Of a DNA stretch of 48,558 nucleotides, positions 1-48,558 are shown one piece after another. The stretch's first letter is position 1, and each line of letters opens with the position of its first letter. Source of the DNA: a virus; the IMG/VR virus record IMGVR_UViG_3300020564_000007, positions 1-48,558 of that record. The stretch is one strand, 5' to 3'. A program made the position numbers and the translations under genes. The notes beneath the pieces were generated by a model, which was not told where the DNA came from, did no database searches, and was given only the letters and a program-made list of their open reading frames with translations.

Positions 1-50
1 TAAGAGCTAATCCTAAAAGATTGGTTATCTATTCAAAGCCTAAAGCTGGT
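1..50 (+). CDS. RecA-like P-loop ATPase, exon 1 (partial, 5' end outside window)
   Basis: The frame starting at base 3 reads RANPKRLVIYSKPKAG and then meets a TAG at 57-59. It is the first half of a Walker A loop. Joined to the frame that resumes at 1178 (KTSALALLDNC) it gives SKPKAGKTS, a P-loop of the G/SxxxxGKT type. The exon ends in U at base 50, as group I introns require of their 5' exon. The upstream part of the gene lies outside the window, so the true start cannot be seen. Bases 1-2 are the end of a split codon. The call depends on the splice reconstruction; the frame and motif fit are exact. Confidence 0.8.
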
Positions 51-71
51 AATATATAGCAATATTTATTG

Positions 72-79
72 TATCTTTG
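72..79 (+). promoter_or_regulatory. Bacteroidota-type -7 box (TATCTTTG) at the endonuclease start
   Basis: TATCTTTG matches the TAnnTTTG -7 element of Bacteroidota promoters exactly. It ends only four bases before ATG 84, so transcription from it would give an almost leaderless message for the endonuclease. No clear TTTG -33 box is visible because the exon lies there. It may be chance in AT-rich DNA. Confidence 0.35.
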
Positions 80-83
80 TTAT

Positions 84-929
84 ATGAAAGTATATAACAC
101 TGAAAATTACATAAAAGCAAAAGAAGAATATTTAAATACAAGTAAAACATTAAGAGAAGTTTGTAAAATTTATCATTTAGATAGATTTACATTTTCAAAC
201 ACTCTTAAATTAGAAGGTATGAATGTTAGAAGAAAAATAGATATAGATGATACTTTATTTGAAAGTATAGATAATCCGTTTAAAGCATATTGGTTAGGAT
301 TTTTATACGCTGATGGAAATATTACCTATAATTTATTAAAAACTAAGTATTCAGTAGATTTATGTTTATCGGAAAAAGATTTAGATCATTTAGAAAAATA
401 TAAAAGTTTTCTTAATACATCTAAACACATTTCTTACAGAAGTAATACTAAGTCTTATAGATTAAATTTTCAAAGTAAAAAAGTTTGTGAAGATTTAATT
501 AAATTAGGATGTACTCCAAAAAAATCATTAACATTAAAATTTCCAGAATTTTTATCTGAAGATTTAGTTAATCATTTTATAAGAGGTTACTTTGATGGAG
601 ATGGTTCAATATCTGTTTCTAATAAAAATGGTAGATTATTATCTACTAGTTTATTAGGAACTAAAGAGTTTTTAATTTCTGTTATGGAAATCTTAAATAT
701 TGATATTAAACATCTTAAAAAAGATAAAAGACATAAAAATAATACTTTTTACATTTTATTTAATATTAAAGATTCTTTAAAGTTTTATAAGTTTATTTAT
801 TTAAACAATTGTATATGTTTAGATAGAAAATACAATAAATATTGTATTGCCGTTGAGCATAGAAATATGTTCAATAATCAGAGAGCAAAAACGGTGAAGG
901 GTGAGATTCCTAATACCGTGCTAAATTAA
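84..929 (+). CDS. LAGLIDADG homing endonuclease (intron-encoded)
   Basis: This 281-residue protein has two LAGLIDADG-type motifs, YWLGFLYADG and HFIRGYFDGDG, about 100 residues apart. That spacing is typical of single-chain enzymes with two active-site helices, and the terminal acidic residues are retained. An N-terminal segment (TLREVCKIYHLDRFTFSNTL) looks like a helix-turn-helix, as in other phage LAGLIDADG proteins. Such enzymes cut the intronless allele of the host gene and so spread the intron. I chose ATG 84 over an in-frame TTG at 69, because 69 precedes and overlaps a TATCTTTG promoter-like box (72-79). The 3' end overlaps probable intron core structure. The coding region is intact, so the element may still be mobile. 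Confidence 0.9.
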   Translation: MKVYNTENYIKAKEEYLNTSKTLREVCKIYHLDRFTFSNTLKLEGMNVRRKIDIDDTLFESIDNPFKAYWLGFLYADGNITYNLLKTKYSVDLCLSEKDLDHLEKYKSFLNTSKHISYRSNTKSYRLNFQSKKVCEDLIKLGCTPKKSLTLKFPEFLSEDLVNHFIRGYFDGDGSISVSNKNGRLLSTSLLGTKEFLISVMEILNIDIKHLKKDKRHKNNTFYILFNIKDSLKFYKFIYLNNCICLDRKYNKYCIAVEHRNMFNNQRAKTVKGEIPNTVLN

Positions 930-1177
930 AAGTTTAAAATCTTTTAATCAGTGTAACGCATAGATATTGAAACTAAGAAAGGTTTGTAAAGAGTCACTTT
1001 ACAGTAAAGTGTAGTAAGTATTTAATTACTGCTACACTACCTACTTAGAATATAATATATCCACGAGTGTTCTCCATCTGACTGCTGTGATAGTAAAAGA
1101 TGAAAATATATGCTGAGCTATAACGAAAATGAAGTTATAGAACTAGAAGATAAAAAGCTTCTAGGATAACAAAACTG

Positions 1178-1819
1178 AAAACATCAGCTTTGGCTTTATT
1201 AGATAACTGTTTAATTCTTGACTTTGAGAACGGTTCTGATTATGTAGAAGCTATGAAATTAAAAGTTGATAGTCTTGCTACATTAAAAGCTATTGGTCAA
1301 GAAATTATAAAAGCTAATAAACCATATAAGTACATTGCAGTAGATACTGTAACAGCATTGGAAGAAATGTGCATAGGATATGCAAAAACTTTATATCAAG
1401 ATACTCCAATGGGTAAAAACTTTGCTGGTGACAATGTACTTAAATTACCTAATGGCGCAGGTTATATGTATCTGCGTGAAGCATTCTTTAAGATTCTTGA
1501 CTATATAGAAACATTGATACCAAATGATGGTAGTCTAATTCTATTAGGTCATTTGAAAGATAAGATGCTGGAAACAAATGGTAAAGAAGTATCTGCTGTT
1601 GATTTAGATTTGTCAGGTAAGATTAAATCTATTGTATGTGCTAAAGCAGATGCTATTGCTCTATTGAGCAGAAAAGGTGATAAAGTAAGTTTAAACTTTA
1701 AAACTTCAGAAGAAGTAACTTGTGGTGCAAGACCTGATCACCTTAAAAATCAAGAAATTATTCTAACTGAACTTGTAGATAATAATCTAAAAGGTAATTG
1801 GGATAAAATATTTATATAA
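1178..1819 (+). CDS. RecA-like P-loop ATPase, exon 2 (AAA_24/Sak4-like)
   Basis: The exon begins with the last Walker A residues, KTS, at 1178 and continues to TAA at 1819, giving 213 residues. ALLDNCLILDFENG follows as the second strand, and YKYIAVDTVTALEE is a Walker B strand with its acidic residue. A later strand, SLILLGHLKDKM, is typical of RecA-fold phage ATPases of the AAA_24/Sak4 group. Such proteins act in phage recombination or replication alongside an ssDNA-binding protein, which is the next gene 21 bases downstream. An in-frame ATG-like start (residues MALLDN, 1190) would lack the P-loop, so I reject it as an independent gene. The family is clear; the exact biochemical role is inferred. 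Confidence 0.85.
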   Translation, partial: KTSALALLDNCLILDFENGSDYVEAMKLKVDSLATLKAIGQEIIKANKPYKYIAVDTVTALEEMCIGYAKTLYQDTPMGKNFAGDNVLKLPNGAGYMYLREAFFKILDYIETLIPNDGSLILLGHLKDKMLETNGKEVSAVDLDLSGKIKSIVCAKADAIALLSRKGDKVSLNFKTSEEVTCGARPDHLKNQEIILTELVDNNLKGNWDKIFI

Positions 1820-1840
1820 CAAAATTAAAAAATTAAAATT

Positions 1841-2395
1841 ATGTTTGGTGGACAAGATGTTCAAGAAGTAAATAAGCCTAAATATATTAGGCCAGGTGTA
1901 CATGAAGTAACAATTAAATCTGTTAAAGGTGAAACAAATCAAAATGGTAATCCTACTATTGTATTTTCAATGCATTTAGTAGATGGTGATGCAGAAGCAA
2001 CTACTGATTTTAGATTTTATCTTTCAGAAAAAGCAGCAGTAGTTTCATATAAGAAGATCAGACATATTTTTACTAAAGTAGTAAAAGATGCTGATTATCT
2101 TTCTTCAAAAGCTAATAGTGTTGAAGAGTTAGGTGAAGTTTACAATAATAAACTGGCAGGTAATTCTTTGAGAATTAAGTTTCGTGGTGAAGAATATATT
2201 AAACAAGATGGTTCTGTAGGTGTAAGAGCAGTAATTGGTCTTCCTGAATTTGCTGAAGCTATTCAAGAAGATGCTGAATATGTTCCTGTATCAAAAACCA
2301 ATCTTACATTTAATTCTGAATTAGATATTAAAAAATTAGCTAAATTGCCAGATTCAGAATTTAAAGCTGGTGACAATAGTGGACTCCCATTCTAA
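1841..2395 (+). CDS. Probable phage single-stranded DNA-binding protein
   Basis: The 184-residue protein has a beta-rich body with strand-like stretches such as GVHEVTIKSVKGETNQNGNP and NSLRIKFRGEEYI, resembling phage DUF669/OB-fold ssDNA-binding proteins that accompany Sak4/RecA-like ATPases. The C terminus (FKAGDNSGLPF) is a flexible tail ending in Leu-Pro-Phe after an acidic residue, like the DDIPF-type tip with which SSBs recruit partners. It lies between the ATPase and the primase, which suits a replisome role. The assignment rests on context, fold-like pattern and tail rather than a catalytic motif. Confidence 0.6.
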   Translation: MFGGQDVQEVNKPKYIRPGVHEVTIKSVKGETNQNGNPTIVFSMHLVDGDAEATTDFRFYLSEKAAVVSYKKIRHIFTKVVKDADYLSSKANSVEELGEVYNNKLAGNSLRIKFRGEEYIKQDGSVGVRAVIGLPEFAEAIQEDAEYVPVSKTNLTFNSELDIKKLAKLPDSEFKAGDNSGLPF

Positions 2396-3407
2396 TTTTG
2401 GAGGATTAGATGTAATACATTTTACTAAAGAGATGGTACTCAGCAATGTGTCTGAGTACCAAATCTTTAGATTTTATTGTGAAAACTTTATAGGGTTAAA
2501 TAAATTATTTAAATCTAATTTAAGAATAGACAATAATGCATCATGTTCTATTAAAGCATATCCTCAAGGATTGTTTTATAAGGATTTTGGTACAGAAGAA
2601 AGCTATGATTGTTTTTCATATGTTCAAAGATATATGAAAGTTAGATTTAATGAAGATTTGAATTTTCAAGAAACTCTTAAAGTTATAGCTAATGATTTTG
2701 GCTTTATTAAAAAGCTGGAGAATAAAAAAATAATACCATCTTTAAATTATGTAGGTCTTCCTGATAAGATTAATAGAATAAATACTATTATTAAAATTAA
2801 AAAAAGACAATGGAAAGACTATGATACATATTGGGATAAATATTATTTAAACAGAGATATACTAAGATTCTACAATGTAGTACCTATTAGTGATTATTGG
2901 ATTAGTTGTAATTCTGATGAACTTATAAATGTTTATACAGAAACAACAAATGATCCAGCTTATAGTTATGAGCATGGTGATGGAATTAGAAAAATTTTAA
3001 GACCTTTTGCAACAAGAGATAAAAAATGGACAAGTAATATTCCAAGACATATATTTAGTGGTTGGAATCAATTAGAACAAAATGGTGATCTTCTAATAGT
3101 TACTAAAGGTTTAAAAGATTGTATGGTATACAGAATGTTTGGAATTAATGCAATTAATCCACAATCAGAAAATATATTTTTAAATGAAAATCAATTTACA
3201 TTATTGTCAATGAGGTTTAAGCAAATAATAATAAACTATGATAATGATGAAACTGGTTTACATAATATGAAAAAGTTTTCTGAATTATTTAAAATTAAAT
3301 CTTTTACTATACCTGATGGTATAAAAGATTTATCTGATTACATATCCATTAAGGGGTATGATCAAACAAAAGAATTAATAACAAAAATTAATAATTATTT
3401 AATATGA
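2370..3407 (+). CDS. DnaG-type primase with Toprim domain
   Basis: The N-terminal part (about 30-110) has the phage primase pattern NNASCSIKAYPQGLFYKDFG...YDCFSYVQ, resembling a CHC2-like domain without its zinc cysteines. The C-terminal half has a Toprim fold with LLIVTKGLKD near residue 241 and INYDNDETG (the DxD pair) near 288. The usual catalytic Glu of the first Toprim motif appears as Lys (TKGLKD). The product would synthesise RNA primers for phage replication. The open frame can start at GTG 2370, overlapping the previous gene by 26 bases; the next ATG (2433) would still keep the main motifs, so the start is uncertain. The stop overlaps the next ATG (ATGA). Confidence 0.75.
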   Translation: MTIVDSHSNFGGLDVIHFTKEMVLSNVSEYQIFRFYCENFIGLNKLFKSNLRIDNNASCSIKAYPQGLFYKDFGTEESYDCFSYVQRYMKVRFNEDLNFQETLKVIANDFGFIKKLENKKIIPSLNYVGLPDKINRINTIIKIKKRQWKDYDTYWDKYYLNRDILRFYNVVPISDYWISCNSDELINVYTETTNDPAYSYEHGDGIRKILRPFATRDKKWTSNIPRHIFSGWNQLEQNGDLLIVTKGLKDCMVYRMFGINAINPQSENIFLNENQFTLLSMRFKQIIINYDNDETGLHNMKKFSELFKIKSFTIPDGIKDLSDYISIKGYDQTKELITKINNYLI

Positions 3408-3694
3408 ATACAATTAATATTTCTCAAAAAGAAGTTGCTGCAATGCGTGCATATAAAACAGATGTAAAAACAATGGCTGAACATTTTGGAATCTCAATTA
3501 AAGATATGAGAGATGTTTTAGTTAAATTTGGTTTTGCTAAACCTACTAAAACTACAACTGATTATACTATTAATCTTAATTTTGATTTTGTAGTAAATAA
3601 AGTTGATGATCTTCCTTCAATAGATTCATTACCTGTAAATAATACTTTGAATTATTCAGAAACATTAGATGCATTTTCATCAAATAATAACTAA
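3404..3694 (+). CDS. Small HTH-like protein, function unknown
   Basis: A 96-residue protein whose first 45 residues (KEVAAMRAYKTDVKTMAEHF, then GISIKDMRDVLVKFG) have the helix spacing of a helix-turn-helix. The second half is low-complexity and rich in Asn, Ser and Asp, with no motif. It overlaps the primase stop by four bases and shares a TAATG junction with the next gene, so it is translationally coupled within the replication operon. A DNA-binding accessory or regulatory role is possible but unproven. Confidence 0.6.
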   Translation: MNTINISQKEVAAMRAYKTDVKTMAEHFGISIKDMRDVLVKFGFAKPTKTTTDYTINLNFDFVVNKVDDLPSIDSLPVNNTLNYSETLDAFSSNNN

Positions 3695-3882
3695 TGACTA
3701 ATCTAATAGAAATATTACTTCAGGCAATCTATAAAAAGAAAGATGCAGCTGAAAGAATAGTTTCAGAATTAGAAACTGTAACTCAAGATGATCTTCTTAT
3801 AAGATTTTTTGAAGGTAAAACAGAAGCATATCAAGAAATTATTGATATGTTAACTATTAAACAAAGTAATGAGAGAACCTAA
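3694..3882 (+). CDS. Small hypothetical protein
   Basis: A 62-residue, mostly helical protein (IEILLQAIYKKKDAAERIVS) with mixed charge, no cysteines, signal or membrane segment. It starts within the TAATG junction of the preceding gene and overlaps the resolvase start by 14 bases. Such tight packing supports a real gene. I recognise no family. Confidence 0.5.
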   Translation: MTNLIEILLQAIYKKKDAAERIVSELETVTQDDLLIRFFEGKTEAYQEIIDMLTIKQSNERT

Positions 3883-4309
3883 GCGAAGGAAAATTAAGAA
3901 TAAGAATGAACTTTCTTCTGAAAAAACTAAATCTAAACCTAATGTAAGAAGAATAGGTCACAATTATGAAAGAAAGATTGTAAAAGAACATAAGGATATT
4001 GGTTATCAAAAAGCATCTACCACAAGAGCTACAAGTAGAATTATGGATGATGCTAAAATTGATATTAATAATATTCCATTTAATGTTCAATGTAAATCTG
4101 TAAGATCTGGATTAAATGTGTTTACTGTTTTAAATGAAATGGAAAAAGGTATTTCAGATTTAGTTCCTGAGAGAGAAATATATATTAATTTAATATTTCA
4201 TAAAAAAGAACAGGAAGAAGTAGTAGTTCTAAAAAAATCAGATTGGTATCTCATAATTAAAAAGTTATTAGAAAGTGGACTTATCATCAGAAAAAATAGC
4301 AGTAATTGA
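3869..4309 (+). CDS. Hjc-like Holliday junction resolvase / PD-(D/E)XK endonuclease
   Basis: This 146-residue protein has a basic N terminus (REPKRRKIKNKN) followed by GHNYERKIVKEH, TTRATSR, DDAKIDI and FNVQCKS. This is the archaeal Hjc-like pattern: a helix Glu (E34), an Asp (D65) and a lysine-bearing strand. The usual ExK is QCK here (Q74, K76), a substitution seen in this superfamily. The enzyme would cut branched DNA made during recombination-dependent replication, before packaging. It sits between primase-associated small genes and a flap exonuclease, which agrees with DNA processing. Catalytic details are inferred from motif spacing. Confidence 0.75.
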   Translation: MREPKRRKIKNKNELSSEKTKSKPNVRRIGHNYERKIVKEHKDIGYQKASTTRATSRIMDDAKIDINNIPFNVQCKSVRSGLNVFTVLNEMEKGISDLVPEREIYINLIFHKKEQEEVVVLKKSDWYLIIKKLLESGLIIRKNSSN

Positions 4310-5021
4310 TGCTGACAGCATTTGTTACATTGCTCATTGGAATTCTGATACTAAAACATTTGATAAGTCTTTAGAAGATATACTTCTATCTACTGATAAA
4401 ATAATTACAAATCTACTTATAACCATTGGAGTCAATAAATATATTGGCTTCATTGGTTATGGTAGAGATGTAGAAAGAAGTAAAGCATATATTGAATATA
4501 AAGGGAATAGGAAAAATAAACAACAATTAACATACATCAATGAAATTAAAGAACATATGGAAAGCAAATGGAATTTCCATGCTTTATATGGTATAGAAGC
4601 AGATGATATGGTTAATAGTGTTAGAAAACAAATTCCCTATAGTATAGTTTGTGCTATTGATAAAGATTTATTAATGTTAGAAGGTACTCATTATAATTAT
4701 AAAAAGAATGAATGGGTAACAGTATCAGAACAAGATTCTATAATATATTTTTGGAAGTCAATGATTATTGGTGATACTGCTGATAATATAAAAGGTTTAG
4801 AGGGTAAAGGTAAAGCATTTGCTGATAAATTATTAGATAATATACCTGATAATAATATTATGAGATTACTAGTTTTTGAAGAATATATTTCTCAATATGG
4901 AGAATATTATGGAGTAATTAAATTTTATCAGAATTATTTATGTCTTAAAATAAGAGATGATTTATATGTAAATGATTATTTAAATCCAATAAATGTAAAT
5001 GTGAATAATTTTGTAATATGA
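4275..5021 (+). CDS. 5'-3' exonuclease / flap endonuclease (FEN family)
   Basis: The 248-residue protein shows the FEN metal-binding series: AVIDADS (D12, D14), EYKGNRKNK (arch Lys/Arg), GIEADDMV, CAIDKDLLML, and IIGDTADNIKGLEGKGKAFA, which combines the last acidic ligands with the helix-three-turn-helix DNA clamp. T5 D15 and T7 gp6 are known family members. It would remove RNA primers and flaps during phage replication. The first start is GTG 4275 (VDLSSEKIAVID), which places AVIDAD near the N terminus as usual and overlaps the resolvase by 35 bases. The stop overlaps the next gene by ATGA. Confidence 0.9.
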   Translation: MDLSSEKIAVIDADSICYIAHWNSDTKTFDKSLEDILLSTDKIITNLLITIGVNKYIGFIGYGRDVERSKAYIEYKGNRKNKQQLTYINEIKEHMESKWNFHALYGIEADDMVNSVRKQIPYSIVCAIDKDLLMLEGTHYNYKKNEWVTVSEQDSIIYFWKSMIIGDTADNIKGLEGKGKAFADKLLDNIPDNNIMRLLVFEEYISQYGEYYGVIKFYQNYLCLKIRDDLYVNDYLNPINVNVNNFVI

Positions 5022-5593
5022 GTTTGGAAGATATAAGAAAAATAAATACTAAAAGTTTTCCTTATTTATTTCCTATGGTTGTTAATAAATCAGATAAATT
5101 AAACGATTATAAAGATAATGATGTATTTCCTAGAAACAATTTTGTAAATGTATTTAGGTATTGTGAGTTTCTAAAACATTATGATAAACATTTGTTTATT
5201 ATATATGCTTATAGTCCTACCAATACATTTGAATTATTTATAAATAAACTTAAAAAAAACAAAAATTTTGTAGAATATATTGAACTTGATAAATATTCAG
5301 TAATGTTAGTATATAAAATACCAACTGATTATTATGATTGTTTAAATAATTTTGATAATGGTAAATTTTCAAAGTTTAAAAATTCTACTAAGATAAAAAT
5401 ATTAGATTTCTTTTCAGTATCATCTAATGATAAATTTGGACCTGTAGGTGTATTATTTAAAAAAGATTGGAGAAAAGAAGAAATAGAAAACTTAATTGGA
5501 ATGAAGTTGTCTGAAGACGCTGAACTGTCTTCAATACCAGATAAAGAAACAGAAACATATTTTAACAACTATATTTATAAAGAGGAAGATTAA
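5018..5593 (+). CDS. Hypothetical protein in the replication operon
   Basis: A 191-residue soluble protein without signal or membrane segments. It is rich in Lys, Asn and aromatic residues, with YSVMLVYKIPTDYYDCL as a likely central strand. Near the C terminus GPVGVLFKKDWRKEEIENLI precedes an acidic tail (DAELSSIPDKETETYFNN, EED end). The ATGA junction with the exonuclease implies coupled translation. The acidic tail might mimic DNA or bind a replication partner, but no family is recognised. Confidence 0.65.
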   Translation: MSLEDIRKINTKSFPYLFPMVVNKSDKLNDYKDNDVFPRNNFVNVFRYCEFLKHYDKHLFIIYAYSPTNTFELFINKLKKNKNFVEYIELDKYSVMLVYKIPTDYYDCLNNFDNGKFSKFKNSTKIKILDFFSVSSNDKFGPVGVLFKKDWRKEEIENLIGMKLSEDAELSSIPDKETETYFNNYIYKEED

Positions 5594-5598
5594 TTTAG

Positions 5599-5606
5599 TA
5601 TTTTTG
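5599..5606 (+). promoter_or_regulatory. Possible Bacteroidota -7 box (TATTTTTG)
   Basis: TATTTTTG fits TAnnTTTG, lies in the 30-base gap after the previous stop, and leaves a 17-base leader to ATG 5624. No clear -33 TTTG was found at the right distance, so this is suggestive only. Confidence 0.35.
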
Positions 5607-5623
5607 TTGTTAAAAATTAAATT

Positions 5624-6478
5624 ATGAATAAAAACAAAAAGGTAAATCTTGTTTATGAGTTTTTGAAATTAAAGCCAGGTTACATTAAAAAGTCTAATGA
5701 ATATATAGGTAGATTAGTTAATGAACCTAATAGTGAAATTATAAGACTGGCAAAAGAACTTTTAAAAGCTGCAAATAAGTTAAATAATATAGAACCTTAT
5801 TTAAATGGTAATCCTAACAATGTTTTAGTAATTGGTGATCCACATGAACCATTTACTAAAGAGGGTTATTTAGAATTTTGTAGAAAAGTTCAACAAGATT
5901 ATGATTGTGGAACAGTAGTGCATATAGGTGATGCAGTAGATAATCATGCTGTTAGTTATCATGAAAAAGATCCTGAAGGTATGTCAGCAGGTGATGAGTT
6001 TAATCTTGCTTTAGAAAGAATGAAAAGATGGTATTATACATTTCCTAATGTAAAAGTATGTATTGGGAATCATGATGCATTACCATTTAGAAAAGCTTTC
6101 TCTGCAGGTTTACCTAAAACATGGTTAAAGACTTATCAAGAACTGTTACAAAGCCCTCCTACATGGGAATGGGATTTTGTACATCAAGTTAATGGTGTAA
6201 TATATACTCATGGTACAGGATTATCTGGTGAGATGGCAGCTATAAATGCTGCTAGAGAAAACAGACAGTCTACAGTAATAGGTCACCTACATACAGTTAT
6301 GAATACTAGATTCTTGGCAAGTTACAAGGATTTAATATTTGGTGTTACTGTAGGTTGTGGTATAGACCATGAGAAGTATGCATTTGCATATGGTAAACAG
6401 AATACCAGAAAGCCTGTTGTAGCTTGTGCTGTGATATTGGATGGTAAATTACCTATAAATATTCCTATGTCAATTTAA
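5624..6478 (+). CDS. Calcineurin-like metallophosphoesterase
   Basis: All five metallophosphoesterase motifs are present: GDPH (71-74), GDAVDN (102-107), GNHD (148-151), YTHG (His196) and GHLH (220-223). They bind a di-metal centre that hydrolyses phosphodi- or monoesters. The length (284) suits a single-domain enzyme with a short helical N-terminal extension of about 60 residues. The substrate cannot be read from sequence; nucleic acid ends or cyclic nucleotides are both plausible, the latter including host defence signals. It is the last gene before a strong terminator and may have its own promoter at 5599. Confidence 0.85.
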   Translation: MNKNKKVNLVYEFLKLKPGYIKKSNEYIGRLVNEPNSEIIRLAKELLKAANKLNNIEPYLNGNPNNVLVIGDPHEPFTKEGYLEFCRKVQQDYDCGTVVHIGDAVDNHAVSYHEKDPEGMSAGDEFNLALERMKRWYYTFPNVKVCIGNHDALPFRKAFSAGLPKTWLKTYQELLQSPPTWEWDFVHQVNGVIYTHGTGLSGEMAAINAARENRQSTVIGHLHTVMNTRFLASYKDLIFGVTVGCGIDHEKYAFAYGKQNTRKPVVACAVILDGKLPINIPMSI

Positions 6479-6485
6479 TATAAAT

Positions 6486-6513
6486 ACCCCTGTTGAAATA
6501 TACAGGGGTTTTT
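6486..6513 (+). terminator. Rho-independent terminator
   Basis: ACCCCTGT (6486-6493) and ACAGGGGT (6502-6509) form a perfect 8-bp stem with an 8-base loop, followed directly by a run of T (6509-6513). It ends the first rightward operon and precedes the promoter of the nucleotide-metabolism genes. Confidence 0.9.
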
Positions 6514-6514
6514 A

Positions 6515-6522
6515 TATCTTTG
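6515..6522 (+). promoter_or_regulatory. Bacteroidota -7 box (TATCTTTG) for the dNTP operon
   Basis: TATCTTTG matches the TAnnTTTG consensus, lies immediately after the terminator and 22 bases before the reductase ATG. The terminator-promoter arrangement makes this the best-supported promoter in the window. The upstream -33 box is weak or absent. Confidence 0.7.
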
Positions 6523-6544
6523 CCATCCTTTAAAAAAATAAATT

Positions 6545-8428
6545 ATGGATATTGGATTAGAAACCCTGTCACAAATTGTGACTTTTAATAAGTATGCAAA
6601 ATACTTACCTCAACTAAATAGAAGAGAAACTTATGATGAAATTATAATGAGATATGTACAGATGATGGTAGATAAGTACCCTCATATGGCAGATAAGATT
6701 GTTCAACAATCTCAATATATTTTTGATAAGAAAATCCTACCTTCTATGAGGGCATTGCAGTTTGCAGGTCCTGCTATTCAAAAGAATGAAGCAAGGATTT
6801 ACAACTGTTGTTATTTACCTATTGATGATTACAGAGCTTTTGGTGAAGTAATGTTTTTATTATTAGGTGGTACAGGTGTAGGATACTCTGTACAATTTAA
6901 ACATATTGAAAAATTACCTGAAATTAGAAAGCCATCTAAAGAACAAAAGTTTTTAGTAGGTGATTCTATTGAGGGTTGGGCAGATGCAGTTAAGCATCTT
7001 ATTGGTAGTTACCTTGGTTTTAGAAATACTAAACCTAGATTTGATTTTAGTGATATTAGACAAAAAGGTACAAGATTAATTACTGCTGGTGGTAAAGCAC
7101 CTGGCCCAGAACCACTTAAAAAATGTCTATTTGAATTAAATCAAATATTAGAAAGAAAATCAGATGGTGAAAAGTTATCAACTATTGAAGTGCATGATAT
7201 TGTTTGTCATATTGCTGATGCTGTATTGGCAGGAGGAATCAGAAGAGCAGCTTTAATTAGCTTGTTCTCAGCAGATGATGAATCTATGTTAACCTGTAAG
7301 TTTGGTAGTTGGTGGGAATCTAACCCTCAACGTGGTAGAGCTAACAATTCTGCAGTATTAGTAAGACATAGAATTACTAAAGAATTCTTCTTAAATCTGT
7401 GGAAAAAGATTGAACTATCAGGTAGTGGTGAACCAGGATTCTATTTTACCAATGATGCAGACTGGGGTACTAACCCATGCTGTGAGATTGCATTAAGACC
7501 ATATCAGTTCTGTAATTTATGTGAAGTTAATGTAAGTAATGTAGAATCACAAGCAGACTTAAATGATAGAGTAGCTGCTGCAGCTTTCTTTGGAACTCTA
7601 CAAGCAGGGTTTACTGACTTTCATTATTTAAGACCTATTTGGAAAAAGACTACTGAGAAAGATGCTCTTATTGGTGTAGGTATGACTGGTATTGCTTCTA
7701 TGGAAGTATTTAAGTATGACCTAATAGAAGCTGCTGAGGTAGTTAAACTTGTTAATATTGAAACTTCACAAAGTATTGGTATTAACTCTGCAGCCAGAAC
7801 TACTTGTGTTAAACCATCAGGTACTACATCTTGTGTATTAGGTACTGCAAGTGGTATTCATGCTTGGCATAATGATTATTATATTAGAAGAATGCAAATG
7901 AGTAAATCAGAAGATCTTTACAAGTATCTAGCAGCTAACCATCCTAGTTTAGTTAAAGATCATTTGTTGATTCCTAATTCTGCAGTAGTAGAAATTCCTA
8001 TTAAAGCACCTGAAGGTTCTGTATTAAGAACAGAGTCTGCATTAGATACTTTAGAAAGAGTTAAAGATGTGTCTCAAAACTGGATTAAACCAGGACACAT
8101 TAATGGAAACAATACACATAATGTATCAGCTACAATTTCTATTGATAAAAATAGAATGTATGATTATGGTCAAAATAATGAATGGAATATTGTAGGAGAA
8201 TGGATGTGGAAAAATAAAGAATTCTACAATGGTTTATCAGTTTTACCATTTGATGGTGGTACTTATAGTCAAGCACCTTTTGAAGATATAACTGAGAATG
8301 AATACAATGAACTTGTTAATCAACTATCATCTATTGATTTAACTCAAGTTATTGAGGAAGATGATTTAACTTCTTTAACAGATCAAGCAGCATGCCAAGG
8401 AGGAGCATGTGAAGTAACAACTTTATAA
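6545..8428 (+). CDS. Adenosylcobalamin-dependent (class II) ribonucleotide reductase
   Basis: The 627-residue protein matches the monomeric RTPR type. It has an N-terminal helical region, RIYNCCYLPIDD with one active-site cysteine, and LLLGGTGVGYSV. The barrel core follows: NPCCEIALRPYQFCNLCEVN, which contains the finger-loop Cys and catalytic Glu, then KPSGTTSCVLGTASGIH. The C terminus ends in CQGGACEV (C617, C622), spaced like the redox cysteine pair that re-reduces the active site. It makes deoxyribonucleotides with a B12 radical and needs no oxygen or second subunit. It is somewhat shorter than bacterial RTPR (about 739 residues). It heads a dNTP operon with ThyX and dUTPase behind its own promoter. 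Confidence 0.92.
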   Translation: MDIGLETLSQIVTFNKYAKYLPQLNRRETYDEIIMRYVQMMVDKYPHMADKIVQQSQYIFDKKILPSMRALQFAGPAIQKNEARIYNCCYLPIDDYRAFGEVMFLLLGGTGVGYSVQFKHIEKLPEIRKPSKEQKFLVGDSIEGWADAVKHLIGSYLGFRNTKPRFDFSDIRQKGTRLITAGGKAPGPEPLKKCLFELNQILERKSDGEKLSTIEVHDIVCHIADAVLAGGIRRAALISLFSADDESMLTCKFGSWWESNPQRGRANNSAVLVRHRITKEFFLNLWKKIELSGSGEPGFYFTNDADWGTNPCCEIALRPYQFCNLCEVNVSNVESQADLNDRVAAAAFFGTLQAGFTDFHYLRPIWKKTTEKDALIGVGMTGIASMEVFKYDLIEAAEVVKLVNIETSQSIGINSAARTTCVKPSGTTSCVLGTASGIHAWHNDYYIRRMQMSKSEDLYKYLAANHPSLVKDHLLIPNSAVVEIPIKAPEGSVLRTESALDTLERVKDVSQNWIKPGHINGNNTHNVSATISIDKNRMYDYGQNNEWNIVGEWMWKNKEFYNGLSVLPFDGGTYSQAPFEDITENEYNELVNQLSSIDLTQVIEEDDLTSLTDQAACQGGACEVTTL

Positions 8429-8429
8429 T

Positions 8430-8576
8430 ATGGAACTTACAAAAGAAGAAATTGAAGCATTAAAAGCTTATTTTGATGAAACTAATATTAACATTACTAG
8501 TCTTATTAAAAAAATAGGTTTAAAACAAGTTAAAGTTTTTGAATCTGTAATAGATAAGGTTTATAAACATGAATAA
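8430..8576 (+). CDS. Small 48-residue hypothetical protein
   Basis: ATG 8430 lies one base after the reductase stop and the frame runs to TAA 8576, overlapping the ThyX start by eight bases. It reads MELTKEEIEALKAYFDETN then INITSLIKKIGLKQ and ends YKHE: a small, helical, well-charged protein. The fit between two coupled genes makes it more likely real than chance. Function is unknown; the helical segments could form a small DNA-binding or adaptor fold. Confidence 0.6.
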   Translation: MELTKEEIEALKAYFDETNINITSLIKKIGLKQVKVFESVIDKVYKHE

Positions 8577-9195
8577 TACAGTAGAATTATTAGGATTCTA
8601 TGGCTCAGATGAGGTTATAGCTTGTTCAGCTTGGACAAGTACCTCAAGAGAACTATCAGAAGATAAGATTAAAAGAGTACCTGCTCTAATAGATATGTTG
8701 TGGAGCAATGGTCATGAGACACCATTTGAGAAGGCTACATTGCACTTCTTGGTTAATTGTGATATTGCTTCACACATACATCTATTAAAGCATAGGATGG
8801 CTTCTATTAATGCAGAATCAGCTAGATATAAAGAACTAAAGGAAGATAAGTTCTACTTACCTCAAGATTGGAATGGTACTTATTGGAATACCAGATTAGA
8901 AATGTTTACTAAAGAATCTAATGAATTATATCATAGATGTTTAGAAGAACTTACTCCTATTCTTGGTAGAAAGAGAGCTAAAGAGAGTGCTAGGTTTTTT
9001 AAAACTTATAATTCTCAAATACAAGCTGATGTTATGTTTAATATGAGAAGCTTTGCTAACTTTCTAAAACTTAGAAATAGTGAACATGCTCAAATTGAGA
9101 TTAGAGAAATTGCACAACAAATGTTAGACTTAGTTAAGTCTATTGAAGGAAACCCTTTTGAACAAACAATAAAATCAATAACTAATGGAAAATAA
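8569..9195 (+). CDS. thyX: FAD-dependent thymidylate synthase
   Basis: The ThyX signature is at 74-87 (KHRMASINAESARY), where the canonical motif is RHRxxSxNxxSxRY; the first Arg is Lys here. GHETPFEKATLHF (48-60) is the conserved flavin/substrate region. The 208-residue length is typical. The enzyme methylates dUMP to dTMP using methylene-tetrahydrofolate and FADH2. Its gene lies between the reductase and dUTPase, which supplies dUMP, so the operon can make dTTP from ribonucleotides. Translation overlaps both neighbours. Confidence 0.93.
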   Translation: MNNTVELLGFYGSDEVIACSAWTSTSRELSEDKIKRVPALIDMLWSNGHETPFEKATLHFLVNCDIASHIHLLKHRMASINAESARYKELKEDKFYLPQDWNGTYWNTRLEMFTKESNELYHRCLEELTPILGRKRAKESARFFKTYNSQIQADVMFNMRSFANFLKLRNSEHAQIEIREIAQQMLDLVKSIEGNPFEQTIKSITNGK

Positions 9196-9499
9196 AGTAA
9201 AGCCAGTAAAGGATGGTCCTAAAAAACCAAAAATTAAAAAAACTGTTTCAGATGTTAAACAAGTAAATGTTAATGAAAGTGTAATTGATAATTACATTTC
9301 TAAAATAGTTGCTTTAGAAAACATTGAAAAAGCCAATAATAAAATTATTGATCAATTAAATGTTAAAATATCAGATTTGAAATATTCAAATGTTAGTTTA
9401 ACAAATACTAATATGCAATTAAAACATACAATTAATGAACTTAGTGATAAATTATCATTAATACCTAATTGGATTAAAATTTTATTTGGTGTAAAATGA
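9185..9499 (+). CDS. Coiled-coil hypothetical protein
   Basis: A 104-residue protein with a Lys/Pro-rich basic N terminus (KVKPVKDGPKKPKIKK) followed by a long predicted coiled coil (about 38-92) with Ile/Leu/Asn heptads, ending in a short aromatic tail (IPNWIKILFGVK). It overlaps ThyX by 11 bases and dUTPase by ATGA. The basic arm plus coiled coil suggests an oligomeric nucleic-acid or protein scaffold. No family is recognised. Confidence 0.6.
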   Translation: MENKVKPVKDGPKKPKIKKTVSDVKQVNVNESVIDNYISKIVALENIEKANNKIIDQLNVKISDLKYSNVSLTNTNMQLKHTINELSDKLSLIPNWIKILFGVK

Positions 9500-9924
9500 T
9501 AGTTAAATTTAAAAAAATTGTTCCTAATGCAGTAACTCCAGCTTATAGTAAGGCTGGAGATGCTGCAATGGATTTAACAGCTATCAGCTTAATTAAAGTT
9601 GATAAAGATGAATATGGATATTTAGAATATGATACAGGATTGGCTTTTGAAATTCCTGAAGGATTTGTAGGATTATTATTTCCAAGAAGTTCTATAAGTA
9701 ATTCAGGATTAATTTTAGCCAATTCTGTTGGAGTAATTGACTCAGGGTATCGTGGAAGTGTTAAATTTAGATTTAAACATATTCCTGGAACTGTATTTTA
9801 TAAACCAGGTGATAGAGTAGGTCAAATTATTATTATACCTTTTCCACAAGTTGAACTACAAGAAGTAGAACAACTATCAGAAACTGATAGAGCTGAAGGT
9901 GGTTTTGGAAGTACAGGTGTTTAA
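9496..9924 (+). CDS. dut: Trimeric dUTPase
   Basis: All five dUTPase motifs are present: AGDAAMDL (20-27), PRSSIS (63-68), GVIDSGYRGSV (79-89), GDRVGQIII (106-114) and RAEGGFGSTG (132-141, the P-loop-like tail). At 142 residues it is a complete homotrimeric enzyme. It hydrolyses dUTP to dUMP, keeping uracil out of phage DNA and feeding ThyX. It is the last gene of the rightward block, just before the bidirectional terminator. Confidence 0.95.
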   Translation: MIVKFKKIVPNAVTPAYSKAGDAAMDLTAISLIKVDKDEYGYLEYDTGLAFEIPEGFVGLLFPRSSISNSGLILANSVGVIDSGYRGSVKFRFKHIPGTVFYKPGDRVGQIIIIPFPQVELQEVEQLSETDRAEGGFGSTGV

Positions 9925-9934
9925 ATGTTTTAAA

Positions 9935-9963
9935 ATAAGAGGGGTGGTTTAAACCCCTCTTAT
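9935..9963. terminator. Bidirectional terminator between convergent blocks
   Basis: An 11-bp stem (9935-9945 with 9953-9963; GGGG pairs with CCCC in the core) encloses a 7-base loop. A-rich sequence lies on the left side and T-containing sequence on the right, so it can stop transcription from both strands. It sits exactly between the rightward dUTPase and the leftward 1,658-residue gene. Confidence 0.85.
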
Positions 9964-9967
9964 AGCT

Positions 9968-12900
9968 TTATTTGTTTGCCATATTCATGTACTTAATTGC
10001 TTCTTCTGGATCAAAGTTAACTCCTGTAATACCAAAGAATTTCAATAAGGCTGCTACAAACTTACTATCTCCTTTTTCAAAAATACCAGTATCTCTCTCA
10101 TATGTTTCACCAATAGAGTTAAATATTTTAAATAACTTTTTTAAAGTTCCAGCAAGTACTGTTGGTTGTTGAAAGTTTCTTGTTAATTCTATAAAATTAG
10201 GTATTCCAAAGTTTTGAGGATCTCCTGGTGTACCATATGCACCTAATTCTTGATTCATCTTCATTGATAAAAATAATAAGTATTTCCATTTTTCTTTATC
10301 ATCATCATCTGCACTTTCATAAAGACCTTTTAAACATATTACTAAGAGTCCTGTAGCAAATACAATTGCTAATTCTCTTACAGCTCTTTTAAGGTTTTCT
10401 CTTTCAAAGTCTTCAAAATTACCTGATTCTTTTTCCATACCCATGTAAAATCTCATGAGTTGTTTTTTATCTTTTATAAGTTTTCTCATAAAAGTATTCC
10501 AGTAACCTTCAGTAGGTGAACTAAATTCATGGTCAACACTTAGAGTTTTATATCTCTTTTTAAATCCAGGAACCAAGAAATCTCTATACATAAATAATAG
10601 AGAACCATACCAATGTCTTTTTAATTCAGGTTGATCAAATTCATTATAAACACCATTGATTCTTTTATCCATTGCATGGAGTTTATTTTGAACCATTAAT
10701 GATATTTTACCATTTTTACTAGTTTTTCCTGGGAGGGTTACCCCCTCTAATAGTTTAATTTTTCCATTAGAATCAAGTTCATAAGCATCATATAAAGAGA
10801 TTTCTTTTCCTTTATGTGTTACTTTAGTATCTTTTAAGAAAGCCATAAATGCTTGAATGTGAATAGCATGTTCACCAGCTTTATGTAAAAAATACCAAGA
10901 ATTAGAAGACATTAACTTTTTAAAAGTTGTTTTAGTTATACGTCTACCATAAGCATCTTTATAATTACCTTGTAAAGGGTCATATAATTCTATTAATTGT
11001 CCTATTCTAGTTTTAGCAACACCTTCATTTAAATCTTTTAAGTAGTCTGGTAATTGTGAATAGTATTCACTTTTAGCCCAAACCATTGATTTATCACTAA
11101 TAAACTGTTTAGAAGCAGCTTCTATAGCTGTAGATACATTTGCTTGTAAAGAGTTGGCTACACCACCTAAAACATTTAAACCACCAATCTGTGTTTTAGA
11201 TGCAAATGATTTAACCATGTCTACAACCTTATCTATTTTAACAGCTTTACCTGCTATGTTAACTGTAAAAGGTAGTTTCTTAATACCATAAACTTGTGTA
11301 TCAAAAAATGCATTTAATAAAAAATATACATTATTATCATTATCTGATTTATTAGTAAACTTTAATCCTTCAGCAACATTTGGTATTTTTTCAGCAAACT
11401 TATTTAAAACTTTTCTACCCAAACTATCAGTAACTTTAGGAGTATTTTGTTTTACTACTTCTAATAAACTTTCTGCAAATGGCTGTGTTTCAGTTTGTGC
11501 ACTATATATTAGTGAAGCTGAATCATATTTTAAAACTGATGATAATAGATCTAATGATACATCATCAGCATTCATTTCATTAGCATATAATACAGGAATT
11601 ATTTTAAAACCAGCTTCCTTTTTATATGCACCATATCTATCAATATCTTCAGCTAATTCTGAAAACATATTATCTCTAATATATTTTAAATAATCTACAG
11701 GACCATTTTGAAAAACTCTATCAAAATTAGATTTTACAACTGATGGTAATCTATATGTTTTATATAATGATGGTGTTCTATCCTGTGCTTTAAAATAAGT
11801 TGCAATCATAAAATTATAATATAATTTTTCTTGCAACTTCATACTATTATATTTAGAATTAGAAAATTTTGCAGGATTAGGAATTGTAAACTTTGAATCA
11901 TAATACATATTACCACTTTCATTTTCACCCTCCATTCTTTTTACAAAATTATCATACTCATATTGAAGTATAGTACCATTATCAAGAAGTTCCTTTTGTT
12001 CTGCTAACAAGGTATCTAAACCTTTAACAAGAACAACTGGAGGATCATTAGGTCTATAAGGATTAATAACAGTAATATCTTTTTTAGGTCTTAAAATATG
12101 ATTTGCTCTAGTAAACTCTCTTCTAATAGCTCTTCTTTCTTGTTCATTTTTAGCAGCAGCAAGTCTTTCTTCTCTATCAGCTATAGCTTTTTGATAAGCA
12201 TTTTGATCTAAGTCACTTACAAAGTGTTTTTCTTTTCTATATGTAGCTTTACGATTTTCATCTAAACCATTATACATTTCTACAGTTTCATAGAATGCTG
12301 AATTAAATTCAGCTACATTATTTGTATTAGGTTTACTTTTAGTAAATGAAGAAAAAGCTTCTTCAGCACCTTGTATTACTTCAATAGACTCTTGTCTTGC
12401 ATCTTCAAATCTTTGCTTTACAAGTTTAGAAGATAAAGCAACAAGTTCATTGCTTGATGATATTGCTGGTGATAATCTTGAATCTACCCAACTAATATCT
12501 TCTTCTGAACCTATTTGTAAAATTTTAATTATATAATCTTTAGTAATACCACTTTCAGTTCTAAATGCTTTTAAATAATAGTCATATTCTTTTTTAGCTT
12601 TTTCATAATCTCTACTATCTATACCTTTAGTATCTATAATAGTTTTTAATTTTTCACCATATCTTTTAATAATGTCAGAAAGCTTTTCATTTAACTCAGG
12701 ATCTACTTGTTCAAATAATATATCTGCAATAATAGGTATTGCATTTTTTTGATAGTCTACTTGAATACTTGCAGTTGCTGATATTACTTCTTTTATCATT
12801 GTAAACAGTTCATTGTTTACAGTATCCTGATAAGATAAACCCATTTCTTTTGTAAACAAGTTTTGTAATTCAGATACAATTGGTCTATATAATTCAGCTA

Positions 12901-14944
12901 AAGTTTTATAGTAATATAAAGATTCTAAAGCTTCTTCAGCAGTTAGTTTACCTGATTTATATTGTGAATTAATATAATTAATTTTATCAGTTACACCTTT
13001 TATAGTTTGTTCTTTACCACGAACTTCTTTAAATACAAGATTATCATAAGCATCTTTAATAAAACTAAACAATGCTTTAGATTTTTCTACAGTAGTAATT
13101 ACTTCATATAATCTCTGTAATTCTAATTCTCTAAGTTTTTTAGCTTTAACATTTGGATTTCTTTTTAACAACTCTATTCTTTGTAATACAGATGCTCTAA
13201 TTTTATCAAGAATATTTTTTTGTTCTTCACTATATTCTTTAGAAGGACCTTCTTTAAACATTTCAACAATGTAGTCATATGCATTTATAAAATGCAAACC
13301 TTCTGGTTTAGAGTTAATTACTTTATTAGAATCTAAAGGATCTCTTTCAAGATATATATTTAATAAACCAAGTTCATTTGAATCTTCAAGTACAAAACCA
13401 CTTTCTTTAGTAGCACCTTTATATAATGATAGCTGTGCGATATGTCCTTGAATTCTTGCAGCTCTTGTATTATCAACAAAAGGTTTACTATATTCTGAAG
13501 TAGGATTACCGTCATCTCTATAAGCAATATAGTTACCTGTCTTAACATCTAATATTTTTATTTTACCATCAGGGGCAATAGCAAAAATATCTGCAGTACC
13601 TGCAAAACCTAATTTATTACTTCCTATGATTACTTGTGGTAATAAAATATAATCAGATAATTCAGTTTCGATAGTGTTTTCTATACTATCATAAATGTTT
13701 TTTAAGATATCATCACTTAAATTAACATCCATTATTTTAACTTCAGGTTTATTATTTGATTCAGCTCTTTCTTTCTGTTTTTCTTTAACATAAACTAAAG
13801 CTTCATCAAAACTATAACCCATTAGTAATGCTTGAACTACATTATCTGCTTGGTTACCTAACTCTCTACTTTCCCAATATTTATCTTCATCTTCACCAAA
13901 TGTAAAATAATCTGATTCATCTTGAGGTCCATTAAGTTTCTTTTTAAACTGAGAACTTCTTTCTAAAACTTTACCAGTTTCAGTATAAACATAATTGTTT
14001 TCATTAGATTCAAACTTTGCAGAGTTTAACATTGCTTTTTTAGCAGTATCTTTCTGAGCTTCAGTAGCATTGCTACCTAATCTAGCTAATTGATACACTA
14101 GAGCTGAATTATGTTCTTCAGATATTTTTTCATTTAATGCATGAGCATTGTATTTAGCTCTTGTTTCAGCTAAGTTTAATCCATCAGATGTTAAAACATA
14201 TTGAGCCAATTCATTGAATGACATTCTTTGAATAGTGTTAATGTTTAAATCTTTTACATAAGGACTTAATGCTTGCAATATTTTTTTAACTGCATTCCAA
14301 AACTTTTCAAATAAGGTAGATGGTTGTGTTAATAATCCTTTAGTTAAAATATTAGATTCTTCTTGAATCATATTTACCATAGCTTCTTTATATACGCTTT
14401 CCATTGACATTCCTGCAACATTATAATTTTTATCTGCAAGATATTTTTTAACTTGAAGATAATTCATTCTATTACCATTAGAATCTTTAAGTTGATTTTT
14501 AAGGTATGTATATAATGTAAGATTGTTTTGAGATATGTGTTCTATTAAAGGATGTGTAAACTCATGAAATATAGTACTTGCATTAAATTTACCTTGAATA
14601 AGAATTATTTTACCTGTACTACCTTCCCAAAAAGCACTAACATCTTTTGGATCATTTGGATAATTTTCATTAAATTCATCCTCAGTTATTACTTCATATA
14701 TAACATTTAATCTATTACTAAGCTCTTTAGCTAATTCTATAGAAGTAAAATCATCTATCATAGATTCTCTTTGCTTTATGTAAGATTCAGAGTATCCTAT
14801 AGATTGTTTTAGAAAATCTTCTGATGGAAAATCAAAGGTCTTATTATCTTTTTGGTATTGCATTATATTAAGTTGCAATTCAAAAGGATTAAATTTTTTA
14901 GCAAGTGCTTTATATTCAGGTAAACTAGTATTTACACAACTCAT
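9968..14944 (-). CDS. Giant multidomain protein with zincin and PD-(D/E)XK nuclease motifs
   Basis: The 1,658-residue protein has an N-terminal zinc metallopeptidase motif HEFTH (127-131) in the setting STIFHEFTHPLIEH. A PD-(D/E)XK nuclease domain follows at roughly 345-510: GFAGTADIFAIAPDGK, KILDVKTGN (Asp near 465, DVK as the D/E-x-K strand) and IQGHIAQLSLYK (the QxxxY helix), as in Cas4/RecB-type nucleases. Long helical regions follow. A conserved-looking C-terminal part (HWYGSLLFMYRDFLVPGF) is followed by a hydrophobic helix (ELAIVFATGLLVICLKGLY). It lies directly downstream of the RNA polymerase gene behind its own -7 box. Similar giant proteins in crAss-like phages are virion cargo; delivery into the host with the polymerase is inferred. 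Confidence 0.75.
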   Translation of the reverse strand: MSCVNTSLPEYKALAKKFNPFELQLNIMQYQKDNKTFDFPSEDFLKQSIGYSESYIKQRESMIDDFTSIELAKELSNRLNVIYEVITEDEFNENYPNDPKDVSAFWEGSTGKIILIQGKFNASTIFHEFTHPLIEHISQNNLTLYTYLKNQLKDSNGNRMNYLQVKKYLADKNYNVAGMSMESVYKEAMVNMIQEESNILTKGLLTQPSTLFEKFWNAVKKILQALSPYVKDLNINTIQRMSFNELAQYVLTSDGLNLAETRAKYNAHALNEKISEEHNSALVYQLARLGSNATEAQKDTAKKAMLNSAKFESNENNYVYTETGKVLERSSQFKKKLNGPQDESDYFTFGEDEDKYWESRELGNQADNVVQALLMGYSFDEALVYVKEKQKERAESNNKPEVKIMDVNLSDDILKNIYDSIENTIETELSDYILLPQVIIGSNKLGFAGTADIFAIAPDGKIKILDVKTGNYIAYRDDGNPTSEYSKPFVDNTRAARIQGHIAQLSLYKGATKESGFVLEDSNELGLLNIYLERDPLDSNKVINSKPEGLHFINAYDYIVEMFKEGPSKEYSEEQKNILDKIRASVLQRIELLKRNPNVKAKKLRELELQRLYEVITTVEKSKALFSFIKDAYDNLVFKEVRGKEQTIKGVTDKINYINSQYKSGKLTAEEALESLYYYKTLAELYRPIVSELQNLFTKEMGLSYQDTVNNELFTMIKEVISATASIQVDYQKNAIPIIADILFEQVDPELNEKLSDIIKRYGEKLKTIIDTKGIDSRDYEKAKKEYDYYLKAFRTESGITKDYIIKILQIGSEEDISWVDSRLSPAISSSNELVALSSKLVKQRFEDARQESIEVIQGAEEAFSSFTKSKPNTNNVAEFNSAFYETVEMYNGLDENRKATYRKEKHFVSDLDQNAYQKAIADREERLAAAKNEQERRAIRREFTRANHILRPKKDITVINPYRPNDPPVVLVKGLDTLLAEQKELLDNGTILQYEYDNFVKRMEGENESGNMYYDSKFTIPNPAKFSNSKYNSMKLQEKLYYNFMIATYFKAQDRTPSLYKTYRLPSVVKSNFDRVFQNGPVDYLKYIRDNMFSELAEDIDRYGAYKKEAGFKIIPVLYANEMNADDVSLDLLSSVLKYDSASLIYSAQTETQPFAESLLEVVKQNTPKVTDSLGRKVLNKFAEKIPNVAEGLKFTNKSDNDNNVYFLLNAFFDTQVYGIKKLPFTVNIAGKAVKIDKVVDMVKSFASKTQIGGLNVLGGVANSLQANVSTAIEAASKQFISDKSMVWAKSEYYSQLPDYLKDLNEGVAKTRIGQLIELYDPLQGNYKDAYGRRITKTTFKKLMSSNSWYFLHKAGEHAIHIQAFMAFLKDTKVTHKGKEISLYDAYELDSNGKIKLLEGVTLPGKTSKNGKISLMVQNKLHAMDKRINGVYNEFDQPELKRHWYGSLLFMYRDFLVPGFKKRYKTLSVDHEFSSPTEGYWNTFMRKLIKDKKQLMRFYMGMEKESGNFEDFERENLKRAVRELAIVFATGLLVICLKGLYESADDDDKEKWKYLLFLSMKMNQELGAYGTPGDPQNFGIPNFIELTRNFQQPTVLAGTLKKLFKIFNSIGETYERDTGIFEKGDSKFVAALLKFFGITGVNFDPEEAIKYMNMANK

Positions 14945-14959
14945 ATTTTTATTTTTTTA

Positions 14960-14967
14960 CAAAGATA
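14960..14967 (-). promoter_or_regulatory. Bacteroidota -7 box (TATCTTTG on minus strand)
   Basis: The minus strand reads TATCTTTG, an exact TAnnTTTG match, in the 29-base gap before the 1,658-residue gene, leaving a 15-base leader. It is the same octamer as at 6515 and 72. No -33 box was found. Confidence 0.55.
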
Positions 14968-14973
14968 CTATTT

Positions 14974-17900
14974 TTAAATACATTCATTTATCATTTCTTG
15001 AATAATGTTGTTATCATATTTTAAAACATATGCTTGAAAATCATAGAAAGTAGTAACATTATATTTAGGATTATTAGCAATTTTAAATTTTACACTATTA
15101 AATATTGCTGCTAATTCTGTTTTACTCATTCCTTTATAATTAATAGATCCAGTAGGTTTTGTTTGAGTTGATGGTGTACTTGTAGGAGTTTTTAAAACTA
15201 CATTTGACATTTTCTTTGTACTACTTACAATTTCATCTATAGTTTCTTTACTTAATGGATTTTCACCATAAGCTTGTCTAAAGAAATCTATACTTTGTAT
15301 ATTCATTTTTTTAAAGTGATTTTCATTTAATCTATAAAACTCAGTATCATATTCTGAAGGACTCAATTGACTTGAAGAACTAGGTAAAGGTTGACTTTTT
15401 TCACCACTACTAGATTTAGATTCATCAAAATATTTATCAATTAATTCTATTAGTTTAAGTAATTTATTATTATTACTTTGAACTAATCCATTTTTAAAAT
15501 CTGAAACAACAAGTGAATTTACAAAACTATTTATTTCACTATTAATATTTAATTTAAAGAAATAACTTTTAAATTCTGAAAGTCTACTTTCAGTAAAAGG
15601 ATAATCTTTAATACCATATTCTTGTTTACCTGTAAATTTATCTTTTAGTATTACATTTTTATCTACTTGATATATTGCAACTAATGATTTAAGATTACTA
15701 ATTATTTCATCTTTATTAAATTTTACAGAATAATCTTCAAAACTATCTGGAGTTAAACCAAATGTCATATCTGGTTCTTCTGTTAACAATCCTTCAGCAG
15801 CAGCTTCTAATTGATTTATAGGAAATGCATAAGGTAATACATTTTTATTAGCAATTCTTGATACTTCTTCATATTCAGCAGATATACCTGCATCTGGATT
15901 ATTGCTTACAGTATTTCCTCTAACCATATTAACACGCTTTAAAACTTTATAATTAGATTTATTATCACTTTTAAAGTTAAATACTATAAACTCTGGGTAA
16001 ATCATGTTACTGTAAATACCATCTTTTGTTTTAACATATTCCATGGAAAACAATCTAGTAGATATTAAAGCTTCTTTATTCAATTTTGTTAAAGGAGATC
16101 TATATAATTCCATCAAATCCTTTTTATCAATTTCTTTAGACTTAGGAAATATACTTACATAAAGTTTAGCTTTAGTAGTATCTGTAGCTCTTTCATATTT
16201 AAGAGGAAGTATTTCTCTTATTTTACTATCTTCTGCAAATAAAGAGTCAAATAATTTTTCAACAGATTCTTTATCAGGATTTAATTTAAGTTCATTAGCA
16301 TAAGACAAAATTTCTTGTGCAATTTCAGATTTAGAATTATCAAAATATGCTTTTTCTTCAGGAGTCATATTATCAATAAAGTTCTTAAAAGCATTTTTAA
16401 TTTGCTTAAACACAATTACTGAATTCTGAGATTTTAGGTTAAATGTATTATCAATATGTCTAGCAAAATATTCTACAAACTCTTTATTGAGTTCTTCTTC
16501 TGCAATACCAAATGTGTCTTTAAAATCTTTATTAGTACCTTGTAAAGCTTTCATTGACTCATCTAAAGAGTCAGATATAACTTTAAACAAACTAGGTGGT
16601 AAAAAAGAAATATAACTTTCATTTCTATACATACCTAAGTCTTTGTTTAACATTTGACCAATTAAAAGTTGTCTAAACTCTGTAATTTGATTAGCAACTA
16701 GTTGATCAGATGTAAATAAGTTTGGTTGCATAAGTAACTCAAAGTCTGCAGTTACACTAGCTTGCTCTTCAGGAGATAATCTAATAAAGCTGTTTGATAT
16801 AACATAGTATATATCTCTATTTTTAAAACCTGCTTTACTACTATCTGTATAAGATATCTTTTTAAAGTCAAGCATTTGAATAAACTTGTTACTTGCTAGT
16901 TCAGGATATAAATCACCATTTTTAAAATCAATTAGCAATTTTATTAGCATTGGAAAATCACTTTTTGATTCAACTGCAATACTATTTAAATCACCTTTTA
17001 AGATAGGGTATTTATGTTTTAATGCTTTATCTGCATAAAAAGCATTTACTAGTTTAATCAGTTTATTTAAGTTAGATACATTATTAAAGTAATAAGGTTT
17101 AGTAACTGCTTGTATTTTCTTAAATAATCTTTTAGCACCTGGTGTTCTTGATACAAAGAATTTAGATGAATCATTTAAAAACATTGCAAATGCTTTTATT
17201 TGATTAGTTAAAAATGGATCAGAATCTATTACTTGTTTATAATCAATAGGATACTTTTCATTAGGTAATCCATTCATTCTAACATTATTAACATAATCTA
17301 TATATTCTGGAGTGTACTCTAACACATAATTATCATAAGACTGTCCATTATTTTTTTGTACAATCTGAAGACCAATGTTTTCAAGTTTGTTAATTATATT
17401 TTCTGTTTCAGCAAGTTCTGTACTTAAACCTTTAATTAAAGATACAAATCCTGAAAACCCTGTACTTTGTCTAGAAATATCAGAATAAGTTAAAAATTCA
17501 TTTAATGCTTTATAGTTTACATAGTTAAACAAATCTTCTTTCATTCCAGTAAGAGTAACAGCATCTTCAACTGTAGTTCCATTCTTTAATAGTTCAGAAA
17601 ACTTTTTAGCTTTAATTAATAGTTCATCTGTTATATCACCAACTTCTTTTTCATTCTCAGACACATTAGCTTTAGTTTTATAACTTTGTAATATACTTTG
17701 AATAGAACCATCTTCATTTTCAGATTTTTCTTTCTTATTTTGTATTGGAGATTGTTTAGCTGCAGCATCTGCTGCAAAAGCTAATACTGATTCTTGTAAG
17801 TGTATCAATGAAACATACTCAAATGGTTTCTTAGCCATTACCATGAAGATAAATGCACCTTGTGTTTGTGGTGTAATATTAAATCTAATAGCATCTTGAA

Positions 17901-20900
17901 ACTTAGCATTATCTACAGCCATTGATATGATTGTAGATATTAAGTCATTAATACGTTGACTATCTTCATTTGTATAACTATCTAATCTAATACCTAAATT
18001 TTCAATTTCAACATTAGCATTCTTTAAATATTGGAATACAATATTTCCAATAGCAGCAATACCAATATTTTGTTTACCAATAGCATTGGCATGTGACATG
18101 GTTACAGTAGCTGTTGGTGTAGAATACTCTGATACATTTACAGGATCTATAAAATCACCACTTTCATAATACTTTTTAATAAACTCTTCAGCTGCATCTC
18201 TTGATGCTGGTGTTGTAGCTCTTTTATTATTACCAGTATTTTTATCACCATAGTTAACTAAAGCTTTTTCTATATCTAATAGTACATTATTTATTTCTCC
18301 TATAGTAATAGGTTCTACATTAGATATACTACCTTGATCACTACTATAATTATTATAATTACTTTCAACTATATCACCTGCAGTTTTTTGACCTTTGATT
18401 CTATAGTTTTTAAACTCTTCTGCAGTTGTAGGATAACCTTTAATACTTAAAGCTCTTTTTTCTAAGTTTTTAATTATTTTTTTCTTTTCAAGCAATAATG
18501 TTTTCTTAGCAGCAATTAAATTAAGCAATGTTTTTTTATGTGAGTCTTGTAACTCTTTAGCATTTTTAAGTATTTCAGTGTATACATCTGCTGTAGAATC
18601 ATCAATAATATTATCAAGAGCTTGTTCTGACTCTCTAGATATCTTTCTTTGTACTGAAAGATCATTCTTTATATTATTGATTGTAACAGTAACATCTTCA
18701 ATTGCTTTCTTATTGTCTAAATAGTTTGTATCTGTTTCTTTTAAATCAGATAATAATGGTTTAATTTCTTTTGAGTTAATTTTCTCTTCATAGAAATCAT
18801 AGAAAGCATATTTTAATCTTTTTTCAGGATCTTTATTCTTTAAATATGAACCAAATACATTAATATGTTCATTACCTTGAGCATCTGTATTAGTATAGTA
18901 ATCAACAGTTCTAACAAACTCAGAGTCAATATCAAAGTCAGCACCTGACATAATTAAAAGTTCATAAGGCATTACAAGCTTATTACCTTTTTCTGCTGGA
19001 AAGATATCTACTACTTTAAGTTTAACCATTGAATGCTTATCTTGTGTAGGGATACGAATACCTAACATTTCACAAAACTCTTCACTTAAATACTGACCTT
19101 CTGTTATGTTCATCATTTGTGCAGTCTGCATAGAGATTTTACACTCTGCATACCAAACACCATCTTCACCTTGCTTTAACTCAAGTCTTCTTGTATTTAC
19201 ATTTTTATATGCCTCTGGGTCTTTTAAGAACTCTCTTCTAGTAATTACTTTACCTTTACTATCTATCATAACATCTTCACCAAAGTCAGAAGCTAGTGTA
19301 AACTTGTGACCTGATACTTTTTGAGAGAATGTTCCTTTACCAACAAATGCTAAAAACATACTTTCATACATAGAAAGTAATCTAGGTAAATTAAGATTAT
19401 AGTTTGGTTTACTTCCAACACCATCAAATAACTCAAGTAATGTAGGATCTCCACCTTGTTCAAGAATAGATTGTCTAAAGCTTTTTAACATTGCTTTATG
19501 GTCAGGATTACCATTTTTGTCAAATATTGCTTTTCTCATATTACCATATGATTCAAACAATCTATCTCCTAATAGTTTTCTATAAAGTTTTCTTAATGTA
19601 CCTACAGTATGTTTTCTATTACCAATATTAACTTCATAACCATCATCATGTTCTGAATATATTAACTGCATTAACTGAGTACCGTGAATAATTTCTTCCT
19701 TCATGTTATCAGTAACAACTTGTTCTCTAAAGAACTCACTGTTAATTTTCATAGGAATTAATTCATCATCCCAATTAGTTACATTCTTTTTAGTTGTTTT
19801 AATAGCAGACTTAAAGAAAGTAACATCTACCTGTTGTCTTTCCATCTTATTAAGCAACTCATGTCTTTTAATAGCACTTGGAATAGGTTTATAGAAATCT
19901 TGAATTTCCATTTGCTTTTTATGATACTCAAGATGATCTGTTATTTTTAACAACTCATCAATAGCTTTTTCAAAAGCAGGAATATCTTTTTTATCAACAT
20001 AACTAACTTCACTTCTTGTAATAACATCTGTAGATGTTTTACCATATACAAAAGCATTAAACATAGAAGTCTTTCTAGGATTCATTAGTGCACCATACTC
20101 TTCAAGTATACCTCTTTCTCTAGCACTAATTTCTTTCATCATTCTAATCTTTCTATAGATTTTATCTATTTCTGGATTAGACTTAGCAAATGTTTTTAAA
20201 TAGTTATTGTAATACCATTCTATAGTACCATAACTTTGAGCATTAGTTCTTTCTTCACCTTCCTTTAATTTACCATTAGATGGGTTAACATAATCAAAAA
20301 GCTCATCATTTAAAATAGCAAAGGTTACATCTCCAAAACCTAATGAAGGTCCTGCAGCATTAGGTCCTGCATATCTCTTAGTCAAGTCAACAGCATCTTT
20401 AAGACCTACACTTAGATTACCAAAGATTAAATTATTTACAGTAGCTGCATTAATCCAATTGTTTATAAAGAACTCTTTCATCTTAGTTTCATCTAAGTTT
20501 CTATTACCATCTTTATAAAATGCAGGTAATATTTGAGATTCATATTTATTATCAGCAGTTGGTTTTATAATTGCTGTTTCACTAGATGAAAGTTCTTTTA
20601 TAAAGTTTTGATATGCATTTTCAAATGCTACTTCTACTATACTATTAAAATCTAAAGAATCTGATTCATTAGTTACAGCAGCTTTAATTATATCATTATA
20701 GATAGGTAATCCTTTTAAAAATTGAAACTCAATTAGATTTAATCCTCTAAATTGAGAAACCACTTTCATAAAATTAGGATCATTAGTATCTTTTAATATA
20801 TCAAGTGTTTCTTTTTTTGTTAAACTTTTACCATCAACTTTAACACCTTTAAGAATATTAAATCCTTCAATACTACCATCATCATTTAACAGGTCTCTAT

Positions 20901-23900
20901 ATACAGCTTGTATAGATGATAGTTCTCCTTTAAGATAGCTTGTTAAAAACTCTTTACCTAAATCAGATAAGTTATTTTTATTATCTAAGAACTTTCTTTT
21001 GAACATTGTAAATGCCCATTGAGTATCTTTACCTTCATTTTGAAATGCAATTAAAGGATACTTTTCATAAGTTTTATCACCAATCTTAACTTCTTTAACT
21101 AAACTCATTTCTGTTTTAGCAAATAAGTTTAACATCATTAAGAACTTACCTCTTTTATCAAGAGCAGCATATGCAGATGCTTTACTACCTTTATATGATT
21201 CTACTTGACCTGTTTCACTGATTGCTTGTTGTTTAAGTCCATCTAATGTAAATGGTAATATGTTTTGTAACTGTGATTCTCTAATTTCAGAGTTACTTGC
21301 TTTTAGTATAGGATTAAAATATAAAGTTCTAAAGAAGTATTCTATTTGTTGATCATTCAAAAGATCAACTACATATAGTTTATTATCTATTAGAAAATCT
21401 TTAAACAATTTAACACCTTCTTCAAAAGTACTAGCATCAACAGCATTAAATAGTTTGTTTGGATTGTTTCTTAACTTTAAGAATAAGCTTGTAATATAGT
21501 TAGGATATAAGTGAATGTAAACCATTTCACCTTCCACATTTCTAATAGTAGATGCTGAAACAGATTCATCAAACATAGAGTTACCACTTGCTAAATCATT
21601 TAATCTACCTTTAGCACCTAAAGCATCTTCAACAGAATCATCTATTTGAACTGCATCAGTATTTAACTTTTGTATTTCACTCTTATTTGTAAAAGGACTA
21701 CCTTCATTTACTGTAGAGTTAATAAGTCCTTTTGTAATTTCAGCATTAATAAATTCTACATCATTATAAGATTCTAGAATTTTATCTAAACTTTTAAATT
21801 GAGAATCTCCTGTTTGATTAAGTACATCAGACATATCTCTGTTTTCTTTCAATAGTTTATACAATGATAATTGTACATACTTGTCAGAAAGTGAAATACC
21901 TAATAAACCAAACTGTTCCTTTATAAAACTAACTTTTTCATTAAAGTTATTAAATATATATTGTATGTTATCTTGTTTAACAGCAGCATCTTTAGAATTA
22001 AAAGCATCAAATGTTAAATTTAGACTTGTTAGTATTTTACTAACTTCTTCCTTTTTATTGTCAAGATTTAATCTCTTCCAGTTATTATACCAAATTTCTC
22101 TTTGTATTTTTCTAGAGTCATTAACATTAGATATAAATGTTTTAGATTGTCCTGTTTCTTGGTCAAATATATTTACAATAGATTCTGATTTATGTTTAGT
22201 AAATGAAGCTACAAACAAACAAAACTTATCTGACTTAGCTAACATCTCTATTGGAAACTGATCTTGATTAATAATATCAGAACCAATTCCATTGTAATAT
22301 TTAATATTTAATTCTAAGCATATATCCTTAACTAATCTTTCATAGAAAGCACTTAACATTGGTTGACCTTCCTTAATGTAATGTAGTTTCTTCAAGAGAT
22401 CTTCTCTTTCAGTATTAACTAACATTCTTTCAATAGAGTTATATAGTTTAATACCATTAACATAGTTTCTAAATCTAGGATCATTTTCAAGTATTTCTTT
22501 AGACAAACCTAGGTTATATATATCAAGTGGCATTTCTGTCTCCATGATATATTTCTTCATTTCCTTACTTGTAGATTCAATACCACCAACTCTTTGATTT
22601 GGCTTTTGTGCTAAATCAGTTGTTGTATTATCTTCCATCTCTTCACCATTCACATCATAATCATCAAACTTAATTGTGTCTATGTGTTTTCTTACTTCTG
22701 AAATAATATCTTTAATATTCTTTTCTATAGTAGGTTCAAACTGTGCTCCTCCTGGACTATTCCAAAAAACACTATCATTTTCTAAATCTTTATATAAAGA
22801 TCTAATTACATTTAGTAATTCATTCTGATGTGCTTCTTGTAAAGAAGGATTAGTTGCATACTGATTATTTTCAAATTCATTATTTATAACATCTATTAAT
22901 ATAGATATGTTATTATCAACTACTTGTTGAATCATACTTCTAATATCAGTATCATACACAACACCAACATCTCTCATTCTATCTCTTGATAGTGCACTTA
23001 CTTGACTAATTATATTAGCACCTGTTCTAGATTGATGGAATCTTTCAACTATATTATTGTTTTCAGTTGCAGCAGGAAACTTAAGAGCACTAAATAAACT
23101 TAAATTATTTGTAGGAGCATTTACAACTTTAGCATTTTTAAATGCACCATTTCTAATAGAATTAAATAAAGCATCAATATTAGCTACATCATCTGGATTA
23201 CCTTTCTTAAAGAAGTTAACAATTCTTTTTAATAGGTCAAATATTTTTTCTAAGAATGATTTTTCCTTAGGTGTCTTTCTAGTACCATTCATTAGGTCCA
23301 TGAAATCATCTGCTAACTTTTCTTCATAATAAAGATTAGTAAGCTCTTTTAAACTAAGGTTAGTATATTCATCACTTAATGATCTTAATTCATCTAACTG
23401 CTCAGAAGTAGGTTTATCATAACGATCTCTAGCTTCTGATATTACTTTAGATTGTTGTGCTGAAGTTAAAAGCATTCTAAATACAGCATGAAATGCTTCA
23501 TGGTATTCAACACCTTTAGGTACATCTTTACCTAAATAGATTACTGCATTTCTAAATAAACCATAAGTAAATGCATTATTAGCTAATCCAGTAACTAACT
23601 CTTCAATTGCTTTTACTCCTATCTCTGGAGGTAGAATATCTGCTAGTCTCTTAGTAACTTCATTTATATCAATAGGTCTAGTTTCTTGAGCATCTTTTCT
23701 AGCAAAGAATGGATTACCTCCAGGTGGTGGTGCTTGTGATGATTGATTCTTTTTACCATAATTATTTATAGCTGAATTATTAGCATTACTACCAGCAGGA
23801 GGTTGTGGAGGTTGAGGAGGTTGTGGTGGAGGAGCTTGTTGAGTAGAAGTTACAGTACCTGTTTTAATTTCTTCTATTCTCTTTTCAATTTGTTCAGATG

Positions 23901-26900
23901 CAGTTTTATAATTACTCTCTTTGTATTTTTTATTAGAACTATCTAAAGCATTATATGCTTTATCTAATTCACTTTTTAATTGTCTAAGTAATGTCTCACT
24001 ATTTTTAGCTTTGTTATACTGAGTTCCCCAATTATTCATTAATGTTTGGAAATCTGTATTTTGCCATACTTGATTTTTACCTTGAAATAAATAAGTTATA
24101 GTAGGATTTACAGCAGGAGTGAATGAATTAATATTATCTACAAATTCTTCTTTAGGAAAGTTTTTATTAATTCTTGTAATGTTAGGAAGAACTATTTCTC
24201 CCTTATCATTAGTTACTGCAAAGTTGTATGCTAATTTATAAGCATCATTTTTAACATTAGCAATACCACCTGCATTATTTACTTCTTTTATTGCATCAGG
24301 TAATGTATCTTTTAAATAAGTATTAACAGCTTTAATTAAATCAAAGTTATCTTTAATAGCTTTGTTTTTATAACTAATCATTAAATTACCATTAACGTCT
24401 TTAACAAAGCTCCAACCAAAGTTTCTTTTATTAATAGTTTTACCTGTTTTACTTTTAAAAGTATTTCTAGATTCATCAGTAGATATTAGTTCTACTGTTA
24501 AATCTTTACCTGCACCCATATCTAATGCAAGAACTAAAGATGAACCCTTAATTGGGTTAGTTGAGTTTTCAGGAGTTCCTGTTGTTTTAATATATATATT
24601 TTTACCTACAGCATCACTTACTAAAAAGAAATTTTCTTTAGTATCCCAACCAGGTACTCCAGCTAAATTAGTACCATCAGCTTTTGATTTAGCAATGTTT
24701 TCAAGTACTTCTTCATTAAGTCTTGTTAAATTATCATTGACAAAATTAATTACATTTTCTGTAGCCTGTACTTCAGGTGGATTTAATCTAATACCTCTAG
24801 GAGCACCATCTGTTTCATATATAATCTTATAAGCACCACTAAATTTATTTAAAGCATATTGTCTAGATTCCCAATATTTAGTAATCTTTTCTTTAACTTC
24901 TAAAGGAATTTGTTCTAATGTTTTAGTTGTTGGATTATATATATAGTAATCAAGTACATTAGCAAGTTTAGATTGTACAAGTAATCCTTTACCAGTTCCA
25001 CCAAATAAACTTAAGTCTGTTAATAAAGTACCATCATCTAAGTGACTCCAGTCAGGAAGTTGATTATCATTACGAACATCTTCTATTTTACCAAATAACT
25101 GTTTTATATTAAATAACTTTTGTACATCAGCATTAGAAAACTCACGTTTACCATTTCTAATTTCTTCTTTTATTTCATTAAAAGATAGCATGGTACTTCT
25201 ATAATGATCTATAAAAAACTTACCATCATCACTAGGTATTTTTTTACCATCAGTATCTAGTTTTACAAATTCAGGATTTAATAATTCTAAATGTTCTACT
25301 GATTCATTAAAATCTACATAGTTACCATTCTCATCTTTAAATCTAAATCTATTAGGATCTAATATATTACCAATCCAAACATCATCAAAAACTACTTGAA
25401 TACCAAATTGTTCTACACCATCTCCAACTAAACCTTTTTGTAATTTAACTTTATCATCAAAAGTCTGATTAAAAACTGTTTCTAAATCTACAAGCTTACC
25501 TCCTTCAGGATATTCTACTATTCTTAATTCAGCTTTATTTGCTATAGCATCAGCAGAATTTTGCATTAAAGCTTTTTTACCATCTGGTTCAATATAATCT
25601 TGAATCATAGAAACAAGTTTATTAGGACCAAATATTCTTGGTACACTAGATAAACTAGTATCATTAGTATCTTTCTTATAGTCTTTTAAGAAGCTATTAA
25701 ATTCTTGAGCTACTTGTTTTAAGTAATCTCCTTTTAAAAATTTATCAACTTCAGCTACTTGTTCAGGAGTTAAACTTGATTTAATTATATCAAAGAATTT
25801 TTTAATGTTTTCTATTTCCTGAAGACCCTGTTCTGCATAAGCTTGTTTTTGATCAGGACCAACATCAGATCTAAATATTCCTAATGCTATATTTAACTTT
25901 TCACATTGATCTTCAATAAGTTTTTTAAGATCAACATCTTGTACATCAGTTAAAGCTTCTTTTAATGCTACACCTGCTTTTTGTATATTTCTTTTAGCAA
26001 ATGCTATCCCAAAAGTTTTTTGTGCAGCATTCTTAAGAATTTGTTCTTGTACTTCAAATACTCTTTGAGAAGGATCTTCTAATCTAGACTTTTCAAATAT
26101 TGCAAGACTTTGTGCATCAAGATGTTCTTTTAACAAATCTCCTCTTAATTCAGCAACAGAATCTTCTAATTCTTGAAGACCTTTTCTTGTAAGTAATCTA
26201 TCAAATAATTTTTTATATTCTTGTTCTTGATTAAGGATTTTACCAATATCATCTAACTTCTGTTGTATATCAGCTTTCTCAATAGGAGTTACATTTTCCA
26301 TATCTTCTGATATAGAGTTTAACTCATCAACATGCATTAAAGTTTCTGATTTAAACTTCTGAAAGTTTGTAGCAAGTTTAGCATCAGGAGATACAGTCTT
26401 TAATTCTTTATTATAACTCTTCTCAAGAAGTTTATCTAATTGAGTTTCAAGTTTAGTAATCTGATCTACAAGAGCTTGTTCACTTTGTGGTTCTACTCTT
26501 GAATTTTTTAATTGGTCAATAGCTGATTTAAGTTCTCTAATCTCTTTAACATTAGCTAACTTTAAAACTTCACCTGCTCTTTCTGATACAGTTTTATTTA
26601 GGATTTTAGAAATATCACTAAACATTTGTTTCTTTCTATTACCTAAATTCTGATTAGCATATACTGTGTATGCAATTTGATCTAACACATCAACATCACC
26701 ACCTCTATAAATACCAGCAGCTTGATCTCTTGCACTCTCAGTTAGTTTAACTTGTGCTTTAAGATTTGATGTTAATTCAGATTTTCTTTGTAAGAAAGCT
26801 TCATCTGTTAAATTCTCATAACCATATAATTCTTGAAACTGTTGCTTATTAAGTTTATTTAAATCTGCAAGATGTTTTTCTTCAACTTCAGAAAGTCTAC

Positions 26901-28635
26901 CCATCTTAGACATCATATTTAAATAATCAAAAAGCTGTTTAGCTTCTTCTGATTTATAATTATAAGTGTCATTTTTAGCAGCAAACTCTTTCTTTTTAAC
27001 TTCAGAATTAGTTGTAAGAGCAAAGTGTTTAGCATAATTATTCATTATACCTTCACTATTACTAGTATAATAATCTACTAAATCTAATAGTTTATTCATT
27101 TCAGGTGATTTACCTGGATCTCTAAATGCTTCTCTAATACCACCTTGCCATCCTTTAATTCTATTACCACTTGGTCCAGGTCCACCTACAGAACCTAATA
27201 TAGCACCAATAAATATTTCTGACCAGCTTTCAGCATTGTTACCAAATGCTTTACTTAAACCTTCTATACCTGATGCAATAATATCTTCTGATTCTGAAGT
27301 ATCAAATCTATCTTGAAGATAATCTTCTCCTGCATAACTAATTGCTTTCTGCAAACCTTCTTGACCACCTTCAAATACAGCACCTTCTAAACCTCTAACA
27401 GCACCTCTTGCAAACTTAGCACCTTTAGTTAATGTGTGATATTTAGCAATGGTATCCATTGCCTTAATTTCATCTATACTCTTACCAAGAGATTTAGATG
27501 CTCTTAGTAATTGTTTATTAGATAGTGTAGATGTTTGAACCATTTCATCAAATAACTTCTTTTCAGGATTAGATGCTGTACCTAGCATTTTACCAAGTTT
27601 AGGTGAAAATACTCCTGGTAATGTTTTAGCTTGTGTAAGTCCTGTAACAATTAAGTTAATTCCAAATACAGAATTACCTACTTTATATATATCATCCATT
27701 GCAGCAGCTAACTCATAATCAGAAGGTTCTCTACCATTCTCATCAACATAGTCTGCAATATATTTTTGTTTAGCATCATCAACAAAAGACATAGCTTCTA
27801 CTGCAGATTCATAACCTGCACTAGTAATCATTTGTCTAGCTAATGTAGCACCTTCATACATAGTTTGTTTAAATGCTGATTTACCCATTGTAGTAGCAGC
27901 ACTTGCTACAACATCATCTGTTAAACCAACTGTTTCATCTACAGCTTTTATAGCTTTAGTTAAGTTTTTTAACTTTCCTGCAGTTGCCATAGCTGCAAAA
28001 GCACCTTCAGTTAATACTGCACCTACAACAAATGAAGCACCTTGTAAGAAATCATTAGACCAAAAGTTAGCAGTACCCATTCTTCTAAGAGCACTGTAAT
28101 CTTCTTCCTCTCTTGTAATATAATGAGGTAAAGCTTCATCCATTGCTTTGTTAGCATTGTCTAATGCTCTATAAAAATCATTATTATATATTTCATGAAA
28201 TGATGTATTATCTCCTGCCCACAAATCTTCTATTTGTCCTGCTAAATTATATAATACATTTGGTAACATACCTACACCACCTATTACAGCTGTTGCAGAT
28301 TTACCTATAAGTTTAGCTACACCATTACCCCATTTATCAGATATAGATTGTCTTTCTGCTCTATCATCTTCATAATCTCTAAATGTACTTGGAACAATAC
28401 CTCTTGAAGTATAAGTTTCAAGTTCTTCAGGTGACATTGACATTTGATACTGAATACCTGAATCAGGAACTAAAGAGGGGTCTGTTCCTAAATTTTTACT
28501 TATATTTTGATAATATGATTTTCCAACATTAATAGCATCCTCACTTGATTGATTAGTACTACTTTGTGTTTTTAATTTTATATATTCATCAATTGTAATT
28601 TTACCTTCTAATAAAAGTTTTTCTATATCATCCAT
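14974..28635 (-). CDS. Giant multidomain RNA polymerase (single-chain, YonO/phi14:2-like)
   Basis: A 4,553-residue protein. The catalytic signature is DFDID at 3233-3237 (DNA 18925-18939), in the context MPYELLIMSGADFDIDSEFV. RIPTQDKHSMVKLKVVDIFP precedes it and FFKSAIKTTKKNVTNW lies near 2938. This is the two-barrel layout known from phi14:2 gp66 and YonO, where one chain holds both barrels and the DxDxD metal ligands. The N-terminal half has hydrophobic stretches (about 95-460) and long coiled coils. A Pro-rich linker (about 1590-1640) is followed by a zincin motif HEAFH (1712-1716). The protein is probably packaged and injected to transcribe early genes, as shown for phi14:2. It is about twice the length of phi14:2 gp66, so extra modules are present. 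Confidence 0.88.
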   Translation of the reverse strand: MDDIEKLLLEGKITIDEYIKLKTQSSTNQSSEDAINVGKSYYQNISKNLGTDPSLVPDSGIQYQMSMSPEELETYTSRGIVPSTFRDYEDDRAERQSISDKWGNGVAKLIGKSATAVIGGVGMLPNVLYNLAGQIEDLWAGDNTSFHEIYNNDFYRALDNANKAMDEALPHYITREEEDYSALRRMGTANFWSNDFLQGASFVVGAVLTEGAFAAMATAGKLKNLTKAIKAVDETVGLTDDVVASAATTMGKSAFKQTMYEGATLARQMITSAGYESAVEAMSFVDDAKQKYIADYVDENGREPSDYELAAAMDDIYKVGNSVFGINLIVTGLTQAKTLPGVFSPKLGKMLGTASNPEKKLFDEMVQTSTLSNKQLLRASKSLGKSIDEIKAMDTIAKYHTLTKGAKFARGAVRGLEGAVFEGGQEGLQKAISYAGEDYLQDRFDTSESEDIIASGIEGLSKAFGNNAESWSEIFIGAILGSVGGPGPSGNRIKGWQGGIREAFRDPGKSPEMNKLLDLVDYYTSNSEGIMNNYAKHFALTTNSEVKKKEFAAKNDTYNYKSEEAKQLFDYLNMMSKMGRLSEVEEKHLADLNKLNKQQFQELYGYENLTDEAFLQRKSELTSNLKAQVKLTESARDQAAGIYRGGDVDVLDQIAYTVYANQNLGNRKKQMFSDISKILNKTVSERAGEVLKLANVKEIRELKSAIDQLKNSRVEPQSEQALVDQITKLETQLDKLLEKSYNKELKTVSPDAKLATNFQKFKSETLMHVDELNSISEDMENVTPIEKADIQQKLDDIGKILNQEQEYKKLFDRLLTRKGLQELEDSVAELRGDLLKEHLDAQSLAIFEKSRLEDPSQRVFEVQEQILKNAAQKTFGIAFAKRNIQKAGVALKEALTDVQDVDLKKLIEDQCEKLNIALGIFRSDVGPDQKQAYAEQGLQEIENIKKFFDIIKSSLTPEQVAEVDKFLKGDYLKQVAQEFNSFLKDYKKDTNDTSLSSVPRIFGPNKLVSMIQDYIEPDGKKALMQNSADAIANKAELRIVEYPEGGKLVDLETVFNQTFDDKVKLQKGLVGDGVEQFGIQVVFDDVWIGNILDPNRFRFKDENGNYVDFNESVEHLELLNPEFVKLDTDGKKIPSDDGKFFIDHYRSTMLSFNEIKEEIRNGKREFSNADVQKLFNIKQLFGKIEDVRNDNQLPDWSHLDDGTLLTDLSLFGGTGKGLLVQSKLANVLDYYIYNPTTKTLEQIPLEVKEKITKYWESRQYALNKFSGAYKIIYETDGAPRGIRLNPPEVQATENVINFVNDNLTRLNEEVLENIAKSKADGTNLAGVPGWDTKENFFLVSDAVGKNIYIKTTGTPENSTNPIKGSSLVLALDMGAGKDLTVELISTDESRNTFKSKTGKTINKRNFGWSFVKDVNGNLMISYKNKAIKDNFDLIKAVNTYLKDTLPDAIKEVNNAGGIANVKNDAYKLAYNFAVTNDKGEIVLPNITRINKNFPKEEFVDNINSFTPAVNPTITYLFQGKNQVWQNTDFQTLMNNWGTQYNKAKNSETLLRQLKSELDKAYNALDSSNKKYKESNYKTASEQIEKRIEEIKTGTVTSTQQAPPPQPPQPPQPPAGSNANNSAINNYGKKNQSSQAPPPGGNPFFARKDAQETRPIDINEVTKRLADILPPEIGVKAIEELVTGLANNAFTYGLFRNAVIYLGKDVPKGVEYHEAFHAVFRMLLTSAQQSKVISEARDRYDKPTSEQLDELRSLSDEYTNLSLKELTNLYYEEKLADDFMDLMNGTRKTPKEKSFLEKIFDLLKRIVNFFKKGNPDDVANIDALFNSIRNGAFKNAKVVNAPTNNLSLFSALKFPAATENNNIVERFHQSRTGANIISQVSALSRDRMRDVGVVYDTDIRSMIQQVVDNNISILIDVINNEFENNQYATNPSLQEAHQNELLNVIRSLYKDLENDSVFWNSPGGAQFEPTIEKNIKDIISEVRKHIDTIKFDDYDVNGEEMEDNTTTDLAQKPNQRVGGIESTSKEMKKYIMETEMPLDIYNLGLSKEILENDPRFRNYVNGIKLYNSIERMLVNTEREDLLKKLHYIKEGQPMLSAFYERLVKDICLELNIKYYNGIGSDIINQDQFPIEMLAKSDKFCLFVASFTKHKSESIVNIFDQETGQSKTFISNVNDSRKIQREIWYNNWKRLNLDNKKEEVSKILTSLNLTFDAFNSKDAAVKQDNIQYIFNNFNEKVSFIKEQFGLLGISLSDKYVQLSLYKLLKENRDMSDVLNQTGDSQFKSLDKILESYNDVEFINAEITKGLINSTVNEGSPFTNKSEIQKLNTDAVQIDDSVEDALGAKGRLNDLASGNSMFDESVSASTIRNVEGEMVYIHLYPNYITSLFLKLRNNPNKLFNAVDASTFEEGVKLFKDFLIDNKLYVVDLLNDQQIEYFFRTLYFNPILKASNSEIRESQLQNILPFTLDGLKQQAISETGQVESYKGSKASAYAALDKRGKFLMMLNLFAKTEMSLVKEVKIGDKTYEKYPLIAFQNEGKDTQWAFTMFKRKFLDNKNNLSDLGKEFLTSYLKGELSSIQAVYRDLLNDDGSIEGFNILKGVKVDGKSLTKKETLDILKDTNDPNFMKVVSQFRGLNLIEFQFLKGLPIYNDIIKAAVTNESDSLDFNSIVEVAFENAYQNFIKELSSSETAIIKPTADNKYESQILPAFYKDGNRNLDETKMKEFFINNWINAATVNNLIFGNLSVGLKDAVDLTKRYAGPNAAGPSLGFGDVTFAILNDELFDYVNPSNGKLKEGEERTNAQSYGTIEWYYNNYLKTFAKSNPEIDKIYRKIRMMKEISARERGILEEYGALMNPRKTSMFNAFVYGKTSTDVITRSEVSYVDKKDIPAFEKAIDELLKITDHLEYHKKQMEIQDFYKPIPSAIKRHELLNKMERQQVDVTFFKSAIKTTKKNVTNWDDELIPMKINSEFFREQVVTDNMKEEIIHGTQLMQLIYSEHDDGYEVNIGNRKHTVGTLRKLYRKLLGDRLFESYGNMRKAIFDKNGNPDHKAMLKSFRQSILEQGGDPTLLELFDGVGSKPNYNLNLPRLLSMYESMFLAFVGKGTFSQKVSGHKFTLASDFGEDVMIDSKGKVITRREFLKDPEAYKNVNTRRLELKQGEDGVWYAECKISMQTAQMMNITEGQYLSEEFCEMLGIRIPTQDKHSMVKLKVVDIFPAEKGNKLVMPYELLIMSGADFDIDSEFVRTVDYYTNTDAQGNEHINVFGSYLKNKDPEKRLKYAFYDFYEEKINSKEIKPLLSDLKETDTNYLDNKKAIEDVTVTINNIKNDLSVQRKISRESEQALDNIIDDSTADVYTEILKNAKELQDSHKKTLLNLIAAKKTLLLEKKKIIKNLEKRALSIKGYPTTAEEFKNYRIKGQKTAGDIVESNYNNYSSDQGSISNVEPITIGEINNVLLDIEKALVNYGDKNTGNNKRATTPASRDAAEEFIKKYYESGDFIDPVNVSEYSTPTATVTMSHANAIGKQNIGIAAIGNIVFQYLKNANVEIENLGIRLDSYTNEDSQRINDLISTIISMAVDNAKFQDAIRFNITPQTQGAFIFMVMAKKPFEYVSLIHLQESVLAFAADAAAKQSPIQNKKEKSENEDGSIQSILQSYKTKANVSENEKEVGDITDELLIKAKKFSELLKNGTTVEDAVTLTGMKEDLFNYVNYKALNEFLTYSDISRQSTGFSGFVSLIKGLSTELAETENIINKLENIGLQIVQKNNGQSYDNYVLEYTPEYIDYVNNVRMNGLPNEKYPIDYKQVIDSDPFLTNQIKAFAMFLNDSSKFFVSRTPGAKRLFKKIQAVTKPYYFNNVSNLNKLIKLVNAFYADKALKHKYPILKGDLNSIAVESKSDFPMLIKLLIDFKNGDLYPELASNKFIQMLDFKKISYTDSSKAGFKNRDIYYVISNSFIRLSPEEQASVTADFELLMQPNLFTSDQLVANQITEFRQLLIGQMLNKDLGMYRNESYISFLPPSLFKVISDSLDESMKALQGTNKDFKDTFGIAEEELNKEFVEYFARHIDNTFNLKSQNSVIVFKQIKNAFKNFIDNMTPEEKAYFDNSKSEIAQEILSYANELKLNPDKESVEKLFDSLFAEDSKIREILPLKYERATDTTKAKLYVSIFPKSKEIDKKDLMELYRSPLTKLNKEALISTRLFSMEYVKTKDGIYSNMIYPEFIVFNFKSDNKSNYKVLKRVNMVRGNTVSNNPDAGISAEYEEVSRIANKNVLPYAFPINQLEAAAEGLLTEEPDMTFGLTPDSFEDYSVKFNKDEIISNLKSLVAIYQVDKNVILKDKFTGKQEYGIKDYPFTESRLSEFKSYFFKLNINSEINSFVNSLVVSDFKNGLVQSNNNKLLKLIELIDKYFDESKSSSGEKSQPLPSSSSQLSPSEYDTEFYRLNENHFKKMNIQSIDFFRQAYGENPLSKETIDEIVSSTKKMSNVVLKTPTSTPSTQTKPTGSINYKGMSKTELAAIFNSVKFKIANNPKYNVTTFYDFQAYVLKYDNNIIQEMINECI

Positions 28636-28654
28636 TTTAATAAAAATTTCAGCG

Positions 28655-28662
28655 CAAATATA
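28655..28662 (-). promoter_or_regulatory. Bacteroidota -7 box (TATATTTG on minus strand)
   Basis: The minus strand reads TATATTTG, matching TAnnTTTG, in the 37-base gap before the giant polymerase gene, with a leader of about 19 bases. This would let the polymerase gene be transcribed by the host enzyme independently of the upstream virion genes. Confidence 0.5.
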
Positions 28663-28672
28663 GTTATTTATT

Positions 28673-29245
28673 TTAAATAAATTTGTTTATATAATCTATT
28701 ACAGGTAAATTTTTAGGTAATGTTGCTTTTGGGTTTTTCTTTTTTAATTCTCTAAGAGTAAAATCATCTAAAGCTTGTTGAGCTTTATTATAGTCTTTAG
28801 TTTCCATTAAAGCTTTTAAATAAACTTTAGATCCACCTAATCCTCTAAAATGCTGTAATGCCATTAATACTTCATCTTTTACCTTAGCAGGTAAATTATA
28901 TGTAGATCTTAAATAAGGTACATTATTCATATAATTTTTAACAAGATAACTTTGATATTTTTCTTGAGCTTCAGGGTTATTTAAGTATTCTTGTTTAGTT
29001 TTAACTCCAGTTATTTTTTCTATTTCAGATATTTTTTGACCTTGTTGTGGTATTCCATGAATATTCCATACATGCTGATATTTACCAGCAGCTGAACTAT
29101 CTGCAGCTTCTGCCTTATATCCCCCTTTAGTTTTACTTTCTAATGAGTATAATTTATCATTAAAACTTTTAATTCTTTCATCATCCTCTTTGTTTACTTC
29201 CCCAAACCCAGAGGATCTTTTTTGGTTTGAGGAGATAACTTTCCC
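28673..29245 (-). CDS. Transglycosylase/lysozyme-like domain in the -1 frame of the preceding gene
   Basis: This frame is open for 190 codons from the TGA at 29248-29246 to TAA at 28673, but has no ATG, GTG or TTG before ATG 28930. It reads LYSLESKTKGGYKAEAADSS followed by AAGKYQHVWNIHG. This is the pattern of transglycosylase-like phage domains: a catalytic Glu in xxExx, then SSAxGxYQ. The ATG 28930 start (85 residues) would discard that motif, so I take the longer frame. It overlaps the end of the 717-residue frame and is best explained as its C-terminal extension, reached by a -1 shift. The product would be about 891 residues. Alternatives are a lost base in the assembly or a real fission with a non-standard start. 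The domain would help the particle cross peptidoglycan. Confidence 0.7.
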   Translation of the reverse strand, partial: GKVISSNQKRSSGFGEVNKEDDERIKSFNDKLYSLESKTKGGYKAEAADSSAAGKYQHVWNIHGIPQQGQKISEIEKITGVKTKQEYLNNPEAQEKYQSYLVKNYMNNVPYLRSTYNLPAKVKDEVLMALQHFRGLGGSKVYLKALMETKDYNKAQQALDDFTLRELKKKNPKATLPKNLPVIDYINKFI

Positions 29246-31347
29246 TCAGTTAAAAGTTTATTAATTGCTGCTAGTTTTTCAGTAGCTTGATTATAATCTT
29301 TATTTTTAAGAGCCGCATTCATTTCACCATATAACATTTTAATAGCCATATCATTCATACTATATGGAAGTATTTCATTATAAATCATATCTTCCATACT
29401 ACCATACATTTTATCTTCAGTACCATCAGAAGATTTTTTTACAACATATCCATATTTACCATCTCCAATTTTTTGTCTACTAAAATCTATATTATTTTGA
29501 GAACCATCCAATGTATTTACACTAAATGAACCTGTTTTATTTTGATTTGTTTTTAAACTTTGTGAAGCTTGTGTAAATTTAGTAGCAAATGCTTGTTCTT
29601 CAGGAGATAACATTGTTGCAAAAAATTCATTAGTATTAGTAAAATTTTGTATAGGTACTTCAAAAGATTTTGATATTCTTTTATCATCTTGAGTTAAACC
29701 GTGTATAGCTAATATAGGTCCATCTAATTCATCAAGAATAATTTCATAACTAACTCCTGTATAGTCATATGATATATTACCATTTGAATCTACTTTTTTA
29801 GGAATTATTTGAAATATATCATCTATATTAGTTTCCTTATTAGTAACTAAGTCTTTAAATTTATCTCCTTTATTGATAAAATCTTGTAATAAAGTATACA
29901 TTAATTTTTTATCATCTTCTGTAGTTACTACATATGCTTTACCTGATGTTGTGCTTCCTAAGTACTGCTCATATCTTTTATATTTTTCCCAATCTTCACC
30001 TCCTAATTTTTGATATTCTGCTTTTCTAATTTTATTTTCTTCAGTTTTTTTCCATTCTAAATATTTTGGATCTGAAAAACCTTCAATATCTTCAGGAATT
30101 TTACCAGCATTTATTAACATTTGAATACTTTGTTCTACTGTCTCTTCAATTTTAGCTACTTTTTTAGGATCTGTTTTATGGTAAAATAATTCTTTTTCTA
30201 TATTTTTTCTTTCACTTGTTGATATTCTTAACAAATCACCTAAGTAATTTACTTCTTTTAAAAGTTCTGCTCGTTTATTAGGATCTGCTGTTTGATATGC
30301 TTGTGTTTCTAATTGTTCTGCTCTTTCACTTAAATTTATTTCATGTTCTTCATAAGAATCTAAACTCATTAATGGTTTATTAGTATAATTTCCATTTTTA
30401 TCTATTACAAAACCGTTACCTTGATTACCGTAACTTGAGCTTGTTTTTAATGTTAATGAATTAGCTTCTTTTTTAGTTTCTGGTGTTTTAGTTTTACCAG
30501 CTCCATCTTGTGATGTTGCAGGTATATCTTCTTCATAAGCATATCCTAATAAAAATTTAGCATGTTTATCGTAAAGTTTTTTACCTTCAGGAGTATTAAA
30601 TATTCCCATATCATTTATAGGATGAAGACCTTCAGCCATAAGTATTCTTTGTTTATCATGTAAGGAATCACCGCTTATATTCCAATTAGGATAATAAGAA
30701 TCTAATGTTTCTTTTATTCTTTTTTCAGATAAACCTTTAACATTTACACCTCCTCTAATAATATTTCCAGTTAAAGGATCTTTAAATTCCCAATTATTAT
30801 CATCAATTTTAGAAGCATGTAAACTTCTTACAGTTTCTTCAATTGGTTGAAGACTTCTTTTAGATGGAGTTAACTGATAATATTGCAATGCTTGACTAGT
30901 AGGCATTTCTTCACCTATTTGTATTCCTTCTTTAATTGCATAAGGTAACATGTTTATAGCATTTGCGTAAGCAGGATCCATTAAATTTTTTTGATACTGT
31001 TCATATGCTTGATATTCTTTTTGAAGATCTTTAACTCTTTCATCTAAAGCTAAATCTCTTACAGTTTCTGAAAACTTTCTAGAAACTTCTGAAACATTAC
31101 CTGTTAAACTTAGCTCTTCACTCATTTTTTTAAAAGGTTCTTCATATGCACTTTTTATTTGTTGATATAAATCTTTACCTAATTCACCATATTTTATATT
31201 TTTTAATAATTCAACTTCTTTATCAACAGCAGCTCTTTGAATATCTTTTCTTTTTTGAGAAAGATCCAATTGAGATTGCATCCATTCAACAGGTATATCA
31301 GGATGTACATTTACATACGCTGCTGGCTTATAATCAAAATATCTCAT
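29194..31347 (-). CDS. Helical virion-type protein, 0-frame part (717 residues)
   Basis: A 717-residue, strongly helical protein with coiled-coil regions (for example DLSQKRKDIQRAAVDKEVEL and ERAEQLETQAYQTAD) and no signal or membrane segment. The C-terminal third is more beta-rich (VSYEIILDELDGPILAIHG). It ends KKDPLGLGK then TAA. Near its end are a run of six A (29223-29218) and two overlapping in-phase heptamers, G GGT TTG (29209-29203) and T TTG GGG (29206-29200). Eight bases or fewer later comes the stop, and the -1 frame continues into the transglycosylase-like domain. It is followed by the polymerase giant and preceded by the mosaic giant, so a structural or ejected cargo role is likely. 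I recognise no family for the main body. Confidence 0.75.
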   Translation of the reverse strand: MRYFDYKPAAYVNVHPDIPVEWMQSQLDLSQKRKDIQRAAVDKEVELLKNIKYGELGKDLYQQIKSAYEEPFKKMSEELSLTGNVSEVSRKFSETVRDLALDERVKDLQKEYQAYEQYQKNLMDPAYANAINMLPYAIKEGIQIGEEMPTSQALQYYQLTPSKRSLQPIEETVRSLHASKIDDNNWEFKDPLTGNIIRGGVNVKGLSEKRIKETLDSYYPNWNISGDSLHDKQRILMAEGLHPINDMGIFNTPEGKKLYDKHAKFLLGYAYEEDIPATSQDGAGKTKTPETKKEANSLTLKTSSSYGNQGNGFVIDKNGNYTNKPLMSLDSYEEHEINLSERAEQLETQAYQTADPNKRAELLKEVNYLGDLLRISTSERKNIEKELFYHKTDPKKVAKIEETVEQSIQMLINAGKIPEDIEGFSDPKYLEWKKTEENKIRKAEYQKLGGEDWEKYKRYEQYLGSTTSGKAYVVTTEDDKKLMYTLLQDFINKGDKFKDLVTNKETNIDDIFQIIPKKVDSNGNISYDYTGVSYEIILDELDGPILAIHGLTQDDKRISKSFEVPIQNFTNTNEFFATMLSPEEQAFATKFTQASQSLKTNQNKTGSFSVNTLDGSQNNIDFSRQKIGDGKYGYVVKKSSDGTEDKMYGSMEDMIYNEILPYSMNDMAIKMLYGEMNAALKNKDYNQATEKLAAINKLLTEGKLSPQTKKDPLGLGK
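29200..29223 (-). promoter_or_regulatory. Possible -1 ribosomal frameshift site
   Basis: Within 24 bases of the 0-frame TAA (29196-29194) lie AAAAAA and the in-phase heptamers G GGT TTG and T TTG GGG, which fit the X XXY YYZ slippery rule. A -1 slip here joins the 717-residue frame to the transglycosylase-like frame. No clear downstream stimulatory pseudoknot was identified by eye. Confidence 0.4.
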
Positions 31348-31368
31348 ATTATATTATTTTTATTTTTA

Positions 31369-34300
31369 TTATTCTATTACACTAACTTGTTTACCTTGTT
31401 TATTATAATATTTACCATCACGACCTAAATGCACTTGTATGTAACCTTCATCAGTATTTTTAAATACATAATCTTCACCCATGTTTTGAATTCTCCATTG
31501 ATCCCATCCAGCATCTTGTCTTTTTTGTAAATAACCTGCTGTTTTTCCAAATACTCCTTGACTAGCTGAAAGTAAATTTTGTTTTAATTTATCTTCAGCT
31601 AACCTAGATTCTTGTCCAGCTTTAAATCTAGATTCAGCATTAAATATATCAGCACCACGTTGATTACTTATGTCAAATTGTTCTTTAGCTGTATATAAAT
31701 CACTTAAACCTTTTCCTAAATCTTTTCCTGTTTTAAGTAAATTTGCTCTTAACATTGCTGCACCAACTCCAATTGGAGCACCACTTCTATTAATATAATC
31801 TTTATATAAAGCTCTATTTTCAGCAGTTTCTCCTTTCATACCTATTGCAATAGGTTCTACATTAAATTTTTGAGAAGATATTTTTTCAGGTTGTACTTTA
31901 TATCTACCTTTAATTAAATCACTAATTGCCATAGTTCCTGCAGCAATATCAGGTATTACTTGACCTAAACCTGCTGCAGTAGTTGTCCAGTGTTCTTTAC
32001 CTAATTGTCCAGTATAACCACCATTGTCATAATGTATATTACCACCTTCAGCTAACATAGGTTGTACCATAGGTTGATATACATATCCTCCATTAGCATA
32101 ATCCATTAACATACCACCTCTATTTTGTGCAGCTACTTCAAATGGTTGTTGTACATTAGATACCATTGGACCTCCAGTAGCATATTCATCCATTTTATAT
32201 TTAGCGTCTTCTTTTTCTTTTTCTAAATCTCTTAACTTTTCTTCTATATTATAAGATTTTCCATATGGGTCTAAAGGTTGTAAAGTTTTAGTATCTAATC
32301 TAGGATCAATATGATGAGGGTCAATCTCTCTTACAAATTTCTTTTTATGCTCAAGATCATAAGGTCCTGTCCAAGGTTTTTGTAGTGGAATTATTACATT
32401 TCTTCCTAATCTTTTATTTATAAAATTAGCGTAAGCTCCAGCATCTTTAATACCTCCATCATGAGTAAATTCTTTAAAGCCATTCCTTATTCCGCTATAA
32501 TATGATGGGTCAATTGCACCTTCTATATAATAATTATTAAAAGCATCATAACCATCAGTAGGTTGTCCATAAATTATACTGTTATAAGTGTCTATTGCAG
32601 CTTCATCTAGATATTGTTCTCTGTCTTCTATTTTTGATAGTATATCTTTTTCTTCAGGAATAAATGGACCACCTTGTGCATATCTTGACAATCCTTTTAT
32701 TTTAGGAAGATAATCATTAATATTAGGATTTGGATTTGAACCTTGATAGTTCATAACTGGTTTTCCATCTGGCTGATTTTGTCCAGTATTATAAAAGAAA
32801 TTTTCAGTTGGAGTCATATAAGAATAAGTAGTATCACGTTTTAACCCATTGTCATATTCATTTATAATTCTAGTACCTTGTTCAGTAAAAGGTAAATTAT
32901 TACCAGCACCAGCAGTTATTATATTTCTAGAACCTTGATTAATATTACTTCTTGAAGCAATTGGTAAAGACCATTGATCTGGTGGATCTGTTGGACCTCC
33001 TTCAGCATGTTTCCAACCAGCAGCATTTCTAGCAAAGTTAGCTTTCTTAACCATTGCTGCTGAGTAATTACCTTTATTAGCTAATACTTGTCTTGCAAAC
33101 TCTTGAACGGACATACCTCTTTTTTTAGCTGCAGCAGTAAATGTGCCTCTTTTAGATTTTTTAATATGAATGCTACCACCTTTAGCATAAGAGTTAGGCA
33201 TATTTAAATCTTTAACAATTCTTCCACCATAAGCATAGTAATTATCTGCTTCAACATAGTTTTGAATATCATTACTTAAAATTCTTTCAAGATCGTTATT
33301 TAACTTACCACCAGCTGCAGCAATTTGTAAAGCACCATTAACCATCATTTGATTTTGTTGTTCTTCAGCTTGTGCTTTAGCTCTAGCTACTTCAGTTTCC
33401 ATTATAGAATTTTGTTTAAGTTGTTCAATTGTTTCAGCAGAATATGAATCATTAGGTCTTCTTAATTGTTTTTTTACAAATGAATTATTTGATAAACCTG
33501 ATAACGTATATTTATTTAATCTTTTTTCAAGTTTTTCAGCCATTGTATTACCAAGCTCATCTGTTTGAGTATTCATACCATCTACCTCATCTGATACAAC
33601 ATAATTACCATCAATTACAAACTCTCCACCTTCTGCCATAGCATTTTGTCCAATAGGTACTCCACCATAAGCATTTTCATGATGGTAACCTGCAGAGTCA
33701 GGAATTTTATTTATTCCAAATTGATTAAATGAACCACCTTGTTTATAATCTTTATATCTGTTTTTCATAGAGTATGGGTTTTGCAAAGTTACTAAATTAT
33801 TTATATCACCACCAGTTGCTGCAAAATTTAAATTAGGACTAGTTGGTGTTATAAAGTTGTTAGTATATCTGTTCATATATTCTTCACTTTGACCTTCACC
33901 TATTCTTTTATTTTCTAAATCTTTTAATCTTGTTTTAGTTTTACCTGTAACAGCATTCCACATATTACCAACATTAGATAATGCTGTTCCAACTATGGGT
34001 ATATTTCCTACAGTTTCATCTGCACTAAAAGCTATTTTTTGTTCTTCTTCATCTAAATCTAAAAATTTAGATGCTTGTTTTTTCATAACATTATTTGTAG
34101 CTTTATTTATTTGATCTGCTGTTTGAGCTAAAGCCATTATTGTCATAGGATCCATAGACGTTGATTTATTAGATGTTGTTTGTTTAGAAGGAAAAAATTG
34201 TCCTTCTGAAACAGAAGGCATTTTACTTGTTTCATAAGTTTTAGTTATAGGATTATATCCTGAAGAATCATATCCTGAAGAATTATAAGGTCCACCTGCA

Positions 34301-37300
34301 TAATACATGTATGGATTGATAGGACCACCTTGTGCTTTAACAGTATTAACTATATTTACAATATTAGGATTTTGTTTTAAAACTGAATCAGCAATATTTT
34401 GAATTTTTTCACCATATAAAGGAGTTTTAGACATGTTTATACCTTCTTTAGGTATTGGAACACCATATATAGATTTCATTTTAAAACCATGATATTTTTT
34501 TTCAGTTTCAGGAGTAATTGTTCCTAAACCATTATATGCTTGAATTAAATGTTTTGTATCTTTATAACCTAATTTTTTAGCATAATCCATTTTATCTTTT
34601 AATGTAGAAACTAAATTTCTTTCAGCATTAGAATCTTCATTAAGAAGATCCATTACATGACCAATGTTACTATCTGTTTTACCAAGTTGTGTTTCTTGTA
34701 ATCCTACAGCTAATGCTAAATAAGGATCTACATCATATTCTTTAGAATATTTAACTAAATTGTTAATTACACTTGTATCATATTCTCCTGATAATAAATC
34801 TCTAGTTGGTTTTATTTTAGTTTTTGTAACAGGATTATATACTCTTTTATCAATAATTTTAGTAGGAGGCAAAGGTATTCTTGAAACATACCTATTAAAA
34901 TCTTCAATAACTTCTTGAGGTAAAAGTTTAGTATTTACTGAAGTAGTAGATACAACTGCTTTTTGTTTACCTGGATTTATGTCACCACCATCTTGATATA
35001 AATAACCACCTTTAGCTGCATATTGTTCATAAGGAGATTGTTGTTTATTACTTGCTAATGTATTTAATATTTTAGATAATACTTCATTATTATAATATCT
35101 AAATAAATGATTATTATAACCTGATTTTTTTATTTCTTGTAATCTTTCTGGAGTAATTATTTCACCTGGTTTAAACTTCTGATCAAATCTTAATTGCATT
35201 AAAAATGGATAAAGTTCTTCTCTTTCAAGTTCATTTATTACACTATTATCTTCTGGTGTAGGAAATTTAGCCATCATTATTTTAGCTAATGGTTTTTTAC
35301 CGTCTTTAGTTTCAATTTCATATGTATGACCACCTTCATGTGTTACTATTGATAATGGATCATATTTATCAGTTGCATTAACATCAGGATTTAAAACAAT
35401 TATATTACCTTCAGGATCAGTAAATCCTTGAGGATTTTTTTTCATGCTTTTAAGAACTTCTTCTTTATATTTAGGATTTAAATTTGCTATATACTTATTA
35501 ATTAATTCTTGATTAATTACAGGATCTGGATTATATAAAACTTTAGTGTTTGCTATAGATTTTTCAAAACCAGGTATTTTATGTTCAATATTATATATAT
35601 TTCTTTCACTAAGTATTTGAGGTAAATCATCAGGATCATATTTAATTTTATCTATAACACTAGGTAATGCAGGAAAAAGTTCATCAAACCTTCTTATAGT
35701 TTCATCACTATTCATCCAAGTAGTATAAAAATCAGCTACAGGTTTAGAAAATTCTTTTCCAATATTTGAACTAGATTTAAAAACATCATCTTCACTATTA
35801 TTAACAGATCCACCTTTTGCAAATGTAAATTCAGATTCTTTATTAAATAAATCTCCAACATTTTTAATTAATCTACTAGGATGTATTTCTCTTTTAAATC
35901 TATTAATTACAGGTTTGTTTTTAGGATCTCTTAACCAATCATATCCTTTTTTACTAAGATAAGCTGTTCCTGCTGTTAAAACTAATGGAGCAAATGTATT
36001 AATAGCATTTTCTATATGTGCACCAACATCTTTTTTACTCCCACTAATAAACATTTGTCTTTCAGCTGGAGTTAATTTATCCCAATTATTTTTAATATAA
36101 TTAAGTGATGGATTAGTTTTAAAATCATCATAACCCATTCCAGGTATATCAATAAATCCTCTTCTAAATCCAAAAGGCAATGTTCTTTCTCCATAATTAT
36201 ATACTTTTGGAAAAGTACCACCTCCTTGCATTTTCATAGGTGTTTCATGTATCATTTGACCAGGAAATTGATATTCATTATTTGGATACATTATTTGACC
36301 ATAACCTGTTTCATCTTCTCCATATACAGGATAAGGAACATCTTGCATAGTAATTTGACCTGTAGGTGATGGTACTATTGTACGTTTACCAGGATGAGCC
36401 CATTGACCACGAGGATCTATTATTGCACCACCATCTGCATACATGTAACCACCTTTAGCATAACCTTTAAACAATCCATTTCCTGGACCTTGTGTAGGAA
36501 AATAACCACCTTCTGCTTTTAAAATCATATTATATCCAGGATTACCTTCTCTTTCTAAATCTTGTTGATAATAATCTCTATAATCTTGATTTGTAAGACC
36601 ATCTGAATTTATACCGTAAAATTCATATCTACCATTATCTAAATGAATATACTGAGCATCTTTATTTTGTTTTAAAAATCTATTTACTTTATCAACTCCT
36701 TTTTTTCCACTTGATATATAATTAAATTCTGATTTTTTTGTAGACGGAGAATACAAAATAAATTTACCTGTATTAGGAGTGTTTTGATAAATAGGATTTC
36801 CTTGGTTATCTAATAATCTCATTGCTCCTTCATTTAATACAGCTTTATTAATATTAGTTGCACCAAACCTTCTTGGTACTATTTCAGTATTAGAATTAAA
36901 ATCTGAAGCTTTTCCTACTTTAAATTTACCATCTTCTATACCATAAAAAGATTGTATAGTTTTAGATGGATATTCTTTATCAGAATATGTATCTGTAGCA
37001 GACAACCAATCTTTAGCCTTTCTTACAGTATTATTAGTATTTTCTATAAACTCTCCTCCTAATATCATTTGACCATCTGCAGTTTGATTAACTTTTGCAA
37101 AATCCATATTTCTATTAGTTAAATCTATAGTTGTATCCCTAGAACTTAAACTTCCAGGTGTACTAGTTATTCCTGCAGAATTTAATACTTTATTTTTTAC
37201 AGCAGGAGGACTAAATGCTAAACCCATTATTCCAGCATATCCAGGATATGCAGTTCCAGCTAATCCTGCAATTGTATAATCAGCAGCTCCCCAATTTCTA

Positions 37301-38634
37301 CCTCCATATAATATAGGATTTATTCTATTTCTATTACCAGTTGCAATAGCTTCTTCTAAAGCCTCTTCTGCATAATTAGGTAAAGTCCAAGAATCTCCAT
37401 ATTTATTTTTTACTTCTAAATGTTCTTGTACACTTTGTTTATAATAATCTGAATTTTTAAATGCTTTTATTTCTTCTTGAGTTAATTTACCTTTAGGGTA
37501 TTTTTGTAAAGCTCCTTTAGTATTAAAAAATCCCATTTGTTGTGGAGCAACATTACTAGAACTAGATAGTTTTTTAGGTGTAGCTTTAAATCCTCCAATA
37601 GGATTAACAACTTCTGCTGCAAGCTTACCTACTTTACCTAAAGCTGTAGTTGCTTTAAAAGGTAAACTTGCAGGTAATAATGCAGACTCTACAGGTACAT
37701 ACTCTAATGGTTTTTCTCCTAGAAGCTTTCTAAACCCTTCACTATCATAGTCTGGACTATCTGTACTAATCTCTACTTCAGGCAATTGATGTTTAATCAT
37801 ACCTTTTGTAGTAGGCTTACCATTAATATCAAACTCAACTTCTTGCCAAGTTTTGTTATCTGGACTTACTAAAGCAGTTTTAATTTCTCCAGTAGCTGAG
37901 TTATACCAAGATCTTTCTGATAACTTTTTACTTTCAGGTTGCATTATTTTTACAATCTTATCTTTTGTTCCACCTCCATTAGCATACATATATCCACCTT
38001 TAGCTTTTTGTTGTTCTAAAGTTTTTAAAAAGTTTTCTTCTGAAGTAAATTCACCAGATCTTTCATAATTTCTTGCTTCACCTTCTAATGTTGTTGGATC
38101 ATTATAAAGATTTTCATTAACTGCTTTATCAAAAACAACTTCATCAGGAACAAATTGAAATTCAGAATCTTTTTTAAATTTATCAATACCTCTAAAAGAT
38201 TCATTTATTTTTCTATTATGATACCCATAAAATTCATCATCAGTAGTTGGCATTGCTGGTTTTTTATATGGAACATCATAAGGTAATTCTGTACTATAAC
38301 CATCATTAAACTGAAAAGCATGATAATTTTCATGAGCTAGTATTTTAGATTTCCAATAATCATCTAAATCATTATAATCTTGTCCTAAGTATATTGTATT
38401 AGTTCTGGGGTCATATTCGCTATTAATGTAATTAGGATTTATTTCAACTTTAGCATCAATAGGATTACCATATCTATCTGTTTTAACAGGACCTCCATCT
38501 TGATACTTCTTAGCTTTAATCTTTTTTTCTTGCCTAAGCATTTCTGTAGTAGGTTTCTTAGGTGTAGCACCAGTTCTTCTGTTCTGTTCAGCTTTTTTCC
38601 TGATATTTTTCCAAAGTGAATTTTTTTCAGCCAT
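31369..38634 (-). CDS. Giant mosaic virion protein with zincins, transglycosylase-like domain and Gly-Gly motifs
   Basis: This 2,421-residue protein has a very basic N terminus (KNIRKKAEQNRR). A zincin motif HENYH is at 101-105 and a second, HEGGH, at 1099-1103 (THEGGHTYEIE). A transglycosylase-like segment lies near 1290-1390, with DPYLALAVGLQETQLGK (catalytic-type Glu) and HLIQAYNGLG. A basic module near 1822-1876 reads KRGTFTAAAKKRGMSVQEFA. The short pattern Ala-x-Gly-Gly recurs between modules (YANGG, YADGG, FAKGG, AAKGG, YAQGG, YATGG, LAEGG and others). It lies between the nozzle-like protein and the 717-residue protein, so a virion or ejection role is probable. Domains for peptidoglycan cleavage fit host entry. 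Processing into smaller proteins is a hypothesis. Confidence 0.7.
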   Translation of the reverse strand: MAEKNSLWKNIRKKAEQNRRTGATPKKPTTEMLRQEKKIKAKKYQDGGPVKTDRYGNPIDAKVEINPNYINSEYDPRTNTIYLGQDYNDLDDYWKSKILAHENYHAFQFNDGYSTELPYDVPYKKPAMPTTDDEFYGYHNRKINESFRGIDKFKKDSEFQFVPDEVVFDKAVNENLYNDPTTLEGEARNYERSGEFTSEENFLKTLEQQKAKGGYMYANGGGTKDKIVKIMQPESKKLSERSWYNSATGEIKTALVSPDNKTWQEVEFDINGKPTTKGMIKHQLPEVEISTDSPDYDSEGFRKLLGEKPLEYVPVESALLPASLPFKATTALGKVGKLAAEVVNPIGGFKATPKKLSSSSNVAPQQMGFFNTKGALQKYPKGKLTQEEIKAFKNSDYYKQSVQEHLEVKNKYGDSWTLPNYAEEALEEAIATGNRNRINPILYGGRNWGAADYTIAGLAGTAYPGYAGIMGLAFSPPAVKNKVLNSAGITSTPGSLSSRDTTIDLTNRNMDFAKVNQTADGQMILGGEFIENTNNTVRKAKDWLSATDTYSDKEYPSKTIQSFYGIEDGKFKVGKASDFNSNTEIVPRRFGATNINKAVLNEGAMRLLDNQGNPIYQNTPNTGKFILYSPSTKKSEFNYISSGKKGVDKVNRFLKQNKDAQYIHLDNGRYEFYGINSDGLTNQDYRDYYQQDLEREGNPGYNMILKAEGGYFPTQGPGNGLFKGYAKGGYMYADGGAIIDPRGQWAHPGKRTIVPSPTGQITMQDVPYPVYGEDETGYGQIMYPNNEYQFPGQMIHETPMKMQGGGTFPKVYNYGERTLPFGFRRGFIDIPGMGYDDFKTNPSLNYIKNNWDKLTPAERQMFISGSKKDVGAHIENAINTFAPLVLTAGTAYLSKKGYDWLRDPKNKPVINRFKREIHPSRLIKNVGDLFNKESEFTFAKGGSVNNSEDDVFKSSSNIGKEFSKPVADFYTTWMNSDETIRRFDELFPALPSVIDKIKYDPDDLPQILSERNIYNIEHKIPGFEKSIANTKVLYNPDPVINQELINKYIANLNPKYKEEVLKSMKKNPQGFTDPEGNIIVLNPDVNATDKYDPLSIVTHEGGHTYEIETKDGKKPLAKIMMAKFPTPEDNSVINELEREELYPFLMQLRFDQKFKPGEIITPERLQEIKKSGYNNHLFRYYNNEVLSKILNTLASNKQQSPYEQYAAKGGYLYQDGGDINPGKQKAVVSTTSVNTKLLPQEVIEDFNRYVSRIPLPPTKIIDKRVYNPVTKTKIKPTRDLLSGEYDTSVINNLVKYSKEYDVDPYLALAVGLQETQLGKTDSNIGHVMDLLNEDSNAERNLVSTLKDKMDYAKKLGYKDTKHLIQAYNGLGTITPETEKKYHGFKMKSIYGVPIPKEGINMSKTPLYGEKIQNIADSVLKQNPNIVNIVNTVKAQGGPINPYMYYAGGPYNSSGYDSSGYNPITKTYETSKMPSVSEGQFFPSKQTTSNKSTSMDPMTIMALAQTADQINKATNNVMKKQASKFLDLDEEEQKIAFSADETVGNIPIVGTALSNVGNMWNAVTGKTKTRLKDLENKRIGEGQSEEYMNRYTNNFITPTSPNLNFAATGGDINNLVTLQNPYSMKNRYKDYKQGGSFNQFGINKIPDSAGYHHENAYGGVPIGQNAMAEGGEFVIDGNYVVSDEVDGMNTQTDELGNTMAEKLEKRLNKYTLSGLSNNSFVKKQLRRPNDSYSAETIEQLKQNSIMETEVARAKAQAEEQQNQMMVNGALQIAAAGGKLNNDLERILSNDIQNYVEADNYYAYGGRIVKDLNMPNSYAKGGSIHIKKSKRGTFTAAAKKRGMSVQEFARQVLANKGNYSAAMVKKANFARNAAGWKHAEGGPTDPPDQWSLPIASRSNINQGSRNIITAGAGNNLPFTEQGTRIINEYDNGLKRDTTYSYMTPTENFFYNTGQNQPDGKPVMNYQGSNPNPNINDYLPKIKGLSRYAQGGPFIPEEKDILSKIEDREQYLDEAAIDTYNSIIYGQPTDGYDAFNNYYIEGAIDPSYYSGIRNGFKEFTHDGGIKDAGAYANFINKRLGRNVIIPLQKPWTGPYDLEHKKKFVREIDPHHIDPRLDTKTLQPLDPYGKSYNIEEKLRDLEKEKEDAKYKMDEYATGGPMVSNVQQPFEVAAQNRGGMLMDYANGGYVYQPMVQPMLAEGGNIHYDNGGYTGQLGKEHWTTTAAGLGQVIPDIAAGTMAISDLIKGRYKVQPEKISSQKFNVEPIAIGMKGETAENRALYKDYINRSGAPIGVGAAMLRANLLKTGKDLGKGLSDLYTAKEQFDISNQRGADIFNAESRFKAGQESRLAEDKLKQNLLSASQGVFGKTAGYLQKRQDAGWDQWRIQNMGEDYVFKNTDEGYIQVHLGRDGKYYNKQGKQVSVIE

Positions 38635-38636
38635 AA

Positions 38637-41600
38637 TTATCTAGGTAGTATTTTACTTCTTAATGAGTATTCAGTTATTACATCATGCAATCTAAATAAA
38701 TTATTAGATACATCAAGGTATTTAAATGTAACATCAAGATATTTATCAGAAAATCTTGGTTTAATAGTTAAGTTAGGATTAGTTTCATCTCTTGGTATTT
38801 GTAATCTCCAACTTCTAATCTTTTGCTCAAAGCTAACATTTGATAATGGATATGTTTGATAATCATTAGATAATTGCATTTGAGTAACTGTTGATGGTAA
38901 TTGAACACCTAAAGGTGATATTACTTCAGTATTTAATTGAAAGTTATCAAATGTTTTAACAAAATCTGATTTATCATTTACTCTAAATTTAATTTCTGAA
39001 GAATATGGAGTATTATAAAATATATTTCTATTACCTATATTATGTATATAAACTCTATCATTAGCTGAACTTATTGTAGGTTCAAACAATATAGATAGAA
39101 ATCTTTTTCTCATATTAATATATAATGATGGATAAAAGTCATAAAAAGATTCAAATGCTTCTAATGCTTCATTATATGATATAGTTTGTTTTATACCATT
39201 AGAAGTATCAAAGAATGTAAAATATATAGAATTGTATTCTGAATTATATCCTGATGTTATACCTACTCTTGAAATTCTTGTAAGTTTATCTAATGATTTT
39301 AAATTACTATTAACAAATGCAGTTCTAAAAAATCCACTAAGACCTTCTATATCTGTTATAGGTGCTGCACCACTATCTAATGAAAACTTAAATAATTTAT
39401 TAATAAAAGCATCATAATGATAAATTGCTGAACCTGTTTTTTCAACAGCAAATGAATGTTTACTACCTGTTTCAGTAGATATATAATCAAACCTTTGAAG
39501 TAAAGTACCTGTACCTAATTGAGTTTGTGTAGTATCACCTTCATTAGTAAGTACTCTTTCATCAACAGATGCTATACCAAAACCATCATTTTGATAATAA
39601 TATAGTTTATCTTTAAACTCTATTAGTCTATTTATCTCACCATAATTACCATTAACACCTAATGCATTGTTTACTAGTATTGATCTCCATGCATCTAATC
39701 TTTCACCATCTAATTTAGGTTCTGAACCATATATAGTATGAGGTTCATATTTTATATTAGTTTGTAAATAAGCTTTTGATATAAATACATTAGTAGTATT
39801 TTGTTGAGAATATGCTGGATTGTATATATAACTTGCTGCAAATATACTATCACTCCCGCTTGGTTGATTTAATCTAACAGAAGCATGTTGTTCTTTAGTA
39901 TTTAATTCTGTATTAAAGAAAGATTCTGCAGGATAAAATACTCCAACAGCTGTATTATTATCATTATTAGGAGCAGCATCCCATCCTGAACCTTGTTTAT
40001 AATTAACATTAGATCTTTGATAATCAAATAAATTTACATAAGTATCTCCACCCCATACACCATTAATAACTAATCCTGTTACAGTATCTTTATCATAAGG
40101 CATAAAATGATTAGTAAGTATATATTCATTAGAATATCTTGCTGCTCTAGTATCACCTCCATATTGTTTAGTTAAAAATCTTTCATATGATACTAAATAT
40201 AATCCTAAATAAATTTCATTATTATTTTCAGAACTTTCAAAAACATTAAATGTATCAGGATGTCCTACAGTAAGTAATGTATTTGCTGCCCAAGGAAAAT
40301 ATTGATTAGTATTATCAAAAGCTACTAAATCACATTCTCCACCCCATTCTCCATATTCACTAGTATTTATATCTGCATATAATGCAGAAGTCATATTTCT
40401 AAAAGAAACAACAGGACTAGTTTGTTGATTTATTGCAGCAGCAGGAACTGAATTTTGATTTGTTGAATAATTTACAAATACTTTGTCTAATATTGGAAAT
40501 TTATAATTAGCAGCTGTTTGACTTTGATTAATTATAATAGCTGCATCAGTGTATTGATAATTATATTCATTAGGTTTAACATAATAACCATTCCAATTTG
40601 CAGCACCTGTCCATATTGCAGGATTATTTATTTTTATCCCATAATTAGGTCTAACACTAATAAAAGTAGTTCTTGCTAAAAATCTAATATAATCTCCTGG
40701 TTGAAAATCACCTGCTGCTCTTGTATAAAAATTAGGAGCATTAAATGTTTGTAATGCTATTATATATTTACTTGGAGAAATTGGATTTCCACCACTATCT
40801 TGTTCATAACACCATCTTAAATTAATATTATTGTTATCGTTTTTAAAAGGTATTAAGTTTGCATAAGTAAATCCATTATCTGCTAATGTAGGTTGAATGT
40901 AACCTGTACCTAATCTTGAAGAATTATTCAAATCTCTTTTTAATCTTACATAAGACCATCCTGTTATTTGATCTTTAATTGCTTGAAATTGTGCAGTTGA
41001 TGTATCTAATGTAAATTCAATACCTATTTGTTTTGTAATTATATCATGAAATAATGTACTTGAATCAGAATCATATTTTGTAAGACCATATGTTAATGAA
41101 GAACTATCTTGATCTGAAGCAAATGGAAATTTAATATCTCCTATCCATAATGGATAAGAAGGAAATCCTTTTTTATCATAAAATACAATACCAAATCTAT
41201 ATACTTCACCTCTTGCATATCCTACAAATAATGTTTCAAATAAAGAACTTTTATGAGTATCTAATGATTGACCATTACCACCTGGATAAATATATGTATC
41301 ATTAAATTCTCCTGTATATGCTGAATTATAATCAGGTAATGGTCTAATATAAGGTGAATCTGTAGGAAGATAATTACCTCCTGATTGTACAACTGAATCT
41401 TCTGTTGTAAATCTATATGATATATTTAATCCTGAACCACCTAGTGTAGCACCATCTAATTGATATCTATATTGATCATTAGCTAAAAACTTTTCTAACC
41501 AACCTCCAATACTAGGATTAGTAGAATCTAATCCATTAAATGGATTTAAAGCAGGATCTAAGTTTTCATTATTAAATGGGTTTATTAAATCATATGTTTC

Positions 41601-43196
41601 AGGTATTTGATCTAATGTATTTCCAGATATTCCATTTATAATTACATCTGTTATAGATGAACCATTACTTTCTATTCTTACAGAAGGTGTACCAAAAACA
41701 TCACTATCATTATATAAATCTGCATATAATGGAGGGCCTATTGGTGAAAATCTATAAGCTCTTGCATCAAATACATCTGTTAAATCAAAATATGTAGTTC
41801 TTGCATTAGCAGCAAATAATCTATTTCTTGCAACTTCAATAGTTTTATATACTTCAGGAGGTCTATTAAGATTAGCTATTTCAGTAAAATCCATTGGTAT
41901 ATCATTTTCATTACCATTGTGTACAACAGTAATAGTACCATCATCAGGTACTGGTCTTTCATCAAACCAGAAAGCTTCTGGAAAATCTGGAATCTGATAT
42001 ACTACATATCCAAATCTTATTGTATCATAATTGACATCTAAATTAATAACATCAACTTGAACTGATTTTTGTGAAGAAGTACCTGGAACATTTCCAGGAT
42101 TAGCATAATCTAATGTATTTCCTGCAGTTGTACCTGCATACAATGTAATTAAATTACTAACAGGTGATATTGTAGATTTAGCACCTTGATTAGAGTAAAG
42201 CTGATAATAATATTGATATTTACCTGTAGGTAATGTACCACCAGGAATTAATCTTCTAACAATAGGTTTTTGAGGTATATGGTTAGGAATATAATCAAAT
42301 AACTCTTCAGGTGTTGCCCATATTTGAGGATCTAATAAATTACATGTTCTAAGATGATTATACCAATCTGTCCATACTATTCTTGCAATATCAACATTTT
42401 CAAACCTACATTTTAAATGTTTAACTATAGCATATTCTCTTGATAGATTTAATTTACCAGCATATTTAAGATGATATTGAGGATTTAAATATACTACACC
42501 TTGTGCAGTAGTATCTTCATTTTCAATAAGGTTTGTGGAATTAATATATTTAGCATCCCATATAAATCCTTCCGTATCAGAAGGTGTTTCAGATGTTGAA
42601 TTTGCAGCACATGTAATTAATACTAAATTATCATTATAATATCCCCAACCTAATATTGTATGATTTACAATTTCATTTGTTCTAACAGGTATTGTTGTTG
42701 GTGTAAATTCAGGACTTGTAATTGATATTAATCCTGTTGTAGTACCTACAATAGGTAGATTACCATCTCTTACAGATTGTGGTAAAAAATCATATATTAC
42801 TATATAATCAGAATTATAATAAGCTTTTATATATTGTGAATAAGGAAAAGGATTTGCTATTAATTGATCATTAATTCTTTCAGCAATTATTTCAGTATCA
42901 GTACCTGTAACATTAATTGTAATAGTTCCTGTAAAACCTAAACTATTATGAATTCTAAAAAAATTTAATGTTACTAATCCTGTAAGTCCTGTAAAATCAA
43001 GTTTAAAAGTTCTTGATACAGCAGGTATTCTAAATGAATATTTATTACCTCTTATATTTTCTACAGCTAATGTAGATTCTCCTAAATCAGTTATTACTCT
43101 TATGTTTTTAGCATACAAATAACTATCAGGTTGTGATTTAAGTTTTGATAAATCTGAACTAAGTCCTTTATTCCAAGTGTTTTTTGTTATTGGCAT
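38637..43196 (-). CDS. Tail nozzle / stabilization protein (P22 gp10, T7 gp12-like)
   Basis: A 1,519-residue, beta-rich protein without coiled coils. The N terminus (TWNKGLSSDLSKLKSQPDSY followed by LYAKNIRV) matches the pattern of podovirus stabilization/tail tubular B proteins, which open with a short kGl..D and Y..A.N segment. The middle has the tandem beta pattern of a propeller-like nozzle, with VARNRLFAANARTTYFDLTD and YNEALEAFESFYDFYPSLYI, which resemble tail-nozzle proteins. In crAss-like phages the equivalent large protein forms the tail end (nozzle/muzzle). It sits between a connector-type gene and the mosaic giant. Family assignment is by pattern and position. Confidence 0.65.
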   Translation of the reverse strand: MPITKNTWNKGLSSDLSKLKSQPDSYLYAKNIRVITDLGESTLAVENIRGNKYSFRIPAVSRTFKLDFTGLTGLVTLNFFRIHNSLGFTGTITINVTGTDTEIIAERINDQLIANPFPYSQYIKAYYNSDYIVIYDFLPQSVRDGNLPIVGTTTGLISITSPEFTPTTIPVRTNEIVNHTILGWGYYNDNLVLITCAANSTSETPSDTEGFIWDAKYINSTNLIENEDTTAQGVVYLNPQYHLKYAGKLNLSREYAIVKHLKCRFENVDIARIVWTDWYNHLRTCNLLDPQIWATPEELFDYIPNHIPQKPIVRRLIPGGTLPTGKYQYYYQLYSNQGAKSTISPVSNLITLYAGTTAGNTLDYANPGNVPGTSSQKSVQVDVINLDVNYDTIRFGYVVYQIPDFPEAFWFDERPVPDDGTITVVHNGNENDIPMDFTEIANLNRPPEVYKTIEVARNRLFAANARTTYFDLTDVFDARAYRFSPIGPPLYADLYNDSDVFGTPSVRIESNGSSITDVIINGISGNTLDQIPETYDLINPFNNENLDPALNPFNGLDSTNPSIGGWLEKFLANDQYRYQLDGATLGGSGLNISYRFTTEDSVVQSGGNYLPTDSPYIRPLPDYNSAYTGEFNDTYIYPGGNGQSLDTHKSSLFETLFVGYARGEVYRFGIVFYDKKGFPSYPLWIGDIKFPFASDQDSSSLTYGLTKYDSDSSTLFHDIITKQIGIEFTLDTSTAQFQAIKDQITGWSYVRLKRDLNNSSRLGTGYIQPTLADNGFTYANLIPFKNDNNNINLRWCYEQDSGGNPISPSKYIIALQTFNAPNFYTRAAGDFQPGDYIRFLARTTFISVRPNYGIKINNPAIWTGAANWNGYYVKPNEYNYQYTDAAIIINQSQTAANYKFPILDKVFVNYSTNQNSVPAAAINQQTSPVVSFRNMTSALYADINTSEYGEWGGECDLVAFDNTNQYFPWAANTLLTVGHPDTFNVFESSENNNEIYLGLYLVSYERFLTKQYGGDTRAARYSNEYILTNHFMPYDKDTVTGLVINGVWGGDTYVNLFDYQRSNVNYKQGSGWDAAPNNDNNTAVGVFYPAESFFNTELNTKEQHASVRLNQPSGSDSIFAASYIYNPAYSQQNTTNVFISKAYLQTNIKYEPHTIYGSEPKLDGERLDAWRSILVNNALGVNGNYGEINRLIEFKDKLYYYQNDGFGIASVDERVLTNEGDTTQTQLGTGTLLQRFDYISTETGSKHSFAVEKTGSAIYHYDAFINKLFKFSLDSGAAPITDIEGLSGFFRTAFVNSNLKSLDKLTRISRVGITSGYNSEYNSIYFTFFDTSNGIKQTISYNEALEAFESFYDFYPSLYINMRKRFLSILFEPTISSANDRVYIHNIGNRNIFYNTPYSSEIKFRVNDKSDFVKTFDNFQLNTEVISPLGVQLPSTVTQMQLSNDYQTYPLSNVSFEQKIRSWRLQIPRDETNPNLTIKPRFSDKYLDVTFKYLDVSNNLFRLHDVITEYSLRSKILPR

Positions 43197-43207
43197 TATT
43201 TAAATAA

Positions 43208-44146
43208 TTAAAAATATCTATATGGATGGTTAAACATTTTTTGTGGTAATTGCATATTTTTAAAGAATGTAGAGTGATTATTGTAATTAGGTATAAGTGT
43301 TAACCATTGGTTTTTAAAGCTTTCCATTTCATCAACAGATGGTATTTTAGATCTATTTACTGCTTGAGCAACTTTCCAATCTCTTTCTCTTTCTATCATT
43401 TGAAATACTTTATCTGTTATATTACCTTGCATAAACATTTTAAATGCTATTTTATAAGCTATTTCATAAGTAACAGCTTGTCTCCAGGATTCATCAGCAG
43501 GTATCATTGGTAAACCTTCATCATCAGTAGGTATTGCCAAATATGCCATTAAGACTTTTCCAGATTCAAAATTAGTAAATATATAGTTATTATTTACAAT
43601 GTATGTAGATGCTGATTTACAAATAAAATCAAAATCACTGCAATGCTGCTTAGTATGAAAATTATCAGTAGCCCATCTCATAGGTTCTAACCTATAACTA
43701 GGTTTAGTAGTACAACCACCTGCAGATCTTATAATAGGTGTTTTAGGATCACATCCTTCAGGAGTACATTCATCACATGTAGTAAAAGAATTACATCCAC
43801 ATAATTTAAATTTTCTGTTAACTATATCAATAGCAGATACTTCTACATACTCTGTACCTCTATCTAATGTAGATATTACCATTGATGTACAACCATCACC
43901 ACCTGCAGGTACAATTCTTGCAGTTTGTACAATACTTTCTAAATCACAAGGTAACTCACCTTTAGATTCATCAATAATAATTTCTTGAACTTTGTGTTGT
44001 AAAACAATAGGTGCTTTAGTTAAAGCAAGTATGCTACCTGTCCATTCAGCTGCTTCTGAATAAGATAATGAGTAACTAAACCCAAAATCTAAATATACTC
44101 TTTCTACAATTGTTTTTAAGCTAACTGTTTTTCCTGAAGATGCCAT
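43208..44146 (-). CDS. Head-tail connector / tail ring protein with Cys-rich insert
   Basis: The 312-residue protein ends in a region typical of Bacteroidota podovirus connector (P22 gp4/T7 gp11-like) proteins: FESGKVLMAYLAIPTDDEGL then PMIPADESWRQAVTYEIAYK. A central insert at 116-145 is rich in cysteine (C116, C118, C124, C127, C132, C145), in all ten Cys in the protein, spaced as possible zinc ligands (CxC, CxxC). It begins MASSGKTVSLKTIVERVYLD and has no signal. Located next to the nozzle gene and separated by only 11 bases, it probably forms a ring of the tail. The zinc idea is an inference. Confidence 0.6.
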   Translation of the reverse strand: MASSGKTVSLKTIVERVYLDFGFSYSLSYSEAAEWTGSILALTKAPIVLQHKVQEIIIDESKGELPCDLESIVQTARIVPAGGDGCTSMVISTLDRGTEYVEVSAIDIVNRKFKLCGCNSFTTCDECTPEGCDPKTPIIRSAGGCTTKPSYRLEPMRWATDNFHTKQHCSDFDFICKSASTYIVNNNYIFTNFESGKVLMAYLAIPTDDEGLPMIPADESWRQAVTYEIAYKIAFKMFMQGNITDKVFQMIERERDWKVAQAVNRSKIPSVDEMESFKNQWLTLIPNYNNHSTFFKNMQLPQKMFNHPYRYF

Positions 44147-44148
44147 AG

Positions 44149-44430
44149 TTAAAAGATTAAGTCATTAAGTTTTTCTAAACCTTCTAAAACTTTTTCTTCA
44201 TGAGATTCTTCTTCTGTCTTAGGTTCACTTCCTTCTAAAGGATTTTTTTTAGATATATACTTTTTACATTCATTAGTATATTTTTCACTTTCACCAGATT
44301 GACCATATTTTTCTACACTAATTACATAACCATTTTCAACCTGTTCTACACAGATTCTTTTAGTTATACCATCTGCTGTTTGTGATTTTTCCCAGCGTTT
44401 TTTATTATGTTCCATAGTTTTAATTAACAT
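44149..44430 (-). CDS. Small hypothetical protein
   Basis: A 93-residue charged protein (KRWEKSQTADGITKRICVEQ, with KYGQSGESEKYTNECKKYIS) ending in a strongly acidic tail (EPKTEEESHEEKVLEGLEKL). It has no signal or membrane segment. It is packed between two connector genes, starting at the stop of the upstream gene and ending two bases before the downstream ATG. A chaperone or minor particle role is possible; no family recognised. Confidence 0.6.
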   Translation of the reverse strand: MLIKTMEHNKKRWEKSQTADGITKRICVEQVENGYVISVEKYGQSGESEKYTNECKKYISKKNPLEGSEPKTEEESHEEKVLEGLEKLNDLIF

Positions 44431-44957
44431 TAGTATTGTTCTTTATAATCTGTTTTATAAGGATCTGTTTTTAAATGATGTGCTAATTCTCTACACCATT
44501 TTCTACTTGGTATAAACATTATAACAGATTTATTTTTATATTGAGCTTCAGTCTTTAAATATTTAAATGACATTCTAAACTTATTATTATGATAGATTTT
44601 AGGTTTACTAGTAATTTCTTTTAACTGTTCAAAACTAAGATTACCATAAATTTCATTCCAATGTTGTTTAGTTTTTTGCCAATCTACTTTATAACATATT
44701 CTATTTACACTTCCATCAGCATTATATTTTATTTTTTGCTTACGCTTCTGTATTTCAAGCTTTCCAAATTTATATGGAAACTTAATTGATAAACCTTCTT
44801 TTATAACCATTTGCATAACAGCTTCAAAAACATCATCCATTATTTGAGAATGTTGTTTATGAGTTAATGGTTGACTAACATTAGACTTATAATATTCATA
44901 TAAATCTTTGTGTTTTAAATTACACTTAAATTTATCAGGTTTACCTTTTCTTGTCAT
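44430..44957 (-). CDS. Conserved-looking basic protein, possible HU/IHF-like fold
   Basis: A 175-residue basic protein. The stretch HSQIMDDVFEAVMQMVIKEG then SIKFPYKFGKLEIQKRKQ follows the HU/IHF order: a helix pair, a strand, Gly-containing turn and a basic arm. The similarity is weak and read by eye. It starts at an ATGA overlap with the upstream connector gene and sits among tail connector genes, where crAss-like phages are known to encode IHF-like subunits. The C-terminal half is lysine-rich (KWCRELAHHLKTDPYKTDYK) and fits no pattern I know. A DNA-binding or structural role is inferred. Confidence 0.5.
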   Translation of the reverse strand: MTRKGKPDKFKCNLKHKDLYEYYKSNVSQPLTHKQHSQIMDDVFEAVMQMVIKEGLSIKFPYKFGKLEIQKRKQKIKYNADGSVNRICYKVDWQKTKQHWNEIYGNLSFEQLKEITSKPKIYHNNKFRMSFKYLKTEAQYKNKSVIMFIPSRKWCRELAHHLKTDPYKTDYKEQY

Positions 44958-45706
44958 TCTTCCTCATCAGGTTTAGATTTACCAACACCTGTACCAGCAT
45001 TAGTAAAGTTTACATTTATTGAAGGAATAGCATCATCTTTGCTATTATTATTCTCATCTTTATAAAGTGTTCTTTTAGTTTTAGCTTCTTCCAGTACATT
45101 AGGTTTAACTAATGATTGCCACATCCAAGGATTTAAAGGATATTCTGAATCCCATGAAAAACATGATTGACCATCACAATCAGTAAATCTTGCAGCATCT
45201 AATGGATCTACAAATACTCCCTGAACATTTACTGTTTCAATTAATAAGTCTTTCATGCTTTTATTAGCAATTATATACAAATATCCATTTTTTAAAAATG
45301 CACCTAATGATTTAGTATTATATCTACCATTACCAAAATATATAGCATGGTCATAATCCATAAATATAATAGGTATAGACATTATATTTATACTACTTAC
45401 TCTTGTAATTGCTTTATCAGAATGAAACTCAACAGGATTAGGTAGTTTTTGAACAGACCTTAATATTTTACAATCTGTAGTAATTTCACAACATGTACTA
45501 TTATCTACAAGTTCTAATTCTACACATTTTAAATCTTGAATAAGTTTAGGGTCAATACTTTTATTTTTTTTATTTTCCCTTCTTATCCAAAGTTCTCTGT
45601 TTTGATTTATCAAATCTACTATTAACCTTTTATCTAATGAAGTATCATCTACTGATATTTGTAGTGCTTCATAAATTTGATAAATCATTTTGTTTAATGT
45701 AGTCAT
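44954..45706 (-). CDS. Tail connector / ring protein (P22 gp4-like)
   Basis: The 250-residue protein opens TTLNKMIYQIYEALQISVDD and then DLINQNRELWIRRENKKNK, a pattern seen in N-terminal helical domains of podovirus connector proteins. VELELVDNSTCCEITTDCKI is a beta segment with a Cys cluster. The C-terminal tail is low-complexity and acidic (KDENNNSKDDAIPS, KSKPDEEE). It overlaps the spanin-like gene upstream and the basic protein downstream by a few bases, so the group is translated together. Family assignment is by pattern and position. Confidence 0.55.
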   Translation of the reverse strand: MTTLNKMIYQIYEALQISVDDTSLDKRLIVDLINQNRELWIRRENKKNKSIDPKLIQDLKCVELELVDNSTCCEITTDCKILRSVQKLPNPVEFHSDKAITRVSSINIMSIPIIFMDYDHAIYFGNGRYNTKSLGAFLKNGYLYIIANKSMKDLLIETVNVQGVFVDPLDAARFTDCDGQSCFSWDSEYPLNPWMWQSLVKPNVLEEAKTKRTLYKDENNNSKDDAIPSINVNFTNAGTGVGKSKPDEEE

Positions 45707-46305
45707 TTTAACTGTATATTTAAACCTAATATTGTTGATCTATTTAACGGTGAATAACCTATTGTAAACAATAGATCATTTTTATGCAAAGATAGTGAAG
45801 GATAGATATCAAAATTCACCTGTTTACTTAAATTGGCTTGAGCACCTAAAAATATTTTTAAAGAGTTATCTTTCACTTTTACAGTATCAAACTTAGTATT
45901 TGTTATTGTTGTAGTTATATATTTAGGAAATAATGGTTTATAATAGAATCCCCAATCTAATAATTCACCATTACTAATAGCATATAGTGTACCTTCAAGT
46001 AAAGAATCTTCAAACTCTTTAACATACTTATTTACAGTATCATTAGTTACAGTATCATAATAAGTAATTGGTTGAGGTACTGATACTCTAATAGTATCAT
46101 ATGTAGTTCTTTGGAAAGTAATAGTATCTACTACAATCTTTTCTTTATAAGAATAGACAGACTCTTTTTCTAAATTAGAAAAATTAACATAAAATATTGA
46201 GCTTAATAATAATAAGCATCCTATAATAATAAGAAAAAACCTTCTTTCAGTAGAAAGTTTTTCTTTTAATCTAATTGTTTCAGAAGAATATTCTATAGTT
46301 TCCAC
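45703..46305 (-). CDS. Membrane-anchored spanin-like protein
   Basis: A 200-residue protein with one N-terminal membrane segment at 22-41 (RFFLIIIGCLLLLSSIFYVN) preceded by a charged cytoplasmic tail, and a long periplasmic part with repeated Tyr-Asp-Thr (TTYDTIRV, TYYDTVTNDTV). This resembles the inner-membrane proteins next to endolysin genes in Bacteroidota phages. It overlaps the endolysin gene by 13 bases, the usual lysis-cassette arrangement. The C terminus (TIGYSPLNRSTILGLNIQLK) is beta-like. Inner-membrane spanin is the likeliest role, unproven; no separate holin was identified. Confidence 0.5.
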   Translation of the reverse strand: METIEYSSETIRLKEKLSTERRFFLIIIGCLLLLSSIFYVNFSNLEKESVYSYKEKIVVDTITFQRTTYDTIRVSVPQPITYYDTVTNDTVNKYVKEFEDSLLEGTLYAISNGELLDWGFYYKPLFPKYITTTITNTKFDTVKVKDNSLKIFLGAQANLSKQVNFDIYPSLSLHKNDLLFTIGYSPLNRSTILGLNIQLK

Positions 46306-46805
46306 TCTTTATACATTGTTTTTTTACCTAACTTATATGCTCTTAATACTTGCATTCTGTTTCTTGTTTTAGAATATGATATATGTATCCAATCAGGATT
46401 AAAATCTGTACCAAATTCTAATATACATTGATCAAATTTAAAATCAGGATCTGCAATTAATTCTTTAATAGCAGCTACTATAAGGTTATTATGTTCAACA
46501 CCTTTCTTTACATATATAATATCAGCTGCTTCACCATATACATGCTGACTAGATTGTACTACTTTACCATTAACAATACTATAAGCACCACCTATTTTAG
46601 CATTTAATCTAGGACATCTATAACCTGATGTTACACTAATACTGTCTTTAATTATATCTCTAATAGGTTGTAAAACATTATTAGTTAATAGTTTTAAATT
46701 ATCAATGACCTCTTGTGAAGGTTTAAATTGTTCATCATATCCCCATCTTAAAGCTGATGGAGATTTTAACATTTCTTGCAATGTGAAATTTTTACTTAAA
46801 TTCAT
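46293..46805 (-). CDS. M15-family peptidase endolysin
   Basis: The 170-residue protein has the full M15A pattern: VTSGYRCPRLNAKIGG (58-73), SSQHVYGEAADI (zinc ligands H88 and D95), and DWIHISY (third ligand H141) with E130 as probable catalytic base. These enzymes cleave peptide cross-links in peptidoglycan. There is no signal peptide, so release would depend on a holin. It ends with TAG (46295-46293), the only TAG stop among the genes listed. The neighbours are a spanin-like gene and secreted proteins, completing a lysis cassette. Confidence 0.88.
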   Translation of the reverse strand: MNLSKNFTLQEMLKSPSALRWGYDEQFKPSQEVIDNLKLLTNNVLQPIRDIIKDSISVTSGYRCPRLNAKIGGAYSIVNGKVVQSSQHVYGEAADIIYVKKGVEHNNLIVAAIKELIADPDFKFDQCILEFGTDFNPDWIHISYSKTRNRMQVLRAYKLGKKTMYKEWKL

Positions 46806-46811
46806 GTCTAA

Positions 46812-47402
46812 TTATATTAAATGTATTTTTATATTTTTTAAATAAAAGATGCCTTTAACATCTTTATATATTACTCTCCCTGGATACAATCCACTAAACG
46901 CTAATTGATCTTTATAATATCCATCCCAACCATTTTTAATATTATTTGACACAAACAATAATTCACCCCACCTATTCCATATTTCTAATTTATATTCATA
47001 AATGTTTACTCCATAACATTTAAAAATATCATTTATACCATCACCATTAGGAGAAAAAGAATTAGGTATATAAATTCTTGTTTCTAAACATTCAATAACT
47101 TCTACAATAAGATCTTTATATGCATTACATGATTCATTAATTGCTGATGTTGTAATTACAAATATTCCTATTTTATCATATTTAACTAATAAAGTATTAT
47201 TATTAACCTGATAATAAAGTGAAGGTTGTATATCTATATATTCTAATTTACCATCATTAATTTTAACAATGTAATTTTTAATAATAGCTTCATCACATAA
47301 CTGAAATTTTTGTTGTGCTTTTACATTAAGTACTGTAAATAAAAATAATGATCCTAATATTATTATTTCTTTTGCACAACTTATTACTTTTAAAAGTTTC
47401 AT
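46812..47402 (-). CDS. Secreted protein with T9SS type B sorting domain (CHU_C / gliding C-term)
   Basis: The 196-residue protein has a signal peptide (MKLLKVISCAKEIIILGSLF; cleavage likely after VKA at 29). A short middle part (30-109) has a few cysteines and no known motif. Residues 110-196 carry the gliding-motility C-terminal family signature: YIPNSFSPNGDGINDIF, YKLEIWNRWGELLF and NGWDGYY, ending SGLYPGRVIYK. In Bacteroidota this domain sends exported proteins through the type IX secretion system to the cell surface. A phage gene with it implies surface display or secretion during infection. It is coupled to the Ig-like secreted protein upstream (TGA T ATG). Role unknown. Confidence 0.85.
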   Translation of the reverse strand: MKLLKVISCAKEIIILGSLFLFTVLNVKAQQKFQLCDEAIIKNYIVKINDGKLEYIDIQPSLYYQVNNNTLLVKYDKIGIFVITTSAINESCNAYKDLIVEVIECLETRIYIPNSFSPNGDGINDIFKCYGVNIYEYKLEIWNRWGELLFVSNNIKNGWDGYYKDQLAFSGLYPGRVIYKDVKGIFYLKNIKIHLI

Positions 47403-47403
47403 A

Positions 47404-47961
47404 TCAGTTAGTTTGTAAGTTTATTGTTGGTAATGGATTAATTGTAATATTAATACTTCCTGTTGATAAACAACCATTAGCATCTGTATAACTCATATTT
47501 AAAGTATATGCTCCAGAATTATTAGGTGTAAATATATTACCTGCTATTGTACCACCATTTGTAGGTGTAAATATAGTTCCTGTAGGTTGACCATTAATTA
47601 TAACATTAGGCACATCAATACATTGAGTTATAGGTTGTGCAGTAAGTATTCCATTAGGTTGTACTATTATAGTACCTCTTTGATTAATTGTACAACCATT
47701 TAAAAGTTTAGTTATTGTAACATTATATGTGCCTGTATTTTCAAATAATACTTGTCCTTGAGTATTAGCACTTATGTTAGTAATAGTTTCACCATTATCT
47801 ATTGTAAAACTATATACTGCTGCAGGGTCTATTGGTGTATCACCAAAAACTAATGTAGATCCTACACATATTGTTCTATCTTTTGGGTTAGGTGTAGGAA
47901 TTTGTCCTATTAGTATTATTGCTGAAAATAACAAAAAGCATGTAAATAGATATTTTTTCAT
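47404..47961 (-). CDS. Secreted Ig/PKD-like repeat protein
   Basis: This 185-residue protein starts with a signal peptide (MKKYLFTCFLLFSAIILIGQ) followed by two Ig/PKD-like units of about 80 residues. The first has VYSFTIDNGETITNISANTQ and ends GCTINQRGTIIVQP. The second has GAYTLNMSYTDANGCLSTGS and ends INITINPLPT. The GC...I.V.P and GC...I.I.P endings are typical repeat closures in surface proteins of gliding Bacteroidota. Unlike those host proteins, it has no sorting domain of its own and stops after the second repeat (LQTN). The next gene, one base away, supplies a sorting domain on a separate signal-bearing protein. Confidence 0.75.
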   Translation of the reverse strand: MKKYLFTCFLLFSAIILIGQIPTPNPKDRTICVGSTLVFGDTPIDPAAVYSFTIDNGETITNISANTQGQVLFENTGTYNVTITKLLNGCTINQRGTIIVQPNGILTAQPITQCIDVPNVIINGQPTGTIFTPTNGGTIAGNIFTPNNSGAYTLNMSYTDANGCLSTGSINITINPLPTINLQTN

Positions 47962-47979
47962 ATTCCTTATAATTAAATT

Positions 47980-48534
47980 TTATTGTTTGTCTGGTTTTAA
48001 TGCATTAATAAAATAGTGAGGATTATTTATTTTGTGATTAAAAGTATGATATGTTGTTAAATTAACTACTTGTATAGAATCAATAAGTTTAGACTTTAAT
48101 AGTTTAATTTGATTAGTAGTTAATACTGGAAATGCTGTTATTCTACAAGACATGTAAGGTTCTGTATAAACAGTAAATGAAGTATCTGATAAAATAAATT
48201 TAAATCCTGATCTTGCAGAACAATAATGACCATCTTTATATATAATTTTTAAAGTAGTAATTCTTTGATTTTTAAATCCTTCAAAATCTAATATTGGAAA
48301 AATCATAAATGTAGAATCTTCATTAACATAACCTTCAGGTTGACCTTCATTATGTAATGGAAAATCTTCATACTGTTGTATGTATTGACAATGTGTACAA
48401 GGTTTATCATTTATTTTAGTTTTAAATGATGAAAGTAAAAGTGCTGTTAAAACAAATAAACTTATAATTAAAGCTGTAATAGTTAGCCTTTTTTGATTAC
48501 TTAATTTTTCATTAATTAATGGTTTTAGTTTCAT
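47980..48534 (-). CDS. Membrane-anchored hypothetical protein
   Basis: A 184-residue protein with a short cytoplasmic N terminus and one membrane segment at about 17-37 (TITALIISLFVLTALLLSSF). A periplasmic domain follows, with a CxxC pair (PCTHCQYIQQ) and two more cysteines (HYCSARSGF and MSCRITAF). No lipobox is seen. The gene is the first of the leftward set visible in this window, 18 bases before the Ig-like gene. It could be a lysis or superinfection protein, or a redox-active surface protein, but I recognise no family. Confidence 0.6.
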   Translation of the reverse strand: MKLKPLINEKLSNQKRLTITALIISLFVLTALLLSSFKTKINDKPCTHCQYIQQYEDFPLHNEGQPEGYVNEDSTFMIFPILDFEGFKNQRITTLKIIYKDGHYCSARSGFKFILSDTSFTVYTEPYMSCRITAFPVLTTNQIKLLKSKLIDSIQVVNLTTYHTFNHKINNPHYFINALKPDKQ

Positions 48535-48558
48535 AGGTTTTTATTTTAATACTCTTAT

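Follow-up and report, generated by a model that had tools for sequence, protein, structure and literature searches.

Type B sorting domains and known cargo

The type B (CHU_C) domains of the type IX secretion system (T9SS) are secretion and targeting signals with motifs that are necessary for secretion, and their export requires a PorP/SprF-like shuttle (PMC12618676). A linked shuttle gene is usual but not strictly required, because orphan type B cargo without one exist, and cross-recognition between cargo/shuttle pairs occurs (PMC12618676); type B domains are held at the cell surface by PorP-like proteins (PMC9143113). Bacteroidota cargo such as SprB, PG1035 and Fjoh_3952 share a layout of signal peptide, Ig/PKD-like passenger and C-terminal type B domain. 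Gliding and T9SS proteins are also of importance in phage adsorption, with resistance arising when they are mutated (PMC13288928). Among phages, T9SS cargo has been described, as a unique case, in Cryophage, where the sorting domains are of type A and hijacking of the host system, perhaps for competition or superinfection, was suggested (Bellas et al. 2020; PMC7468147). Our searches of the open-licence literature turned up neither type B cargo in phages nor split, tail-bearing cargo.

The locus described here appears to share its layout with the Bacteroidota cargo and, like Cryophage, places T9SS sorting domains on phage proteins. Compared with the Bacteroidota proteins it is phage-encoded and short, its passenger is split over apparently coupled genes whose products carry a tail, and there is no shuttle gene alongside. 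Whereas the type A domains of Cryophage sit on enzymes and PA14 proteins of one phage, here type B domains are combined with Ig modules in a split cassette found in crAss-like and T4-like phages. A further relative is the Aureispira grappling-hook protein GhpA (PDB 9flp and others), a single bacterial chain of 5898 residues with a CHU_C end, in contrast to phage pieces of about 190 aa.

The CHU_C gene and its setting in a crAss-like phage

The window is the whole of record IMGVR_UViG_3300020564_000007 (positions 1-48558, 48,558 bases). Judged by its gene content, it is a fragment of a Crassvirales (crAss-like) genome, since profile searches of its proteins identify the muzzle and ring proteins that place a record in this order (PF25731 at 3.3e-135 for the muzzle, PF24228 at 2.3e-47 and PF25702 at 1.7e-37), together with Sak4-like, primase, exonuclease and further replication genes. 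Ring_1, Ring_2 and the muzzle share strand and record with the CHU_C gene, which lies at the end of a long minus-strand run (47980-48534, 47404-47961, 46812-47402, then an M15 peptidase endolysin, a spanin-like protein, Ring_2 and onward). Full-size relatives of this phage are 92-96 kb, and host contamination as the source of the gene was ruled out by the flanking phage genes and by the same gene order in those records. The product of 45703-46305, adjoining the endolysin, is possibly the single-chain spanin of this crAss lineage: it has a single membrane segment at its N-terminus, a lengthy part that looks periplasmic and a C-terminus rich in beta structure. Elsewhere in the window, a 4553-residue protein without a Pfam match (14974-28635) may be presumed to be the giant virion RNA polymerase known from crAss-like phages, and 6545-9195 carries a class II (B12-dependent) ribonucleotide reductase together with a ThyX-type thymidylate synthase. 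The features at the end of the run are as follows.

46812-47402, minus strand: 196-aa T9SS type B protein with predicted signal peptide, Ig/PKD-like region and CHU_C domain (profile matches, relatives)
46839-47072, minus strand: CHU_C/TIGR04131 type B sorting domain, residues 111-188 (PF13585 and TIGR04131 profiles)
47073-47315, minus strand: N-terminal beta-rich region, residues 30-110 (alignment; tblastn to long bacterial proteins)
47316-47402, minus strand: predicted signal peptide, residues 1-29, cleaved between NVKA and QQ (by inspection; same layout in relatives)
47400-47406, minus strand: gene junction TGA-T-ATG, a TAATG or TGATG overlap in relatives (sequence)
47404-47961, minus strand: probably coupled partner, 185 aa, with predicted signal peptide and two Ig/PKD-like domains but no CHU_C (kept beside CHU_C in relatives)
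47407-47436, minus strand: partner C-terminal tail PLPTINLQTN (PLPTGIIYTD in relatives, PVLSPIQHN in other phages)
47980-48534, minus strand: signal-anchor or secreted protein without the tail (homologue of the relatives' 155-aa gene)

A sequence-only reading of this DNA had proposed a signal peptide followed by a type B sorting domain in the C-terminal 87 residues. The domain itself is borne out by both profiles, PF13585 (E 1.2e-15, 57.8 bits, residues 111-173) and TIGR04131 (E 5.9e-13, 48.8 bits, profile positions 2-83 of 85), each above its curated cut-off (27 and 35 bits respectively), but its extent is 78 residues, 111-188, rather than 87. It ends in IHLI as against the usual VTLIR/K. The N-terminus (MKLLKVISCAKEIIILGSLFLFTVLNVKA, followed by QQ) is by inspection signal-peptide-like as proposed, and those of relatives likewise have a basic residue, then a hydrophobic run, then A/S-Q. 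For a phage to encode a type B signal of this significance, preceded by an apparent signal peptide, also agrees with the T9SS-positive host that had been deduced, which would be one of the Bacteroidota.

Residues 30-110 match the last domain ahead of CHU_C in long host proteins, and in a tblastn search residues 8-182 of the query match within one bacterial protein of 1306 aa (L154), covering both the N-terminal region and CHU_C. The family profile matches one solved relative, the CHU_C end of GhpA (1.7e-8). An AF2 model of a homologue (L136) has pLDDT of about 76-93 over most of CHU_C (77-93 in blocks from residue 121 onward) and poor values before it, and a structure search with the CHU_C model gave weak beta-sandwich matches, none with E <0.001. 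PHROGs has no family for the CHU_C protein, and Pfam, TIGR04131 and PHROGs profile searches identified no enzymatic domain in it.

The partner gene lies directly upstream, its stop overlapping or touching the CHU_C start, and the two genes are probably translationally coupled. Neither a single gene that has broken nor a frameshift fusion was accepted as an explanation of the pair: both reading frames begin with a signal peptide, and the frame step differs, with a +1 base gap in the window and an overlap in the relatives. AF2 predicts for a relative's partner (mean pLDDT 83) a signal helix, two beta-sandwiches and an unstructured tail, and the best whole-query fold matches of this model are the adhesin modules of GhpA (TM 0.47-0.55). 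The partner also has a weak match to a PHROG tail family (2.1e-5), which, with the location on the late structural strand and the frequency of Ig domains in virions, could suggest a decoration of the tail or capsid in which a CHU_C-like fold has a structural use. We consider such a virion component highly improbable, given that all of the pieces and their relatives have signal-peptide-like N-termini and that the domain passes the cut-offs of the T9SS models.

Relatives were recovered with Ring_1 as bait, giving 13 records at 71-84% identity, nine of which cover the CHU_C site; scans of viral contigs with the full-length CHU_C protein or with Ring_2 gave none, and tblastn against deposited phages returned three unannotated records for the CHU_C protein and none for the Ig partner. 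All nine contain the CHU_C gene in the same place, strand and gene order. The CHU_C proteins are changing fast, because they are 34-40% identical to that of the window as compared with 68-84% for the endolysin and Ring_1, and dN/dS values of 0.11-0.24 among non-identical pairs of relatives indicate purifying selection. Values for the Ig partner are 0.18-0.25, except for one near-identical pair at 0.64, which has too few differences for a verdict. Rapid change combined with constraint is consistent with a host-facing protein. Upstream, the relatives have a second lysozyme (PF00959) and a secreted protein of 300-450 aa. Between CHU_C and the endolysin, the window (46805-46812) is without two small membrane-protein genes that are present in the relatives (in L127 at 6797-7349), of 102 and 98 aa, one coiled-coil and one holin-like. 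The closest cultured relatives by Ring_1 are Flavobacterium psychrophilum phages, at about 25% identity; the 25 kb of Fpv1 that we examined contain no CHU_C, tail or partner families, and the same is true of three distant crAss loci (L138-L140).

Split cassettes, partner tails and fused homologues

Seen against its homologues, the CHU_C protein is one piece of a split multi-gene cassette, a point that the sequence-only reading had missed. The partners fall into three families: members of a have two Ig domains, those of b are about 197 aa long, and those of c span 300-458 aa with a jelly-roll-like start. In sequence, the a/Ig and c members from crAss-like relatives are distinct from their counterparts in T4-like phages. 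Family b is a third piece, seen in T4-like phages and absent from the window as far as position 48558; the window shows just the Ig partner and the CHU_C protein, and the end of the record at 48558 hides any b- or c-type partner. The product of 47980-48534 may or may not belong to the proposed complex.

Partners that lack CHU_C end in a short tail at their extreme C-terminus, in all three of these non-homologous families and also in unrelated phages. In the crAss lineage it reads GIIYTD, AAIYTN or PAIYTN, and elsewhere GPIIHN, SPILHN, GAITHD or NISHD; the consensus is PI-x-HN or IYT[ND], from which LQTN in the window is the most divergent. The tail is present in 23 of 47 signal-peptide reading frames no more than three genes away from a short CHU_C gene, in 0/28 secreted frames near long CHU_C genes, in 1/89 more distant secreted frames and in 10/1258 non-secreted frames, and its enrichment beside short CHU_C genes relative to other secreted frames has a Fisher p of about 5e-14, a statistic for a pattern that had partly been seen in the same data. 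For this reason a fresh test was run at the DNA level on 2.9 million viral contigs, blind to any CHU_C reference, with the pattern P-I-x-H-N, stop and an overlapping ATG-Lys. It returned 50 contigs (partly redundant and many of them close kin, with 32 distinct partner proteins), and 49 of the 50 show the gene pair, with a secreted Ig protein first and another secreted protein after it. CHU_C is present in 42/42 complete downstream frames; among the remaining frames two truncated ones match CHU_C, and five end too early to judge. The same DNA pattern had two matches in 299 Flavobacteriales genomes, neither of them a cassette.

Some phages have the pieces as one chain of 513-604 aa, in which a signal peptide is followed by b, Ig/a, Ig and CHU_C, the gene order of the split form. 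Family b matches the first 195 residues at 1e-44 to 1e-66, family a matches the middle in several, and the linkers retain, by eye, a tail-like motif (TPPISFSNDTLC, SPITYVTDSVC and SPIIYTTLLDIDLC). A fused protein of 636 aa with a family-a Ig part (5e-47) and CHU_C is also present in a very large uncultured phage (L002, 634.8 kb, LR745206.1). Family b occurs in 48/198 Bacteroidia genomes (about a quarter), mostly in long frames, and in 8/8 fetched regions these Bacteroidota homologues have b near the N-terminus and CHU_C at the C-terminal end of a single protein of 1258-1714 aa. In L294-L301, family b, conserved and without a Pfam match, opens long bacterial type B T9SS proteins. The arrangement resembles a bacterial surface adhesin that has been divided into pieces, each made on its own.

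Because the tail matches the inter-domain linkers of fused forms, it could be a leftover, and it may have no binding role. Each piece moreover has its own signal peptide, and the proteins could be independent, with the CHU_C protein alone reaching the surface, the Ig partner in the periplasm or outer membrane, and the tail a vestige of the ancestral linker; those without CHU_C might then stay in the periplasm. We regard this as rather unlikely in view of the retention of the tail at the C-terminus of three non-homologous families and in unrelated phages, the probable coupling of the genes, and the 42/42 association.

The domain that had been flagged as worth seeking in other phages does recur in unrelated ones: of 44 phage records, the crAss muzzle is encoded in 6 and the T4-type capsid protein Gp23 in 15, the others being unplaced. 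The M15 endolysin and spanin-like gene adjoin the pair in the window and its relatives, as would suit a lysis or release factor of a crAss-like lysis cassette. This lysis-side position is not general, and a lysis role is weakened, because the cassette sits in replication or tail-structure blocks of other phages, with no consistent linkage to lysis genes across carriers; it lies beside DNA polymerase, a DnaB-like helicase and an SbcD-like nuclease in L011, near thymidylate synthase in L035 and L088, and among genes resembling tail sheath and tube (by eye) in L265. With no enzymatic domain either, we think a lysis factor very improbable.

A PorP/SprF shuttle is encoded in 0/44 phage records, the window included, compared with 15-19 copies in each of three host genomes used as a positive control. 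As type B export needs such a shuttle and the tested phage records have none, the phage would have to borrow that of the host. Substrates brought without a shuttle also fit a T9SS decoy, the CHU_C protein itself being the effector that occupies the PorP/SprF-like shuttle or translocon and lowers the display of receptor adhesins, with the partners secondary. Such jamming is a serious rival, because there are phage proteins with nothing but a signal peptide and CHU_C. These bare proteins, without passenger or tail partner, are 107-108 aa in L017, L095, L104, L124 and L046 and 93 aa in L102, and are candidate T9SS decoys; the L095 record (148.8 kb) also encodes Gp23 and terminase, and that of L017 encodes terminase. 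In the lineage of the window, purifying selection has likewise conserved the N-terminal domain and the Ig partner, for which a pure decoy would have no need, and for this protein we judge the explanation improbable.

Predicted export route and biological meaning

The reading that we prefer, at about even odds (a probability near 0.5), is that the CHU_C protein is the carrier or anchor subunit of a T9SS type B surface complex that is split into several chains and uses host machinery. Its predicted route is Sec and then the host T9SS, because of the tested role of the domain in Flavobacterium johnsoniae (PMC12618676). Sec would export each piece to the periplasm, where the partner tail, formerly an inter-domain linker, would bind the CHU_C subunit, such that one sorting domain carries several chains; a PorP/SprF-like shuttle of the host would recognise the domain, and the host T9SS would move the complex to the cell surface and so change the display of infected cells. 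More tentative, and on balance doubtful, is the general form of this proposal, a piggy-back secretion in which the tail, [GST]PI-x-H-[ND] or IYT[ND], docks domain-less proteins on one co-encoded CHU_C subunit, exporting a multi-chain complex and anchoring it on the infected cell, a complex through which phages of at least two unrelated lineages would control the host surface.

The probable outcome is an infected cell whose surface the phage has redecorated or jammed. The most likely benefit would be to obstruct, or compete with, adhesins that the T9SS displays and that phages use as receptors, giving superinfection exclusion or progeny protection; cell-cell adhesion is the next most likely. 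Phage lipoproteins of the T5 Llp type mask receptors, and would act alike if the function here is receptor blocking, although the export route differs.

Within the open-licence papers searched, the split type B form appears to be new in phages, and piggy-back export would be new in kind, though unproven. The tail would serve as a sequence marker by which cassettes of this kind can be located and the T9SS-positive hosts of uncultured phages predicted. The type IX system also displays gliding adhesins linked to phage adsorption. If the preferred reading is correct, there may be a new rule for type IX export, with several chains per signal, and Bacteroidota phages, crAss-like phages included, would routinely send proteins to the surface of infected cells through the type IX system of the host, which would offer a concrete and testable way into the question of their control over re-infection.
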